Assembly (NCBI GenBank): GCA_029821875.1
Contig: JALGXW010000010.1
Location: forward strand, 67,859-131,858
From: Candidatus Hebobacterum abditum
GTDB taxonomy: Bacteria; Armatimonadota; Hebobacteria; Hebobacterales; Hebobacteraceae
Direction of reading: 5' to 3'
DNA: 64,000 nt
Positions within the stretch are counted from its first letter, which is position 1; the number at the start of each line of letters is the position of its first letter. The translations under genes and the position numbers were made by a program. This document shows positions 1 through 64,000 of the stretch, piece after piece. The notes beneath the pieces were generated by a model. It was given only the letters and a program-made list of their open reading frames with translations, made no database searches and was not told where the DNA came from.

Positions 1-103
1 CGGCCTCGTCTCCGCGCGGAGTCAGCTACGCGATGGGGTGGTAGCCACGCCGGACACACGGGCGCGGCGGATCGGCGATCATCTCGAACGCGCGAGGACG
101 CAT

Positions 104-337
104 CTACGCTCGCTTGGGGAAGAACTCGAGCCGGACGCGTCCCCGAAGAGTGCTGTCCATCCGGGCGCGCCTGCCGTTCATGGTGACCTCCTTCACCTCT
201 TCCTCGAAGATGTTCAGCGTGTCGAGGACATCTCGAATCCGCACCCCGCCCGCGTCGGGGAGGGTGAAGCTGAGCTCGTCATGTCCCACGCCCGAGGTCT
301 GGCGCAGGTGGCCGTGTACGGCAATCGTGATTCTCAT
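104..337 (-). CDS. MoaD/ThiS-like beta-grasp protein, 77 aa
   Basis: MRITIAVHGHLRQTSGVGHDELSFTLPDAGGVRIRDVLDTLNI...EVTMNGRRARMDSTLRGRVRLEFFPKRA fits a ubiquitin-like sulfur-carrier fold; no terminal GG. Confidence 0.6.
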   Translation of the reverse strand: MRITIAVHGHLRQTSGVGHDELSFTLPDAGGVRIRDVLDTLNIFEEEVKEVTMNGRRARMDSTLRGRVRLEFFPKRA

Positions 338-346
338 CGCGGTACC

Positions 347-742
347 CTAGCCATTCGGCTCGACCACCTGCACGCCGGCCTCCGCCAGCTTGGCGATAAG
401 TTGCTCGCGCGCCGCATCCACCACAGCCTGGTACTCACCCCGGTAGGAGCGAAGCTGACGGGCCAGGGCGAGTTGAGCCGACCGCAGGTCGGTGGCGCTC
501 TCCTCGCTCGGCCCCAACTGCGTCGATTTGGTGGTCGCCACGTACGGCATCACCTGCTCGACGTAGACGGCGGTGTCGGCCTCGCCGATCCTGGCCTCTA
601 CCACGATACGCCCGCGGAAGGCTATCTGCTCACCGCCAGGGCTCGTTGTCGTTGCCACCTTTGCCGTGAGTGTGGCCTCTCGGGCGCTCTCCTCCTGGAG
701 CGCTGCGATCAGTCTCTCAATGTCGTCGAACTCTCGTGCCAA
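347..742 (-). CDS. hypothetical protein, 131 aa
   Basis: Open frame directly upstream of, and co-directional with, the MoaD-like gene. Confidence 0.5.
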   Translation of the reverse strand: MAREFDDIERLIAALQEESAREATLTAKVATTTSPGGEQIAFRGRIVVEARIGEADTAVYVEQVMPYVATTKSTQLGPSEESATDLRSAQLALARQLRSYRGEYQAVVDAAREQLIAKLAEAGVQVVEPNG

Positions 743-766
743 GTCGGCAATCCTCCTACCGCGCGA

Positions 767-1531
767 TTATCCTGTGGCTATGTCGGCTCCCAGTGTCTCA
801 CATAGGAACTCACGCGAAAGGGCGATGACTCGAGATTTGAAGTCGCGGCTCGAGAACACGTGGTCTGCGCCCTCGACCATGTGGAGCCTACAGCGTTCGC
901 CGAGCGCGAGGCGGTACTCCGACGCGTCAGACGGCGGGACGCTCTCATCGGCCGTCCCGTGCACCACCAAACTCGGCCCGTCGTAGTCCCTGACCTCCTG
1001 CAGCGGCTGAACGTCGAGGACATCATCGATGAAGGCGCGTCCCAACTCCCAGCCTTCCATATCCAGCACATCGTCGTCTCCGAGGGCCGACGCGAGGCGG
1101 TCGCGAAGGCGGGCCGGGTGAGCGACGGCGGCCCACAGGGCCAGCGCGCTCACTCGGTCATCCCGCCCCGCCAGACACGCGGCAACGCAGCCGCCCAAGC
1201 TCAGGCCCAGCACTCCAACGCGATCGCTGTCGACCTCGGGCCGCAGTGAGAGGTGGTCGAGAGCGGCAACTGCGTCCTCGATCTCGCGGGACACGGTCAT
1301 GTCCCGAAACTCCCCGCCGCTGTCTCCCGAGCCTCGAAAGTCAAAGCGAAGCACCACTAACCCATGCCGCGCGAGGTCACGCGCCGCGTCCACAAACAGC
1401 CGATGGGTCTCGGCCTTGTGGCCTGTAAAGCCGTGGCACATTATGATGCCGGGAGCCGGGCGCCCCTCCGGGAGGTGGAGCACGCCGAAGACATGGTCCT
1501 CTCCCGACCTGAACTCAACTTGCGTCTCCAT
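767..1531 (-). CDS. alpha/beta hydrolase (dienelactone hydrolase/esterase type)
   Basis: IIMCHGFTGHKAETHRLF..., GLSLGG nucleophile elbow, GTADESVPP and GADHVF motifs. Confidence 0.85.
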   Translation of the reverse strand: METQVEFRSGEDHVFGVLHLPEGRPAPGIIMCHGFTGHKAETHRLFVDAARDLARHGLVVLRFDFRGSGDSGGEFRDMTVSREIEDAVAALDHLSLRPEVDSDRVGVLGLSLGGCVAACLAGRDDRVSALALWAAVAHPARLRDRLASALGDDDVLDMEGWELGRAFIDDVLDVQPLQEVRDYDGPSLVVHGTADESVPPSDASEYRLALGERCRLHMVEGADHVFSSRDFKSRVIALSREFLCETLGADIATG

Positions 1532-1733
1532 GTGGACATCTCCAGGCTTTGAGGGCGATATTCTGGCCGCCGTGGTCCCCTCCTTCCACGGCTGTCAAGG
1601 TTGGCGCCCCGACGGAGGCGGACGCCGGGGCGCCTATGGGTGGTGGGGGGTTGCGGTCCCCTAGGGCGGCCGGCGTGGGCAGCCGCCCGACATAGATTAC
1701 CGCATCTGCACTGGGGATTCTCAGGCCCGGCCG

Positions 1734-2321
1734 TCAGCCCCCTGGCTGCGCTCGGACGGCTGGGATGTAGTACGCCAGGAGCGTCCCCAGCACGAGAAAC
1801 AACCAAGCAGGCAGGCCGAGGTCACTGAGGTACCCGGGGAAGGCGCAGAGCGCTCCGAGGAGCGAAGATTCGCTGCCGACGAGCCCGAAGTAGGCCTGGC
1901 GCTGGGTCCGAAGCAGGATGAGGAAGTAGGCCACGACGATGCCGGCGATAGCCAGAACGGCTGCCATCTGCTGCAGGATGTATCCCCGCTTGTCGCCGGC
2001 CCCCTTCATGACTCCATAGCCGACTATCCCGCCGAGGACCATCCCGCCCACTTCGAAAGGGCCACCCGTCAGCACTGCCACCTGGGACCATGCCACCGCC
2101 GAGGCTCCCGCCGCCAGGATGCCGGCCAGGAGGCCGCACGGGCAGTTCAGGTCCTTGGTTTTGGCCTCATACTCGGCCGCCTTCCGCTCCCGAAGGCGCG
2201 CGCGGCATCCCGGACAGATGGAGCTTCCTCGCAGCTTGCTCTCACACCTGACACACAGGGGATTGCTGCAGACGAAGCAGTTGTAGATTATGTCCTCGTT
2301 CCCGCAACTCCCGCATTTCAT
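1734..2321 (-). CDS. zinc-ribbon/B-box-like membrane protein
   Basis: From internal Met: MKCGSCGNEDIIYNCFVCSNPLCVRCESKLRGSSICPGCRARL followed by hydrophobic segments. Confidence 0.65.
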   Translation of the reverse strand: MKCGSCGNEDIIYNCFVCSNPLCVRCESKLRGSSICPGCRARLRERKAAEYEAKTKDLNCPCGLLAGILAAGASAVAWSQVAVLTGGPFEVGGMVLGGIVGYGVMKGAGDKRGYILQQMAAVLAIAGIVVAYFLILLRTQRQAYFGLVGSESSLLGALCAFPGYLSDLGLPAWLFLVLGTLLAYYIPAVRAQPGG

Positions 2322-2517
2322 CACACGCCTCGGATGACACGCGTCCATTGAATCCGGGAATCCGACAGAGAACACAGGTCTGAGCGTTGCGTGACTGACA
2401 CAGCATTCTACGCCCTCCGACGATCCAGGGTCAAGGGGCCTTCCCTGCATCCTCAGCGGTCTGGCCGGCAGGAGACGAACGGTCGGTCCGAAAACAGACT
2501 GACAAAGGAGTGCTGGC

Positions 2518-3381
2518 ATGACATCGAGACGAGCTGCGTCCGGAACATCTTTGTCCGTTCAGTGGGAAGAACTGACGGCGAGCGACTTCCCCGCGGCCGT
2601 GGCACGCGCGAAGGGGGTGTGCCTTCTGCCGATGGGCGTCATCGAGAAGCACGGCCCGCACCTGCCCTTGGGAACCGATGTGATGGCCGTACGCGCCCTC
2701 GCGATCCGGGCCGCGCAGGAGGAGTACGCGGTCGTCTTCCCCGAGTACTACTTCGGCCAGATAAACTGCGCCAAGCACGAGCCCGGATGCGTATCCATCC
2801 GGCCTGAGCTGCTCAACAGCCTGCTGCAATCGGTGTGTGACGAGATCGCCCGCAATGGCTTCGACAAGATCGTTATCGTGAACGGCCACGGCGGCAACAC
2901 TCACTGGCTTCATTTCTTCTGCCAGTTGCAGCTCTCGGAGCGCAGGCCGTACGCCCTTCATCTGGCCGATCCGAGGATGGACGAAGAGACTCGACGCCGG
3001 CTCGAGGAGATGAAGGAGACCGATGTCGGCGGCCATGCCTGTGAGATGGAGACGAGCGGGATGCTCGCCATTCGACCGGATCTGGTCCAGCTCGACCGCG
3101 CGGGCGACGAGGACGGCAGCCCTCAGCGTAAGCTGAAGGGCGTGCCTGACACGTTCACCGGCATCTGGTGGTATGCTGACTTCCCGCATCACTACGCGGG
3201 CGATGGCAGCCCGGCGACGGCCGAGAAAGGCGAACTCGCGCTGCAGGCCGTAGCGCGCGGCCTCGCGAAGGTCGTGCGTGCGGTGAAGAAGGATGCGGTC
3301 ACCCGCAAGCTGCAGGATGAGTTCTTCCGGCAGGGCGAGCAGCCATTGAAGCCACGGGGCCGGAAGAGGAGATCGGGCTGA
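2518..3381 (+). CDS. creatininase (creatinine amidohydrolase) family protein
   Basis: LLPMGVIEKHGPHLPLGTD, NGHGGN and GGHACEMETS motifs. Confidence 0.88.
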   Translation: MTSRRAASGTSLSVQWEELTASDFPAAVARAKGVCLLPMGVIEKHGPHLPLGTDVMAVRALAIRAAQEEYAVVFPEYYFGQINCAKHEPGCVSIRPELLNSLLQSVCDEIARNGFDKIVIVNGHGGNTHWLHFFCQLQLSERRPYALHLADPRMDEETRRRLEEMKETDVGGHACEMETSGMLAIRPDLVQLDRAGDEDGSPQRKLKGVPDTFTGIWWYADFPHHYAGDGSPATAEKGELALQAVARGLAKVVRAVKKDAVTRKLQDEFFRQGEQPLKPRGRKRRSG

Positions 3382-3413
3382 CCACCGCGGTCAGATAGAA
3401 CGGAGGGGGAAGC

Positions 3414-4634
3414 ATGCCGTGGTGCCCTGAGTGTGGGAGTGAGTACCGGGAGGGGATCGAGCGCTGTCGCGAGTGTGATGAGGCGCTGACGGACGGGGTG
3501 CCCCCCCAAGACAAGAGTGGCGAGAGCGAGGACAGGGAGACGGACATCGCACCACTGCCAGAGGAGGCAGCCCGCGCGATAGCGAGGTGGTTCAGGCAGT
3601 CGCGGCTTGTGGCGGGCCTCCGTTCCGGCGGCCCTCTCTTCGGATCGTCGCTGGTCGGAGTGCTTCGCTCAGGGCGGCTCGTTGGGCTTCTTGCACTCAT
3701 TGTGCTCATCTCAGCGCTAGGCATTCCCTTCAATGCGGGCCCTCGTATGCCGACCCCATTGTCGTACGTGTCGCCAGAATGGGGCGCCCTGCCGGCAGTG
3801 TGGGTGAGTACCGTGTCTCGCTGGGGATGGGGCAACGCTCACAACTGGACGCGGCTGCTCGTCGGAGATACTGTGGCGCCCCTGGGTCCAGCAATCTCGG
3901 CCATTACTGCGCCTAGCTCGTACTTCGTCTTTTGGGTTCTGGAAGCCGACGAGGGATCGCAGAAAGCCGCTCGCGTAGCATGGCTCTTGACGCTGTGGCG
4001 CGAACTTGTCCGTGCAATAGTCAGCGCAATCCTGCTTGCAGGGGTGTACGGCTGGCTCCGCGACCGTGCACTGGGTCAATCGCTGACGGCGAAGGGGCTC
4101 CTGCGCTCGATGCTCGCGAGCTCAGCTCCGCTGCTTGCGTTCTTCGTGGTGCTGGCAGCAGGCAGTATGGTCGTCAGGCAAGTCTCGTACAGCCTGGATG
4201 GCAAGTTCGCTAGTAGCCGCGTGGAGTACATCCCGTGGACCATCTGGTACGTGCTGAGGTCGGCGCTGGCGCTGGCCCCGGTTGCGATAGTCGCGTGGCC
4301 GGGAGGCCTTGTTGAGGGCGTTCGGCGAGGACTGGCGGCTCTGCGCCGGCACTGGGCGCGGGTCCTGGGGTCGTGGCTCGCCTATCTGGCTGCGCGAGAG
4401 GGCCTGATCGTCCTCTCCTGGCTGCTCCTGTCAGGGGTCTCGTTATCTGCGTCCACTCTCTACCACTCCGAGCAGGTGTGGCTGCCCTATGCGGCACTAT
4501 ACATCCTCAGCGCACTGCCCTACAGCTGGCTGGCACTGGCCGTGTCGGCCTCTTTCATGCGCATCGTCGTGGGGGCAGGTCAGCCAGTGCCGGTCAGACA
4601 CAAGGCTCTCCCTCGACCCCGTAGAATGCTCTGA
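3414..4634 (+). CDS. zinc-ribbon multi-pass membrane protein
   Basis: MPWCPECGSEYREGIERCRECDEAL, then several TM segments. Confidence 0.65.
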   Translation: MPWCPECGSEYREGIERCRECDEALTDGVPPQDKSGESEDRETDIAPLPEEAARAIARWFRQSRLVAGLRSGGPLFGSSLVGVLRSGRLVGLLALIVLISALGIPFNAGPRMPTPLSYVSPEWGALPAVWVSTVSRWGWGNAHNWTRLLVGDTVAPLGPAISAITAPSSYFVFWVLEADEGSQKAARVAWLLTLWRELVRAIVSAILLAGVYGWLRDRALGQSLTAKGLLRSMLASSAPLLAFFVVLAAGSMVVRQVSYSLDGKFASSRVEYIPWTIWYVLRSALALAPVAIVAWPGGLVEGVRRGLAALRRHWARVLGSWLAYLAAREGLIVLSWLLLSGVSLSASTLYHSEQVWLPYAALYILSALPYSWLALAVSASFMRIVVGAGQPVPVRHKALPRPRRML

Positions 4635-4653
4635 GTCTGATCGGAGACCGCTG

Positions 4654-5976
4654 GTGCTCAGCTCGGGTGTCATCCTCATCGCGCTCGCGGCCCTCTCGGC
4701 GGCCGCCTTCTGGGTAACGGGGTCAGGGGCGCTGGCCGGGGAGCCCTGGGCCCCGGCGTTCCTTTACGGGTACGCCGCCGCCTGGGTCTTCTACGCTATC
4801 GCCGGCGTGACAGTCAACCGGAGCAGGCGTTTTCCCAGGTGGGTCTTGCTCTGGATCGTCCTTGTTGCCGTGGGGCTGAGGGTGGTGGCTCTCCAGCGCA
4901 CTCCTCCCCTCTCCACCGATGTGTGGCGGTACCTCTGGGATGGTCGGGTCGCGAACGTCGGCATCAACCCCTTCCTGCATCCTCCCGACGCACCTGAGGT
5001 GCGACACCTGCGTGACCAGAACTGGCCTCGGATCAACTTCAGACACATCCGCACGATCTACCCGCCGGCCGCTCAGATGCTCTTCGCGGGGTTGGCGCGC
5101 GTAAGAGATTCGGATGCAGAGGCCTTCCGATGGGCATCCACGCTTTTCGACCTGGGCAGTGTTCTGCTACTCGTTGTCCTGCTCAGGCGGACGAGGCGGC
5201 CGCCCGAGCGCGTCATCTGGTATGCGTGGTGTCCGTTGGTGGTGACGGAGGTGACCGCAGGCGCACACATTGACCCCTTCGGGCTGTTCCTGCTCTTGGC
5301 AGCGTTCCTGCTCACCTCTCGCAGGGACGGCCCACCTGGACTGGCAAGCGGGGCCGCGCTGGCCGGTGCGATGTCGGCAAAGGGCTATGCGCTGCTCGTC
5401 GTCCCGTTCTTCGTGCGGCGTGGAGGATGGCGGCTTGCGCTGCCCCTGGTGGCCGTCAGCGCGATCCTGCTGCTGCCCTACCTCGGCGCCGGTCGACTCC
5501 TCTTCTCCGGGCTGACGGACTATCTCAAGGCGTGGAAGACGAACTCGAGCGTGTTCCTCTTGCTCGACGGCCAGCTGATGAAGGTGACGGAGGCTCACTT
5601 CGAGATCGCCCGGGCGGTCACCGTCCTCGCCGTGGTCGCGGTCATCGCACGATTGGCCTGGCGGCCGCACCGGTCCCTGGAGTGGCTGCTGGGGTGCTCG
5701 TTTGCGGCCTTCGGCGCTCAGCTGTTCATCGGCGCGCCGACGCTGCCGTGGTATGTGATCTGGCTGGTGCCGGCGCTCTGCTGGTGGACGATCCCAGGGG
5801 TCGTGCTGTTCACCCTTACGGTCTCAGCGCAGTACTACGCCCGCTGGATCTACGAGGAGCCCCTGCACGAGACACTGCTCTGGGCGGGGTATCTGCCGGT
5901 CTACGCGCTGCTCCTGGCCCAACTCATCTGGACGCGGCTGCGCCGGCATCGTTCAGGCGCCAGTCATAGTCCATGA
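4654..5976 (+). CDS. multi-pass membrane mannosyltransferase-like protein (GT-C)
   Basis: RTPPLSTDVWRYLWDGRVANVGINPFLHPP...IYPPAAQMLF is typical of GT-C/GT87-like enzymes; GTG start chosen. Confidence 0.7.
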   Translation: MLSSGVILIALAALSAAAFWVTGSGALAGEPWAPAFLYGYAAAWVFYAIAGVTVNRSRRFPRWVLLWIVLVAVGLRVVALQRTPPLSTDVWRYLWDGRVANVGINPFLHPPDAPEVRHLRDQNWPRINFRHIRTIYPPAAQMLFAGLARVRDSDAEAFRWASTLFDLGSVLLLVVLLRRTRRPPERVIWYAWCPLVVTEVTAGAHIDPFGLFLLLAAFLLTSRRDGPPGLASGAALAGAMSAKGYALLVVPFFVRRGGWRLALPLVAVSAILLLPYLGAGRLLFSGLTDYLKAWKTNSSVFLLLDGQLMKVTEAHFEIARAVTVLAVVAVIARLAWRPHRSLEWLLGCSFAAFGAQLFIGAPTLPWYVIWLVPALCWWTIPGVVLFTLTVSAQYYARWIYEEPLHETLLWAGYLPVYALLLAQLIWTRLRRHRSGASHSP

Positions 5977-6733
5977 ACTCGATTGTGTAGCCCCCAGCCT
6001 CAAGCTGTGACTTGGCCGGCTCGTCCAGGTAGCGCAACACAAAGGCTTCGAGCGATCCGTCCTTCTCCACGAAGTCGGCCCTGTACCACCGCATGATCCG
6101 CGTGAGCCGCAGGGCCTTGCGCCTCGCATCCACCTGAACGTACTTCGTGTTGTTGACGGCCGTCCGCGTCGCGTCGTCAAGCTGTGCCTGCAGCTTGGCC
6201 GGGTTCATGGCCCGATCTTGCAGCGGCGGGCAACTCTGTGCGGCGCAGACAAGTATGAAGTGGATACGCGGGTCCTCGAACTTAGGGCGGATGATATCGT
6301 TCTCGATCTCATTCAGAGAGCGGAGCGCGCCCGCCACTTCCCAGCGCTTCTCCTCGAAGAAGTCCCGTACGCCTGTGGTCTTCTCGAGCCCGGGATAGAG
6401 TTCGAGCACGCCCTTGATGACGAATGCGTTGTAGGCATTGAGCCAGAAGGCCAGCTCGTCATCGGGGCCGACGAAGGCGTCTTCGTCGGCCGCACCCAAG
6501 GTTGCGATGTACGCATCCAACTCCTGGGCATGTTCCGCCTTCAGGGCCTGGTAGTCGACCATCCCCTCCCTGATGTGCGCGCGCAGGATCGCGTCGAAGG
6601 CGCTGTGGTCGAACATCTTGGCCGTGGCGGCATCGACCGTCTCTGGTGCAATCGAGACGGGTGCAGTCCTTGATTGGCAGCCAAGCAGGATGGCTGCAGA
6701 CGCCGCAACTGCGATGGCGAGTCGAGCGCTCAT
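5924..6733 (-). CDS. DUF547 family lipoprotein
   Basis: Lipobox MSARLAIAVAASAAILLGC; DDELAFWLNAYNAFVIKGVLE and FEDPRIHFILVCAAQSCPPL are DUF547 hallmarks. Confidence 0.85.
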   Translation of the reverse strand: MSARLAIAVAASAAILLGCQSRTAPVSIAPETVDAATAKMFDHSAFDAILRAHIREGMVDYQALKAEHAQELDAYIATLGAADEDAFVGPDDELAFWLNAYNAFVIKGVLELYPGLEKTTGVRDFFEEKRWEVAGALRSLNEIENDIIRPKFEDPRIHFILVCAAQSCPPLQDRAMNPAKLQAQLDDATRTAVNNTKYVQVDARRKALRLTRIMRWYRADFVEKDGSLEAFVLRYLDEPAKSQLEAGGYTIEFMDYDWRLNDAGAAASR

Positions 6734-7959
6734 GGTGACCCTCTTTCGAGCAAGAGACGAAGCGGATGATCTGAGTGGAGGTCGCGCGGCCGTGCCCCTT
6801 TGGCGATCAGGCCTCGGGCGATATCTGCGAGTCGTATGTCGCCCAGGAAGCACGCGCCGATCAGCACGCCGTCCAGAGTGACAAAGCGGATGCTCCCCCT
6901 CTCCTCATCCCGGATGATTGTCTCCTCAACCTCCGGCTGGCCGGGCACGATACTGCCCACGCCGCAGAAGTCCAGCCCGCAGAACTCCGACACATTCAGG
7001 AACACTCGCCTGCGGTAGCGTTCGTCCCCACCTGCCATATTGCCGCCAGCCACGCGACCCATATCCCCAGCCACATACCAGAGCATCTCGCTTCGAGTCG
7101 GCTTGCCGTCTGAGCCCCGCACCTGCACCACATCTCCGGCCGCGTAGATGTCGGGCAGCGTCGTCAGCATCTGGTCGTCGGTGACGATTCCCCTGTCCGT
7201 TTCGCCGCCGGCCTGTTTCACGAGATCACTGTTTGGGACTACGCCAACCGTGCAGCCAGCCATCTCGCAGAAGATCTCTTCCCCGGCCTCCCTAAGCGTG
7301 GCACACCTGACGCGCCCCACCCGCCCCTGCACCTCGGCGATCTCCTCGTTCGTGCGAACGTCAGTGCCGCCCGCGCGGAGGCGGGAGTGGATCATCTCGG
7401 CCTCGTCGTGGTCCAGCTGCTTGTCCAGGAATCGATCGCCTCGCATGACGAAGGTCGTCTCCACGCCCCAGTGGCGGCAGGACTCGACCAGCTCGATGGA
7501 GGTGAGCCCGCCGCCCGCGACCACGGCGCGGCTGGCCGTGCTGAGAAGCTCGGAGATGCCTACCACGTCCAGGAGTGTGTTCAGCGTGACGATCCCGCGG
7601 AGATGCTGGTCGGCCCATGGCAGCACACGCCCCTGCGTCCCCACGGCGAGCAGCAACTTGGAGTACCCGATGTCGGTCTTGTTCTCGATCTGGACCGTGT
7701 GGCGATCCGGGTCGATCTTCGTGACTGCGGTGCTGCAGCGAAGATCGACATCGTTCGCCTCATACCACCAGTCGGGCCGACCCCACGCGTCCTCCCACTG
7801 GATCCGGCCGAGCATGATGTAGTAGAGACTAGGGCGCGAGTAGAAAGCGCATTCCTGATCTGTGAGGATGACGATCGGTGTCCGGTCACCGCGGGCACGG
7901 ATCGCCTCGACGGCGCTGACGGCGGCGACTCCATTGCCTACGATCACATACGGTTCCAT
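6730..7959 (-). CDS. NAD(P)/FAD-dependent oxidoreductase (nitrite reductase large subunit/rubredoxin reductase-like)
   Basis: MEPYVIVGNGVAAVSAVEAIR, VVAGGGLTSIELVE and IYAAGDVVQV motifs. Confidence 0.85.
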   Translation of the reverse strand: MEPYVIVGNGVAAVSAVEAIRARGDRTPIVILTDQECAFYSRPSLYYIMLGRIQWEDAWGRPDWWYEANDVDLRCSTAVTKIDPDRHTVQIENKTDIGYSKLLLAVGTQGRVLPWADQHLRGIVTLNTLLDVVGISELLSTASRAVVAGGGLTSIELVESCRHWGVETTFVMRGDRFLDKQLDHDEAEMIHSRLRAGGTDVRTNEEIAEVQGRVGRVRCATLREAGEEIFCEMAGCTVGVVPNSDLVKQAGGETDRGIVTDDQMLTTLPDIYAAGDVVQVRGSDGKPTRSEMLWYVAGDMGRVAGGNMAGGDERYRRRVFLNVSEFCGLDFCGVGSIVPGQPEVEETIIRDEERGSIRFVTLDGVLIGACFLGDIRLADIARGLIAKGARPRDLHSDHPLRLLLERGSP

Positions 7960-7960
7960 A

Positions 7961-9034
7961 TCAGATCTCTCGCGGGGTCGCCAGCTGACGCTTGAAGCGC
8001 CTTCGGAAGCGCCGGTGGTTCCTCGCCTCCACGGCCTCGTCGGGACTTGGGAACGGGTAGAAGCTGAGAGCGTAGCGCGGACAGACAGCGATGCAGGCTC
8101 CGCATCCGACGCACTCTGTGTCGTGGAGCGGCATTCCCTGCCGCGCGCGCATCCGGATATCGATGCCCATCTCGCAGTAGCGGTTGCAGGTGCCGCATTC
8201 GATGCAGCGGTGATCGTCGGTGTAGATCGCGAAGCGGCCCCGGTTCGAGAACCAGCCGAGCATCGCCCTGAGCGGACAGATGAAGCGACACCAGACTCGG
8301 CCTCCGAGGACGGGATAGGCGCCCATGCCAACAACGGTGGCGAGGAACCAGGCGACCCCGATGTCGTAGACCGTCCACGGCCAGGTCACGGCGAGCCAGG
8401 CCGCGCCGGTGACCAGCGCGGCGATTCCCAGGATGCCATAGCCGATGTTGTCTAGGGCCTGGGCGGACGGACCTTTGGGGCCTTTGGTGCGCCAGGAATC
8501 TCCTGCGCTCTCCGCGAGGTTCCCGCAGAAGCAGAACCACGAGCAGTAACGCATGCCGATGAGCATGGAGACAATCGGCCAAGCGAACAGAGACATGGCC
8601 GTGCCGTACACGAACGTGGAGACAAGCTTGTCCTTCCAGTAGGGCGTGACAACAGCCATGTGCAGCGGCCACGTCAGGTGCAGCCGTTGCCAGAAGACGG
8701 GCACGCTTAGCTCCTGCTTCAAGGGGCCCATCAGCAGGATGCCGAAGATCGTCTGGCTGACCATTATGGAGAGGGTGCGCCAGCGGAAGTAGGTGTTGTC
8801 CCAGCGTCGCATTACGACGAGGCCAAAGACGACGACGCTGCCCCAGTAAACCCACCACGTGTAGTCCCCCAGGAAGATGCTGACATTGCGAGGCAAGTCC
8901 CATCCGGCCCACGCGGCGATCTTCCGCACGACCGAAACGCCGACAAGGCTGAGGACGGCGAGCCCACTCAGCCAAGGGACCAGGTCGAACCGTCTCGGCG
9001 GCGGGGTCGGTCGGGCCAGACATTGATGCTGCAT
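7961..9034 (-). CDS. 4Fe-4S polyferredoxin membrane protein (NapH/CcoG-like)
   Basis: Multi-TM; RYCSWFCFCGNLAE, WCRFICPLRAMLGWFS and two ferredoxin motifs (CIECGTCNRYC, CVGCGACIAVCP). Confidence 0.85.
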   Translation of the reverse strand: MQHQCLARPTPPPRRFDLVPWLSGLAVLSLVGVSVVRKIAAWAGWDLPRNVSIFLGDYTWWVYWGSVVVFGLVVMRRWDNTYFRWRTLSIMVSQTIFGILLMGPLKQELSVPVFWQRLHLTWPLHMAVVTPYWKDKLVSTFVYGTAMSLFAWPIVSMLIGMRYCSWFCFCGNLAESAGDSWRTKGPKGPSAQALDNIGYGILGIAALVTGAAWLAVTWPWTVYDIGVAWFLATVVGMGAYPVLGGRVWCRFICPLRAMLGWFSNRGRFAIYTDDHRCIECGTCNRYCEMGIDIRMRARQGMPLHDTECVGCGACIAVCPRYALSFYPFPSPDEAVEARNHRRFRRRFKRQLATPREI

Positions 9035-9173
9035 GAACGTGTCTCCGGCGCGGAACGACGTGCGCAGGGTCTGTTCTGGCGAGTATACGCGGCAACCTTA
9101 GCTGGAGCCGGCCAGGCGCCCTGTCATGGCAGGCCGCGGTTTGGGCCGATCTGGTGACAAGCAGGCCGGCAAC

Positions 9174-9872
9174 CTATGGCTTCCACCACAAGAGCCGAAA
9201 TGCCGTCGAGAGTATGATGATCGATGCTTGAGCGGATGCCTTCAGGGAGCCGGTGATCTTGGACCGGCCGATCCGCCTCCGGTAGGGCACTGGCATCTCG
9301 AGTGTCGGCACGCGCAAGCGGGCGGCCTTCGCCTGCATCTCGACCGTCCAGCCAAAGCCTCTGTCCTGCATCTTCAACCTGGCCAGCGTCTCTCGGCGGA
9401 TCGCGCGAAACGGCCCGAGGTCGGTCGTTGGCTGCCTGTAGAGCTGGGTCAGGATCATCCCCGCGAGCCAGTTGCCGAAGCGTGAGTGCAGCGGCAGAGC
9501 GCCTTTCTCGCGCTCGCCTCGCATCCGCGATCCGACCACGAAATTCACCCGTCCTGAGAGTATGGGCTCAACGAGGTCGGGGAGCATGTCTGGGCTGTCG
9601 CTGAGATCCGCATCCAGGAAGGCCACGACCTCGGCTGGCCCCAGCGCGGCAATCCCGGCCAGGCAGGCGGCGCCATACCCTCGCTGGGGCTCGTCCACGA
9701 CCCTGGCTCCGTGCTCCCGGGCGACCTGGGCGGTGCGGTCGGCGGAGCCGTTGTCGACGACGATGATGTCAGCGTCCAAGTGTTTCGGAATAGCGTCAAG
9801 CACGCGGCCGACGGACTGCTCCTCGTTCAGGGCCGGGATGATTACCGCAACTCGACCTTTCGCATCCGTCAC
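9174..9872 (-). CDS. glycosyltransferase family 2 (DPM1-like)
   Basis: VIIPALNEEQSVGRVLDAIP, VVDNGSADRT, FLDADLSDSPDML. Confidence 0.85.
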   Translation of the reverse strand: MTDAKGRVAVIIPALNEEQSVGRVLDAIPKHLDADIIVVDNGSADRTAQVAREHGARVVDEPQRGYGAACLAGIAALGPAEVVAFLDADLSDSPDMLPDLVEPILSGRVNFVVGSRMRGEREKGALPLHSRFGNWLAGMILTQLYRQPTTDLGPFRAIRRETLARLKMQDRGFGWTVEMQAKAARLRVPTLEMPVPYRRRIGRSKITGSLKASAQASIIILSTAFRLLWWKP

Positions 9873-10567
9873 GTCTGGCCCCCCCCCGGGATGCTACGCA
9901 GGAAGTCCCAGGTGCGGGGACACGGGACCTCCCTTGCTGTCTCTGCGAGCATGGCGAGGTGGGAGCGGAGGATTCCCAGGTCTTCGGGCGTGTCAACGTC
10001 GTACCAGGGATCCAGGAGCGCAACGCTGAGCCCCCGCTCCTGCGCGCGCCTCAGCGTCTCGGACAATACCGTGCTGGAGCTCCACTGGATGCCCGCGAAG
10101 ACATCGCGTTCCAGCTTTCGCATACCGATCAGATAGTAGCCGCCATCGAAACACGGGCCGACCACGAGATCGCGATCGCTGCCGATCTCGAGCGCCTGAC
10201 CGACTATGTCCGGCGGCAGACTGGGCGAGTCAGATCCGATCACGACGGCCCGCGGGTGGCCGTCGGACAGCGCCCGCTTCACCGCGCTCGCCATGCGCTC
10301 GCCGAGGTCGTCGCCCTCCTGTAGCGTTAGAGCGGCCTCGGGGCAGACGCTCCGAGCCAGAGCCGCCACTGGCTCCAGGTCGCTTGCCTCGGCAGCGGCG
10401 ACTATGACGGCGGCATCCAGACCGCACACGTTGGCCAGCGTGTCCAACAGGAAGCACCGGTAGAGATCTGCCGCGCCGCGCCGCCCAAGCGCCGGTACCA
10501 GACGAGTCTTCGTCGTTCCCGGGCGCGGCGCGCGGGCAAACACGATGACAACGGGAGGCATCTTCAT
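9869..10567 (-). CDS. DUF2064/TIGR04282-type glycosyltransferase-like protein
   Basis: VVIVFARAPRPGTTKTRLVPALG, VIGSDSPSLP and VGPCFDGGYYLIG motifs. Confidence 0.82.
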   Translation of the reverse strand: MKMPPVVIVFARAPRPGTTKTRLVPALGRRGAADLYRCFLLDTLANVCGLDAAVIVAAAEASDLEPVAALARSVCPEAALTLQEGDDLGERMASAVKRALSDGHPRAVVIGSDSPSLPPDIVGQALEIGSDRDLVVGPCFDGGYYLIGMRKLERDVFAGIQWSSSTVLSETLRRAQERGLSVALLDPWYDVDTPEDLGILRSHLAMLAETAREVPCPRTWDFLRSIPGGGQT

Positions 10568-10640
10568 CCTGTTCGATCTATTGCCTCCGCCGAGAGCCCG
10601 GTCCTTCATTCCGGTGCATCACGGTGGGCACAAGAGAGCG

Positions 10641-10677
10641 GAGACCCCGGTTCTGCCGAGCAGATGTCCGGGGTCTC
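10641..10677. terminator. inverted repeat, possible terminator
   Basis: gagaccccgg...ccggggtctc, 10-bp arms, 17-nt loop, downstream of the 10716-12050 gene. Confidence 0.4.
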
Positions 10678-10715
10678 TCGAAGCCGCCAGTAGTTGAAGG
10701 AGGAGATGCAGAGCC

Positions 10716-12050
10716 CTACTGTTTCCAGAAGCGCAGGAAGCCAAGAGGCGTGCGCGGACGGTGACCGGAGCGCTTGAGATCGGTGAGTTCCTTCTCGGCG
10801 CCATCGTGTCCGAGGTCCCTGGCCCGAAGGAATGCCTCCGACGCCTGCTCGCGCTGGCCGAGCGCCATCAGCGTCTTCCCCAGAAGGAAGCGGAAGTCCG
10901 CGTTGCCTGCGTCCATATCGACGAGTTCCTGATAGCAGATGAGGGCCTTCGGATGATCGCCGCTGCGCCGATAGCCGTTGGCCCGAAGCAGCACCTCGGT
11001 GATGCGGGAGGGGTCCGCGAGCACGACGTTCTTCCGGACCTTCTCCTCCCGAATGCCGAGGCCGAGATTGCCTACGAACAGGCCACTGAAATCCAAGGTC
11101 TCCACTTCCGGCAGGAACTGCGCCCTGAGCCAGTCAGCCTTGCGGACGTACTCCTTGCGCTCTTTCGGCTGCTGCCTCGGCTGTGCTGCAGGCGTCTCCG
11201 CGACTATCGTGACGATTTCACCTGCTGCCTGCTCCTCAGAGCGGGCCGGCGCGGAGTCGGCGCTCTCTCCGGCGCTGGCCTCGTCAGCATCCCTCTCCGC
11301 CTGCACTGCGGAGTCCCCCTCGGGAGCGAAGGCCGCATCCGGCGCCCCCTCATCTGCCACAACGTCCTCGGCTGTAGGCGAAGTGGGGAACTCTGGCTCC
11401 AAGGGCGACGTGGCCCCGATCGGCACCGACATGGGTCCCTCGGGCTCCGTCGTGTCGGGCGCCGAATCGGGCATCTCGCGTGGCCCGTCGAGCCCGGCGG
11501 ATACCGTTTCGTCTGCCTCGGCATCTCCAGTCCACGACGCAGGAACAGCGCCCCCCGCCGGCAACGTGTCTGGCTCGGCCTCGACGGTCGGCGGGCCCGC
11601 CGTCTGGCGGCGGTCCCCACCCCAAGGAGCGACTGAATCGGCCGCGGATCGGACCTCGAGACTGATGTTCAGGAATCGGTTGCCCTGTGCGCCGACCTGC
11701 TCATTGGCCACCTCGCGGGCAGAGTCGTCCAGTGAGACGCTCCGGTCCCCATCAGATCCCTTGCCCGGCGCGACAACCTCACAGCAGTCGGCAGAGAGCA
11801 TCTCTCCTATGGCCAGCGCCGTCTCGCTTTCGGCCTGCAACTGGCTGATTGGCACGCCGACCGAAAACAGGGAGTTCGGGTTGATGATCCGCTCGATCAG
11901 ATCTCGCACCGTCAGGCCTTTAACGACTTCTTCCGAGTTGCCCAGGCGGCAGATCGGCGTGTCGGCCCCCGGAGTACTGATCGTGATAAGCACTGAAGCC
12001 TTGACCTCTGTTGAGTCCAGAGTGCCTGTTGTGCTCGATTCTCCCATCAT
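10716..12050 (-). CDS. TPR-containing protein with long acidic/disordered middle region
   Basis: C-terminal TPR-like ALICYQELVDMDAGNADFRFLLGKTLMALGQREQASEAFLRARDLG; central A/P/E/D-rich linker. Confidence 0.65.
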   Translation of the reverse strand: MMGESSTTGTLDSTEVKASVLITISTPGADTPICRLGNSEEVVKGLTVRDLIERIINPNSLFSVGVPISQLQAESETALAIGEMLSADCCEVVAPGKGSDGDRSVSLDDSAREVANEQVGAQGNRFLNISLEVRSAADSVAPWGGDRRQTAGPPTVEAEPDTLPAGGAVPASWTGDAEADETVSAGLDGPREMPDSAPDTTEPEGPMSVPIGATSPLEPEFPTSPTAEDVVADEGAPDAAFAPEGDSAVQAERDADEASAGESADSAPARSEEQAAGEIVTIVAETPAAQPRQQPKERKEYVRKADWLRAQFLPEVETLDFSGLFVGNLGLGIREEKVRKNVVLADPSRITEVLLRANGYRRSGDHPKALICYQELVDMDAGNADFRFLLGKTLMALGQREQASEAFLRARDLGHDGAEKELTDLKRSGHRPRTPLGFLRFWKQ

Positions 12051-12074
12051 GTGCTGCGACCTCCGTAGAGGACC

Positions 12075-12977
12075 CTAGGTCCCCTGTACCCCGGCCAGGC
12101 TCGGAGTCGGGATGAGAGCCCCGACGTCGTGGCTCAGCCGGTCCAGGACTTCGCCAGCGAACTTGCGGTGAGCTTCGGCCGCCGCCGATTCCGGCTCCCG
12201 CAGCATCACAGGCAGCCCACCGGCCTCGGCCTCGCTGACGATGATGCTCTTACTTATGACAGTTGAGAATACATAGTTTCCGAAGTCGCTCTCGATCTTC
12301 TCCTTCAGGAGCCGGTAGATCGTGACGTCGAGCGCGGTCTTCTTGTCAAACATGGTTACAAGAATGCCGAGCAGCCTCACCGTGGCACCGATTTGCTCGT
12401 GAAGTGTGGAGACCATGTCCCCGAGCAACGCCATCCCTTTCAGCGCGTAGAACTTCGTGCTGACAGGCACTATCATGTGGGTGGCCGCCGTCAGCGCGTT
12501 GATGCTCAGCAAATCCAGTGAGGGCGGGCAGTCGATCAGCACCATGTCGTACTTCTCGGTGAGGACGCTCCGGTAGAACTCCCGAAGCTTGGTGCGAAGC
12601 CTCCCCTCACGCCCCACCTCCATGACCAGGGTCTTGTTGCAGTCTGCGAGCCGCGCACTCGCCGGCACCAGTTCGACGTTCTCAATCTGGGTCGGCACGA
12701 TGGCGCGCTCGAGCGGGTACCGCGCCATGGTCAGGACACAGTGGGCTTCGCGTTCGATTGCCTGCTCGGCCGAGATGCCGAAAGCAGTCGTGGCATTGGC
12801 CTGCGGGTCCAGATCCAGGCACAGGATACGCTTGTTCCGCTGAGACAAGGCCGCCGCCAGGTTCACACAAGAAGTCGTCTTGGCGACGCCACCCTTTTCG
12901 TTCACGAACGCTATGACGGCTGTCTGGCCGTAGGGCGTGACCTCGCCTCCAGAGTCGTTTAGGCGATCAGTATCCAT
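12075..12977 (-). CDS. ParA/Soj-family ATPase
   Basis: VIAFVNEKGGVAKTTSCVNLAAALS (deviant Walker A), CLDLDPQANAT, LIDCPPSLDLLSINAL. Confidence 0.93.
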   Translation of the reverse strand: MDTDRLNDSGGEVTPYGQTAVIAFVNEKGGVAKTTSCVNLAAALSQRNKRILCLDLDPQANATTAFGISAEQAIEREAHCVLTMARYPLERAIVPTQIENVELVPASARLADCNKTLVMEVGREGRLRTKLREFYRSVLTEKYDMVLIDCPPSLDLLSINALTAATHMIVPVSTKFYALKGMALLGDMVSTLHEQIGATVRLLGILVTMFDKKTALDVTIYRLLKEKIESDFGNYVFSTVISKSIIVSEAEAGGLPVMLREPESAAAEAHRKFAGEVLDRLSHDVGALIPTPSLAGVQGT

Positions 12978-13104
12978 GAGTACGAACCCTCCGCCAAGTG
13001 GGACCCGACTGGCAACAGACGCGTGTAGGTGCCCTCCGCTGCTCGAACGAATCCCCCGGGTTGCGAGATAGCCAACTCCCGGCTACCCCGTATGTTCCAC
13101 AAAA

Positions 13105-13123
13105 CCGCCCCGTTTCGGAGCGG
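13105..13123 (-). terminator. short hairpin followed by TTTTG on the minus strand
   Basis: minus strand CCGCTCCG-AAA-CGGGGCGG-TTTTG. Confidence 0.45.
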
Positions 13124-13312
13124 TAGCTTGCCCTATCTGCGGGCCGCCCCAGGGGCGGTGGCGGCGGGCGACATCCCCACGCAGCCGCTCTCCCGTCTTC
13201 GGCCCCCTGGCGCCCTGAGTCGCTCCGGGGCCTGCAGGGCGCCGACCCCCGTCGGAGAACACCACGAGAGAAGGGCCAGCGGGGGACCCGCGCCCTGTGA
13301 GAGGAGTGGTCA

Positions 13313-14068
13313 ATGAGTCGAGTGAGAGTTGGGGTCCAGCTCATCGTCTTCGGGGAGCGCCCCGGGACGGACCTCACGGGCGTGCTGACGGAGGTGAAGA
13401 GCGCCGGGTACGACGGCTTCGAGGGCGGCGTGGTCGAGTCGTCGGAGGCGCAGCGTCGGCTGAGTTCGGACCTCCAGTCGATCGGCTTGGGGTACGTCGG
13501 CGCCCATGCGGGGATTCATCAGCTCAGCGATACGGCAGCCGTGAGCACCTTCGCCCAGCACATCAACCAGCTGCAGGGACGCTTCCTGATGGCATCCGGC
13601 CGGTACGACAGCTTGGCGGGCTACCGCGAGGGGGCCGAGCTTCTGACACGAGCGGCCGAGGAGTGCGCGTCGGCCGGCGTCACCGTCTGCTATCACAACC
13701 ACTTCTGGGAGTTCGAAGCGATCGACGGCGAGGTCCCCATTCACCTGCTCATGGAGATGACCGATCCCGCACTCGTCAAGCTCTGCCCGGACATCTACTG
13801 GGTACATGTCGGCGGCGAAGCGCCGGCCGACTTCCTTACACGGTACCGAGACCGATGTCCTTGCCTCCACTTCAAGGACGGCCTGGCCGGCGACCAGATG
13901 CGGGACTTCCGCGAACTGGGCGACGGTGTCGTCGATGTGAAGGCCGCTCTCGATGCGGCGCTCGCCTGTGACCCGGACTGGATAGTCGTGGAGCAAGACT
14001 CAACGACGCGCGAGCCGGCGGAGTCCATCCGGATGAGCCGAGATTACCTCCGCACCCTCGGCCTCTGA
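13313..14068 (+). CDS. sugar phosphate isomerase/epimerase (xylose isomerase-like TIM barrel)
   Basis: GVQLIVFGERPGTDLTGVLTEVKSAGYDGFEGG, YHNHFWEFE, CLHFKDGLAG, EQDS. Confidence 0.85.
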   Translation: MSRVRVGVQLIVFGERPGTDLTGVLTEVKSAGYDGFEGGVVESSEAQRRLSSDLQSIGLGYVGAHAGIHQLSDTAAVSTFAQHINQLQGRFLMASGRYDSLAGYREGAELLTRAAEECASAGVTVCYHNHFWEFEAIDGEVPIHLLMEMTDPALVKLCPDIYWVHVGGEAPADFLTRYRDRCPCLHFKDGLAGDQMRDFRELGDGVVDVKAALDAALACDPDWIVVEQDSTTREPAESIRMSRDYLRTLGL

Positions 14069-14080
14069 GACGGAGAGCCC

Positions 14081-14157
14081 TGGCGCGCCTGGAGGGACTC
14101 GAACCCCCGACACCCAGATCCGAAGTCTGGTGCTCTAATCCACTGAGCTACAGGCGC
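14081..14157 (-). tRNA. tRNA-Arg (anticodon UCG), 3' CCA encoded
   Basis: GCGCCTG acceptor pairs CAGGCGC; anticodon loop CTTCGGA; GGGTTCGAGTCCC T-arm; CCA at 14081-14083 on minus. Confidence 0.93.
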
Positions 14158-14239
14158 GCAGCTAGAGTGTACCATAGGCCGCGCGGCGACGGCAATCACG
14201 TCCCGAAGCAGCGACGCGCGCCACCCCTACGAACAGACC

Positions 14240-14261
14240 GGGCAGGGCCTTTGCCCTGCCC
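14240..14261. terminator. hairpin, possible terminator
   Basis: gggcagggc-cttt-gccctgccc perfect 9-bp inverted repeat in the intergenic region. Confidence 0.5.
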
Positions 14262-14294
14262 AGCCGTCGCCCCGGCTATCTGAAGAGGACAGGC

Positions 14295-15692
14295 CTACGC
14301 CCCTCGGACCACCTCGATCCCGTTGAACTTGCAGAAGCTCTCGAGCGCGTCAGCAATCTCGGGATCGTGGATGAGCACGCCGTGGTGGATGATGCCATGC
14401 TCCACCATCTTCTGTTCCCAGTCCATCACGTCGGCCACTCTCACCCAGCCGTAGGAGCCGCGGGTCGCCGGCGGCATATCGACCACCTCGCCCTGGCCGA
14501 TGAACATCGTGAACCAGCCGTCGTACTCGGCAAGGCGACAGCACGTGACAGGCCCCTCTTTCAGCGTGAACTCCCTCGTTCCCCAGGAGGGCCGCATTGG
14601 CAGGATCATGTGCTGGTTGATGCAGGCCGTGCATCCTGCGGCGCAGAGACTGGGCGGGGCATTGCCGCAGTGCCAGGCGAGCCACACGTTCTCTTCCTCG
14701 GGATGCAGTTCCGTCCAGTCGATGAAGTGCGGCGGCGTCTCGCCAAGGCCCGCGGCGTGTGCGGCCAGCATGCTGCAGGCCCCGTAGACATCGACCTCAC
14801 AGGCGCAGAGGTACCCCTGATCGGTCAACCGGCCCAGGACAGAGCACACGCAGATGCCGTAGCGCTCCTGCACCTGGTTCCAGCAGTTGACGGCCATTGC
14901 GTCCAGGTCCTTCTCTTCTGCAAGGCGCTTAATCGCTATCTCGATGCGGGCCAACCTCGACACATACTCCGCGGCCTCGCTGGGGATCTCGGCTCCTTCC
15001 CTGATCTCCTCGGCCGCCTTCTTCGCATCGGGATCGTCATCTGCGACCGCGTCCAAGCGCATGAACACATCGGCGAGATCGATCGGCACAACCGTCTGGC
15101 TGAAGTCCCGCTGAAGCGACGCCTCGTCCCACCACACCGACTCGAACTCCTCCGGCCTGGCGCCCAGCTGGCCGATCCGAGCCCCGTTGAATCTCTCTCT
15201 GGCCGCGCAGGCACGGGAGAAGCGCGACACCCATTGCCCGAAGACCGGCTCTTCGGGGAGGCAGGTGGGAATATGGTCGAACACGATCTCCCGCCGCTTG
15301 AGTGCGGAGGTGATCATGAACTGACCGCACCAGGAATCCGATGGGCGGGTAGCATCCTCTGCTATGCCCCCCTTCGTGGCGAAGTGGAGCACGGGGGTCC
15401 CCTTCGGCAGCCCTGCAATCGTGACGCCGACGGCGGAGGTCTCGTGGCCGAACGTCATCCCCCCAACGATCACCCCGGCGATTTCGTTCTTCTTGAAGAG
15501 GTCCAGCGCCCGCCGCGCGTCTGCGAGGTCGCGCACCAACCCATTCCGCGTCAATGAGTCGTCCGGCACGACGAGGTCGAGCCCGGGCACCCCCTCCATC
15601 ACGCCGACGCACCGGCGCCGCATCTCCACTGCCCACTGCTCGCCAAACGGCTCACGATGGGAGGGTATGAAGCCGACCTTGACGCTTCTCAT
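14295..15692 (-). CDS. L-fucose/L-arabinose isomerase-like family protein
   Basis: MRSVKVGFIPSHREPFGEQWAVEMRRRCVGVME..., GVIVGGMTFGHETSAV, NCWNQVQERYGICVCSVLGRLTDQG, HCGNAPPSLC. Confidence 0.75.
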   Translation of the reverse strand: MRSVKVGFIPSHREPFGEQWAVEMRRRCVGVMEGVPGLDLVVPDDSLTRNGLVRDLADARRALDLFKKNEIAGVIVGGMTFGHETSAVGVTIAGLPKGTPVLHFATKGGIAEDATRPSDSWCGQFMITSALKRREIVFDHIPTCLPEEPVFGQWVSRFSRACAARERFNGARIGQLGARPEEFESVWWDEASLQRDFSQTVVPIDLADVFMRLDAVADDDPDAKKAAEEIREGAEIPSEAAEYVSRLARIEIAIKRLAEEKDLDAMAVNCWNQVQERYGICVCSVLGRLTDQGYLCACEVDVYGACSMLAAHAAGLGETPPHFIDWTELHPEEENVWLAWHCGNAPPSLCAAGCTACINQHMILPMRPSWGTREFTLKEGPVTCCRLAEYDGWFTMFIGQGEVVDMPPATRGSYGWVRVADVMDWEQKMVEHGIIHHGVLIHDPEIADALESFCKFNGIEVVRGA

Positions 15693-15743
15693 ACGCTGAC
15701 TCCTTGCCTGCCGGCCGCCTTTAGGCGGCACCGCATGCAGGGC

Positions 15744-16769
15744 CTATGGCATTACGGCCACCCTGATTGCGCCCTCCCCTTTTCGCTCCGCCAACTCGAA
15801 AGCCTCCTGCGCCCTCGCCATCGGGAACCTGTGGGTCAGGACCGAGCTCAGATTGACGCGCCCATCCCGCACGAGCTCAATCGCCTCGGGGTAGTTCTCG
15901 TTCTGGCGCCGCACGAACCGGACAGTTAGCTCGCGCCGGCGCAGCTCAGATGCGCGGACGCAGTATTCGTCTTCGGACGGTATGCCGATCACGACCACCT
16001 CGCCCGCAGGGCGCACCGCCTCCAGACACTGCTGGAGGGCCTCGGGCGGCCCGGCCACCTCGAATGCCAGGTCAACGCCCCTGCCGCCCGTCTGCGCCAA
16101 AGCCGCTTCCACAGGGTCCGCCTGAGAGATGTCGACCGTGGCATCTGCGCCCAGGTCCAGGGCGGCGGCGAGGCGCTCCGGAATCAGGTCGGTCGCGACG
16201 ACCTTGGCCGCGCCGTGGATCTTCGCCAGCCGGATGGTGAGAAGGCCGATCGCCCCACAACCTGCCACCAGGACCACAGCACCGCCAGGCCTCGAGGCAA
16301 GCTCAAGCGCGTGGACCGCGATACACAGCGGCTCGATCAGTGGCGCCTCCACCAAGTCGATACCTTCTGGAACGGGAAAGGCGCGCTCAGCCGGCCAGGC
16401 GACCAGCTCTCGCATAGCGCCGTGGACGGGTGGCAGATCGAGAAATCTCAGGTCGCGGCACAGATGGAAGAGCCCGTCCGCGCACATGTCACAGGCCCGG
16501 CAGGCGACGGCCGGATCGAGCACAACGGGAGTGCCGGCCGCAAGACGCGTTCCGTTCGAATCCTCGACGATGCCTGCCGCCTCGTGTCCTGGAACGAATG
16601 GCTGATCCCAGCTCACGCCGCCGACGTTTCCCTCAGCGAAGACGTGTATGTCCGAGGCGCAGATCGTAACCGATCGCACCCGGATCAGCACTTCGCCTGG
16701 CTGGACGGAAGGGAGCGGCCATTCACCGACCCGAACGTCGCGAACACCGTGCTGGATCACTGCGCGCAT
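15744..16769 (-). CDS. zinc-binding medium-chain alcohol/polyol dehydrogenase
   Basis: VTICASDIHVF, PGHEAAGIVED, CRACDMCADGLFHLCRD zinc site, VAGCGAIGLLTIRLAK. Confidence 0.9.
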   Translation of the reverse strand: MRAVIQHGVRDVRVGEWPLPSVQPGEVLIRVRSVTICASDIHVFAEGNVGGVSWDQPFVPGHEAAGIVEDSNGTRLAAGTPVVLDPAVACRACDMCADGLFHLCRDLRFLDLPPVHGAMRELVAWPAERAFPVPEGIDLVEAPLIEPLCIAVHALELASRPGGAVVLVAGCGAIGLLTIRLAKIHGAAKVVATDLIPERLAAALDLGADATVDISQADPVEAALAQTGGRGVDLAFEVAGPPEALQQCLEAVRPAGEVVVIGIPSEDEYCVRASELRRRELTVRFVRRQNENYPEAIELVRDGRVNLSSVLTHRFPMARAQEAFELAERKGEGAIRVAVMP

Positions 16770-16830
16770 CAAGGAACCTGACAGCCCACGCAATGGCGAC
16801 CTGTCCCCTGCCCTGCGACGCCCTTTCTGC

Positions 16831-16995
16831 TCATTCCTTCACTTCCTCGAACATCTCCTTCGGGACGCCGCACAGCGGGCAGACCCAATCCTCGGGCACT
16901 TGTTCCCAGGGAGTTCCTGCCGCGACCCCATTGTCGGGATCGCCGACTTCTGGGTCGTAGACATACGTACACGCCGTGCACTGCCACTTCGGCAT
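16831..16995 (-). CDS. rubredoxin, 54 aa
   Basis: [54 protein letters not shown]; CxxC...CPLCG; absent from the ORF track, probably because it is short. Confidence 0.96.
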
Positions 16996-17029
16996 CCGAC
17001 GCCTCCTGAAGCCAATCCGAGTTGGCTGA

Positions 17030-17058
17030 AGTTAACAGTTCGCGCGCCGAAGTGTCAA
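17030..17058 (-). promoter_or_regulatory. candidate sigma70 promoter for the rubredoxin gene
   Basis: minus strand TTGACA-N17-TTAACT upstream of the 16995 start; CAGGAGG RBS before ATG. Confidence 0.6.
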
Positions 17059-17120
17059 CCAGACCGGTCTCTGAGGAGTCTAATAGCAGTGATGGCAACC
17101 GGTCGCAGCCGGACGACCCG

Positions 17121-17237
17121 AAAAAGGTGAGGCGGCAGACCGGGGGAGTCTGCCGCCTCGTGGTGGGGTGGGGTTTGGGGTGGGGTTAGCCTTACAAATA
17201 TCAGGACTCAGAACGCCGAGTCGTTTTCGCTCAACTG
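17121..17237 (-). ncRNA. candidate intergenic small RNA (~117 nt)
   Basis: Bounded by TTGACA-N17-TATACT and an 11-12 bp hairpin with TTTTT; no ORF; carries CCCCACCCCAAACCCCACCCC. Confidence 0.5.
17130..17158 (-). terminator. intrinsic-terminator-like hairpin (minus strand)
   Basis: aggcggcagac...gtctgccgcct perfect arms, 7-nt loop; TTTTT on minus a few nt after the stem. Confidence 0.6.
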
Positions 17238-17243
17238 GCGCCC

Positions 17244-17272
17244 AGTATACCGGCCGCTCCGGCCCATGTCAA
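17244..17272 (-). promoter_or_regulatory. candidate sigma70 promoter, minus strand
   Basis: TTGACA (17267-17272) N17 TATACT (17244-17249). Confidence 0.7.
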
Positions 17273-17341
17273 GGGGGCAAAAGTGGCGAAATCCGGAGCG
17301 CGCCTGGTCGCTGAGCGGCCGCGCGGACATGCTGGTGGGCG

Positions 17342-17370
17342 TTGTTGGGCCCCGCAGGATGAGGTATACT
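17342..17370 (+). promoter_or_regulatory. candidate sigma70 promoter for the 17428 gene
   Basis: TTGTTG-N17-TATACT. Confidence 0.5.
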
Positions 17371-17427
17371 GTATGTGGGCGACCGCAAGAGCGCGGCGGT
17401 GCATGCGGCCCGCGATGCAAGGAGGCG

Positions 17428-18567
17428 ATGGCGGTGCAGACGCGTAGGCTACGCGGCAAACCCGCAAAGCCCCGTATGCAGCTACCCGAGTCGGTCAAGA
17501 AGCCGCTCGAACATGTCATCCTGATCGCGGCCGTCGGGGCGGCGATCAGCCTCATGATCATCCTCTTCATCGTTCTGTCCGGCTATCTCGCGGCGCCGAT
17601 AGTCCGCGGCACCGCGCTCGACACGGTCGCGCGCAACGTCACCCTCGCGAAGAATGCGTTCCTCTGGTGCTTGTGGATCGGAGTGATCGCGGCCATGATC
17701 CGCCACTACCGCGCGGAGAGCACCGGATGGATAGCCCTGCTGATCGGTGTGGCCTGCTGGACGATTCTCCCGCTGGTCGTCCGAAGCAAGGCCGAGGCAA
17801 CGACGGCACAGGAACTGATGGAGCTTGGTCAGTCGCTGATCTCGGCCTTCCAGACATCCGGAGGTATGCTCGCCGTAGTCGGGCTGTTGCGTCTGGGCAT
17901 CGGGCGGATCGTCATTCTCGCCTCGCCCGCGCGCATGGCGGCCAGGTTCGGGACTCAGTCCGCCGAGACGATGGCGATAGCCGCCGAGCGCGCAGCGGAG
18001 CGCCCCTCGCTAATGCGGCGATGCTGGGAATTGCATTTCTGTCGCACAAGTCTGCGCCCAAGCTGCCCGCGCTTCGTCGAAGGCAGCTCGTGCTGGAAGA
18101 GGCGGAGCGGGTGCTACTGCGATCAGGGTCTCGCCACCCGCCTGCTGACCGGCGTTGGGGCGGACTCTCGGGCGAAGGTCGCGGAGGAGCTTGGTGTTGC
18201 CCAGCGGCGGGCAAAGATCCAGGCTCGGCGGCGGCCGAAACAGAAGGCACCGTGTGGGGAGTGCCCTGTCTATCTCGAACATCAGAAGTACAAGTACCGG
18301 GTCGTCTCCTGGTGCGCCTATCCCGCCGCGGCCGCCATCATCGGTGGAACCGTCGGGTTCATCCTGCAAGGCTACCGGTGGGTGGAAGTGGAGCTTGGGT
18401 CTGTTCTCTCTCAGTTCCAGGTCCTGCCCCATGTGCTCGACGAGCGCCCTCTCGAGCAGGCAGCCTGGTTGTCGGCCGAGAATGCCGCCGTCCTGCTCAT
18501 CGGCGTCTTGCTGGTAGGCGTGATCCTCCAGCTGACAGAGATGGCGATATTCCGCTTCAAACTCTGA
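17428..18567 (+). CDS. membrane protein with two-CW-like cysteine-rich cytoplasmic region
   Basis: AAGGAGGCG RBS before ATG; TMs flank CWELHFCRTSLRPSCPRFVEGSSCWKRRSGCYCDQG...CGECPVYLEHQKYKYR. Confidence 0.65.
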   Translation: MAVQTRRLRGKPAKPRMQLPESVKKPLEHVILIAAVGAAISLMIILFIVLSGYLAAPIVRGTALDTVARNVTLAKNAFLWCLWIGVIAAMIRHYRAESTGWIALLIGVACWTILPLVVRSKAEATTAQELMELGQSLISAFQTSGGMLAVVGLLRLGIGRIVILASPARMAARFGTQSAETMAIAAERAAERPSLMRRCWELHFCRTSLRPSCPRFVEGSSCWKRRSGCYCDQGLATRLLTGVGADSRAKVAEELGVAQRRAKIQARRRPKQKAPCGECPVYLEHQKYKYRVVSWCAYPAAAAIIGGTVGFILQGYRWVEVELGSVLSQFQVLPHVLDERPLEQAAWLSAENAAVLLIGVLLVGVILQLTEMAIFRFKL

Positions 18568-18781
18568 CGGCGTCGACGCCCGTTAGAGCCCGTCCCCCTG
18601 CCCCCCGACCTCGGGGAGCGTCCCGCGCTTACCAGAGCACTTCGTCAAGGCCTCCGTCGATCCCGTGCCCGTCCAGTCGGCCGTCCGCACGCTGGAGGGA
18701 GCCGGGAGACTGCCGGTGAAAGGGGACATCGGGTGCATGGTGCGCTTCCTCGCGCGCCGATCTCCCCCCGAGGGATAGCCG

Positions 18782-19921
18782 ATGCATGAGTTCAGACTGC
18801 CCGGAGTCATCCACTTTGGGTGGGGCGCCTTCGACCGGCTTGGCGACGAGGCATCTCGCCTGGGCGAGCGCGCGCTCCTGGTCACGGGTCGCTCCGCGAT
18901 GAAGAAGACGGGCGTGCTGGGCCGTGCCCAGTCGCTGCTCGCCGAAGCGGGCCTCGCCGCCCTCCTCTTCGACGAGGTGGAGTCTGACCCCAGCGGCAGC
19001 ACAATAGACCGCGGTGGCAAGCTCGCCCGGGAGGAGAGCTGTGACCTCGTCGTCGGGCTTGGCGGTGGTAGCCCCATGGACGCCGCTCGAGGCATCGCCG
19101 CGATGGCCGTGCTCGAGGGATCGATCATTGACTACCTCCGCGGCAAGGCCGTGGATCGCCCGGGGCTCCCTCTCGTCAATGTCGCAACAACGGCAGGAAC
19201 TGCCAGCGAGATCACATCCGTTTCAGTCGTGCTCGACGAGGAGCGCGAGTTGAAGGCCGGGGTGCGAAGCCCATTCTGGTTCGCGCGCGCTGCCATCACC
19301 GACCCGGAGCTCACGACGATGATGCCGCCAGCACTTACCGCGGCGACGGGGCTGGATGCCCTGACCCATGCGGCGGAGTCTTATCTCTCGACCAGAGCAA
19401 CCCCGCCGACCGAGGCGCTTGCGCTTCGCGCAATCGCCTTGATCGGGTCAAACCTACGTGCCGCCGTTGCCGACGGCGACGATCGAGGGGCGCGTGAGGC
19501 AATGGCTCTCGCCAGCATGACGGCCGGCATGGCCTTCGCCAATTCAGGTCTCGGCCTCGTGCACGCGCTGGCACACCCAGTAGGCGTCCGGTACGGCGTC
19601 GCGCACGGCGTCGCCTGCGGCAGGCTTCTGCCCCAGGTGCTGAAGTACAACGCTGCTGCTGTGCCTGAGAGAGTGGCGGCCGTGGGCGGCGTCCTGCTCG
19701 GAAGGCAGGTCGAACGACCAGAGGATACAGTTGAGGGTGTCGAGTCTCTCGTCGCCGACGTGGGTGTCACCATCGGCATCGCCGACCTACCCATCGACGA
19801 GCAAGAGATGCCTGGGCTTGCACAGGACACTCTCGCCTCGGGATCGGTCAGGGTCAACCCCCGGCCTGTTACAGAGGAGGACGCGCGCGCCGTGCTCGAC
19901 GACGCCAGGCGAGCAGGATAG
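18782..19921 (+). CDS. iron-containing alcohol dehydrogenase
   Basis: VGLGGGSPMDAARGIA, TTAGTASEITSVSV, GLDALTHAAESYLS, GLVHALAHPVGVRYGVAHG. Confidence 0.93.
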   Translation: MHEFRLPGVIHFGWGAFDRLGDEASRLGERALLVTGRSAMKKTGVLGRAQSLLAEAGLAALLFDEVESDPSGSTIDRGGKLAREESCDLVVGLGGGSPMDAARGIAAMAVLEGSIIDYLRGKAVDRPGLPLVNVATTAGTASEITSVSVVLDEERELKAGVRSPFWFARAAITDPELTTMMPPALTAATGLDALTHAAESYLSTRATPPTEALALRAIALIGSNLRAAVADGDDRGAREAMALASMTAGMAFANSGLGLVHALAHPVGVRYGVAHGVACGRLLPQVLKYNAAAVPERVAAVGGVLLGRQVERPEDTVEGVESLVADVGVTIGIADLPIDEQEMPGLAQDTLASGSVRVNPRPVTEEDARAVLDDARRAG

Positions 19922-19928
19922 CTGGCGG

Positions 19929-20321
19929 TCACCCCCCAGACCGCAGCCTCTCAAGCAGCCTATGTGCCCGGACATCATCCGGGTCCAGCTCGCGCGCGCG
20001 AGCCAAGGCGGAGATCGCCTCCTGCCTGCGGCCGTGCTTCGAGTGAATCAACCCCATCTCATAGAACGCGTCGCCGAAGTCAGGCTGGAGTTCTGCAACG
20101 CGCTGCAGCTCTTCGATGGCCACGTCGTCCAGGCCCCCGAGCTTGCAGGCCATGGCCAAGTTGTAGCGGGCCGAGGTATCATCCGGGTTGCTGGTGAGAG
20201 CCTGACGTGCGTCCTGGATCATGGCCGCGATCGCCGGGGACTCAACGGCAGGGGCGCCGCAGGCCGGACAGAAGCTGGGTCCCCCCTCTATCTCACGCCC
20301 ACAACTCGGACACTTCACCAT
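19929..20321 (-). CDS. zinc-ribbon TPR protein, 130 aa
   Basis: MVKCPSCGREIEGGPSFCPACG + TPR-like repeats. Confidence 0.75.
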   Translation of the reverse strand: MVKCPSCGREIEGGPSFCPACGAPAVESPAIAAMIQDARQALTSNPDDTSARYNLAMACKLGGLDDVAIEELQRVAELQPDFGDAFYEMGLIHSKHGRRQEAISALARARELDPDDVRAHRLLERLRSGG

Positions 20322-20439
20322 TTCGGGTGCCCCGCTTGCTCACCGCATTGCTCCGCGACGGAATTCGTCGCCGCGGCCGCGCGAGTTCGCCGTATGTTAG
20401 CACGGCAACGAAGTGAGAGCAACGTCCATGCAGCGCGGA

Positions 20440-20469
20440 TTGACGCCGCTATGGCCGGTGTGCTATGAT
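20440..20469 (+). promoter_or_regulatory. sigma70 promoter upstream of tRNA-Pro
   Basis: TTGACG-N18-TATGAT with TG extended -10. Confidence 0.65.
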
Positions 20470-20479
20470 ACGCGGGCGA

Positions 20480-20553
20480 CGGGGCGTAGCTCAGCTTGGT
20501 AGAGCGCACGGTTCGGGACCGTGAGGCCGGCAGTTCAAATCTGCCCGCCCCGA
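20480..20553 (+). tRNA. tRNA-Pro (anticodon CGG)
   Basis: CGGGGCG acceptor pairs CGCCCCG; anticodon stem cacgg/ccgtg with loop TTCGGGA; GTTCAAATC T-loop; CCA not encoded. Confidence 0.93.
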
Positions 20554-20678
20554 CGTGCAAGCCGGGACGGACCCGTGGCCTCCTATCACGCCGCAATGTT
20601 GAGGGGGACCCCAGTCTGTGGAAGATCAAGACAGGGTGTGCCCTCAGCACGTCTGAATAGGCAATAGGTGCTTGCTCG

Positions 20679-21509
20679 ATGAGGCGCATGCTTGCGTTGG
20701 TGATACTTGCGGTTGTGCTGCTCACCGGGTGCGGGAGAGACACGCTGCCCAGGGCGGGCCCTGTCAAGCGTGACCCTAACCATCTCGTTGTCTACTGCAG
20801 TTGTGCCCTGCTCCCGCTTGTGGAGGCAGCCCGCGAAGAGTTCATCTCAGCGAATCCGACCAAATCCCTGGAGATAGCTAGCGACGATCCGCGTGGCCTC
20901 GTGCAACGGCTGAGCGACGGCGAAGTTCCCGACATCTTCGTCTGCCTGGGCGAAACGGAGATCGGCGACCTCGAACGCGACGGTCACCTCGACCGGGGCT
21001 CGCGCCGATCATTCGGGATGCTCGTGCCCGTAATCGCCGTGCCTCAGGGGAACCCGGCCGCGGTGGGCAGTCCGGACGACCTTCTCCTTGAGCGAGTCAA
21101 GAGGATTGCCATCGCTGCGCCCGGCATGACCTCAATGGGTACCGACGCGAAGCACGAACTCGAGCGGGCCCAGCTCTGGTCGAGGCTGCAGGACAAGCTT
21201 GCCGTGAAGACGACCTCGGTCGCCGTGCTCGAGGCGATAAGCGCCGGGGAGGTCGAGGCCGGCATTGTCTACGATCCCTGCCCGCGGCTCAATGTGGGCG
21301 AGGACATCCCTCTGGACTCTTTGTTGCCCGCGACGCCGCTGGCCGCGGCGGCGGACCGCCCGGCTCGCATCTACGCCGAGGTGCACAAGCGCAGCCCGAA
21401 CGCTCTCCTTGCCCAGCGATTCCTGCGGATATTGGAGGAACGGGAGGTAGGCGTGTCGGGAGTAGAGCCGAGTGAGGGCGAGCCCGCGGAGGAGCTTGAG
21501 GAGTTCTGA
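20679..21509 (+). CDS. ModA-like extracellular solute-binding lipoprotein
   Basis: Lipobox VVLLTGC; LVVYCSCALLPLVEAAREEF, GMTSMGTDAKHELERAQLWSRLQDKLA, GEVEAGIVYDP. Confidence 0.8.
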   Translation: MRRMLALVILAVVLLTGCGRDTLPRAGPVKRDPNHLVVYCSCALLPLVEAAREEFISANPTKSLEIASDDPRGLVQRLSDGEVPDIFVCLGETEIGDLERDGHLDRGSRRSFGMLVPVIAVPQGNPAAVGSPDDLLLERVKRIAIAAPGMTSMGTDAKHELERAQLWSRLQDKLAVKTTSVAVLEAISAGEVEAGIVYDPCPRLNVGEDIPLDSLLPATPLAAAADRPARIYAEVHKRSPNALLAQRFLRILEEREVGVSGVEPSEGEPAEELEEF

Positions 21510-21517
21510 TCGATTGC

Positions 21518-22894
21518 TCAGGACTCTGCGCGCCGACGTACTTCGCGGCCGGCGATTAGTCCGCTCGCGGAGGCCTGAAGAAGACCCCTCGTCACCCCCG
21601 CTCCATCTCCCACCGCAAACAGGTTCCTGACCTCTGTCTCGAGAGACGCGGTCAGGCGCGGGCGAGCCGAGTAGAACTTCACCTCCACGCCGTAGAGCAG
21701 CGTATGTCGCGATCCTGTGCCGGGGGCGAACCCGTCGAGCGCGTCGAGAGCTTCGAGGATGCTCGATAGATATCGGTGTGGGAGCACGTAGCTCAGGTCT
21801 CCCGGAGTGGCGGAGGCGAGGGTCGGCTGCACGAGCCCGCGCGCGATCCGCTCCGAAGTCGATCGCCGGCCTGACCGCAGATCGCCGAGGCGCTGGCAGA
21901 TCACACCCCCGCCGATCAGGTTCGCGAGCCGTGCGAGATAGCGCCCGTAGGCGATCGGATCGTGGAACGGTTCTGTGAACATCGTGCTCACCAGCAAGGC
22001 GAAGTTCGTGTTCCCCGTGCGCTTCCCCGCGTAGCTGTGGCCGTTCACCGTGATGACGCCGTCACTCTCCTCGGTCACCACCTCGCCGTACGGGCACATG
22101 CAGAAGGTGCGGACCCGGTCATCGAAGGTCTTCGAGTAGAAGATGAGCTTGGATTCGTAGGCTGTTGAGGTGACATCGACCATCACCTCGGCGGGTATCT
22201 CCACTCGCACCCCAACGTCAACTGGATTGTCGGCCCGCCCCAGCCCCAGGCGCGCGGCTTCCTCCATGAACCACTCGGAGCCTTCCCGGCCGGGCGCGAC
22301 TATCACGTAGTCGGCCCGGTGGCGCCGTCCGGCACTCGTCTCAACGCCGCTCACGACGCCGTCCTTCACGGATATCCGAGTGACGGCTTCCTCCGCGCGC
22401 ACCTCCACGTTCCCGCCGAGGGACTGCCGCATCTCCCTCAACACAACCGGACAGCGGTCGGTCCCCAAGTGGCGGATTCGAGTGCCGACGAACTGCAGGT
22501 CGCTTCGCGCCGCGCGGCGCGACAGGCCCGCCATCGCGTCCTCGTCGCCACCATACACCTGCTCCGGCGCGCCGAAGCGCACCCACATCCCGTCGACTTC
22601 CTCGAACAACTTCTCGACTTCCGGCGGCGCGAGGTACGTCGCCAGCTGCCCGCCGATCTCCGGAGAGAGAGTCAGCTTCCCGTCTGAGAAGGCGCCGGCC
22701 CCTCCCCAGCCACAAAGAAGCCACTTCGGGTCGCCCTTCTCGCCGCGCCCGCGAGCGTTGGCCTGCCGCTGCTCGATATCTGGACCCTTCTCAAACATGC
22801 GCACCGCGACATCGCTCGCCTGTGACAGGGCTAGAGCGGCGAAGATCCCAGCCGGACCGGCGCCGATCACCGCGACTTGCTTCCTACGGGCCAT
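21518..22894 (-). CDS. NAD(P)/FAD-dependent dehydrogenase (COG2509-like)
   Basis: MARRKQVAVIGAGPAGIFAALALSQ, GGAGAFSDGKLTLSPEIGG, FAVGDGAGVTRGLLQASASGL. Confidence 0.88.
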   Translation of the reverse strand: MARRKQVAVIGAGPAGIFAALALSQASDVAVRMFEKGPDIEQRQANARGRGEKGDPKWLLCGWGGAGAFSDGKLTLSPEIGGQLATYLAPPEVEKLFEEVDGMWVRFGAPEQVYGGDEDAMAGLSRRAARSDLQFVGTRIRHLGTDRCPVVLREMRQSLGGNVEVRAEEAVTRISVKDGVVSGVETSAGRRHRADYVIVAPGREGSEWFMEEAARLGLGRADNPVDVGVRVEIPAEVMVDVTSTAYESKLIFYSKTFDDRVRTFCMCPYGEVVTEESDGVITVNGHSYAGKRTGNTNFALLVSTMFTEPFHDPIAYGRYLARLANLIGGGVICQRLGDLRSGRRSTSERIARGLVQPTLASATPGDLSYVLPHRYLSSILEALDALDGFAPGTGSRHTLLYGVEVKFYSARPRLTASLETEVRNLFAVGDGAGVTRGLLQASASGLIAGREVRRRAES

Positions 22895-23342
22895 CGCGGG
22901 CACCCTCCTCAGCCATCGCTCGCAATCCGGCCAGTGTCTCATCGGCGCTGCGGGCCACGAGCTTGTGCAGCAGCTTCCTGATGAGCGGCCCGATCAAGGG
23001 CACGTTGTATTCGTACGTGATCGTCAACACGATCCGCGTCCCATCCCCTTCGGGAGCGAAGCTCCAGACCCCGTCATAGCGATCCCAGTCGCCGGAGAGC
23101 AGGCGGAAGGTGCAGCGGCGCGCGGTGTCGTCCCATTCGTCCTCTTCCACCCAGGCAATCCTGCGGTTGAACTCCGGGACCTTTCCCGCCCACTCACTCA
23201 CAGTCGTACTGCCGTCGCGGGAGCGTATGGTCACCTTGTCCACGTTGGGAATGAACTCGGGGAGGCGCTCTATCTCCTTTGCGAGCGAGTAGACGCGCTC
23301 CACGGGGGCATTGACGAGCAGCTCGGAACGCACTTGCGGCAC
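22884..23342 (-). CDS. SRPBCC/COQ10-like START-domain protein
   Basis: VRSELLVNAPVERVYSLAKEIERLPEFIPNVDKVTI, TYEYNVPLIGPLI. Confidence 0.82.
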   Translation of the reverse strand: MPQVRSELLVNAPVERVYSLAKEIERLPEFIPNVDKVTIRSRDGSTTVSEWAGKVPEFNRRIAWVEEDEWDDTARRCTFRLLSGDWDRYDGVWSFAPEGDGTRIVLTITYEYNVPLIGPLIRKLLHKLVARSADETLAGLRAMAEEGARDGP

Positions 23343-23436
23343 CCGCCGCCTCCTGCTGACGAAGCTCGCGCCGCGGGTCCCACCGCGGCGCCGTGCGATT
23401 CTAGGCTAGAGTGCGAGGACTGTCAACCGCTTCGGT

Positions 23437-23862
23437 CTAGGCTGGGGCCTCCTCGCCGTGGGGCAGACTCTCTTCTCCCGAGTGGTCCCTCTGCAAGACC
23501 CGACGGACCCGCTGCACGAGGTCCGCGGGCTGAAACGGCTTGGTCACGTATTCGCTGGCTCCGGCCTCTATGCTGGCCGACACGAAGTCGCTCTCTGTGC
23601 GCGCGCTGACGATGACTATTTCGGCGCTCGAGGTGAGCGGGTCAGACTTGATCTCCGAACACACGGGGATGCCGCCGATCTCGGGCATGGTGATGTCCAG
23701 CAAGATCACGTCCGGCCGAACGGCCCGGATGAGGTCAAGGGCGGACCGGCCGTCGTCAGCCTCCCAGATGTCCCAATCCTCACCCGAGAGGCTCAGGCTG
23801 TCCCGCGCCAGCCTCCGTGCGGACGGGTCGTCGTCCACGATGATCACTCTCGGCCTCGACAT
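23437..23862 (-). CDS. response regulator receiver protein
   Basis: RVIIVDDDPSARRLAR, PDVILLDITMPEIGG, YVTKPFQPADLV. Confidence 0.93.
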   Translation of the reverse strand: MSRPRVIIVDDDPSARRLARDSLSLSGEDWDIWEADDGRSALDLIRAVRPDVILLDITMPEIGGIPVCSEIKSDPLTSSAEIVIVSARTESDFVSASIEAGASEYVTKPFQPADLVQRVRRVLQRDHSGEESLPHGEEAPA

Positions 23863-25186
23863 CTATCTCCGCTCCTTGGTCCTCGGAAACACCCGAGTCC
23901 ATGATTACGTTCGGCGCTCCCTCCTTCGGCTTGTGCTTCGGAACAGTCATGCTGATTGCAGCTGATCCGGCGTCATCGTCCGCCACCCACACGCGCCCAC
24001 CATGCATCTCTATCAGAGCCCTGGCAACTGCCAGCCCCAACGCCCGCCCGCTGGAGGGCCGCTCCGTCAGGACAGCGGCAGAGGGCCCGAAGACGAGAGC
24101 CATGTCCTCCTCGGCGACATCGAGCCCTTGCGCTCGCACAGCGATCTGGACTTCGTCGCTCTCCTCGGCAGAGGGTCCGGCATGAACGGTGACGTCTGCA
24201 TCATCGTCGATGCCCGTCAAGGCGCCGTAGATGATCCGCGAGAGAGCCTGCTCCATCTCGCCTCGGTCCACTGACACCAAGGGGGTCGCCGTCTCCACGG
24301 ACACCGCCACTCGTTCGCGCTGGGCCGAATTGTCCAGCAACATGAGCGCCGAGTCGAGAACTTCGGCCACCTTATGTGCTTCCGGCTGTAGCTGCAGCCG
24401 GCCATCATCGATGCGGGTGATGTCCAGCATGTCCTCGATCATCCGAGCCAACTGCTGCGACTGCTCTCGGATGACCGTGAGGTACTCCTGCTGCCGACTC
24501 GGATCCAACTCCTTCTCGTGCTCGTGCAGCAACTGGCTGAAGCCAACGATCGCTGTGAGCGGAGTCCGGAACTCGTGCGACACCTGGGAGAGGAACTCGC
24601 TCTTGGCCTTGGTCGCGTTCTCATAGCGCCTCGTGAGTTGATCGAAGGCCTGACGCTCGCGCGAGAGCAGAGTGAAGAAGCCCGCCAGCAGTGCAGCCGA
24701 GGTCGAGAAGGCGAGCACGCGCGAGATCACAGTCGTGGTGACGGTGGCATCCGGTCGCTCAAGAATGCCGACCAGCAAGTAGCTGGCACCGGCGAGCACG
24801 CACGTTCCGGCCGCGTCGCGCAGGTTCAGGCGAACGCTCGCGTGCAGGATCGGCAGGTAGTAGAGGAGGTAGTACTCGCTCCTGACTCCAGACTGGGTGT
24901 AGATGAGGGCGGTGATGAGAATGACGTCCACGGCCAGCATTCCCAGGGTCGTGCGCCGGGGCTCCCAGCGCCCCCATGGGATGACGGTCGTGAGCAGAGC
25001 GTATACGGCCCCCGCGATCAGTACGCTGTCGAACGCGCTACTGCGCGACTCGTCCTGGAGTCGCGCCATAACAAAGACTGTGATAAGAATGAGACACCGC
25101 AGGGCCGCCGCGATTCTCTCTCGGGGAACGCGCGCGGGCCTCAGCATCGCCCGGATGTCGCTACGAGGGCGCATCGTTGGCTCCAC
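23780..25186 (-). CDS. membrane sensor histidine kinase
   Basis: TMs; KSEFLSQVSHEFRTPLTAIVGFSQLL (HisKA); degenerate ATPase region with RALGLAVARALIEMHGGRVWV. Confidence 0.88.
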   Translation of the reverse strand: MEPTMRPRSDIRAMLRPARVPRERIAAALRCLILITVFVMARLQDESRSSAFDSVLIAGAVYALLTTVIPWGRWEPRRTTLGMLAVDVILITALIYTQSGVRSEYYLLYYLPILHASVRLNLRDAAGTCVLAGASYLLVGILERPDATVTTTVISRVLAFSTSAALLAGFFTLLSRERQAFDQLTRRYENATKAKSEFLSQVSHEFRTPLTAIVGFSQLLHEHEKELDPSRQQEYLTVIREQSQQLARMIEDMLDITRIDDGRLQLQPEAHKVAEVLDSALMLLDNSAQRERVAVSVETATPLVSVDRGEMEQALSRIIYGALTGIDDDADVTVHAGPSAEESDEVQIAVRAQGLDVAEEDMALVFGPSAAVLTERPSSGRALGLAVARALIEMHGGRVWVADDDAGSAAISMTVPKHKPKEGAPNVIMDSGVSEDQGAEIDVEAESDHRGRRPVRTEAGAGQPEPLG

Positions 25187-25299
25187 CTTAGTGCATGCGG
25201 GAATAGCCAGCGATCAAGTGACCGCCACACCAGGCCAGCTATTCCACATTTTGGAGCCCGATGTGAACAGATGCGGGGGCGGGCGACCCGACGCCGGGT

Positions 25300-27582
25300 C
25301 TACAGCGGCTTCTCGTAACCCAGCGTCAGACGAGAGTCTCGGCTCCGGCCGTCGCCGACGTTCTCGCCCCAGGCGTATCCGACTTTGAGTTCCACCTGGT
25401 GATCTTCCCCAACGCTCTTCGAGTAGAGGAGAGTCACACTCGTTCTCTCTCGAGCTTCGTCTCCCCACTGGCCGGATTCGTGTGAGATGTCGACCTCTAC
25501 CTGCTCACCACCGGCCAGGCGCCCCCATACTCCCAGGCCCGCGCGGTCCACTCTGTCGTCAGGAGCTGCGATACCCGCATCCACGCCGTAGCCGCACCGC
25601 GCAGTGAGACCTCGCGTAATGGGCGCTCCCAGTTCGACGGCGTAGCGTCGCAGAGAAAGCGGGCGCCCCTTGGCCTGGCCGCTAGCGGCCTCGGGGCCCT
25701 CCTCGAAGGCCGCCAGCAAGTGGTATCGCCCGCCGACTACGCGCCGGTGTGCGAATCCGAAGGTGTCCCGTCCATCGTCCTCCCCGCCGACCCGCCGGGC
25801 CGCCCACAGCCGATAGCCACCGAATGACATGTCCGGCTTGCCCCATACCGGCTCCTCTGGGATCAGGTACTCGGCGGCGTCGGAGAACTGGTGCACGGTC
25901 GCAATGCTCTTCGCCCACTCTGGGAGGTTGCCGGCCGGGATGTCGATGCCGCAGGTCACGACTGACCCTCGCCCGACACCCTCGCGCCAAGCGCTGTGCT
26001 CCAGGCTTGCTCGCGCCGAGTGCCACTCACCTGATAGGGACACCCGGCGACGGCTGAAGACATCGCCGGCCGCGTTCCTGCCGGTGGCGACGTTCGCGAC
26101 GAAGTCGGCATGACCCCCGAGATCCCCGGCCAGCTCGCAACTCGTCTCGGCCTCCTGTGCGACCTCAGCGTTGGAGCCAGATACCTTCCCACGATGGTTG
26201 AGCGAGAGCTTCAGGCCGGAGCCGAAGGAGCGACCTAGGCTCACCCCCCCTTCTCTCTCGAGCTTGCCGTCCGGGCCGTCCGCACGCGTCTCGCGGAGCT
26301 CGGCTTTCAGACTCGCCCGCGCCGCGCCGCGGCCGAAGCCACCATCAAAGCCGTACGTGCGCGATCGAACCGGCCCCTCACTCCCTCGCGTCAGACTCTG
26401 ACCCAGCTCTAGGCTGCCGCATCCAAGCTTCGCGGCAAGCCTGAGCCCGGCCTCGTCCGTATCGCCCCCGGCCGAGCTGAGTCGCTTGAGTGTGGCCGAT
26501 ACCTCGGTCCCCGGTGCAAGCTGCAAGGCCGCGCCGACGGCCTTTGTCATCTCTTCCCCTCCATCACCCTCGGCCTTCGACAGATAGTCCGCGGTCAGCC
26601 GCAGGCGACCAGTCGGTGCGAGGCTGAGGTGCGCCTCCGCTGTCCTCTCCTGCTGCCTCTCCGCGCCCTCGGCCGAGTCAACCGCGGCTAGGGCGAAGGC
26701 GAACTCGCCGGCTCCTGCGCCGCCCAGCGGGGTGTCGAACTCCAGTCTGCGCTCAGACCGTTCCTTATGCTGCTTGCCCAGCCATCGATCCCATTCTTCC
26801 CTGTGGGTGCTGAGCGCGGCCCGCAGTCGGCCTTTGGGGCCAATGCCCAGCGCAAGCGAGTGTTCTGCGTTCGTCGTGGTGAGGCCATACTGCTCGTCGA
26901 GACGATCGTTCGCGCGGGTCCTCTCTTGGCTGGTATTCAGCGACAGTCCGGGCGCAAGCCGCCATTCCCCGCTCAACTCCAGGCCCTTCTTCCCGACATG
27001 TTCTTCGAGCAGCTTGGCCTCCTCGGCGCCCCCGTCCAGCCCATCCGCCGATGGCGTGAAGCGCGGCCCGATGTCCAGCAGACTGCCCTTCACCGCGAGC
27101 AAGCCGTCCGAGTGTGCGAACCGATGGACTCTCGCCTGCCGCCGGCTCGGAGTCGGACTCCCCAGCACCATGTCCAGCAGCCGGTCATCTCGCCGCCGCC
27201 GTCCGAGCGTCAACACCGACTGTCCAGGCCAGGCCGACGACGGGTCAGGCGGCCGGAGGAGGGGCCCTCGCCCCTCAGCAGGAAGACCCAACACTGAGCC
27301 GCCCTCTCCAAGACTGGCTGGCTGGGAGGGGACGGCACCATCGGCAGAGCCGTCGGGCCAAGGGCAGCAGCGCACCGGCTCCCCGGCAGGCTGTGGCGAA
27401 TCGGCATGCGCGGCCTGTTCGCGATCTCCTCGGCCGTCATCGGGGCTCACGAAGCCGAAGACCGGTGTGGCCAGGGCGAACCACGCCAGCGCCGCAACGG
27501 CGGCCAGGCAGCGCCCAATCGTACGTTGTGAGAAAGGTGCGGATGCGGCCATCGCCCCGCTTTCCCTCTCGTGCTCCCACAC
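25300..27582 (-). CDS. large outer-membrane beta-barrel-like protein
   Basis: N-terminal hydrophobic signal; long alternating amphipathic strand pattern to the C-terminus. Confidence 0.6.
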   Translation of the reverse strand: MWEHERESGAMAASAPFSQRTIGRCLAAVAALAWFALATPVFGFVSPDDGRGDREQAAHADSPQPAGEPVRCCPWPDGSADGAVPSQPASLGEGGSVLGLPAEGRGPLLRPPDPSSAWPGQSVLTLGRRRRDDRLLDMVLGSPTPSRRQARVHRFAHSDGLLAVKGSLLDIGPRFTPSADGLDGGAEEAKLLEEHVGKKGLELSGEWRLAPGLSLNTSQERTRANDRLDEQYGLTTTNAEHSLALGIGPKGRLRAALSTHREEWDRWLGKQHKERSERRLEFDTPLGGAGAGEFAFALAAVDSAEGAERQQERTAEAHLSLAPTGRLRLTADYLSKAEGDGGEEMTKAVGAALQLAPGTEVSATLKRLSSAGGDTDEAGLRLAAKLGCGSLELGQSLTRGSEGPVRSRTYGFDGGFGRGAARASLKAELRETRADGPDGKLEREGGVSLGRSFGSGLKLSLNHRGKVSGSNAEVAQEAETSCELAGDLGGHADFVANVATGRNAAGDVFSRRRVSLSGEWHSARASLEHSAWREGVGRGSVVTCGIDIPAGNLPEWAKSIATVHQFSDAAEYLIPEEPVWGKPDMSFGGYRLWAARRVGGEDDGRDTFGFAHRRVVGGRYHLLAAFEEGPEAASGQAKGRPLSLRRYAVELGAPITRGLTARCGYGVDAGIAAPDDRVDRAGLGVWGRLAGGEQVEVDISHESGQWGDEARERTSVTLLYSKSVGEDHQVELKVGYAWGENVGDGRSRDSRLTLGYEKPL

Positions 27583-27615
27583 CCGGAGGCGGCGTAGGCC
27601 TCTGGCGGCAGAGGC

Positions 27616-28758
27616 CTACACAAGCGGCATGCCGATGAGAGTGGCGCCCTCGCGCGAAGGCCTCGAGGGAGGAGTTGGCTGCGGCGCTGCCTCTTCCTCC
27701 AACGATTCCGGCTCCGATCGGCGTAGAGCGTCCTCGCCCTCCATTGGCCCAGCCTCGTCGCGGGCAGCATCTGGCAGGCCCGCGGGGAGTAGCGCAAGTC
27801 TGGCCTCAGACAGGGCCTCGGAGTGCAGAGTGGCGTACGGCGCCGCCGCCAGTTCCATTGCGCGCTGGACCTCCGCGTCGTAGGTCGCGCTGCCCGCCAC
27901 CACGCGCAACGCCCTGAGGCCGCTGGGCATTGCCACCTCGGGAGCAGCCGTCTCCGCGGCGACGCGCGCCGGCGCAGGGCCTTTGCTCACGGGAGCGACG
28001 GTGTGGACCGGGGAGGCCGTCCGGGGAGCCACGGGCACGTCCTGCGGGGCACCGACCTCAACTGGGTCAACTGCCGCCGGGGATAGCGAGGGCTCGGCGA
28101 CAATCCCGGCTGAATCCTCACCTGCACGTGCCACCTCGAGACGCCCCGAAGCCGCGACCGGCGGCTCCTCAGCAGAGAGCGTCACCTCGGGCTGCAGCAC
28201 GGGCCGGTTCAATGGTCGCACAACGGCTATGCCGATGACGACCAGCACGGCGCAAGCGGCAGCAAGAGCCGGCTTCCACTTGAGGGCGAACGGGGCCGGG
28301 CCCACGATGCGCCGTTGCGCTTCGAGAACGCTCTCGCTCACGCGAGCGGGCGACTCGATAGCGGGCAGCTCCCTGAGCGCCTGGGTGGTGGCCGTTAAGG
28401 CTGCGATCTCCGCGCGGCACGTGCTGCACGAGCCGAGATGATGCTTGAGCATCAAGGCAGCACCGGGAGAGAGACAACCATCGATGTGCTCCTGCAGGAG
28501 TGGTGCGGCTTCCCCGCAGGAGATCGGCCGCCGTGCCTCCATCAAGAAGGCGGCCTCCGCGCGCGCTCGAAGGCTCGCCGGCGCGGCCACCGCCGGGAGG
28601 CGGCCCACCAACTCGGCCGCATCGCGTGTGCGCTGAACGGCGAGCGCACACCGCTGACAGAGCCCCAGATGGGCCTCTGCGGCAGGCCGCCGCGTCGGAT
28701 CGGCCTCGCCTTCGGCGCACTCGGTGATTTGGGCCTCGGACAGGTGTCTCGTGCGCAT
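27616..28758 (-). CDS. anti-sigma-factor-like membrane protein with two putative zinc-finger (zf-HC2) motifs
   Basis: AEAHLGLCQRCALAV and LMLKHHLGSCSTCRAEI; TM AALAAACAVLVVIGIAVV. Confidence 0.7.
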   Translation of the reverse strand: MRTRHLSEAQITECAEGEADPTRRPAAEAHLGLCQRCALAVQRTRDAAELVGRLPAVAAPASLRARAEAAFLMEARRPISCGEAAPLLQEHIDGCLSPGAALMLKHHLGSCSTCRAEIAALTATTQALRELPAIESPARVSESVLEAQRRIVGPAPFALKWKPALAAACAVLVVIGIAVVRPLNRPVLQPEVTLSAEEPPVAASGRLEVARAGEDSAGIVAEPSLSPAAVDPVEVGAPQDVPVAPRTASPVHTVAPVSKGPAPARVAAETAAPEVAMPSGLRALRVVAGSATYDAEVQRAMELAAAPYATLHSEALSEARLALLPAGLPDAARDEAGPMEGEDALRRSEPESLEEEAAPQPTPPSRPSREGATLIGMPLV

Positions 28759-28866
28759 GCTCGCGCGACCTCTAGATGATTATTCCACTCTAGTGGTTTC
28801 GACACGCAGGCAGGCAGCAAGTCGCGGCGTGGCCCGCCGCTGTGGCCGTCCTCGGACAAGCTCCCG

Positions 28867-29328
28867 CTAGGGATCCTCGAAGTCGGGGGCAGCGCTGTCG
28901 TCAGCGGGAGAGGACTCAGGGGACTCCTCGGCTTCCTTCGCAGCCGCCATCACGGAGTCAGTTGCGTAGAGTGGCGCGCCCATGCGGAGGGCAATCGCCA
29001 CGGCATCGCTGGGCCGGGAGTCGACTGTGACGACTTCGCCATTGAGCGCTATGTGGAGCTTGGCGAAGTAGGTCTTGTTCCAGAGATCGTCGATCACGAC
29101 CTTCGAGAGGGTGCCGCCGAGGCGGCTGATGAACTCCCGGACAAGATCGTGAGTGGCGCTCAGTCGGGGCACTGCCTCCTCAGGACGAAGCACACTTCGG
29201 ATGGCCATCGCCTCACAAAGGCCGATCGCCATTGGGAGCATCTCGCGCCTATCGCTCAGGAGAACGAGGAGGTACAGCGAGAAGGAGTGAGGTTCCACCC
29301 GCCACACCCTCACCCTTACTTCGGCCAT
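28867..29328 (-). CDS. bifunctional nuclease family protein (DUF151)
   Basis: LPMAIGLCEAMAIRSVL, HDLVREFISRLGGTLSKVVIDDL, VDSRPSDAVAIALRMGAPLYA. Confidence 0.92.
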   Translation of the reverse strand: MAEVRVRVWRVEPHSFSLYLLVLLSDRREMLPMAIGLCEAMAIRSVLRPEEAVPRLSATHDLVREFISRLGGTLSKVVIDDLWNKTYFAKLHIALNGEVVTVDSRPSDAVAIALRMGAPLYATDSVMAAAKEAEESPESSPADDSAAPDFEDP

Positions 29329-30398
29329 TACCTCACTCCACGATAGGGGGGCGCGTTCGGCTCGGGAGCCAGCTCGGGGTGCCACCAGATCTGGGCAAAG
29401 GCCTCCTCGGGGCCCCGCACTCCGGGGGCATGGAGAACATCGGCGGCCCGCGCCGGCCCGGCCTCAGCGACGAGCCCGAGCTGGGGCGGCTGCCCATCTT
29501 GACGAACAGCGCACCGCACCCGTACCTGCGAGATGCGCCCGTCCCACTCGGCCGCCACGGCGGCAAGCGGCGCGGCCACACGCAGTATTGTGTTCCGAGT
29601 GTTCTCGGCCGACCAAAGACGTGGCATCGACAGCTCTATCGTAGCGACGCCATCCAGGGGGTCAATCTTCACCTCACGGACCTCGCAGTTCGGGTCTACT
29701 ATTCGGGCCTGCTCTCGGAGCCCCTCCAACAGGGCGACCTCGACTGAAAGGGCTTCGGCGCCGAAGCGGGGCACCATCGCGGAGACGCCCGCTGCGGGAC
29801 CGACCGGCCTGGGCGCCAAGCTGCCGCCCGGGGGCGGCGCGAATGCTCCCGAGGATGGCTCGGCAGCGGCCGGTTCAGGGGCTACCATGCCCCCTCGCCC
29901 CAACACGAGGACCGCGATCGTGACGAGCACAATGACCGCAACCATGGCGACGAGCATGATAGAAACGTCTGCACGCAGCCTGTTGAGCATCGACCGACCA
30001 TCTCGCTTGTAGACGCGATCGATGACGGCCTCCAGCTTCTTCCGATCGGCCATGCTGTCGGGGGCCAGGTCGAGCGTCATCTTGTACCATTCAATCGCGT
30101 CGCGGTAGTTGCCCCGATCTCGAGCTATGTCACCCATGACGGAATGGGCTGTAGCGTTCCGGGGATGCTGGCGGAGAACCTCGCCGCACTGCGCTTCGGC
30201 CAGCTCGTACTGGCGGCGCAGCCTCAGCACATTCGCCGTCACCAGCATGAGGTATACTTCGTCGCCTGCGGACGGGTGCTCATCGGCGTCCAAGGTCGCG
30301 GCGCGACGACACGCGGGGCAGTGAACGGCCTCCGGAAACAGCGGATGGCCGCAGTGCCGACACTGCTGTCTGGCCTCTCCCGACAGAATAGACATCAT
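29328..30398 (-). CDS. zinc-ribbon TPR membrane protein
   Basis: QQCRHCGHPLFPEAVHCPACRRAA; TPR NATAHSVMGDIARDRGNYRDAIEWYKMTLDLAPDS; one TM; TAATG coupling to the DUF151 gene. Confidence 0.75.
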   Translation of the reverse strand: MMSILSGEARQQCRHCGHPLFPEAVHCPACRRAATLDADEHPSAGDEVYLMLVTANVLRLRRQYELAEAQCGEVLRQHPRNATAHSVMGDIARDRGNYRDAIEWYKMTLDLAPDSMADRKKLEAVIDRVYKRDGRSMLNRLRADVSIMLVAMVAVIVLVTIAVLVLGRGGMVAPEPAAAEPSSGAFAPPPGGSLAPRPVGPAAGVSAMVPRFGAEALSVEVALLEGLREQARIVDPNCEVREVKIDPLDGVATIELSMPRLWSAENTRNTILRVAAPLAAVAAEWDGRISQVRVRCAVRQDGQPPQLGLVAEAGPARAADVLHAPGVRGPEEAFAQIWWHPELAPEPNAPPYRGVR

Positions 30399-30551
30399 GG
30401 CGAAATGGGCGCGCTTCTCCAAGTGTTCTTCTACCCACTGCCTCGGGCGAGATAAACACTGGGGACGCGAAAGCGTGACCTCGCCCACGAGTCGGGTCCC
30501 CCAGACCCCCGCCGCTCAGCCTCGGCGCCGGTGATCGGGCGGCGTTATACC

Positions 30552-31058
30552 CTACTCCCAGCGATCCCGCCGTACTATCTCGCCCAAGGACCGCCTGGGC
30601 CGCGCTTCTGGCGCTTCCTCAGGATATCCCAGCGGAGTCAGGGCAACCACGCGCACGTCGTCTGGAACGCCCAGGGCCCCCTTTGCTGTCTTTTCGTCGA
30701 ACCAGCCTATCCAGCATGTGGCGAGGCCCTCGTCAGCGGCTGCGAGGACGAGATGCTCCAATGCGATACCGATATCGAGGAGGTAGTACTGCTGGTCTCC
30801 CTTGACTCCGCTCTTCTCGGGGTCGGCACACGCAGCGATGATGGTCGGAGCCTGCTCGATCCACTCGTTGCCCGCCTCGGCCAATCGCCGCTTCACCTTT
30901 GGATCAGTGACGACGATGAACGTCCAGCACTGCCCATTGGCCCAGGAGGGGGCCAGACGTGCAGCCTCGAGCACGTGGTCGATCTTGGCCTGGGGAACCG
31001 GATCCGGCCGGTACCTGCGCACGCTCCGACGCTGCCGGACGACTTCCATGAACTCCAC
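30552..31058 (-). CDS. nitroreductase family protein
   Basis: [68 protein letters not shown]. Confidence 0.92.
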
Positions 31059-31322
31059 CCTGAATCACCTCCATCCGGACCCACAACTGCGATTATAGGG
31101 CGACTGGCGGGCCTGTCAAGCGCATATTCACCAGACCTGTGTGGCCCCGGGGGCGCTCCGCCTTGTGCGTCTTGCCGCGGCCGTGCGGCGGGCCCCAAGA
31201 CGCGTTCCGCAGTATGCGACGGGGCACGCGCTACAGGACCGGCGGGCGCACCGTCGAACCTGTCTGTCGGCAGCTTGGCCGCTTACACCGGCGCCAATGA
31301 ATGCTCTGGAGCTACCGGATCC

Positions 31323-32279
31323 ATGCCGAGTCCGTCCGAGGTCGCCGAGCGTCTGACAGGCAGTGTCGAGCAGGTCATCGTGGGAAAGACGGAGGCCGTT
31401 CGCCTGGCCGTCGTCGGCCTGCTGGCCGAGGGACACCTCTTGGTGGAGGACGTGCCCGGGGTGGCCAAGACGATGCTCGCCCGCTGCCTGGCGCTGTCCA
31501 TAGGCGCTACGTTCCGTCGAATCCAGTGCACGCCCGATCTGCTCCCAACGGACATCACGGGGCTGTCGGTGTTCAACCAGAAGACCGGGCAGTTCGAGTT
31601 CAGTCCGGGGCCGGTGATGTCGAACATCGTTCTCGCCGACGAGATCAACCGCGCGCCGCCCCGCACCCAATCAGCGCTTCTCGAGGCGATGGCAGAGCGG
31701 CAAGTCACGGTCGACGGCGTGACGCGCAAGCTCGCGGCCCCGTTCTGCGTCATGGCTACGCAGAACCCGATCGAATACGAGGGCACCTTCCCTCTGCCGG
31801 AGGCGCAGGTGGACCGTTTTCTCCTTCGGATGACGATCGGTTACCCGTCGGCCGAGGCGGAGAGCGAGATCCTGTTGCGCACCCAACTCAGACATCCGGT
31901 GGAGCAGGTCCGACAGGTGCTGACAACAGAGGAGCTGCTCGACGCTCAGGAGAAGGTCAGGCAGGTCTTCGTCCACCAGAAGGTGAGAGATTACATCGTG
32001 AGGCTCGTCCAGGCCACCCGGAGCCACCCCGACGTAGCGCTCGGCGCGAGCCCTCGCGGGTCCATCGCTGTGCTGCGCTGCGCGCAGGCTCAGGCTGCCA
32101 CAGACGGATTGAGCTTCGTGCTCCCCGATCACGCGAAGGCAATGGCGCGGCCTGCTCTCGCCCATCGGCTGATTCTGACACCTGAAGCCCGGCTTTCGGG
32201 CCGCGCAGCGATCACGATCGTGGGTCAGGTGGCGTCCCAGGTCGAGGCACCCGTCGGCGAGGAGTTCGAAGAGGCGTAG
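31323..32279 (+). CDS. MoxR-family AAA ATPase
   Basis: [76 protein letters not shown]. Confidence 0.95.
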
Positions 32280-32282
32280 TCT

Positions 32283-32704
32283 CTACGCCCGGCCGTAGGC
32301 GCGCTGGTGCTGCACGATGAGAACGGCCCCCGTGACCACGAAGGCCGCGCCGGCCAGCAGATACGGCGTGATCCGTTCTCCCACCAGCAGATGGGCCTCT
32401 GTCATCGTGAAGAGAGGCAGCGTCGACGACACCAGTCCCACCGTCGCGGCCGCCAGCCGCTGCATGCCCTTGGCCAACAGCACGTAGGCCAGCCCCGTGC
32501 CTCCCAATCCGAGGAAAGCCAGCGCCCCGAGGGCCTGCCATCTCACGGCGCCGCTGGCGGGCGGCTCGACAAGCATGCCGCCTGCGGCCGCCCCGGTGTC
32601 CCGAGGAAGACGGGGAAGAAGCTGAAGCTCTGGTAGGCAACCTTAACGGCGAGCGGAATCAGGCTCCACAGCCAAACCGTGCAGAGCACATACAGGACCG
32701 CCAT
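32283..32704 (-). pseudogene. decayed EamA/DMT-family transporter (internal deletion plus frameshift)
   Basis: N-term MAVLYVLCTVWLWSLIPLAVKVAYQSFSFF in one frame, C-term LVEPPASGAVRWQALGALAFLGLGGTGLAYVLLAKGMQRL... in another; middle missing. Confidence 0.75.
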
Positions 32705-32887
32705 CTACCGGACCGGCTCTACCATGGCGGCCTGTGTCTCCGGAGGTGGTTCGCGCTGCTCCATCGCACGGCCGTAGGCGCCGCTGACGAACCTCACAGC
32801 CCAGACCACGATGTACAGGACAATCAAAGCGAGCGCAGCGTACCCGACACGCCGCACCCATCGCTCGGCCTTCTCCGAAGGGAGCAT
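32705..32887 (-). CDS. small single-TM membrane protein
   Basis: MLPSEKAERWVRRVGYAALALIVLYIVVWAVRFVSGAYGRAMEQ... Confidence 0.5.
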   Translation of the reverse strand: MLPSEKAERWVRRVGYAALALIVLYIVVWAVRFVSGAYGRAMEQREPPPETQAAMVEPVR

Positions 32888-32951
32888 GCCGCTCTCCTCA
32901 CGACTTCTCAGCCCCGGCGCGCCCCGCCACCGCGCGGCGGAGAATGCCGAT

Positions 32952-33953
32952 CTACGAGGCGGGGGCAAACTTCTGAATTCGGTTGTTGCCCCAATCGGAA
33001 ACGTACACAGCGCCCTCGTCGTCAACGGCAACGCTCAGTGGCATCTCTAGCTCACCCTGGCCACCGCCGCGCTCGCCCAGCGACCATATCGGGTGCCCGG
33101 AGGGGGTGAACTTGTGTACCTGGTGTGCCCCGAACTCGGCGACGTAGACGTCACCATTCGCGTCCACTGCGACATCGTATGGGCGGTCAAACTCACCCCA
33201 TCTGCCTACGAACTTGCCTGTGAACTCGCCCTCGGTGTTGAAGGACTGGACTCGTCCGTTCCCCAGGTCGGCCACATAGAGCGTATCCTCTTCTTTGCCT
33301 TCCTTGTCGATATCGATAGCCAGGCCGGCCGGATGGCTGAACTGTCCGTCCTGCCGGCCCGCCGTGCCCCATTTCTTCACGAACCTACCCTTCGGGTCGA
33401 ACTTCTGGATGCGGTTGTTGTTGAAGTCGGACACATAGATGTGGCGCGACGAGTCCACAGCGACATCATAGGGATAGCTGAACTTCCCATCGGCCTCGTC
33501 GTAGCCCCATGGCCCCCCTTGCGAGCCGAACTCGAGGACGAACTGGCCCGTGGAGGAGAACATCTGGACGCGGTGGTTCCAAGTATCCACGACGTAGATG
33601 TTCCCCCTCTCGTCGGTCGCCACGGAGCGCGGGCACTGGAGCTGGCCCGGGTCGCTCCCGTATTCGCCAAATGCGCCGACGACCTCGCCCTCCGAGGCCG
33701 CCCGGAGGATCCTGTCATTCCAGGTGTCTGCGACAATCAGCTCGCCCTGCTTACCGACACCGATTCCCTCGGGGTGGTCGATCTTGCCTACGCGAGCGCC
33801 GCCGCTGTCCCACTCGGCTACGAACTGCGGGGGCGTGCCCTCGGGCCCGCCGCACCCCGCGACAGCGGCGCCGACTAGAGCTGCCAGCACTACGATGAAC
33901 ACTCCCCGGTGTACGGCCATCTCCCTTCCTCCAGTCCGCATCTGAGCGGTCAC
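32952..33953 (-). CDS. NHL-repeat beta-propeller lipoprotein
   Basis: Repeated NxRIQ/VYVSDWGNNRIQKF motifs; lipobox-like AALVGAAVAGC. Confidence 0.9.
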   Translation of the reverse strand: MTAQMRTGGREMAVHRGVFIVVLAALVGAAVAGCGGPEGTPPQFVAEWDSGGARVGKIDHPEGIGVGKQGELIVADTWNDRILRAASEGEVVGAFGEYGSDPGQLQCPRSVATDERGNIYVVDTWNHRVQMFSSTGQFVLEFGSQGGPWGYDEADGKFSYPYDVAVDSSRHIYVSDFNNNRIQKFDPKGRFVKKWGTAGRQDGQFSHPAGLAIDIDKEGKEEDTLYVADLGNGRVQSFNTEGEFTGKFVGRWGEFDRPYDVAVDANGDVYVAEFGAHQVHKFTPSGHPIWSLGERGGGQGELEMPLSVAVDDEGAVYVSDWGNNRIQKFAPAS

Positions 33954-34092
33954 ACGACCGACTGAGTTGCCGTCCCGTCCCGCTGGGGACCAGTCGCCCT
34001 ATCATCCTACCACGCCGACGCGATCCTTCCTGCCCGACGTGAGGTGCAGTCGCCACTTAATGCCCGGGCTCCCCGGCCTCGGGCGGCTGAAA

Positions 34093-34122
34093 TTGACTCC
34101 CCTTCTTGCCGGGTGCTATAAT
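34093..34122 (+). promoter_or_regulatory. strong sigma70 promoter for the polysaccharide operon
   Basis: TTGACT-N18-TATAAT with TG extended -10, ~33 nt before ATG. Confidence 0.75.
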
Positions 34123-34154
34123 CGCTCCAGGAGGCGGTTGATCACATCGGTGCT

Positions 34155-35075
34155 ATGAGCGAACTCCTCGAAGTCGTGCGCTACCGCGAGGTGCTGTGGA
34201 ACCTCGTGCGCCGCAACCTGAAGGTCCGCTACAAGAACTCCATCCTCGGGTTCGCCTGGTCGCTGCTGAATCCCCTCATGCAGATCGGGGTCTGGTACTT
34301 CGTGTTCAAGATCCTCTTCGGCCGGGATGAGCCGAACTTCATGGCGCTGCTGGTCACGGGCTTCTTACCCTGGCTCTTCTTCTCTCAGACCGTTCTCGAC
34401 AGCACTGCTTGTGTGACCCAGGAGATGGCGCTGGTCAAGAAGGCCTACTTCCCGCGGACGATTCTGCCGCTGTCCGTACTGCTGTCCAATCTGATCCACC
34501 TGGCCTTCGCCTTCATCGTGCTGCTGGCGCTGTACGCGGTTTGGGGCGTCGATGTCACCATCTACTATCTTTGGGTGATCCCGGCGACGCTCCTCGTGGC
34601 CGTGTTCGCCTACGGGCTCTCGGCCATGCTCGCCGCCTGGAGCGTCTTCTACGCGGATGTGAGATTCATCATCGGCAACTTGATCGGGCTATGGTTCTTC
34701 CTCACCCCGGTTCTCTATCCGGTCTACCATGTCCTGAAGGGCTCTCTGAAGAATCCCGACAACGTGGTCGAGATCTTCCTGAGCGCCCATCTCGAACCCC
34801 TGAAGAAGGTCTTCATGCTCGACCCGCTGACCATCGGCGTCGAGAGCTACCGCAGCGCGTTGCTCTATGGCGGCGAGAACTTCATCAAGATCCAGGTCAC
34901 GCCGGCCATGACCGAACTCGAGCAGGCGAACGCATTGGCCCTGCAAGAAGGGCTGCGTGCGGACTACCCCCTCCTCCCATACATCCTCGGGGCGGTCGCC
35001 ATTGCGGTCGCGACGGCCATCATCGGCCAGTGGGTCTTCCAGCGGAAGGCCGAATCTTTCGCCGAGCAAGGCTGA
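34155..35075 (+). CDS. ABC-2 type polysaccharide export permease (Wzm-like)
   Basis: RNLKVRYKNSILGFAWSLLNPLMQIGVWYFVFKILF and six-TM pattern. Confidence 0.92.
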   Translation: MSELLEVVRYREVLWNLVRRNLKVRYKNSILGFAWSLLNPLMQIGVWYFVFKILFGRDEPNFMALLVTGFLPWLFFSQTVLDSTACVTQEMALVKKAYFPRTILPLSVLLSNLIHLAFAFIVLLALYAVWGVDVTIYYLWVIPATLLVAVFAYGLSAMLAAWSVFYADVRFIIGNLIGLWFFLTPVLYPVYHVLKGSLKNPDNVVEIFLSAHLEPLKKVFMLDPLTIGVESYRSALLYGGENFIKIQVTPAMTELEQANALALQEGLRADYPLLPYILGAVAIAVATAIIGQWVFQRKAESFAEQG

Positions 35076-35081
35076 GGGCAC

Positions 35082-35864
35082 GTGTCAGCAATCGAGGCCG
35101 ACAGCATCTGGAAGGAATATCGGCGCCCGCATGTGAGAGCGACCACGTTCAAGGAGGCGGCGCTTGCCCTGCTGCGGGGGCAACGGGGATACGATGAGTT
35201 CTGGGCGCTTCAGGATGTGTCCTTCACGGTGGAGCAGGGGGAGGCGATCGGCCTGGTGGGGCCGAACGGTTCGGGCAAGAGCACCATGCTGGGTATCCTC
35301 GCCCGCGTGCTCAGGCCGACCAGAGGTGCAGTTGAGGTCACGGGGCGCGTCTGCCCTCTGCTGGAGCTGGGGACCGGATTCCATCCCGACCTGACTGGCC
35401 GAGAGAATGTCTTCCTGAACGCAAGCCTCCTGGGGTCGGGCCATCGACAGACGGCCGCCCGCTACGGCGACATCGTTGACTTCGCCGAGCTCTCCGATTT
35501 CATGGATGCCCCCGTCAAGACCTACTCCACAGGCATGGTCATCCGCCTCGGGTTCTCGATCGCGATACACATGGAGCCGGACATACTGCTGATAGACGAG
35601 GTGCTCGGCGTGGGCGACGAGCACTTTCAGCACAAGTCCTACGCCCGTCTGGCCGAGTTCAAACGGGCCGGCAAGACCCTATTCGTCGTGTCTCACAGCC
35701 TCACTGGAATCACGACGGTCTGCGACCGGGCGATCTGGCTCGATCGCGGGCACATCGTGACCGACGGAGACGCCGACGAGGTGGTCAGGCAATACCATGA
35801 TGCGGTGATAGCCTGGGAGCAGTCCCTGGCCGAGGCCAAGGCCCGCGATGCGTCTGCTAGCTGA
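35082..35864 (+). CDS. ABC transporter ATP-binding protein for polysaccharide export (Wzt-like, no C-terminal extension)
   Basis: GLVGPNGSGKSTMLGILARVL, YSTGMVIRLGFSIAIHMEPDILLIDEVLGVGDEHF; GTG start. Confidence 0.93.
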   Translation: MSAIEADSIWKEYRRPHVRATTFKEAALALLRGQRGYDEFWALQDVSFTVEQGEAIGLVGPNGSGKSTMLGILARVLRPTRGAVEVTGRVCPLLELGTGFHPDLTGRENVFLNASLLGSGHRQTAARYGDIVDFAELSDFMDAPVKTYSTGMVIRLGFSIAIHMEPDILLIDEVLGVGDEHFQHKSYARLAEFKRAGKTLFVVSHSLTGITTVCDRAIWLDRGHIVTDGDADEVVRQYHDAVIAWEQSLAEAKARDASAS

Positions 35865-37320
35865 GGCAGCGAGGGCGGCCGGCAACGTTCTTCTCGAGCC
35901 GACGACGCTCGACCGAACCACTGGGCTTGAGTTCTCCGAACGCGCGCTCGTCGTCGGCACCCGCGACGCGCCCGCCATACGCGCCGCGGTGAACCAGTTG
36001 TCGCGACGGGCCCCCTCCCTCCAGATCGAGATCGCGGGGCAGGACGTTTACATCCGTGGACTCCGCGGCGTTCGTAGTCGGCAATACGACCTGGTCTGCA
36101 TCCTGCTGACCGGCGAAGGCCATATCCGGGAGAAAGCGCTGGGCCTGCTGTCGGGCGCCCGCATCGCATTGGCCTACGGGGCAAACGGCCGCTGGTATGA
36201 GGTCCGGCGCCCGCCGGTTCACCTGAGGAACGGGAGGTGGTGGGCCAGGGCGACGCTCACAGTGCTGCTCTGCGCGCTCTACTTCAGAATAATGATCGCG
36301 CTGGCGATCGCGGATGGCCTCAGGAGGCTGCTGCCGTCAGGAGTCCTGCCCGAGCCGGCCCACCTGGCCGGCTCGCGTCCGGTCACTTTCATAGTGCCGA
36401 CCTACAACCAGCGGGACATGATGGACTTCTGTCTGCCGCCTCTGCTGGCGGAGGCCGATGGCCGGCACCGTATCATCGTGGTCGACGACGCCAGCTCAGA
36501 CGACACCGCGGAATACGTTCGCCGGCAGTATCCAGATGTGCTGCTCATCCGCCTACCTCGCAACCGCGGATTCGCGGGCGCGGTGCGCGCGGGCATTGCC
36601 GCTTCTGATACTCCTCTCTTCTCACTCATAAACACCGACGTGAAGGTGCGGCCCGGATTCCTCGACGCCCTCACGCCTCACTTTGACCGGCCCGATACGT
36701 TCGCGGTCTGCTCGCGCATCGAGCTGCCGGGCGGCTCCCAGATGGAGACCGGCAACGTCGCAGCCGCCTGGTCGGGCCTGCTCGAGCCCTACCACGTCCC
36801 TCCGTCCGGGCCGGGGCCGATCCTCTACGCAGGCGGCGCGTCGTCCATCTACGACCGGAGCAAGTACGAGGCCCTCGGCGGGTTCGAGCCCCTCTACAGG
36901 CCGCTCTACTTCGAAGACATAGAGCTGGGGTATCGGGCCTGGCGACGCGGGTGGAGGTCTCTCTTCGAGCCGCGCGCCAGCGTCTGGCACGAACGCCGGG
37001 CCTGGATCGGGGAGCGATTCGGCGACGCTTACGCGAACGAGACATTCCTGAGGAACAGCCTCCTCTTCGTCTGGAAGAACATCCGGGACCGCGGCCTGCT
37101 CGTTCAGCATCTTGGGTACGTGTGGGCGCGCCTCGCAAGCGAGATCCTGCGCGGGGAGGGCACCATGGCTCGCGCCCTCCTGCGGGCCGTTCCTTTCGTC
37201 CGCTGGGTCCTGCTCAAGAGGTGGGGCACGTACCGGAGGGGCGACCTGTCGGACGAACAGATCATGGCTCTGGCTCGTCCGCCGGCCGCCGAGGAGTTCG
37301 TGGAGGCCGAGTCGCAGTGA
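35848..37320 (+). CDS. GT2 glycosyltransferase with N-terminal Rossmann-like half-domain and TM
   Basis: N-term RALVVGTRDAP...YDLVCILLTGEGHIREKALGLLSGARI + TM; GT2 VTFIVPTYNQRDMM...VDDASSDDT...INTDV. Confidence 0.88.
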   Translation: MRLLAEAARAAGNVLLEPTTLDRTTGLEFSERALVVGTRDAPAIRAAVNQLSRRAPSLQIEIAGQDVYIRGLRGVRSRQYDLVCILLTGEGHIREKALGLLSGARIALAYGANGRWYEVRRPPVHLRNGRWWARATLTVLLCALYFRIMIALAIADGLRRLLPSGVLPEPAHLAGSRPVTFIVPTYNQRDMMDFCLPPLLAEADGRHRIIVVDDASSDDTAEYVRRQYPDVLLIRLPRNRGFAGAVRAGIAASDTPLFSLINTDVKVRPGFLDALTPHFDRPDTFAVCSRIELPGGSQMETGNVAAAWSGLLEPYHVPPSGPGPILYAGGASSIYDRSKYEALGGFEPLYRPLYFEDIELGYRAWRRGWRSLFEPRASVWHERRAWIGERFGDAYANETFLRNSLLFVWKNIRDRGLLVQHLGYVWARLASEILRGEGTMARALLRAVPFVRWVLLKRWGTYRRGDLSDEQIMALARPPAAEEFVEAESQ

Positions 37321-38519
37321 AGGTGCTGTTCGTCAGTCCGTTCCTCCCCTACCCTCCGGTGGCCGGCGGCCACCGACAGATCTGGAGTTGGCTGACGCGG
37401 CTCTCCGCGACCCATGAGACTGGCTTCGTCGGCTTCTACGAGCGCGAAGAGGAGGCCCCGAACGCGGAGCGGATTGCCGAGCACTGCTCCCTGGTGCGAG
37501 TGAGGCTCAGGAAGCCCACGCCCCACGCCTACTCCTCATTTGCCCAGCTCCCCCGTTGGGTCACGGAGTTCTTCTCGGAGGAGCTGGCGTCGGACCTCGC
37601 AGCGGCGGCACGGAGCTTCCGCCCGGATATCGTCCAGTTCCTCCACACGAACATGGCGCAGTACCACCGATATGTCAGCAACGCGTCGGTGGTCCTGACC
37701 GCGCTGGACATTGCCTCCGTCGCGCACGGGCGACGCATTGCGATGAGCAAGGACATCGAACGGCTCGAGGCGCGGCTTGAGTGGATCCGCATGTTGCGAC
37801 ACGAATCCACGATGTTCGCAAGAGCCGATCACATCATTGCGGTCTCTGAGCACGACGCCAGGGTCATCGAATCCGCGGCGCGGCACGATCGCGTGACGGC
37901 CGTCCCGCCCGGCGTCGATCGCGAGCAGCTCGAGCCGCGGGAGAGACGGCCCGAGCCCGGTCGCGTGCTCTACGTCGGCCACATGGAGCACTATCCGAAT
38001 CTCGATGGCCTGCTGTATCTCTACCGGGATATCTGGCCTCACGTGCGCCATGCATATCCGGCGGTCAGGCTGACGATCGCCGGAGGTGGCACGCGAGAGG
38101 AGCTAGGCCGCGTCGCTCCCGACACTCTGGCCCGCATGGAGCGAGACGCCACCATCGAGATCGCCGGCTTCGTGCCGGACCTGGGCGCGACGATGGACAC
38201 AGCGACCGCGATGGCGGCGCCCCTTCGACTCGGCTCCGGTGTACGCAATAAGGCCATAGAGGCGATGGCGGCCGGGCTGCCTGTGGTGGCCACTCGGCTT
38301 GGCGCCCAAGGGCTCTCCGTCGCCCACGGCCGGGAGCTGCTCCTGGCCGACGGGGCTGAGAGCTTCGCCCGCGAGCTGGTGCACATACTCAGGGACCACC
38401 GCCTGCAGGAGGCTCTATCTGCGGCCGGTCGGGATCTCGTCGCCCGCGATCACGACAATGACCGCCTCGGCAAACGTCTCGAAAGGGCTCTCATGCGCGC
38501 GGCCGGGGAGAGATCGTGA
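37317..38519 (+). CDS. GT4 glycosyltransferase
   Basis: GTG start overlapping upstream stop; VKVLFVSPFLPYPPVAGG...VLYVGHMEHYPNLDG...RNKAIEAMAAGLPVVAT. Confidence 0.9.
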   Translation: MKVLFVSPFLPYPPVAGGHRQIWSWLTRLSATHETGFVGFYEREEEAPNAERIAEHCSLVRVRLRKPTPHAYSSFAQLPRWVTEFFSEELASDLAAAARSFRPDIVQFLHTNMAQYHRYVSNASVVLTALDIASVAHGRRIAMSKDIERLEARLEWIRMLRHESTMFARADHIIAVSEHDARVIESAARHDRVTAVPPGVDREQLEPRERRPEPGRVLYVGHMEHYPNLDGLLYLYRDIWPHVRHAYPAVRLTIAGGGTREELGRVAPDTLARMERDATIEIAGFVPDLGATMDTATAMAAPLRLGSGVRNKAIEAMAAGLPVVATRLGAQGLSVAHGRELLLADGAESFARELVHILRDHRLQEALSAAGRDLVARDHDNDRLGKRLERALMRAAGERS

Positions 38520-40510
38520 GAGCACTGGTCCGCTGTGCGGCTGGGTATGTGCTCGACTTCTTCCGCGAGCGCGTGTCGGCGGAGGATTTCCGGAACGAAG
38601 ATATCAAGCGCGTCCTGCTGGCAACAGCCACCGATGACCAGACTCTTTCGACGCTACGCCGCCTCTTCCCGCAAGCCGAGTTCCGCTCGGCCGGCGCGAG
38701 GACGGACCTTTGGCGCGTGCGTCGGCTGCGGTTCGATGTCGCGTGCGTTTCAATGCGCGGGGGGGACGCGCGCAGCCGACTCATTCCGCTCCTGAGTGGA
38801 GCAAAACACACCTTGCTCGTGCCCTCGCCAGACTACCTCTACCGGCTTGGCCTGCGGCGCGGCGTCGCCGACATCTACTGGGCGCTCGTCGACCGCCTCG
38901 TGCTCGCGCCGATCGCACTTCTATGGCTCCTTCTGCTCTCCGTAGCCGCCTACGGAAGTGGGCTGGTGTGGCGCCTCCGCGCGGCCGAGCGAACGCCGCC
39001 CTCCTGGCGGCCGCGGCGCCTCCTCCTCCTCCGACTGATGCCGACGAACGTCTTCCTCGCTCTGCTCAAGCGCCTGCGTAGGGACTTCCCAGGAATTCAC
39101 CTGACGGCCCTGCTGGCTTCCGACGAAGGCCGCGCCGAGGCGAAGGAGGCGGCCAGCGAGGTCATGTTGGCTCGCCGCATGGGGCTGCGCAGTCTTCTTC
39201 GGCGCCTCCGGCGCGGTCGCTTCGACGGCGTCCTGCTGGCAGGGGGGGCTGACTACGGGCTGCGCACCAGCTACCTCAGGGCGGCGCTTGCGGCTCGGCT
39301 GGTGCCTCGCGCTGAGCGCCACCAGTGGGAAATCGGCCAGGCGCTGCCTGGACGACCGCTGTGGCGTGCCTTCGCGCGTGCCCTGCTGCGCAGGGATTCG
39401 CGCTGGCGACAAGCTCCGGGGCTGCTGGGTCGGCTCGGCCTGCGCCGCCACTACTCGCGAGAGCCGTCAGCCGGCCCACCGATAGTCCAGATCGGCATTG
39501 CAGAGGGCTGCAACTACCACTGCCTGTTCTGCCCGTTCCACAGCCCCACAGCCGAAGAAGGCCACAGAGACGCCGACTTGCCGCGCATGTCGTACGAAGT
39601 CTTCGCACGACTGCTCGGCGATCTCAAGCGGATGGGCACCAAGGCCATAGACATCTGCGGCGACGGCGAGCCACTCATGCACCCCGAGGCGCTGGAGATG
39701 GTCGAGCTGGCGAGGGACATGGGCTTCGAGGTGACGTTGGCGACCAACGCTGCGCTGCTGACCGACGCGCGTGCAAGACGCCTGGTCGATCTGGCCGTGA
39801 GGCGGATGCATGTGAGCTTCAACGCCGCGACCGACGACATCTACCAGCAACTTCATGCAGGTGCGCCGCCTGGCGCACGACGCCGCATCATCGCTCGGCT
39901 CCGCGCCATGGCCGAGTATGCCGAGCAGGAGGGTCTCCGGCCGATTGACGTCGAGTTCTCGGCCGTCCTCAACCGCCTCAACATGCAGCAAATCCCACAG
40001 ATGGTGGAGGCCGCGCACGAGGCCCGCGCCCGCTGGTTCATGCTCATCCTGATGGGCCCCGTGGCAGGCGCAGAAGACCTCCTGCCGCGACCGGATGATT
40101 GGATACTCATCCGGGGCGACCTGGACCGGGCTGCCGCCAGGGCGAACGAACTCGGAGTCAACACGAACCTGGACTCCATCCGACCCGGTGCGGGCGCGGA
40201 GGGAACCGGTGCGGTCTACGAGCGGGTGCCTTGCCACATCGGACACGAGTACGCGTTGATTACGGCCGACGGCAACGTCATGTTCTGCTGCCAGTGTTCA
40301 CAGCCGCTGGGGAACCTGCACGAAGACAGCTTTCCCGAGATATGGTACTCTGAGGCCTACCGCCAGGCGAGGCAACAAGCGAGGGAGCTGCCGCGCACCC
40401 GCGAGCAGTTGCCGAGCTGTGAGTGCTTCACTGCGTGCTCGCATGTGGTCGTGAACCTCGAGGTCTTCAGGAAGCTCCACGGCGAGCGCGCGCTGAGGTC
40501 TGTGCTGTGA
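38516..40510 (+). CDS. radical SAM/SPASM-like protein with N-terminal membrane and duplicated Rossmann-like half-domains
   Basis: IGIAEGCNYHCLFCPFH (CxxxCxxC at 39509-39532); DICGDGEPLMHPE; C-term MFCCQCSQPLGNLHEDSFPEIWYSE...CECFTAC. Confidence 0.9.
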   Translation: MRALVRCAAGYVLDFFRERVSAEDFRNEDIKRVLLATATDDQTLSTLRRLFPQAEFRSAGARTDLWRVRRLRFDVACVSMRGGDARSRLIPLLSGAKHTLLVPSPDYLYRLGLRRGVADIYWALVDRLVLAPIALLWLLLLSVAAYGSGLVWRLRAAERTPPSWRPRRLLLLRLMPTNVFLALLKRLRRDFPGIHLTALLASDEGRAEAKEAASEVMLARRMGLRSLLRRLRRGRFDGVLLAGGADYGLRTSYLRAALAARLVPRAERHQWEIGQALPGRPLWRAFARALLRRDSRWRQAPGLLGRLGLRRHYSREPSAGPPIVQIGIAEGCNYHCLFCPFHSPTAEEGHRDADLPRMSYEVFARLLGDLKRMGTKAIDICGDGEPLMHPEALEMVELARDMGFEVTLATNAALLTDARARRLVDLAVRRMHVSFNAATDDIYQQLHAGAPPGARRRIIARLRAMAEYAEQEGLRPIDVEFSAVLNRLNMQQIPQMVEAAHEARARWFMLILMGPVAGAEDLLPRPDDWILIRGDLDRAAARANELGVNTNLDSIRPGAGAEGTGAVYERVPCHIGHEYALITADGNVMFCCQCSQPLGNLHEDSFPEIWYSEAYRQARQQARELPRTREQLPSCECFTACSHVVVNLEVFRKLHGERALRSVL

Positions 40511-43029
40511 GCCACGTGCTGATCTGCGGCGCCGCAGGCTACACAAATGTGGGTGATGACGCTATTCTCCTAGGCATCCTCGCCCAGTTGGGCGAGGCCC
40601 TTCCCGGCCGTCGTCTCCGGGTGGCCGGCGGGCCAGAGTTGGGATCCCTCCTGTGCGACTCCGAGGCCGCACCTATCTCGTACGATGATCGCGCTGAGCT
40701 GGCACGCGCAGTAGAAGAGGCCGACCTCGTGATCCTCGGCGGAGGCGGCCTGCTTTACGACGTCGGCTACGGCGCCGATCTGCAGCGGCTGCTGAGCGAC
40801 CCGCCGGACCGGTATTGGCTATACGAGATGGCGCGGATCGCGGCCGCCTCGGCCGCCGCGGAGCGTCCAGTGATGCTCTACAGCATCGGTGCAGGCCCTC
40901 TGGTCACGACCTCGGCACAACGTGTGGCCAAGTTCGTCTGCGCACAGGCCCGCGCGACCACCCTGCGCGACCAGCAGTCGGCAGATCTCCTGGCATCATG
41001 TTCCGTGCCGAAGGCCCGGCTCCACATCTCGGCCGACCCGGCGATCATGCTGGGGCCCGCCGCCGGCGACGACCTAGCGCAGCGCCTCGGCTTGGCCGGT
41101 CGGCCGCGCCCGTGGATAGCAGTGAATGTTCGCCCGTGGGGGGATAAGAACCAAACCGCGGCGCTCGTGCGCGCAGTGGCGGAGGCTCTCCGCGCGGTCC
41201 GCGGGCGACTCGGCGGCACGGCCATGCTCCTCCCCTTCCAGCGGCTCCACGAGGACGACCTGCCGGTACTGCGGGAGATTGCCGATGCGACTGCCGACTG
41301 CGAGCCCGTCCTCGTTGATGCCCCCCTCGGCCCGGGCGAAGTGACGACCTTGTTCTCCCAGTGCGACGCCGTGATCGGCATGCGGATGCACGCTCTCGTC
41401 TTGGCACTGAGTGCCGGAACGCCCTTCGTCGGCATATCGTATGACTCGAAGGTCGAGGAGTTCGCCGCCGCGGCAGGCGCAGGTGAGTACACTCACTCGG
41501 CCTCAGAAGTCACGGCCGAGTCGCTCGCCGACTCCTGCCAGAGCGTGCTGCAGCAGGCCGAGCTGCGAGGCCGCCTGACCGACGCGAGGGAGAGGATGCG
41601 CGAGTCGGCCGCGACGTCGCCGGAACTCGCGAAGAGCCTGCTCGACACTGGCCGCGTTCCGGCGGCCCGGCCGGCTGCCGTGTCTCCCGCGGAGGCCGGT
41701 CGAATCCGCGTGCTCATGCGCATCAGGCCCGATCACCTCGAGCGACCAGGTGGCGACACGGTCCAGATGAACAAGACGAAGGAACAGCTGGAGGAGCTCG
41801 GCGTCGAAGTGGCGGTGAGCGCCGACGAGTCACCGGATCTGTCTTCGTACGACCTGGTGCACGCCTTCAACCTCGGAAGGCCAGAGGAGCCATCCACGCA
41901 CTGTCGTCAGGCCGCCGAGGCAGGGAAGGCGGTGGCGCTTTCAACGGTCTATTGGGACTTCGCCGAGTTCTGGGAGTGGGGAGACACGGACTACTGGCTG
42001 CTGCCTCGCCCGGAGGAGGGACTGCCCGAGCCACGGATGGCGCCAGTCCCGGGCCCGATCGAGGTGCGGCGCCGGGCCCGACTCGATCAACTCCGGCGCA
42101 ATGCCGTCGACTGCGCGCACGTCTATCTGCCGAACGGGGATGGGGAGGCCGAGCTGCTGTCCGACAGCTACGCCATGGATATGAGCCGCACTGTCGTAGT
42201 GACGAACGCGGTAGATGAGGCCTTCTTCACTGCGAAGCCGGAGGTGTTTGTCGAGAAGTACGGGCTGCGCGACTTCGTCTTGTGCGCCGCCCGGATCGAG
42301 AAGAGGAAGAACCAACTCGCACTGGTGGCGGCTTTGCGAGGCACCGGGCTTCCACTCGTGATGGTCGGGCAGGCGAACCCCCAGGAGTACCTCGACCTGT
42401 GCCGCCGCTACGCCGATGAGAACGTGGTGTTTATCGACGCCGTGAACCACGAGGAACTCGCAAGCGCCTATGCCGCCGCGAAGGTCCATGCTCTGCCAGG
42501 GTGGTTTGAGACGCCCGGTCTCTCCAGCCTGGAGGCCGCCGCCGCCGGACGCAACATCGTTTCGACGGATCGAGGCACGGCGAGGGAGTACTTCGGCGAC
42601 ATGGCGTGGTACTGCGACCCCCGAAGCATCGACTCGATCCGGGAGGCCGTGCTCGCTGCCTACGAGTCGGCTCCTCGGGATGACCTGCGGGCACGTGTCC
42701 GCGAACGCTGCACCTGGCGTCGAGCCGCGGAGAGCACGCTGGCGGGCTATCGCATGGCGCTCGGGCTGCACCAGGAGACGCGAGCGGAGGAGCGGCGCGA
42801 GGCCGCCGTCCTCGCCCTGAGAAGCCACACTGACTACCTCGCAAAGCTCGCCGCTGACCGAGCCTATGAGGCCCAGCGCATGAGGGAGTGGGGGGAGACC
42901 GTGGAGGCCGAACTCAAACGGCTTCAGGAGGAGTTCGGGAGAGTCACCTCCCGGCGACTGCACCGCTGGTCATCGGCCGTTGCACGCGCGGGGTGGGCCG
43001 TGCTGCGGGTGCTTGGAGTGAAGCAGTGA
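40507..43029 (+). CDS. CsaB-type polysaccharide pyruvyl transferase fused to GT4 glycosyltransferase
   Basis: N-term GAAGYTNVGDDAILLGIL, LGGGGLLYDVG, GMRMHALVLALSAGTPFVGISYDSKV; C-term IRVLMRIRPDHLERPGGDTVQMNKTKEQLEELG, PGWFETPGLSSLEAAAAG. Confidence 0.88.
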   Translation: MSHVLICGAAGYTNVGDDAILLGILAQLGEALPGRRLRVAGGPELGSLLCDSEAAPISYDDRAELARAVEEADLVILGGGGLLYDVGYGADLQRLLSDPPDRYWLYEMARIAAASAAAERPVMLYSIGAGPLVTTSAQRVAKFVCAQARATTLRDQQSADLLASCSVPKARLHISADPAIMLGPAAGDDLAQRLGLAGRPRPWIAVNVRPWGDKNQTAALVRAVAEALRAVRGRLGGTAMLLPFQRLHEDDLPVLREIADATADCEPVLVDAPLGPGEVTTLFSQCDAVIGMRMHALVLALSAGTPFVGISYDSKVEEFAAAAGAGEYTHSASEVTAESLADSCQSVLQQAELRGRLTDARERMRESAATSPELAKSLLDTGRVPAARPAAVSPAEAGRIRVLMRIRPDHLERPGGDTVQMNKTKEQLEELGVEVAVSADESPDLSSYDLVHAFNLGRPEEPSTHCRQAAEAGKAVALSTVYWDFAEFWEWGDTDYWLLPRPEEGLPEPRMAPVPGPIEVRRRARLDQLRRNAVDCAHVYLPNGDGEAELLSDSYAMDMSRTVVVTNAVDEAFFTAKPEVFVEKYGLRDFVLCAARIEKRKNQLALVAALRGTGLPLVMVGQANPQEYLDLCRRYADENVVFIDAVNHEELASAYAAAKVHALPGWFETPGLSSLEAAAAGRNIVSTDRGTAREYFGDMAWYCDPRSIDSIREAVLAAYESAPRDDLRARVRERCTWRRAAESTLAGYRMALGLHQETRAEERREAAVLALRSHTDYLAKLAADRAYEAQRMREWGETVEAELKRLQEEFGRVTSRRLHRWSSAVARAGWAVLRVLGVKQ

Positions 43030-44123
43030 GGCTCACTGTCGTCGTGCCAACCCACAATCGATGTGAGCTACTGGGACGCACAGTGCGCAGCCTCTTGGAG
43101 CAGTCGGCCTCGCCGGCCGACTACGAGATAGTCGTCGTGGACGATGGCTCGACGGATGCCACGAGGCCGGCGGTTGAGTCCGTGGGGGCGCCGGAGGGGC
43201 GGCTTCGGTACTTCGGGCAGGAGAACAAGGGACCGGCGGCTGCTCGCAACCGCGGTGTTCTAGAAGCACGCGGACAGATCATTCTCTTCACAGGCGATGA
43301 CTGCATCCCGGCCGACGACCTCGTCGAGCAGCATCTGCAGGCACACGACGAGTGCGGCGATGTCGGCGTCGTGGGATTGGTGACCTGGCATCCCGAAGTC
43401 GAGAAGACTCCCTTCATGGCCTATCTCGAAACGGGGCCGCAGTTCGGCTTTGGGAAGATCGAGAATCCCAAGGATGTCCCCATCTGGCACTTCTACACGG
43501 CAAACTGCTCCGTGCGGCGACACTGGCTGGAGCAGGTGGAGGGCTTCGACGAGGACTTCAGGCACGCCGCCTTCGAAGATATGGAGGCGGCCTACCGGAT
43601 GAAGAGGCGAGGACTTCGCATCGTCTACCGGCCGAGTGCGAAGACCTATCACCATCATCCGACGACGTTCCAGCAGCATCTCGCAAGACAGCGCCTCACA
43701 GGCATGTCGGCGGCTCTGCTCTACCGGAAGCATCCTGAACTCAAGTTCGAGTTGGGGATCGCGCACGCGGCTCGCATGACAACCGCCCTGAAGTTCTGGG
43801 AGGCCGCCACTGAGTATGCGTTTGCGCTGGGGGTCCGCGAGGGCATCACCGGCCAGAAGCAGCCTGAGTGGGATGAGGTCGAGGCAGTGAGCACAGAGCC
43901 GCGCCGCGCCGAGGCCGGCCGCGCGTGGGTGCGCGAGGTGTTCGGCACGATGGACCCAGACAAGGAAGAGCTGATCGACCTCCGTGCTGAACTGGAGCGG
44001 ACCAAGAAGGAATGGGAGCGCGTCACCTCTCGCCGCCTGTACCGCTGGTGCGAGGGAGTGGCCCGCCTGGGCTGGTCGGTCTTGCACAGGCTCGGCCTGG
44101 GGCGTCGCACAATGGCGGGATAA
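43026..44123 (+). CDS. GT2 glycosyltransferase
   Basis: VRLTVVVPTHNRCELLGRTVRSLLEQ, VVDDGSTDATR, ENKGPAAARNRG; GTGA coupling. Confidence 0.92.
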   Translation: MRLTVVVPTHNRCELLGRTVRSLLEQSASPADYEIVVVDDGSTDATRPAVESVGAPEGRLRYFGQENKGPAAARNRGVLEARGQIILFTGDDCIPADDLVEQHLQAHDECGDVGVVGLVTWHPEVEKTPFMAYLETGPQFGFGKIENPKDVPIWHFYTANCSVRRHWLEQVEGFDEDFRHAAFEDMEAAYRMKRRGLRIVYRPSAKTYHHHPTTFQQHLARQRLTGMSAALLYRKHPELKFELGIAHAARMTTALKFWEAATEYAFALGVREGITGQKQPEWDEVEAVSTEPRRAEAGRAWVREVFGTMDPDKEELIDLRAELERTKKEWERVTSRRLYRWCEGVARLGWSVLHRLGLGRRTMAG

Positions 44124-45094
44124 TGCCCAGAGTCTCAGTCGTCGTCCCCAACTACAACGGAGAGCTCCTCCTGCCCGCGTGTCTCAACGCGCTGCGCGCG
44201 CAGACGCTTCGCGACTTCGAGGTCATCGTCTCCGATGACGGCTCCAGCGACGGCTCTGTCGCTCTAGTCTCGCAGGAGTACTCGGAGGCGGTCGTTGTGA
44301 GGTCCGCCACGAATCACGGCTTCTGCCGGGCGGCGAACGCGGGCATGGCGGCCAGCAGAGGCGATTTCGTCGCTCTGCTCAACAACGACGCTGAAGCAGA
44401 TCCTTCTTGCCTGGAAGAGCTGACCGCGGCCATGGAGGAGGATGAGCGGATCGGCATCTGCGCCGCGAAGATGGTCTACCGGGATGATCCCGGCCGAATA
44501 AACTCCGCCGGGCACGCCTGCGGGCCGGACGGAGTGGTCGTCGACATCGGGCGTGGGGAGCGAGACAGCGAGTGGTTCGGGATGGGGCGTGAGGTGCTGG
44601 GCGCCTCCGGCGGTGCCGCCCTGTATCGGCGCCGGATGCTGGCGGAGATCGGTCTGTTCGATCCGGATTTCGCCTTCAGCTTCGAGGACGCTGACCTGAA
44701 TTGGCGGGCCCAATGGGCCGGCTGGCGCGCTCGGTATGTGCCCACGGCCATCGTGAGACACCGGGAGGGCGCGACCCGGGGGATACGCAGCACCCGCGCC
44801 GTGTGCCTTGGCCTGAGGAATGCCGTGCACGTGTGGACGAAGGACTGGCCCGCAGTGTCGCTCCTGCGCCACTTCCTCGGCTTGTGGCACGGACTTCGCC
44901 ATTCGGCCGCGTCGCTGATGCGCCGAGGCCACGGTGGAGCGCTCCCCCAGGCTGTCGGAGGCATCTTCTCTCAGATACCCCTGATGCTGAGGCGGCGGCG
45001 TGAGATCCGGCGTGGCCGGCGGGTGCCTCTGGCGCGGTTTGAAGAACTCCTGGCGATGGGGCTCCAGCACACGCGCAGGCCACGGGAGCATTAG
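44123..45094 (+). CDS. GT2 glycosyltransferase (rhamnosyltransferase-like)
   Basis: MPRVSVVVPNYNGELLLPACLNALRAQTL, SDDGSSDGSV, LLNNDAEADPSCLEEL; TAATG coupling. Confidence 0.92.
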   Translation: MPRVSVVVPNYNGELLLPACLNALRAQTLRDFEVIVSDDGSSDGSVALVSQEYSEAVVVRSATNHGFCRAANAGMAASRGDFVALLNNDAEADPSCLEELTAAMEEDERIGICAAKMVYRDDPGRINSAGHACGPDGVVVDIGRGERDSEWFGMGREVLGASGGAALYRRRMLAEIGLFDPDFAFSFEDADLNWRAQWAGWRARYVPTAIVRHREGATRGIRSTRAVCLGLRNAVHVWTKDWPAVSLLRHFLGLWHGLRHSAASLMRRGHGGALPQAVGGIFSQIPLMLRRRREIRRGRRVPLARFEELLAMGLQHTRRPREH

Positions 45095-45097
45095 CGG

Positions 45098-45589
45098 ATG
45101 CCGCGCCGTCTCCTCGCCATGAGACTGGTCCCGGCAGACGCGTTCACCGGGCTGCTGCAAGAGCTGCGCCGCAGGGAGCCAGACGCGGAGATAACCGCTC
45201 TGGCGGCGTCTGACCACATCGATGGTGCCAGCGAAGTCATTGACTGGCGCCGGACAGGTGGCCGCCAGCTTGCGACGGAGCTCCGGCGCCGCTGTTTCGA
45301 CGTTGTGGTGCTCGCGCACGGGCAGGATCATTACGCGACGCGCGCCTACTGGAGAGCGGTGCTCCTGGTCTCGCTCACCGGCGCGCGTGAAGTGGTCCTT
45401 TGCGAGGAAGGCCAGCTCGGCCGGCGGCACAGCGTGTTCGCCGGGGCCGGCCGGGCTGTCCTGCAGGCAGTCCAAGAGACCTGTGGTGCGGCATTTGCGC
45501 TACTGGTCCTGCTGCCAGTGGTCCTGATGGCTGTGGTCACTGATCTGGCTGAGGGCACTAGCCTCGCGATCGGCAGGAGGCGCGGTTGA
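45098..45589 (+). CDS. stand-alone Rossmann-like half-domain protein with C-terminal TM (GT9 N-domain-like)
   Basis: RRLLAMRLVPADAFTGLLQELRRREPDAEITALAASD...LRRRCFDVVVLAHGQDHYATRAYWRAVLLVSLTGAREVVL + TM. Confidence 0.55.
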   Translation: MPRRLLAMRLVPADAFTGLLQELRRREPDAEITALAASDHIDGASEVIDWRRTGGRQLATELRRRCFDVVVLAHGQDHYATRAYWRAVLLVSLTGAREVVLCEEGQLGRRHSVFAGAGRAVLQAVQETCGAAFALLVLLPVVLMAVVTDLAEGTSLAIGRRRG

Positions 45590-45646
45590 GCGGACAAAAG
45601 ATAGTCTTGGCCGGAGCTTGTGAACCGGCTGAGTGAGGAGAGCTGA

Positions 45647-46687
45647 ATGAGGATTCTGGTGACGGGCGTCGCCGGCTTCATGGGGGGACATGTGGCCCAG
45701 GGGCTGGCGTCAGTGGGATACGAGGTGGTCGGCATAGACGACCTGAGCGGGGGGTTCGAGGAGAACGTGCCTGAAGGCGTGCACTTCTTTGAGCTCGACT
45801 TGCGGGACAGCGAGAAGACGGAGGCGGTCGTCGGCGAGTACCCGCCCGATGTGCTCTGCCACCTGGCGGCCAACGCCCGCGAGGGTGCCTCCCAGTTTCA
45901 GCCCCGCGACGTGTGCGGCCGGAATCTCATGGCCTACGCGAACGTCCTCGTGCCTGCCATCAGAAGCGGCGTGAAGAAGGTCGTGCTTTACAGCTCAATG
46001 GCCGTCTACGGCGACCAACAGGCTCCTTTCGATGAATGCATGCCGCGCCAGCCGGCCGACATCTACGGTGTGAACAAGACCGCGATGGAGGAGATGACCG
46101 AGATCCTGGCCGACGTGCACGAGTTCATGTACACCACCATTCGGCCCCACAATGTCTTTGGAGAGCGCCAGAGTCTGCAGGATCCCTTCCGCAACGTGGT
46201 CGGGATCTTCATGAACCGGATAATGCGCGGCGAGCCGCTCTACGTGTACGGCGATGGTGAGCAGAAGAGGGCGTTCAGCTACATTGGCGATTCGCTTCCA
46301 GCCTTCCTGCGGGCGGCCGAGCTAAGGCCGGAGCTCGACGGCGAAGTCGTGAACGTGGGTGGCAAGACGCCCATCACCGTGAACGAGCTGATCGAGATCG
46401 TGGGCACCGAATGCGGCGACGTAGTCGAGGTGATCTACCTGCCCGAACGGCCGCGAGAGGTGACGCATGCCTACTCCACGTGGCAAAAGTCCGTAGAGCT
46501 ACTGCGCTACGAGGAGCGCTTCGGCCTGAGAGAGGGGATTCGCCGCATGGCCGAATGGGCGCGCGCGAAGGGGCCTCAGCCGTGGAGCGATGAGCGGCTG
46601 GAGTTGCCAAGTGCGAAGGCACCACACATCTGGCTGACCGAAGAAGACCGACAAGAAGGGATTCCCGGCAAACGAAGCCAGCCGTGA
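45647..46687 (+). CDS. NAD-dependent sugar epimerase/dehydratase (SDR)
   Basis: MRILVTGVAGFMGGHVAQGL, YSSMAVYGDQ, YGVNKTAMEEM, RPHNVFGERQ. Confidence 0.93.
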   Translation: MRILVTGVAGFMGGHVAQGLASVGYEVVGIDDLSGGFEENVPEGVHFFELDLRDSEKTEAVVGEYPPDVLCHLAANAREGASQFQPRDVCGRNLMAYANVLVPAIRSGVKKVVLYSSMAVYGDQQAPFDECMPRQPADIYGVNKTAMEEMTEILADVHEFMYTTIRPHNVFGERQSLQDPFRNVVGIFMNRIMRGEPLYVYGDGEQKRAFSYIGDSLPAFLRAAELRPELDGEVVNVGGKTPITVNELIEIVGTECGDVVEVIYLPERPREVTHAYSTWQKSVELLRYEERFGLREGIRRMAEWARAKGPQPWSDERLELPSAKAPHIWLTEEDRQEGIPGKRSQP

Positions 46688-49641
46688 GCCGACTCCGCGC
46701 GAGCTTGATAATCTCCAGTTGGAACGGCCGACACCTCTTGGAGACGTGTCTTCCGCGCGTTCTGCGCGCCCTTGCTCACGCCGGGGGCAGGCACGAGGTC
46801 ATCGTTGTAGACGACGGCAGCGCCGACGACACGGTCGAGTTCATTCACCGCGAGTTCCCGGAGGTGCGGCTGCTGCCCCTGGCTCGCAACCTGCGCTTCG
46901 CCCGCGCCAACAACGCCGCGGCTCGCGTGGCGGAAGGCGACATCCTCGTCTTCCTGAACAACGATATGCACGTATCCGTGGATTTCCTTTCGCCTCTGCT
47001 CCGCCACTTCGAGAATCCATCTGTCTTCGCCACAACCGCCCGGATCGAGATGCAGCCGCGCCGTGTTGCAGGTGGCCTCATCCAAGAGACAGGACTTGTG
47101 CGGGCCCGATTCGTGGGCGGCTTCTTCGTGCTCCAGCACGAGCATCCGATCACCGAGGAGCCGGTTCGGGTGCTCTATGCCGGTGGGGGCTCCAGCGCCG
47201 TGCGGCGGGACCAGTTCTTCGAACTTGGGGGCTTCGATCGCTTGTTCCGCCCATTCTACTTCGAGGACCTCGACGTGTCCTATCGGGCGCAGAAGAGGGG
47301 CTGGCACGTCGTGTATGAGCCGAAGAGCCGGATGGTGCACATGCACCGCCGCACAAACACCCCGGCGAACTTCCCCGGCCGCTACGTCGATCTGATGTTC
47401 GGCAAGAACAGCTTGCTGTTCACGTGGAAAGTGTTGACCGATTCCCGGCTCGTCCGCCAGCACTTCAGGGCCTTGTGGGCCAGGCTGATGAGGCCGAGTC
47501 TCGACCCGGGGCTCGCCGCAGTCTTCTTCCGAGCGGCGGCCCAGCTGCCGGAACTGGTGCGCTCCCGCCATCGTGCGCGGCGCGGCGAGGCGCTGACCGA
47601 CCAGCAGACCATTGCCCTCGCGGCCGCTGCCCGCGGAGACGAGGCGACAGACGCCGGGAGCATACCATACGCCTCCAGCGGCCGCGGCAAGCGGGTGCTT
47701 GTGGTCGGCTTCTCCCCACTGCCGTTCGAGAAGGAGAGACGCATCGGCGCCCTCTGCTTCCGAACCTGGCACGTCACCCAGGCGATGCTGGCGGCGGGCC
47801 ACGAGGTCACACTGGTCGCCGTTCGGATGTCGGGCGCCTATGAGCAGGAGAGCACTCGTCCCCCGGCACTGCGCTTTCGCGGCAGCCACTTCACCTATTA
47901 CTCGCTCGACCATGCCACCTTCGAGGACGGGCGGATGCTGCGACGGATCTGCGAGCGGGTGGACCCCGAGGCGATCGTGACGGTTCATTCGTACCCAACA
48001 TGGGCTGCCTCTCGGCTGCCATCAGATGCTCCCATGTGGGCCGACCTGAATGGCTATGCCATGACCGAGGCCCAGGCGCAGGCGGCCGTGATCCGGGATG
48101 ACTCGCCTGTGACCGAGGCCTGGAAGTGGGAGCAGGCCGCGCTGGCCAGGGCCGATGTCTTCTCCGTGGTGTCCGTGCGTCAGAAGTTCGCGCTCATCGG
48201 AGAGCTTGCCGCCGTCGGCCGGCTCACGAGTGGCAACTACGGAGACGACCGCGTCCACTACATGCCGAACGCGATCGATCCCGAGCCGTATCGCCATGCG
48301 CGACGGGCCTTGCGCGGGACAGTCGTCGGCGAGGGCGACTTCGTGGTCCTCTGGGCCGGGGGCTACAACACGTGGACCGACGTCGACACGCTCTTCGGGG
48401 GGCTGACCGCGGCGATGCGGGAGGAGCCCCGTCTCCGGTTTGTCTCGCTCGGCGGCGCCATGCCCGGCCGAGACGAAACGACCTACTACCGGTTCAGGCG
48501 ACTGGTGGATGAGAGCGACCTCGCGGATCGTTTTGTCTTCGCGGGGTGGGTGCCCACTGACGACGTGCCCAATTACTACTTCGAGAGCGACGTTGGTATC
48601 AACATCGACCGCTACAGCTACGAGATGCTCATCGGATGTAGGTATAGGATACTGGACATGCTGCGCGCCGGGCTGCCTGTGGTCACAACGCTCGGCACCG
48701 AGATCAGCCATCTGGTCGAACACGAACGGCTCGGCGCTACCTTCGCGCCGGGAGACGCACAGGGGCTCAAGGGCGCTCTGCTCGAGCTGGCGCGAGACGA
48801 ACCACGGCGTCGCCGATCCGCGACCCGCGCGCGAGACTACGTCCTCAAGAATCGACTCGCCGAAACCGTGATGCGTCCGCTGAAGGAGTGGACGGCCGAC
48901 CCGAGGCCCTCGGCCGACCGTCTCCGGGCGCCGAGGAGCGAACCCGCGCTCTGGCAGCCCCGCAGCTTCGCGGGGCGGCTCGGGAAGGCCTTGGAGACGC
49001 GCGGCCTCCGAGGCGGAATCGGCGAGGTGGCGCGACTCTTGGCGAGCGGCCTCGCGGAACTGCTCAGCAGGGCATTCGTGCGGAGGCGAGCAGTCAGACC
49101 CTGGGGGCTGGATCCGCGGGAGCCCCCGCACACCACTCTCGTCATCCGCGCCACCGATCTGAGCACCACGACCCAGGCGGTGCGGCGCGTCCAGCAGGGC
49201 TATCCGGCCGCTGAGATCGCGGTCCTAGTGCCGGAGTCACTCGCCGAGGAGACGCGGTACGAGGCGGACGCCGACATCATCCCGGCCGCGAGGTTAGAGG
49301 GTTGCGGCTACCGGGTGAGCAGCGGCTTGGTGAACGCGCTGCGCGAGCGCAGGTTCGACACCGTGGTCGTGGCCGGCGAGGGGAATCGCCGGGCAGAAGC
49401 GTTGGCCCTCCTGTGCGGCGCAGACAGGCGAGTGGAAGTGCGGCACGATGGCGCAGCCCATGTCTTCTGGATCGCTCCGTACAAGCCCCTTGCCGCGGTT
49501 CTGGGCATCGTCGTGGGCGCGGTCGAGAAACTCATACTCACCACACTCGTGGGCCTGATCTGGGGAAGCCTCGCGGCGGAAGGCCGTCTGTGGAGCCTCC
49601 GTCGCCGCCTGGGCGTCGGAGGTGGTCAAGCGCACAACTAG
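46684..49641 (+). CDS. trimodular GT2-GT4 glycosyltransferase with C-terminal Rossmann-like half-domain and TM
   Basis: LIISSWNGRHLLETCLPRVLRAL (GT2); KRVLVVGFSPLPFEKERRIGALCFRTWHVTQAM...(GT4); TLVIRATDLSTTTQAVRRVQQGYPAAEIAVLVPE...FDTVVVAGEGNRRAEALALLCGADRRVEV. Confidence 0.85.
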   Translation: MSRLRASLIISSWNGRHLLETCLPRVLRALAHAGGRHEVIVVDDGSADDTVEFIHREFPEVRLLPLARNLRFARANNAAARVAEGDILVFLNNDMHVSVDFLSPLLRHFENPSVFATTARIEMQPRRVAGGLIQETGLVRARFVGGFFVLQHEHPITEEPVRVLYAGGGSSAVRRDQFFELGGFDRLFRPFYFEDLDVSYRAQKRGWHVVYEPKSRMVHMHRRTNTPANFPGRYVDLMFGKNSLLFTWKVLTDSRLVRQHFRALWARLMRPSLDPGLAAVFFRAAAQLPELVRSRHRARRGEALTDQQTIALAAAARGDEATDAGSIPYASSGRGKRVLVVGFSPLPFEKERRIGALCFRTWHVTQAMLAAGHEVTLVAVRMSGAYEQESTRPPALRFRGSHFTYYSLDHATFEDGRMLRRICERVDPEAIVTVHSYPTWAASRLPSDAPMWADLNGYAMTEAQAQAAVIRDDSPVTEAWKWEQAALARADVFSVVSVRQKFALIGELAAVGRLTSGNYGDDRVHYMPNAIDPEPYRHARRALRGTVVGEGDFVVLWAGGYNTWTDVDTLFGGLTAAMREEPRLRFVSLGGAMPGRDETTYYRFRRLVDESDLADRFVFAGWVPTDDVPNYYFESDVGINIDRYSYEMLIGCRYRILDMLRAGLPVVTTLGTEISHLVEHERLGATFAPGDAQGLKGALLELARDEPRRRRSATRARDYVLKNRLAETVMRPLKEWTADPRPSADRLRAPRSEPALWQPRSFAGRLGKALETRGLRGGIGEVARLLASGLAELLSRAFVRRRAVRPWGLDPREPPHTTLVIRATDLSTTTQAVRRVQQGYPAAEIAVLVPESLAEETRYEADADIIPAARLEGCGYRVSSGLVNALRERRFDTVVVAGEGNRRAEALALLCGADRRVEVRHDGAAHVFWIAPYKPLAAVLGIVVGAVEKLILTTLVGLIWGSLAAEGRLWSLRRRLGVGGGQAHN

Positions 49642-49651
49642 GGAGGGATGT

Positions 49652-50236
49652 GTGAGTCGCCCGGCGGTCTTCCTGGATCGCGATGGCACGATAGTCCGCG
49701 AGGCCGATTACCTGCGGTCGCCGGAGGAACTGCGCCTGCTCCCCCGCGCAGCCGATGCGATCCGCCGACTGAACGAGATTGGCTTCGCGGTCGTCGTGGC
49801 AACGAATCAGTCCGGAGTCGCGCGGGGCCTGCTCACCGAGGACGACCTGGCTCAGGTGCACAGGACACTCCAACAGCGGCTGGCCAAGCGGGGCGCGCGC
49901 CTCGACCACATCTACTTCTGTCCACATCACCCAACTGCCGGCAGGGGGCGGTACCGCCAGGAATGCTCCTGCCGCAAGCCAGCGCCGGGGATGCTCCTGC
50001 GAGCGGCAGAGGAACTCGGCCTTGACTTGAGCCGGTGCTTCGCCGTGGGCGACAGCCCCCGCGACCTCATCGCGGGCAGGCAGGCCGGGTGCAGAACGGT
50101 CCTCGTCCGCACGGGCTATGGCGGGCGTGCCGAGGCCGAATCGGACGATCCCCTGCCCGCCGATTATGTCGCCGACGACCTGGCCGCGGCGGTAGAGTGG
50201 ATAGTCGAGCAGCACGGGACGCGCTCAGGCCGATGA
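49652..50236 (+). CDS. HAD-IIIA histidinol-phosphatase/heptose-bisphosphate phosphatase family (GmhB-like)
   Basis: VFLDRDGTIVREADYL, FAVVVATNQSGVARG, FCPHHPTAGRGRYRQECSCRKPAPGML, VGDSPRDLIAGRQAG. Confidence 0.92.
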   Translation: MSRPAVFLDRDGTIVREADYLRSPEELRLLPRAADAIRRLNEIGFAVVVATNQSGVARGLLTEDDLAQVHRTLQQRLAKRGARLDHIYFCPHHPTAGRGRYRQECSCRKPAPGMLLRAAEELGLDLSRCFAVGDSPRDLIAGRQAGCRTVLVRTGYGGRAEAESDDPLPADYVADDLAAAVEWIVEQHGTRSGR

Positions 50237-51177
50237 AGGCCACTGTGATCATCGTGAACCACAACGGCCGGGACCTCTTGGCCGAGTCCGTGCCGGCCGC
50301 GCTGGCGGCCGCCCGCGCGGCGGGAGAGCACGACGTAGTCGTCGCCGACGACGCGAGCTCCGACGACAGCGTCGCCTTCGTGCAGGACAACTTCCCCGAG
50401 GCTAAAGCGCTGGCGCTACCGAAGGGCGGATTCGGAGCCGCCTGCAACACCGCGGTGGCGGCGGCCGAGAGCGAGGCCGCCGTCATTCTCAACAACGACG
50501 TTGTCGTCACGACCGACTTCCTGCCCCCGCTCCTCGACGACCTCGGTCAGCCCGACGTGTTCGCTGTCGGCTGCAAGTTCCTGAACCCCGATGGCACGCT
50601 CACAGACGCGCTTGGCAATCGCACCTCTGGTGAGTGGCAGGGGGGACTGCTCCACATTCGCCACGAGACGCGGCCGGAGCGGCTCACGGAAACCTGCCCG
50701 CAGTTGTACCCGAATGGCGGTGGCATGGCGTTCTGGCGAGATAAGTGGCTGGAGCTTGGGGGATTCGACCCCTTGTTTCGGCCGCTTTACTGGGAGGACG
50801 TAGACATCGGCTATCGCGCGTGGGGACGCGGTTGGCGGGTCTTGTTCGAGCCGCGCAGCATCGTCCATCACGACCAGGGGAGCACGATGGCGCGCCTGCA
50901 CCGTCCCGCTCACATCGAGCGCATGTCCGCCAAGAACGGCATCCTCTTCGCCTGGAAGAACCTGCTCGACGGCGCCCGATTCCGCCGGGCGGTCGCGGCG
51001 CAGGCCCGCTGGGCAGCGGACGATGTTCTCATCGGCGGCCTGCCGCCCCGCACGGCCGCGCTCTGGTGGGCCTTCCGGCAGCTCGGCCAGGCCTGCCGCG
51101 CCCGCGCCCGAGAGCGACGGGAGCGGATTCTCTCGGACGACGAGATCCTGAGCGCCTCTGCAGGAGGGAGCCCGTGA
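50233..51177 (+). CDS. GT2 glycosyltransferase
   Basis: KATVIIVNHNGRDLLAESVPAAL, DDASSDDSVAF, ILNNDVVV, LFRPLYWEDVDIGYRA; ATGA coupling. Confidence 0.92.
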   Translation: MKATVIIVNHNGRDLLAESVPAALAAARAAGEHDVVVADDASSDDSVAFVQDNFPEAKALALPKGGFGAACNTAVAAAESEAAVILNNDVVVTTDFLPPLLDDLGQPDVFAVGCKFLNPDGTLTDALGNRTSGEWQGGLLHIRHETRPERLTETCPQLYPNGGGMAFWRDKWLELGGFDPLFRPLYWEDVDIGYRAWGRGWRVLFEPRSIVHHDQGSTMARLHRPAHIERMSAKNGILFAWKNLLDGARFRRAVAAQARWAADDVLIGGLPPRTAALWWAFRQLGQACRARARERRERILSDDEILSASAGGSP

Positions 51178-51689
51178 CTGGGAAGAGCGGGGCCAGCGTG
51201 CTCTTGCTGACGTTCGCTCGCCGCGGTGAAGAGCAGGCGATCCGCGACGCGCTGGCACACATGCGCTCCGAGATCCCCGACGCAGACGTCTTCGCCGTCG
51301 GCACGCCCGTCTCGGCGCCGCTCCTTCAGGAGGCCGGTGTGGAGAGCGTGATCATATACGGGGCGGGGCGCGGCGCGCGGGCCGTAGTGCGAGAGTCCCG
51401 CTCGCGGCGTCCAAAGGCGGCCGCGATCATCTACTGGGAGCCGCGTCTTGCGGGGCACCTCAAGCTGGAGGCCCTCGCCCTCCTCGCCGGCGCGAGGGTC
51501 ACGCACCGGTTCCCCCCCGGGTCAGATGCGAGGCCCGTCGGGCGGCTTGGCCTCATGTCGTCCGTAGCCTCGAAATCGGCGAAGTCGCTTCTGTGCGCGG
51601 CCGCGGGCGCGGCTCTGTGTGGCATCGCGTTCGCGTGCCTGCTGGTGAGTCAGACTCTCGCGGGAGGCAGCCGTGCGCGTAGGTCTTGA
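51174..51689 (+). CDS. Rossmann-like half-domain protein with C-terminal TM
   Basis: SVLLLTFARRGEEQAIRDALAHMRSEIPDADVFAV...LKLEALALLAGARVTHRF + TM LLCAAAGAALCGIAFACLLV; GTG start. Confidence 0.5.
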   Translation: MTGKSGASVLLLTFARRGEEQAIRDALAHMRSEIPDADVFAVGTPVSAPLLQEAGVESVIIYGAGRGARAVVRESRSRRPKAAAIIYWEPRLAGHLKLEALALLAGARVTHRFPPGSDARPVGRLGLMSSVASKSAKSLLCAAAGAALCGIAFACLLVSQTLAGGSRARRS

Positions 51690-52794
51690 TGGGCGGGCGC
51701 TCACATCGGCGACCCGATCCGGCGTCGAGAACTACGTTGTCAGCCTCCTCCGTGCCCTTGCGGAGCTCGACGAGAGGCCCGACATCACCGCCTACCTCGA
51801 CCGCGAGATTGCCGACCCTGACCTGGAGGGCGCACTGCGCGCCGGCAGGATAGACACCGCGATCCTACGCGCCCCGCGCGGGTGGCTGCAGGTGGCGCTC
51901 CCGTGGCGTTTGTGGCGCGACCGTGTCAGCCTGGTGCACCTCCCCAGCACGATCGTCCCCTTCCTGATGCCGTGCCCCGCGGTCGTCACTGTCCATGACC
52001 TGGCCTTCAGGCATTATCCTCAGACCTACTCCTCCGATGATCTTCAAATGCAGGCCCGAGCCCTGCTAGGGGCAGCCAGCAAGACCGCCCATGTTATCGC
52101 AGTGTCTGAGACCACAGCCCGCGACCTGGTGACCTTCGTCGGCGTCCCGACGGACAGAATCTCGGTCATCCCGCTGGGAGTATCGAGTGTCTTCTCGCCG
52201 GACGGGCCGCCCCTGACCAGCGACGCCTTCCCCCTCGCAGAGCAGCTGTCAGAGGGATACATCCTGCACACGGGAGGTCTTCATCCTCGGAAGAACCTCG
52301 AGCGGCTCCTCGATGCGTATGCGGGTCTATCGGCCGAGATGTCCCTCCCACCGCTCGCCATTGTCGGTGATTCACAGTCCAGATGGGGAAGGCGCGTGGC
52401 GCAGAGAGCGCAGTCGCTCGACCTCGCTGGCAATGTGGTCTTCACCGGCCCGCTGTCCGAGAGCGTGCTTGCATCGCTCTACCGAAGTGCGAGGCTCGTC
52501 GTGTATCCCTCTCTGTACGAGGGATTCGGCCTGCCGATACTGGAGGGCATGGCCTCGGGAGTGCCCGTGCTGACGTCTGACCGCTCCAGCATGCCCGAGG
52601 TGGCCGGCAACGCGGCGATACTGGTGGACCCGGAGAGCGGCGAGCAGATCGCCCAGGGGCTGAAGGCGGGCCTGACAGACGAACGCCTGCGTGAGGAGCT
52701 GGTGCCCCGGGGCCTCGCCAGAAGCCGTTACTACACCTGGGAGCTGACGGCCCGAGAGACTCTGGCAGTCTACGAGCGCGTTGTGGAGCGGTAG
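51673..52794 (+). CDS. GT4 glycosyltransferase
   Basis: MRVGLDGRALTSATRSGVENYVVSLLRAL, YILHTGGLHPRKNLERLLDAY, PSLYEGFGLPILEGMASGVPVLTSDRSSMPEVAG. Confidence 0.95.
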   Translation: MRVGLDGRALTSATRSGVENYVVSLLRALAELDERPDITAYLDREIADPDLEGALRAGRIDTAILRAPRGWLQVALPWRLWRDRVSLVHLPSTIVPFLMPCPAVVTVHDLAFRHYPQTYSSDDLQMQARALLGAASKTAHVIAVSETTARDLVTFVGVPTDRISVIPLGVSSVFSPDGPPLTSDAFPLAEQLSEGYILHTGGLHPRKNLERLLDAYAGLSAEMSLPPLAIVGDSQSRWGRRVAQRAQSLDLAGNVVFTGPLSESVLASLYRSARLVVYPSLYEGFGLPILEGMASGVPVLTSDRSSMPEVAGNAAILVDPESGEQIAQGLKAGLTDERLREELVPRGLARSRYYTWELTARETLAVYERVVER

Positions 52795-52823
52795 GCAGAA
52801 AAAGACACAATCTGCGGCGTGGC

Positions 52824-52853
52824 TGAATCCTTTTGTGTCGGGTCTGCGTATGA
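52824..52853 (+). promoter_or_regulatory. candidate ECF-type promoter upstream of the sigma factor
   Basis: TGAATCCTTTT...CGTATGA spacing compatible with an ECF promoter; overlaps half of the GACACAA/TTGTGTC inverted repeat. Confidence 0.35.
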
Positions 52854-52871
52854 CCCTATGGCGGAGGGCGG

Positions 52872-53444
52872 GTGATGAGTGACAGCGAGGCCGGGCGGGA
52901 GGACGCGAGGCTGATCGCCCGCTGTCTCGATGGCGACCGCCCCGCGTTCGACCTCCTCGTCTCCCGCCACTACCGCGGGGTCTACAACGTGATATACCGT
53001 ATGCTTCCGAGCTCGGATGACGCAGCAGATGTGACGCAGGAGGCATTCCTGCGCGCCTACACACGTCTGGACACCTTCAACCTCGGTCGCTCGTTCCCGG
53101 CCTGGCTCCGAGCCATCGCCTCCAACCTCTGCATCGATCACCTGCGCCGCCGACGGTCACAGACCGTCTCACTGGACCAGCGTCTGGAGTCAGGCCTGGA
53201 GCCGGCCGACGAATCGCCGGACGCTTCCCCGGAGAACCAGTTGACAGTGGCCGAGGACTCGAGACGTGTGTTGGCGGCTGTACACCAACTTCCCGAGAAG
53301 CAGAAAGCGGTACTGGTCCTGCGCCACATTGAGGGCATGAAGCTTAACGAGATCGCCGAGGCGCTGCGGATGCCCGTGGGAACAGTGAAGACGATGCTCT
53401 TCCGCGGGCGGGCCGCGGTCCGAGAGATGGTGGGTGAGCTATGA
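52872..53444 (+). CDS. ECF RNA polymerase sigma factor
   Basis: FDLLVSRHYRGVYNVIYRML...DVTQEAFLRAYTRLDTF...LPEKQKAVLVLRHIEGMKLNEIAEALRMPVGTVKTMLFRGRAAVRE. Confidence 0.95.
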   Translation: MMSDSEAGREDARLIARCLDGDRPAFDLLVSRHYRGVYNVIYRMLPSSDDAADVTQEAFLRAYTRLDTFNLGRSFPAWLRAIASNLCIDHLRRRRSQTVSLDQRLESGLEPADESPDASPENQLTVAEDSRRVLAAVHQLPEKQKAVLVLRHIEGMKLNEIAEALRMPVGTVKTMLFRGRAAVREMVGEL

Positions 53445-54064
53445 GGAGAGCGAAGATGAACTGCTCCCGAGTGAAGTCGTTGCTGGAGGAGTACTTCGAG
53501 GAGAGCCTTCCTGAGCCGCAGGCGACAGCCGTGGCGGCACACGTGGCGACCTGCACCGATTGCGCGGCCGAGCTGCGGCAGATCGAGCGAGTGGTGGCAG
53601 CGCTGGCGGCCGTGCCCGCGGCGGTCCCGAGCGAGGAGCTGCTGCGCTCGATCACGGCACGGGCGGCAGAGCTGCCGAGGCCGGACAGAGGCAGGATGGT
53701 GTGGCTGAGGCGATGGCGCTGGGCGGTTGTGGCGGCCGGCACTGGGATGGCGGCGGTCGGCGCGGCGGCGTCGGCCGTGGCCGTGCTGGTCTGGCTCGGG
53801 CTTGGGTCGCATGTCCCAGGCTCGGGATGGGTCGCGGACGCGGGGGCATTCTTGCGGCGATGGGTGGACGCGACGTCGGGCGGGATGGTCGCGCTGTGGG
53901 AGCAGGCGCTCGAGGCCGTGTACGGACTGGGGCTCGCCTTGCAGGCGGCGGCCCCGACCATCGGCGTGTACGTCGCGGCAGAGGTCGGAATCCTTTTGGC
54001 AATCGTCTTCGTATTGCGTATGGGTCGGCGCCGAGAGGCGGTTCGGCCGACGGTGCTGATCTGA
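53441..54064 (+). CDS. anti-sigma factor, zf-HC2 membrane protein
   Basis: MNCSRVKSLLEEYFEESLPEPQATAVAAHVATCTDCAAELRQIERV; TMs; coupled to the sigma factor. Confidence 0.88.
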   Translation: MRRAKMNCSRVKSLLEEYFEESLPEPQATAVAAHVATCTDCAAELRQIERVVAALAAVPAAVPSEELLRSITARAAELPRPDRGRMVWLRRWRWAVVAAGTGMAAVGAAASAVAVLVWLGLGSHVPGSGWVADAGAFLRRWVDATSGGMVALWEQALEAVYGLGLALQAAAPTIGVYVAAEVGILLAIVFVLRMGRRREAVRPTVLI

Positions 54065-54076
54065 AAGGGTGTTGAG

Positions 54077-55882
54077 ATGACGATCAAGCAATGGTTCGAG
54101 GATGTTCGCAGCACGTTCGCGCGGCTTGGATGTCGAAGCAGGTGGCTGCCGCTGACCGCGGCCGCGCTGGCAACAGCATCCGCCACAGGACTCGCGGCGC
54201 CGAGGGCCCTCGCACAGGCGGCCGACGTCGAGCTGCCGGGCATCTCGGTGAAGGCCGAGGAATCGGGCAAGACCGAGGTCGAGCTCCCCGGCCTCTCCGT
54301 CAAGGTCATCCCGCCCGAAGTCCACTCGACCGTGGAGGGCGAGGCGATCGACCTGTCGGGGGTGTGGAAGTTCAAGGGCGATTGGCTGGAGAGCGGCCTC
54401 TCAGAGGGCTGGTACAGGCCAGACTTCGACGACTCGGAATGGGGCGAGCTGCATGTCCCGGCGTCATGGGAGAGTCAGGGGATCTTGACGAACAACCCAC
54501 GGTGGCCGGTGAACACCGATGAGTGCGGCTACAACGGCTTCGCCTGGTATCGGACGCGCTTCACGGTGCCGGAGAGCTGGGCGGACGGTCGAGTGCTGCT
54601 TCGAATCGGGCGCATCTGGGACGAGGACTGGACATATGTCAACGGCCAGTCGGTGGGGCAGATGACGGGGGCGGATGTTTGGAACCGGCAGCGGCGGTAC
54701 CTGATCCCGCCCGATCTACTGAGGCCCGGCGAGGACAATGTCATCGCCATTCGCGTCTACGACAGCACGCGCGAGGGTGGGATTGCTGAAGGGCCAGTGG
54801 AGCTGGTGAACGTGTCGCGGGGAGCCGTGGCCGATGTGCTTCCGCCAGAGCCGCGGGAGTACAGGCGGACCCGAGGCGATGTCGTCCGATTCGGGTCGAA
54901 TGTGACGATCGACGCCGACGAGAAGGTCACCGGAGATGCAGTCGCGATCGGCGGGAATGTGGATGTCTACGGCCACGTCGCCGGCGAAGCGGTGGCGGTC
55001 GGCGGCTCCATACACGCGAGAGACGGAAGCCGCATCGATGGCGGTGCGGTGGCAGTGGGCGGAAGCGTCCATCGGGAGCCAGGAGCGACGATCGGCGGCG
55101 AGATCGTGGAAACCGGGTTCAGCCCTCCTCTGGTTCTGTTTGGCCCGTGGGGGTGGGCGCAGCCAATTGTGCTGCTCGTCGGCGCCGTCATCGCGTGGGG
55201 ATTCATTGCGCTCCTGTCGGTGCTGTTGTTCCGGGAGCGTCTGGAGGTGATGGCGGCGGCGCTGCCGGTGTATCCGGCACGAGCGGTGCTGTACGGACTG
55301 GTGGGGTTCGCTCTGACGCCGGCGGCGCTGCTGGCGGCCGTGGTGGTGGCGGCGTTTGTGAGCGCGGTGCTGGCAATAACGCTCGTGGGGATTCCGCTCA
55401 TACCGGTGGTAGGCGCGGGGCTCATCGCGCTGATCGTGGCCGGCTTCGTGCTCCTGCTTGCAGGGGCAGTAGGGGTGTGGCTCAGCATCGGGAAAGCCGT
55501 GGCGACGAGCCTGAAGAAGCCGGGCCTGCACCCGGTATGGGCGACACTGATCGGGCTGGTGCTGGTCGCGGTGGCGATCCAACTACCAGTGATCGGCTCA
55601 CTCGTACTCCTCACGTTCATCGTCTTCGGCTTCGGTCTGGCGATCATGACGGGGTTCGGCACGAACCCAGAATGGGCCCACGGACGACTCGGCTTCCGAT
55701 CAAGCCGTCCTCCGTCGGCGGCGCCGGCGCCTCCTGCACCGGGATCGCCGGAGCCGGCACAGCCGGTCACGCCCGTGAGTGCGGGAGAGGCGGGGTCTGC
55801 AGCGGAACAACACGACCCTGGCGCGGGTGAGCCGACTGAAGACACCGGTGGGCAAGGCGAAGAGAAGCAGCCTGAGCCGTAG
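54077..55882 (+). CDS. GH2-like sugar-binding domain + bactofilin-like/polymer-forming repeat + multi-TM protein
   Basis: DLSGVWKFKGDW...YRPDFDDSEWGELHVPASWESQG...YRTRFTVPESW; VTGDAVAIGGNVDVYGHVAGEAVAVGGSIHARDGSRIDGGAVAVGGSV; hydrophobic C-terminal region. Confidence 0.75.
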   Translation: MTIKQWFEDVRSTFARLGCRSRWLPLTAAALATASATGLAAPRALAQAADVELPGISVKAEESGKTEVELPGLSVKVIPPEVHSTVEGEAIDLSGVWKFKGDWLESGLSEGWYRPDFDDSEWGELHVPASWESQGILTNNPRWPVNTDECGYNGFAWYRTRFTVPESWADGRVLLRIGRIWDEDWTYVNGQSVGQMTGADVWNRQRRYLIPPDLLRPGEDNVIAIRVYDSTREGGIAEGPVELVNVSRGAVADVLPPEPREYRRTRGDVVRFGSNVTIDADEKVTGDAVAIGGNVDVYGHVAGEAVAVGGSIHARDGSRIDGGAVAVGGSVHREPGATIGGEIVETGFSPPLVLFGPWGWAQPIVLLVGAVIAWGFIALLSVLLFRERLEVMAAALPVYPARAVLYGLVGFALTPAALLAAVVVAAFVSAVLAITLVGIPLIPVVGAGLIALIVAGFVLLLAGAVGVWLSIGKAVATSLKKPGLHPVWATLIGLVLVAVAIQLPVIGSLVLLTFIVFGFGLAIMTGFGTNPEWAHGRLGFRSSRPPSAAPAPPAPGSPEPAQPVTPVSAGEAGSAAEQHDPGAGEPTEDTGGQGEEKQPEP

Positions 55883-55906
55883 TGAGACCTAGGCAGAGAT
55901 AGAGAG

Positions 55907-55936
55907 ACGGCCGGCGGTCCGTGGACCGCCGGCCGT
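55907..55936. terminator. bidirectional terminator-like hairpin between convergent genes
   Basis: acggccggcggtcc-gt-ggaccgccggccgt, 14-bp perfect arms. Confidence 0.7.
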
Positions 55937-55961
55937 TGTGCCTTGGGCAAGGCGAGTTCGA

Positions 55962-56576
55962 TCAGTACTGCCCGACTCGAAGCGTCCGCTTGCGGCTGCC
56001 CCGCTGGAGACTGATGGTGTTAGAGGAGATCGTCAGCACCCGGTAGTTCTCTTCGAAGACGTCCCCCTCACTGACAACATACCGGTTCTCACCTCTGCGC
56101 AGGACAGCCACCCGCGGTTCGCCCTGAACGACGCCGGAAAGCCACAGGACGTCCGGCGGCGGGCCGCTCGGCAACTGACTCACGGTGGCTGCGCCCCAGT
56201 TCGGCGGCGGCAGCGGCGGCAGCGAGCGAGTCCGCGCCGGGGCGGTTGTCTGCTTCGGCCGCGCTGAGGCGGGCGGCACGCTTCCGCCGGTGGGGAGCGG
56301 CTTCGCCTCCGCCGCCCGAGGGGCGCCGCCTGGGCCAGGGATCGAATCGTCCGAGTCCGCCTCCGCGTCCGCAACTCCGAGCTCGAGCGATTCGCTCACC
56401 GCGGCGTTCTCCTCCGCGTGAGTCGGCGCGGCCGACACGCTCGCCGGGGCTTCATCTTGAGCCGCGGCCGCCTCGGGGGCCCCGGTCACGCGGGAGAGCA
56501 CCAGCCCCGCTGCGACCATCACGAACGCAGCGGAGAGCGCTGCTATCTTTGGCAGAGCCAGTCGCTTCATCTTCAT
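55962..56576 (-). CDS. signal-anchored P/A-rich protein with C-terminal small beta domain (PilP/GspC-like pattern)
   Basis: MKMKRLALPKIAALSAAFVMVAAGLVL; VLWLSGVVQGEPRVAVLRRGENRYVVSEGDVFEENYRVLTISSNTISLQRGSRKRTLRVGQY. Confidence 0.55.
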   Translation of the reverse strand: MKMKRLALPKIAALSAAFVMVAAGLVLSRVTGAPEAAAAQDEAPASVSAAPTHAEENAAVSESLELGVADAEADSDDSIPGPGGAPRAAEAKPLPTGGSVPPASARPKQTTAPARTRSLPPLPPPNWGAATVSQLPSGPPPDVLWLSGVVQGEPRVAVLRRGENRYVVSEGDVFEENYRVLTISSNTISLQRGSRKRTLRVGQY

Positions 56577-56951
56577 GACGTCCTCACAGTCGGCGCGCCT
56601 GCTCATGGTCAGCAGCCTTGACGCCAATCGAGGGGGGGCCTTTCGGACGTGGCGACGACAACAGGCGAAGCGCGCGAAATGTGGTGCCACCTCCGGCTCA
56701 CTATTTCCACAACTGCACCTCCGCACAAGATACAAGTCGACAGACGCACCGCTGGAATCATCTCTCCCGCAACGAAGACAAGCTCCTCGCCAAGGGCGCC
56801 GATTGTGGAATAAGGCGACAGGGGAGCTTAGTGGCGCATGCGCGCCCGCAGGCGGTTCAGAGCCAAGGGCGCGCAGGGGAGGCGACTCGTGGGCCGTGCT
56901 CGGGCAAGAGTGCGGGGAAGCGCACGCGTATGCCTCTGCCGGGAGGGATGA

Positions 56952-57824
56952 GTGCAGCAGACTCAAGCGAGACCGAGCGCGGGGGGCGATCTCGAGGACT
57001 ATCGTCGGCTTCTTGCGCGGGAGCCCGACTCCCTTCGCTTCGCCGAATATGCAGACCTGCTTCGTCGTGCCGGCCAGCTTGCCGACGCGCGCGAGGTATG
57101 TGAGCGCGGCCTGGCGCGCCACCCCGCGTACCCAACGGGGCGCGTCGTGATGGGGGACATCCTGAACGACCTGGGCAAGCCCGCGGAGGCCGAAGGCGAG
57201 TGGCGCCGGGCTCTGACGCTCGACCCGGGCCATCCGGTGGCCCACGTTCGCCTGGGCAGCCTTCATCTGAGTCGAGGCGATACGGAACGCGCGGCCGCGG
57301 CCTTCGAGGCAGCCCTCATCTACAGTCCGGCCCACGACGAAGCGCGTGCGAAGCTGACGGAGATGAGGGGGGCCGGTCCGCTCCCACGTGAGTCCGTTGC
57401 AGAAGGACCCGACGCAGATCGCCGCAGGCCGGGCGACAGACCTGGTTGGCTGACCGACGAACGCGCACACGATTTCGTCGCCCGACTGGCAGCTTCCCCT
57501 CACATTGACAACGCCGCCGTCGTTGACGGGGAGGGCGCCGTTCAGGCCCTCAGCGGCGAGAGGTCCGCGGCGGGTGGTATGGGGCCTCCCGGCGTGTCTT
57601 TCACGGGGGAGGCAAGATCGCTGCTCCGGAGGCTGGGCGCAGGTCGGCTCCGGTCCGCCTTGATCCGGGGCGGCGCGCTGTGCCTGCGGATCGTGCCGGT
57701 GGGCGAGTGGACTCTCATCGTTGCCGCCGCCCGGGGGGGCCCGGTTGGAGAGGTCGACGCGGAGATCGAGGGCGCTCTCGCCGACGAGCCGCCCGATAGC
57801 GCGGATGAGGGAGACTACGAATGA
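56952..57824 (+). CDS. TPR protein with C-terminal Roadblock/LC7-like domain
   Basis: TPR-like ADAREVCERGLARHPAYPTGRVVMGDILNDLGKPAEAEGEWRRAL; C-term ARLAASPHIDNAAVVDGEGAVQALSG... Confidence 0.65.
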   Translation: MQQTQARPSAGGDLEDYRRLLAREPDSLRFAEYADLLRRAGQLADAREVCERGLARHPAYPTGRVVMGDILNDLGKPAEAEGEWRRALTLDPGHPVAHVRLGSLHLSRGDTERAAAAFEAALIYSPAHDEARAKLTEMRGAGPLPRESVAEGPDADRRRPGDRPGWLTDERAHDFVARLAASPHIDNAAVVDGEGAVQALSGERSAAGGMGPPGVSFTGEARSLLRRLGAGRLRSALIRGGALCLRIVPVGEWTLIVAAARGGPVGEVDAEIEGALADEPPDSADEGDYE

Positions 57825-58222
57825 ACGACAATACTGGTGCGACCGATGAGAGGCCGAGGGACTCCCTTAGGTCTCTGTTGGAACTCCCCGGCGTGCTTGC
57901 CGGCATGATTGCCACGGAGGAAGGACTGCCCTTGGCAGCGAGGCTCAGATCAGCGTTGGACGAGGACGCACTGGCAGCAGCCGCCGCGGTTCTTGGTCAG
58001 CTCGGCGCCAAGGCATTGGACGGGATGGGTAACGGCGATCTGGGCCTCCTCGTGCTCGATGCGAGCAAGTTCAGGTTCATGGTCCAGCCGCTGGCCGCGG
58101 GCTACCTTATGTTGGTCACCGAGCCGGACGCGGAGCCTGAGCCAGTGGCCGCAGAGATGAACGCCGCGGTGATAGAGCTTGACCGTGCCATAGCCGGACT
58201 AGGAACAGAACATGCAGCGTGA
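57821..58222 (+). CDS. Roadblock/LC7 domain protein
   Basis: LRSLLELPGVLAGMIATEEGLPLAARLRSALDEDALAAAAAVLGQLG...FRFMVQPLAAGYLMLVT. Confidence 0.8.
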   Translation: MNDNTGATDERPRDSLRSLLELPGVLAGMIATEEGLPLAARLRSALDEDALAAAAAVLGQLGAKALDGMGNGDLGLLVLDASKFRFMVQPLAAGYLMLVTEPDAEPEPVAAEMNAAVIELDRAIAGLGTEHAA

Positions 58223-58243
58223 GTCACGCAGTGAGGTAGTCAG

Positions 58244-58648
58244 ATGATCGAAGCGACTGGCCTAGTAATAACGGAGGCGCAGCTTGCTGATATCGATGCC
58301 GCCTTGGACGAGATGTTGACAGGGGCCAAGGCGAGCAGCGTCCTCCTGATAAACAGCGACGACGGCAGCCTGATCACGGCTCGGGGCGTAAGTGAGGAAC
58401 TCGACACAACATCGCTTGCAGCTCTCGCGGCGGGCGCCTTCGCGTCGACGCGTGAGATCGCCAGGCTGATCGGAGAGCCGGAATTCACAGTCCTCTTCCA
58501 CCAGGGACGGCGCGCCCACGTGCACGTCAACCTTGCCGGAGACCGCGGACTACTCATGACGCTCTTTGCCGATGACACGACGGTCGGCCTCGTCCGCCTC
58601 TGCGCGCGGAAGACGTGCGCTCGCATCAACCACCTTCTATCGGCCTAG
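58244..58648 (+). CDS. Roadblock/LC7 domain protein (MglB-like)
   Basis: LDEMLTGAKASSVLLINSDDGSLITARG...TTSLAALAAGAFASTREIARLIGEPEFTVLFHQGRRAHVHVNLAG. Confidence 0.82.
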   Translation: MIEATGLVITEAQLADIDAALDEMLTGAKASSVLLINSDDGSLITARGVSEELDTTSLAALAAGAFASTREIARLIGEPEFTVLFHQGRRAHVHVNLAGDRGLLMTLFADDTTVGLVRLCARKTCARINHLLSA

Positions 58649-58672
58649 ATCCCAAGGAGTGGCCAAACAGGA

Positions 58673-58697
58673 GCGGCTCCGCGCAATGCGGAGCCGC
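58673..58697 (+). terminator. hairpin after the Roadblock operon
   Basis: gcggctccgc-gcaat-gcggagccgc, 10-bp arms; no clear T tract. Confidence 0.45.
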
Positions 58698-58726
58698 GAC
58701 GCGATACTTGGCTTCAATCCCTAAGT

Positions 58727-58915
58727 CTACTCGCTCCAGATAATCGCCTCTGCTGGGCAACCGTCTATGGCCTCTTGGATCTCGCTCTCGCCCGCGCCCT
58801 TTGGGTCCTTCACCACGGCGATGTCGTCGTCACCCATCTCGAACACGGCCGGGCAGACTTCCACGCACGCGCCGCACCCGGTGCACAGATCCGGGTCTAC
58901 CACTGGTGCCTTCAT
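58727..58915 (-). CDS. ferredoxin (single CxxCxxCxxxCP 4Fe-4S type), 62 aa
   Basis: MKAPVVDPDLCTGCGACVEVCPAVFEMGDDDIAVVKDPKGAGESEIQEAIDGCPAEAIIWSE. Confidence 0.95.
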   Translation of the reverse strand: MKAPVVDPDLCTGCGACVEVCPAVFEMGDDDIAVVKDPKGAGESEIQEAIDGCPAEAIIWSE

Positions 58916-59333
58916 GCTGTCGTCCCTCCAGATCGAGTCATGTGTTGCAGCTCGGGCCGCCGTCCAGACGGCGGAGAGAGTTTCGCCGGGTGCTCCTTGA
59001 TTCCTCTCTGGCACCGGTTGCCCCACCCCCATGCGTCGCTTCCCCCCGGATGCCAAAAGAGAAGCCGTCCCGGCCGGACTCCGCTGATTCAACCCTGTCA
59101 AGGAGGCGAGAGCCGCTGCGCCGCCTCCGCGGCGCGAGTGACCAGGACAGCTAGGTCATTGTACATGGACCGGGGCGCGGGTCCATGCAGACAGCACGAC
59201 AATGTGTGGGAATAATGACATCTGCTCGGGCCCCGTGTGAGCTTGTGTCTACAACCACTTCTGCTGTGTGAAGTTTATCCCCGTGCCGCGCGGGTGTGCC
59301 CACAGCAGTGCTGCACGGCCGAGCCCAGGCGAG

Positions 59334-59407
59334 GAGCGGCAGCTAGGGTACAGCCGGGAGGCGGTGTGAAGAGCGGCAGCTCAGGTACAGTCGGGAGACG
59401 GGGCGGA
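59334..59407. repeat. two-copy imperfect tandem repeat, 37 bp unit
   Basis: gagcggcagctagggtacagccgggaggcggtgtgaa / gagcggcagctcaggtacagtcgggagacggggcgga. Confidence 0.75.
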
Positions 59408-59433
59408 GAAGTCCGGAGAGCGCGGCCGTGCAC

Positions 59434-59508
59434 TGGTGGCACCGGGTGGATTCGAACCACCGACATAGCGGTTATGAACCGCTCGCTCTGCCCCTGAGCT
59501 ACGGTGCC
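59434..59508 (-). tRNA. tRNA with CAU anticodon (Met elongator or Ile2), CCA encoded
   Basis: GGCACCG acceptor pairs CGGTGCC; anticodon loop TTCATAA; TTCGAAT T-loop; terminal ACCA. Confidence 0.92.
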
Positions 59509-59570
59509 CCACGTCCCATATCATAGCTCGAACAGGTACGCTCGACAAGGGGGCACGACGCGGCATCGCC

Positions 59571-61856
59571 TCAGGGGCGACGCGCTGCCTTCCTAGCTGA
59601 GGCGGCTCGTTCCTTCCATCGAGCGACCGCTGCAATGTCGGGCCAGGGGATCGCCAACCTGTGCCCTCTCTCGTCGATCGCGAGCTGGAAGCTGTGCCGG
59701 AAGGCCGCGATCTTCAGAGGCAGGTGGGCCGCTCGCGTCTTCCGGTCGACGGGCCTCACGTACATCTCCTGGTCATCATAGGCGGAGAAGCGGGTCGCCT
59801 CTCGCATGCGCGCGTAGCGCGGAGACAGTCGAGTCACCTCCCGCCATTCGTGAACCGCGTCCTCCGTGTCGCCTTTGAAGTAGTAGACCAGACCGAGGTT
59901 GCTGTGGAGCACTGGGCTGTCTGGGCGCCACTCCACCACCTGCCCAAGGTGCTTGGCCGCCTCCACCAGCATCTTGTCCTTTGCATAGGCGAGGCCGAGA
60001 TCGTTGTGCCCCTCCGGCGACTTCGGCGAGAAGACGAGCACCCTCTTGTAGCTCTCGATGGCCTGACTCAACCGGTCATCCCTGTAGTATGCGAGGCCAA
60101 GGTTGGCGTGCGCGTCCGGGTTGGTCGGCTCCAACCGCACGAGAGTGCGGAAGTTCCCAACCGCGTCTTCCTTCTCGTTCAACTCCAAGGCAACGTGGCC
60201 GGCGATATCGCGCGCGGCCGGGAGGTCCGGGTCCAGTTCTAGCGCGAGCTGCGCCTGTTCGCGGGCAGCGGACAGATCGCCCTCGAGGTAGTACGTGAGA
60301 GCCAGGTTGGAGCGCGCCACAGCACTTCGCGGTGTCATGTCGGCCACGCGCCGGAACTGCTCGGCGGCCTCGACCAGCCGGTTCTGCATCAGGCGGACGA
60401 TCCCGACCGCGTTGAAGGCATCTGCGAAGTCGGGGTAGAGCCCGGTCAGCTCCTCCACCTCGGCCTCGGCTTCGTCGAGCTGTCCCAGCATGCTGCTGGT
60501 CACAACGCTGTTGTATCTGGCCAGTGCATGGCGAGGGTCCATCCGGGTGGCCGCGCGGAAGTGATCGAGGGCACGCCTCAGGTGGTCCGTCAGGTACATC
60601 GCAACGCCCAAGTTGATGATCACCTCGATGCGACGCGGGTCGATCTCATAGGCCCGCTCGAGTTCGCTGACGGCCCGATCGATCATCTCCTCCCGCAATA
60701 GGAGCGTGCCGCTGTTGTAGCGGACCAGGAAGTCGCCGGGGCCCCGCCGGACTGACTGGCGCATACGATCTAGCGCCCGCTCCTTGCGGCCCAGACGGTA
60801 TAGCGCAATCGCACACTGGATGAGCGCCCAGGCGTGATCGGGTTCGACCTCCGATAGGGTCGAGAAGTCGCTGACTGCCGCACGATAGCGCCCGGAGAGC
60901 ATTGCACATACGCCGCGGTTGTAACGGGCTGGAGCGTGAGTTGGGTCTATTCGCAGCGCGGTGGTGAAGCACTCCTCGGCAACGCCCATCTGGCCCCGAG
61001 ACTGGTGGATGATCCCCAAGTTGCACATGGTATCCGGTTCGCGGCGGTGCCGGGCCGTGAGTTGCTCGAGGTCACCCGACGCCTCCTCAAGCTTGCCGAG
61101 TCTCGCCCGCGCCAGCGCCAGAGCGTTCCGCGCCGGGAGGTGACCAGGGTCCAACTCAAGGGTGTTGAGGAAGGCTTGCGCGGCCTCGTCGTACTGCCCG
61201 AGAGCCCACCGAGAGAGGCCCGTGTTCCAGTAGAGCGCCGCGCTCTGTCCAGTCTCGGCTCTCGCCCGGTCCAGCTCTTCCAGGGCGCGCCCGTGTCGGC
61301 CCGCGTGCGCTTGCGCGACAGCGAAGTTGTGGCGCGCGGCGGGGTGCCCGTCGCCGCTCGACACCACCCGGCTCAGCAGCTGCTCCGCACGATCTGGTGA
61401 GCCCTGAAGCCACAGAACGGTCGCCAGGCGACACCGGCCGTCGTGGTCGTCTCGGCGAGACTCCACCGCTTCCTCGCACTCTCTGCGCAGCCAATCGAGG
61501 CGGCGATCAGAGCGCCATTCGAAGAGAGCGGCCATGATCTCCGACCAGCCGTGCCGGAGCGTGCGGATGACAGGACCAGGCGAGCAGCCCATGAGTAGGC
61601 CGGCACCCGCTCCCACGAGCGCGCCCACCACGTACAGGTAGGGGGCAGGGCCGCCCGCGACTCCCATCCGGACCAGGGCGCAGCCGAGCGCGGCCCCAAC
61701 CGCGAGGCACATCCCGTGCCAGACAGAGCCCGCGGCCCGCCCCTCCCCTCGTGCGCCCACACCTCGAGCCTCCGGTGGGTGTTCGAGTGGCGAGCCACAC
61801 GACACGCAGCTCGCGTGCTGTGGCGGATTTGCGCCCCCGCAGAGCCGGCAGACCAA
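59571..61856 (-). CDS. large zinc-ribbon TPR protein
   Basis: MVCRLCGGANPPQHASCVSCGSPL; two TMs; more than ten TPR-like repeats. Confidence 0.85.
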   Translation of the reverse strand: MVCRLCGGANPPQHASCVSCGSPLEHPPEARGVGARGEGRAAGSVWHGMCLAVGAALGCALVRMGVAGGPAPYLYVVGALVGAGAGLLMGCSPGPVIRTLRHGWSEIMAALFEWRSDRRLDWLRRECEEAVESRRDDHDGRCRLATVLWLQGSPDRAEQLLSRVVSSGDGHPAARHNFAVAQAHAGRHGRALEELDRARAETGQSAALYWNTGLSRWALGQYDEAAQAFLNTLELDPGHLPARNALALARARLGKLEEASGDLEQLTARHRREPDTMCNLGIIHQSRGQMGVAEECFTTALRIDPTHAPARYNRGVCAMLSGRYRAAVSDFSTLSEVEPDHAWALIQCAIALYRLGRKERALDRMRQSVRRGPGDFLVRYNSGTLLLREEMIDRAVSELERAYEIDPRRIEVIINLGVAMYLTDHLRRALDHFRAATRMDPRHALARYNSVVTSSMLGQLDEAEAEVEELTGLYPDFADAFNAVGIVRLMQNRLVEAAEQFRRVADMTPRSAVARSNLALTYYLEGDLSAAREQAQLALELDPDLPAARDIAGHVALELNEKEDAVGNFRTLVRLEPTNPDAHANLGLAYYRDDRLSQAIESYKRVLVFSPKSPEGHNDLGLAYAKDKMLVEAAKHLGQVVEWRPDSPVLHSNLGLVYYFKGDTEDAVHEWREVTRLSPRYARMREATRFSAYDDQEMYVRPVDRKTRAAHLPLKIAAFRHSFQLAIDERGHRLAIPWPDIAAVARWKERAASARKAARRP

Positions 61857-62161
61857 ACGATCCCTCCCTTACTGCTCAGTGTGGCGACGTCAGGCCGCCG
61901 GGGTCGTTGAGAGAATACCACAGACGCGCCGCCGCTCCTACCACGCGGAGCGTGGTGCAGCGCGGTCTCGGGGCGCGAGCGCCGGTCAGCATGACAGCGG
62001 ATAGCAAGTGATGGGTCTCATAATAGGGTGTAGCCTGCTCTCTACACCCATCCGCGCGGGTCGTCTGCTCTCGTTTCGGATTCGGCAGCGGTGTGATATA
62101 CTGGGTGAAGCATTCGGCGGGAACCTGCAGGCGTCTTCGGGCGGGCGCGGAAGGGGGGCCG

Positions 62162-62515
62162 ATGTATGTGGCGGGTGCCATTGCGGCGGCGATCATCATC
62201 GTGTGGGCCCTACTCGCTCTGGCGTGGGCCTCATCTGTTTCTCGGCACAGCCCTGAGCTGAGGGAGTCGACGCAGCAGATTCGGTACGGCTGGGAGTGCC
62301 CGAAGTGCGGTCGCACCCACGCGCCGAGCTGCAAGGTCAGCAGGTGCGGCGGGCCGCTGGTCTGGGTCCAGCGCGGTGCGACGATAAAGTGCGCCCGGTG
62401 CCATCGGCGGCTCATCCCCCACCCCTTCCTGTTCCGGATGACCCCCCGCGCGCGCCCCATGTGGTGCGGCGCGTGCAAGTCAATCAGCGTCATCAGGGAC
62501 TGGAAGCTCGGCTAG
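62162..62515 (+). CDS. small membrane protein with two zinc-ribbon-like motifs
   Basis: MYVAGAIAAAIIIVWALLALAW; WECPKCGRTHAPSCKVSRCGG; IKCARCHRRL...MWCGAC. Confidence 0.6.
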   Translation: MYVAGAIAAAIIIVWALLALAWASSVSRHSPELRESTQQIRYGWECPKCGRTHAPSCKVSRCGGPLVWVQRGATIKCARCHRRLIPHPFLFRMTPRARPMWCGACKSISVIRDWKLG

Positions 62516-63471
62516 GCCAGCTTCTTCTCGAGTGTGACCCAACCGCACGTCGGCCGGAAGCCCAGCGCACGATGGTATAGATTCCAGGCCGTCTCGTTCC
62601 CGCGCCAGACGTGAAGGTGGACTCCCTCCGCGCCGTCCCGTAGTGCAGCATTCACGGCCTCAGTCAAGATCAGCTTGCCCAGGCCCTTCCCTCGCCAGCG
62701 CGGCGCCGCGTGGACGCTGGTGAGCCCGTAGAGGCGTCGGCCGTAGTGCCGGAAGTACTCGGGCCAGAGGCCGTAGGCAGTTGTCGCGACGATCTGCCTC
62801 CCGCGACGAAGCTCAACTGAGACTCGCGGCGGGAAGAATGGAGACTCGAGAGGTCTGGCCTCGAGGCGAAGGCCCCATTCTCGCGCTTGCGCGCGGAGCT
62901 GTTCGAGAGCCGCGCCGCAGACGGCCGGACGCTCACCTCCCGATAGGTCGATTTCAGGAGTGCCGTACTCCGCCACCGAGACGTAGCCTCTCTCCCGCGC
63001 GATTCTGAGCGTCTCTCGCCAAGTGCTGCTCAGTCCGGGTATCTCATAGGCGCCGGCGATGCCGTTATAGTAGGGCTGAGCCCCGTACACCCAACTCGTC
63101 CCCAGCAGGACGCGCTGCGCGCCGCCCGCGCCCAGGCGCTCCTCGGCCGCAGCCAACAGCGCGCCCGCGAGGTCCGCCTCCGACGGCGACGTCACGAGGG
63201 CGTAGATCTGTCCCTCTTCAGGATTCACGCTCCTCTCCGCCGGATGGCTCCATAGATTCGTGCGCGGGCCGAAGTGGACGAACCCATTGACCCGCGCGCG
63301 TACGGCGGCGACCAGGACACCCTTCGGGCCGAACCCAGGCTGCGCGAAGGCACGGCATCGCAGATCTGACTCGTCCACCCTCACGAAGTTCGGCGTGTCG
63401 GCAAAGCATTCGTTCCACGCGTCGGCCAACAAGGGCACGTCTTCGGTTCGGAGGCCGCGCAGCTCATCCAT
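62512..63471 (-). CDS. GNAT acetyltransferase
   Basis: LTSVHAAPRWRGKGLGKLILTEAVNAALRDGAEGVHLHVWRGNETAWNLYHRALGF. Confidence 0.88.
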   Translation of the reverse strand: MDELRGLRTEDVPLLADAWNECFADTPNFVRVDESDLRCRAFAQPGFGPKGVLVAAVRARVNGFVHFGPRTNLWSHPAERSVNPEEGQIYALVTSPSEADLAGALLAAAEERLGAGGAQRVLLGTSWVYGAQPYYNGIAGAYEIPGLSSTWRETLRIARERGYVSVAEYGTPEIDLSGGERPAVCGAALEQLRAQAREWGLRLEARPLESPFFPPRVSVELRRGRQIVATTAYGLWPEYFRHYGRRLYGLTSVHAAPRWRGKGLGKLILTEAVNAALRDGAEGVHLHVWRGNETAWNLYHRALGFRPTCGWVTLEKKLA

Positions 63472-63546
63472 CGTCGGGTATCCTCGAGACCGTTCCCTTA
63501 CGGGGCAGTTCTGTGACCATTCGGGTGCCTCCTCTGGCTACTCGCC

Positions 63547-63576
63547 TTGACACGGACCTGGCTGGATGGATACCAT
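63547..63576 (+). promoter_or_regulatory. candidate sigma70 promoter for the M48 peptidase gene
   Basis: TTGACA-N18-TACCAT. Confidence 0.45.
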
Positions 63577-63625
63577 GCCATAGTTGCGATGTAGGAGCGG
63601 TCGCGGCGCGGTCGGGAGAGATTCA

Positions 63626-64000
63626 ATGCGCGCGTTCAGTCATATGCTGGCACTGGGGCTCGCGGTGCTCGTAGCTGCGCCAGCCGCGTCGGGCCTTTCG
63701 GTCGAGGAGGAGGTACGCGTCGGCCGCGAGGTGATGGCGGAGATGCGATCTCTGCGGCTGACAGCCGATCCATCGCTTCAGGAGGAAGGCCAACGCCTGG
63801 CCCAGGTCGTTCAGCGCCAAGAGCTGCCCTGGCGCTTCTGGGTCATCGAGGATTGGGACACCTACAACGCATTTGCGGCGCCTGGAGGGTTCGTCTTCAT
63901 CACCCGGACCTACTACGAGAAGCTGAGTGGGGACGAGGCCGCCTTCGTGCTGGGCCACGAGATCGCTCATGTTGACCTGCACCACTACCAACGAAACGTC
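63626..64000 (+). CDS. M48-family metallopeptidase, 3' truncated by window end
   Basis: MRAFSHMLALGLAVLVAAPAASGLSVEEEVRVGREVMAEM...YNAFAAPGGFVFITRTYYEKLSGDEAAFVLGHEIAHVDLHHYQRNV; HExxH; not in the ORF track because it runs off the end. Confidence 0.92.
   Translation, partial: MRAFSHMLALGLAVLVAAPAASGLSVEEEVRVGREVMAEMRSLRLTADPSLQEEGQRLAQVVQRQELPWRFWVIEDWDTYNAFAAPGGFVFITRTYYEKLSGDEAAFVLGHEIAHVDLHHYQRNV

Follow-up and report, generated by a model that had tools for sequence, protein, structure and literature searches.

A half-domain related to the N-terminal half of GT9 glycosyltransferases occurs six times in a single surface-polysaccharide gene cluster of Candidatus Hebobacterum abditum, a member of the uncultured candidate class Hebobacteria (Armatimonadota) from marine sediment. 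Judged by its sequence profile, this module is a GT9-derived orphan half-domain and not a GT9 enzyme, and one enzyme's acceptor half seems to have been taken over by this lineage as a detachable unit for several different enzymes. Soluble polysaccharide glycosyltransferases need to reach a membrane-bound acceptor, and for the question of their ordering a concrete, testable locus is provided here. The domain family lies outside Pfam and NCBIfam, and its members would otherwise be read as hypothetical proteins or as unexplained extensions of glycosyltransferases and radical SAM proteins. No published description of a half-GT9 module was found in the literature searched.

Results

The six modules and their partner enzymes

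Positions refer to the window, the whole analysed stretch of 64,000 nucleotides, and all features described lie on its forward (+) strand. The conserved locus begins with a Wzm/Wzt-type polysaccharide ABC exporter (34155..35864; permease 34155-35075, ATPase 35082-35864). The first module, S1 (35848..36372), forms the N-terminus of a GT2 protein (ORF 35848-37320), its Rossmann part starting at about 35938 and its hydrophobic helix lying at about 36256-36312; the GT2 domain joined to it (36373..37320) has no hydrophobic helix of its own. Two modules stand in tandem in a radical SAM/SPASM protein (ORF 38516-40510). S2 (38516..39010) has its Rossmann part from about 38609, a conserved PSPDYxYRLG hairpin and a hydrophobic helix at about 38897-38953, while S3 (38996..39475) has no such helix and continues into the radical SAM and SPASM domains (39476..40510). 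Both S1 and S2 are shortened forms, in which the beta2-beta3 stretch is missing. S4 (45098..45589, hydrophobic helix at about 45482-45538) is a stand-alone gene that lies 3 bp past the stop of the GT2 gene translationally coupled to it (44012..45094). The C-terminus of a GT2-GT4 protein (ORF 46684-49641, GT2 and GT4 domains 46684..49083) is formed by S5 (49084..49641), which has invariant DGAAHxF and KPL, EK in the helix, and a hydrophobic helix at about 49495-49551. S6 (51174..51689), with invariant FARRGEE and GHLKLE and a hydrophobic helix at about 51591-51647, is again a stand-alone gene, and its GTG start overlaps by 4 bp the stop of a GT2 gene (50233..51177, start approximate). The partners in this locus are thus four GT2s and one radical SAM protein. 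The locus also encodes a GmhB-type D-glycero-D-manno-heptose 1,7-bisphosphate 7-phosphatase (49622..50236, above the NCBIfam cut-off). A second recurrent add-on, a C-terminal RVTSRRLxRW tail, is present in the same locus.

The segments listed in the earlier note were all found where it had placed them or very near, and the motifs it had described are shared; the Pro of xxxPxAxI is conserved to at least 90% across 34 copies. A seventh, more distant copy belongs to a second radical SAM/SPASM protein of the same genome, outside the locus (G000:C21:35198-35635). Plasmid-borne copies of S4 were searched for and none was found. The AlphaFold model of S4 (pLDDT 89.6) shows a Rossmann half of the order b-a-b-b-a-b-a-b-b followed by a 49-residue C-terminal helix. 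In the model of the whole radical SAM protein, of low overall confidence (pLDDT 64), both modules have the expected order of strands and helices.

The new observation on the stand-alone modules is that S4 and S6 abut or overlap a GT2 stop codon in every genome examined. The start of S4 lies 3-5 bp past the GT2 stop in 5/5 genomes, S6 overlaps it in 7/7 genomes, and in two distant loci (L119 and L121) the module overlaps the GT2 stop by 4-10 bp. The module is therefore a partner of specific enzymes, either fused or translationally coupled to them. For the stand-alone modules, the genetic coupling shows partnership of each with its own GT2, not with a shared scaffold. An apparent GT2-S4 fusion in locus L045 was rejected as an artefact of reference slices (GT2b, GT2c, GT4b, GT4d) taken in the wrong frame.

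Kinship among the modules

Profiles built from the orthologues of each segment detect other segments, and on this outcome the earlier note had let its claim of one recurrent module depend. The E-values were about 1e-20 between S3 and S4, 1e-8 to 1e-3 between S3 or S4 and S5, and 1e-5 to 1e-4 between S1 and S2. In profile-profile comparison the probabilities were 99.5 for S3-S4, 97 for S4-S5, 94 for S1-S2 and 93 for both S1-S5 and S4-S6; the scores of linked pairs were 48-136, compared with at most 21 for column-shuffled and at most 17 for reversed alignments. S6 is the weakest member; its main ties are those to S4, with 93%, and to S3-S5 merged into one set, with 95.8%. The divergence of the paralogues is large (about 15-25% identity), and a search with S5 alone gave six loci, apparently relatives already known. 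Above the curated cut-offs no Pfam match was obtained for the window segments or for any of the 34 copies, and no NCBIfam match fell within the module in the window segments searched.

Descent from GT9 and the missing parts

The module profile was compared with GT9, GT4, GT2 and other families of the locus, the controls including several Rossmann-like or GT-B families. The merged profile matched GT9 with an hhalign probability of 97.0-97.4%, against at most 20% for twelve other locus families, and the single groups S3-S6 matched GT9 with 93-95%. The match covers the first ~115 residues of the GT9 N-domain and is collinear from the first residues to beta5. An HMM of the 34 modules, run over 291 Armatimonadota genomes, reached GT9 N-termini at E of about 1e-6 to 1e-12 and retrieved further half-modules as well as full GT9 proteins. 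The matches checked in fetched loci were all half-modules or proteins with a GT9 C-domain, except three ORFs of GT9 clusters that were cut by the locus ends. The best PDB match of the 34-module profile was E. coli WaaF (E 0.0087), and the matches ranked below it were mostly idealised designed proteins. The half-GT9-like character proposed in the earlier note is thereby supported more firmly, by hhalign, HMM and PDB evidence, than on first reading. Of the checks proposed there, Foldseek on the AlphaFold model did return Rossmann proteins, but the matches were generic, all had E-values greater than 1e-3, and GT9 came only at ranks 9 and 40. Since Foldseek did not single out GT9, the fold alone does not prove the GT9 relationship. 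Three rows labelled GT9 in the tree, apparently GT4 stretches, were disregarded.

The nucleotide-sugar-binding C-terminal domain of GT9, reported absent in the earlier note, was indeed not found for the modules. The Pfam GT9 family (PF01075) matched none of the 34 module copies, and our own model of the GT9 C-half matched no ORF of the window at E<=10; genome-wide, the PF01075 matches all fall within ORFs of 361-845 aa that belong to other contigs. Gly-Asp is present within the first 35 aa in 32 of the 39 GT9 rows. On inspection of the alignment, this catalytic pair was absent from the beta1-alpha1 loop in all 34 modules; S6 has Gly-Glu at the site, within the invariant RRGEE.

Selection, conserved loops and the hydrophobic helix

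Purifying selection acts on each of the six modules (dN/dS 0.16-0.30), and the module copies are older than the genera of the family. Residues conserved specifically in one paralogue occur in the beta4 loop of each, and in S1, S2, S3 and S5 also around the beta5-beta6 hairpin. The highest loop conservation was observed at beta6 of S5 (mean identity 0.92). In HepI, the 60s and 120s loops of the GT9 N-domain are required for substrate binding (PMC8124905). The loop conservation of the modules could, instead of acceptor binding, mean protein-protein contact.

The transmembrane helix that had been noted after most of the segments corresponds to a hydrophobic helix in five of the six by hydropathy, S3 having none. 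A hydrophobic peak was present in 29/29 copies of S1, S2, S4, S5 and S6 (Kyte-Doolittle 1.36-3.03). The peaks of the attached enzymes are below 1.2, and these have no hydrophobic helix of their own. Because no clear hydrophobic helix of the glycosylation enzymes lies outside the modules, it is plausible from hydropathy that the modules anchor these enzymes to the membrane. S1 and S2 stand in front of enzymes that have to be in the cytoplasm, so a re-entrant or in-plane helix is more probable than a simple single-pass span.

Discussion

By analogy, the module is probably a non-catalytic, membrane-seated accessory domain on the acceptor side, Alg14-like in function and originating from a GT9 N-half. 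Alg14 is the membrane-anchored N-half that serves the soluble Alg13 (PMC8993221, PMC8945535). In this reading the module is what is left of a GT9 glycosyltransferase: its N-terminal Rossmann half, on the acceptor side, from which the catalytic motif and the donor-binding C-domain have been lost and to which a hydrophobic helix has been added at the C-terminus. Within one polysaccharide locus that depends on an ABC exporter, this half has been duplicated and fused or translationally coupled to the enzymes. Each module would hold an enzyme that is otherwise soluble at the cytoplasmic membrane, on its inner face. It may also present or position the growing glycan, which is membrane-bound, or the carrier lipid of that glycan, as Alg14 does for Alg13. 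A more far-reaching model, which we consider rather unlikely, makes the dead acceptor half a multi-copy adapter, i.e. an acceptor-presenting subunit that docks GT2, GT2-GT4 and radical SAM/SPASM enzymes. Along the assembly of one lipid-linked glycan, each paralogue would read an intermediate of its own, and the modules, not the enzymes only, would determine when each sugar is added and when the radical SAM step takes place.

There is a small but appreciable chance that the modules have lost acceptor binding and form a protein-protein scaffold, binding each other (e.g. S4-S6, S2-S3) and gathering the enzymes of the locus. The presence of six different copies in one locus, the S2-S3 tandem and the paralogue-specific loops would agree with such a role, and Alg14 is known to bridge Alg7 and Alg13 (PMC8945535). 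However, each stand-alone module pairs with one particular GT2, which a private subunit would explain equally well, and the paralogues are very divergent. Split GT-B enzymes are known (Alg13/14 and EpsE/EpsF) and the heptose-pathway enzyme GmhB is encoded in the locus, so the module might be thought to team up with a C-half encoded elsewhere, in trans, and so form a functional enzyme of the GT9 type. This is very improbable, as the window contains no GT9 C-half, PF01075 occurs only in the long ORFs of other contigs, and the catalytic Gly-Asp is absent from all modules.

We regard it as similarly improbable that the module is a generic Rossmann domain, convergent with GT9 or very distant from it. 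The assorted Rossmann proteins at the top of the Foldseek results and the designed proteins below WaaF would fit this, but the profile comparison rejected twelve other families, among which several are Rossmann-like or GT-B, the examined matches other than half-modules were GT9 proteins only, and the GT9 match is collinear up to beta5. Least likely is a plain membrane tether, in which the hydrophobic helix does the work and the Rossmann half has decayed to a mere remnant. Five of the six modules do supply a helix that the attached enzymes lack; against this, all six are under purifying selection, their paralogue-specific loops are sharply conserved, and in S3 the Rossmann part persists although there is no helix.

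Comparison with known systems

The accessory-domain reading can be set against three known arrangements. Like the GT9 enzymes WaaC and WaaF (PF01075), the module has beta1, a helix ending in FPxA, beta2, beta3, LRxxxFD-beta4, an xGxxR-helix-LLSGA segment and beta5. Unlike them, it lacks the C-terminal donor domain and the Gly-Asp catalytic loop, runs into a hydrophobic helix at the point where more of the N-domain would be expected, and is an add-on to other enzymes. With the split GT-B systems of the Alg14 and EpsE/EpsF type it shares a membrane-anchored, acceptor-side N-half that is made as its own chain and assists a different enzyme of glycosylation (PMC8993221, PMC8945535): the N-half is separate or fused (S4 and S6 stand alone), and five of the six modules have the helix, as judged by hydropathy. 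Those systems are, however, MurG relatives (GT28/GT1) in which one active site is completed with a C-half, whereas the module derives from GT9, no C-half was found by the GT9 C-half searches, several copies are present per locus, and it is GT2 (GT-A), GT2-GT4 and radical SAM enzymes that the module accompanies. Finally, as with the recurrent short tails of polysaccharide glycosyltransferases, short add-ons are repeated on several enzymes of a locus, but the module, being a folded half-domain that stems from an enzyme, is not a coil or amphipathic tail.

Relationship of the six segments to each other and to GT9

Orthologues of the six modules, S1 (35848-36372), S2 (38516-39010), S3 (38996-39475), S4 (45098-45589), S5 (49084-49641) and S6 (51174-51689), were gathered from related genomes and one HMM was built for each group. 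As the earlier note had expected, HMMs from single segments detected others: that of S3 found S4 at 1e-21 and S5 at 1e-7, that of S4 found S3, S5 and, weakly, S2, and that of S2 found S1 at about 1e-5. In profile-profile comparison, with column-shuffled and reversed alignments as the null, 8 of the 15 segment pairs scored far above it (37-136 versus at most 21), and the other pairs were intermediate (20-33), S2-S6 and S1-S3 among them lying near the null. A merged S3+S4+S5 profile lifted S6 to 95.8%, S1 to 92.0% and S2 to 92.4%. S3 and S4 are a close pair (44% identity), while S6 and S2 are distant members. Judged by this cross-detection, the profile scores and the gains from merging, the six segments are assigned to a single superfamily.

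In a comparison with 39 sequences that a GT9 search had drawn from the phylum, the modules aligned onto the N-terminus of GT9, starting at its first residues. Individually S3, S4, S5 and S6 matched GT9 at 92.9%, 95.1%, 95.4% and 93.9%, S1 at 47% and S2 at 14%. The half-GT9-like character proposed earlier was borne out by the merged module set (97.0-97.4%), since 12 control families from the same locus, treated identically, reached at most 19.5% against the modules (the highest being the pyruvyl transferase), and the top PDB match of the module HMM was E. coli WaaF (residues 19-110, E 0.0087; the GT9 structure 3tov followed at E 1). When the 34-module HMM was searched against 291 Armatimonadota genomes, which makes the known range a lower bound, it found half-modules in the family of the window, followed by proteins as long as a typical GT9. 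Each matching ORF in the fetched loci was a half-module or had a GT9 C-domain (E at most 1e-26); three more were GT9-cluster genes truncated by locus ends. Pfam gave no match in any of the 34 module copies, because PF01075 does not begin to match until some 70-80 residues from the start of the GT9 protein (compared on contig C91); NCBIfam gave none in the window copies. The module is GT9-derived, yet it is not a GT9 enzyme.

The AlphaFold model of S4 (34-row alignment, pLDDT 89.6) contained strands 4-10, 31-36, 46-49, 69-74, 98-103 and 106-111, helices 13-26, 55-65 and 82-94, and a further helix 113-161. The Foldseek search suggested earlier returned generic Rossmann folds, GT9 included but not singled out (3tov at rank 9, WaaF at rank 40). 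The predicted fold thus agrees with GT9 without being diagnostic of it, and the family assignment stands on the sequence profiles.

Parts lost and gained

A GD motif near the N-terminus, present in 32 of the 39 GT9 sequences, was absent from the corresponding loop of the modules, which is shortened or altered; S6 has an invariant RRGEE there. The C-terminal GT9 half, stated before to be missing, was indeed found neither in the module proteins nor elsewhere in the window, and all PF01075 matches of the host genome are on other contigs.

A hydrophobic stretch of 19 residues follows beta6 in five of the six modules. Its Kyte-Doolittle value is 2.06-2.76 for the copies in the window and 1.36-3.03 across all copies; the partner enzymes, which lack such a stretch, reach maxima of 1.07-1.18. 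Among the other locus proteins tested only the exporter permease had a clear hydrophobic stretch, GT4e being borderline (1.61). The earlier note had read it as a TM helix, and the stretch itself was confirmed. S1 is followed by a GT2 and S2, past S3, by a radical SAM domain, both of which require cytoplasmic substrates, and both flanks of the stretch frequently carry a net positive charge, S6 being the clearest case. This speaks for a re-entrant or in-plane helix, which would be more probable than one that crosses the membrane once.

Locus and partner enzymes

The window is part of a 4.3-Mb genome (contig C52). The closest named relatives of this genome are MAGs that carry the labels Candidatus Hebobacteria and Armatimonadota; the class Hebobacteria was proposed on the basis of MAGs from marine sediment (PMC10290634). 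The locus starts with a Wzm/Wzt-type polysaccharide ABC exporter (34155-35864), followed by GT2, GT4, radical SAM/SPASM, pyruvyl-transferase/GT4, GT2, epimerase, GT2-GT4, GmhB phosphatase, GT2 and GT4 genes. This order is largely kept in G001, G002, G003, G005, G006 and G007, as far as the contigs reach. After the last GT4, an ECF-like sigma/anti-sigma pair (52872-54064) forms the far end; it is kept with the locus in several relatives and may regulate it. The GmhB-type heptose bisphosphate phosphatase (49622-50236) suggests a possibly heptose-containing polymer, which would coincide oddly with the GT9-derived modules.

S1 is fused ahead of a GT2, S5 behind a GT2-GT4, and S2-S3 ahead of the radical SAM/SPASM enzyme. 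The stand-alone modules are not free agents, each being tied to its own GT2 gene: S4 starts 3 to 5 bp past the stop of one particular GT2 in each of the five genomes having it, and S6 and the stop of a second GT2 overlap in 7 of 7 genomes, mostly by 4 bp. In the genus g5 contigs (G005, G007) S4, its GT2 and the epimerase are apparently all missing. A module gene likewise overlaps a preceding GT2 in two distant loci: L119, which adjoins an ABC exporter in another family of the phylum, and L121, from the same order. Thus, of the five GT2s in the locus, four have a module by fusion or coupling. The remaining GT2 (42888-44123) and the pyruvyl-transferase/GT4 (40423-43029) end in a different common tail of about 38 residues, RVTSRR(L/Y)xRWxxxVARxGWxVLxxLG (60% identity, E 2e-13, kept in relatives). 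This tail may be a further element for membrane association.

A half-GT9 module also occupies the N-terminus of a second radical SAM/SPASM protein, which is encoded elsewhere in these genomes, away from the polysaccharide locus, and lacks a clear polysaccharide context (L112 4119-5759, host contig C21 35198-35635; also L113, L116, L117, L122 and L125). In G010, from another family of the class, an unclassified 595-aa protein (L126 5538-7322) ends in a possible distant half-GT9-like segment (weak match, E 3e-4).

Evolution and possible function

In a tree over 129 columns, 41 modules were split from the true GT9 sequences (SH-aLRT 99). S1 to S5 each formed one side of a branch (support 85-99), as did S6 with low support (65), L119 grouping with S6 (95). 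This paralogue-wise branching indicates that the paralogues are older than the genera. A single module origin was not rejected (p-AU 0.61) and would be compatible with the tree, though not proven by it; most deep forks lacked resolution. Between the two members of the genus, dN/dS was 0.16-0.30 for all six modules versus 0.10-0.23 for three neighbouring enzymes.

Identity within paralogues peaked around beta4, its loop and helix 3; the beta5-beta6 region was a further peak for S2, S3 and S5. Conserved motifs were GxWY...PP in S1, PSPDYxYRLG in S2, GGADY and QWExG in S3, VAGxGxxRAE and DGAAHxF in S5, and FARRGEE and GHLKLE in S6. Substrate binding by HepI depends critically on two N-domain loops, the 60s and the 120s loop (PMC8124905). 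On the best-supported reading, each enzyme has its own module as a putative accessory domain that would be non-catalytic, lie on the acceptor side and be seated in the membrane. Its closest working analogue would be Alg14, which provides the soluble Alg13 with an acceptor site and membrane association and also links it to Alg7 (PMC8993221, PMC8945535). The likeness is one of plan: the modules are GT9-derived and appear Alg14-like by plan alone, rather than being identified as an Alg14.
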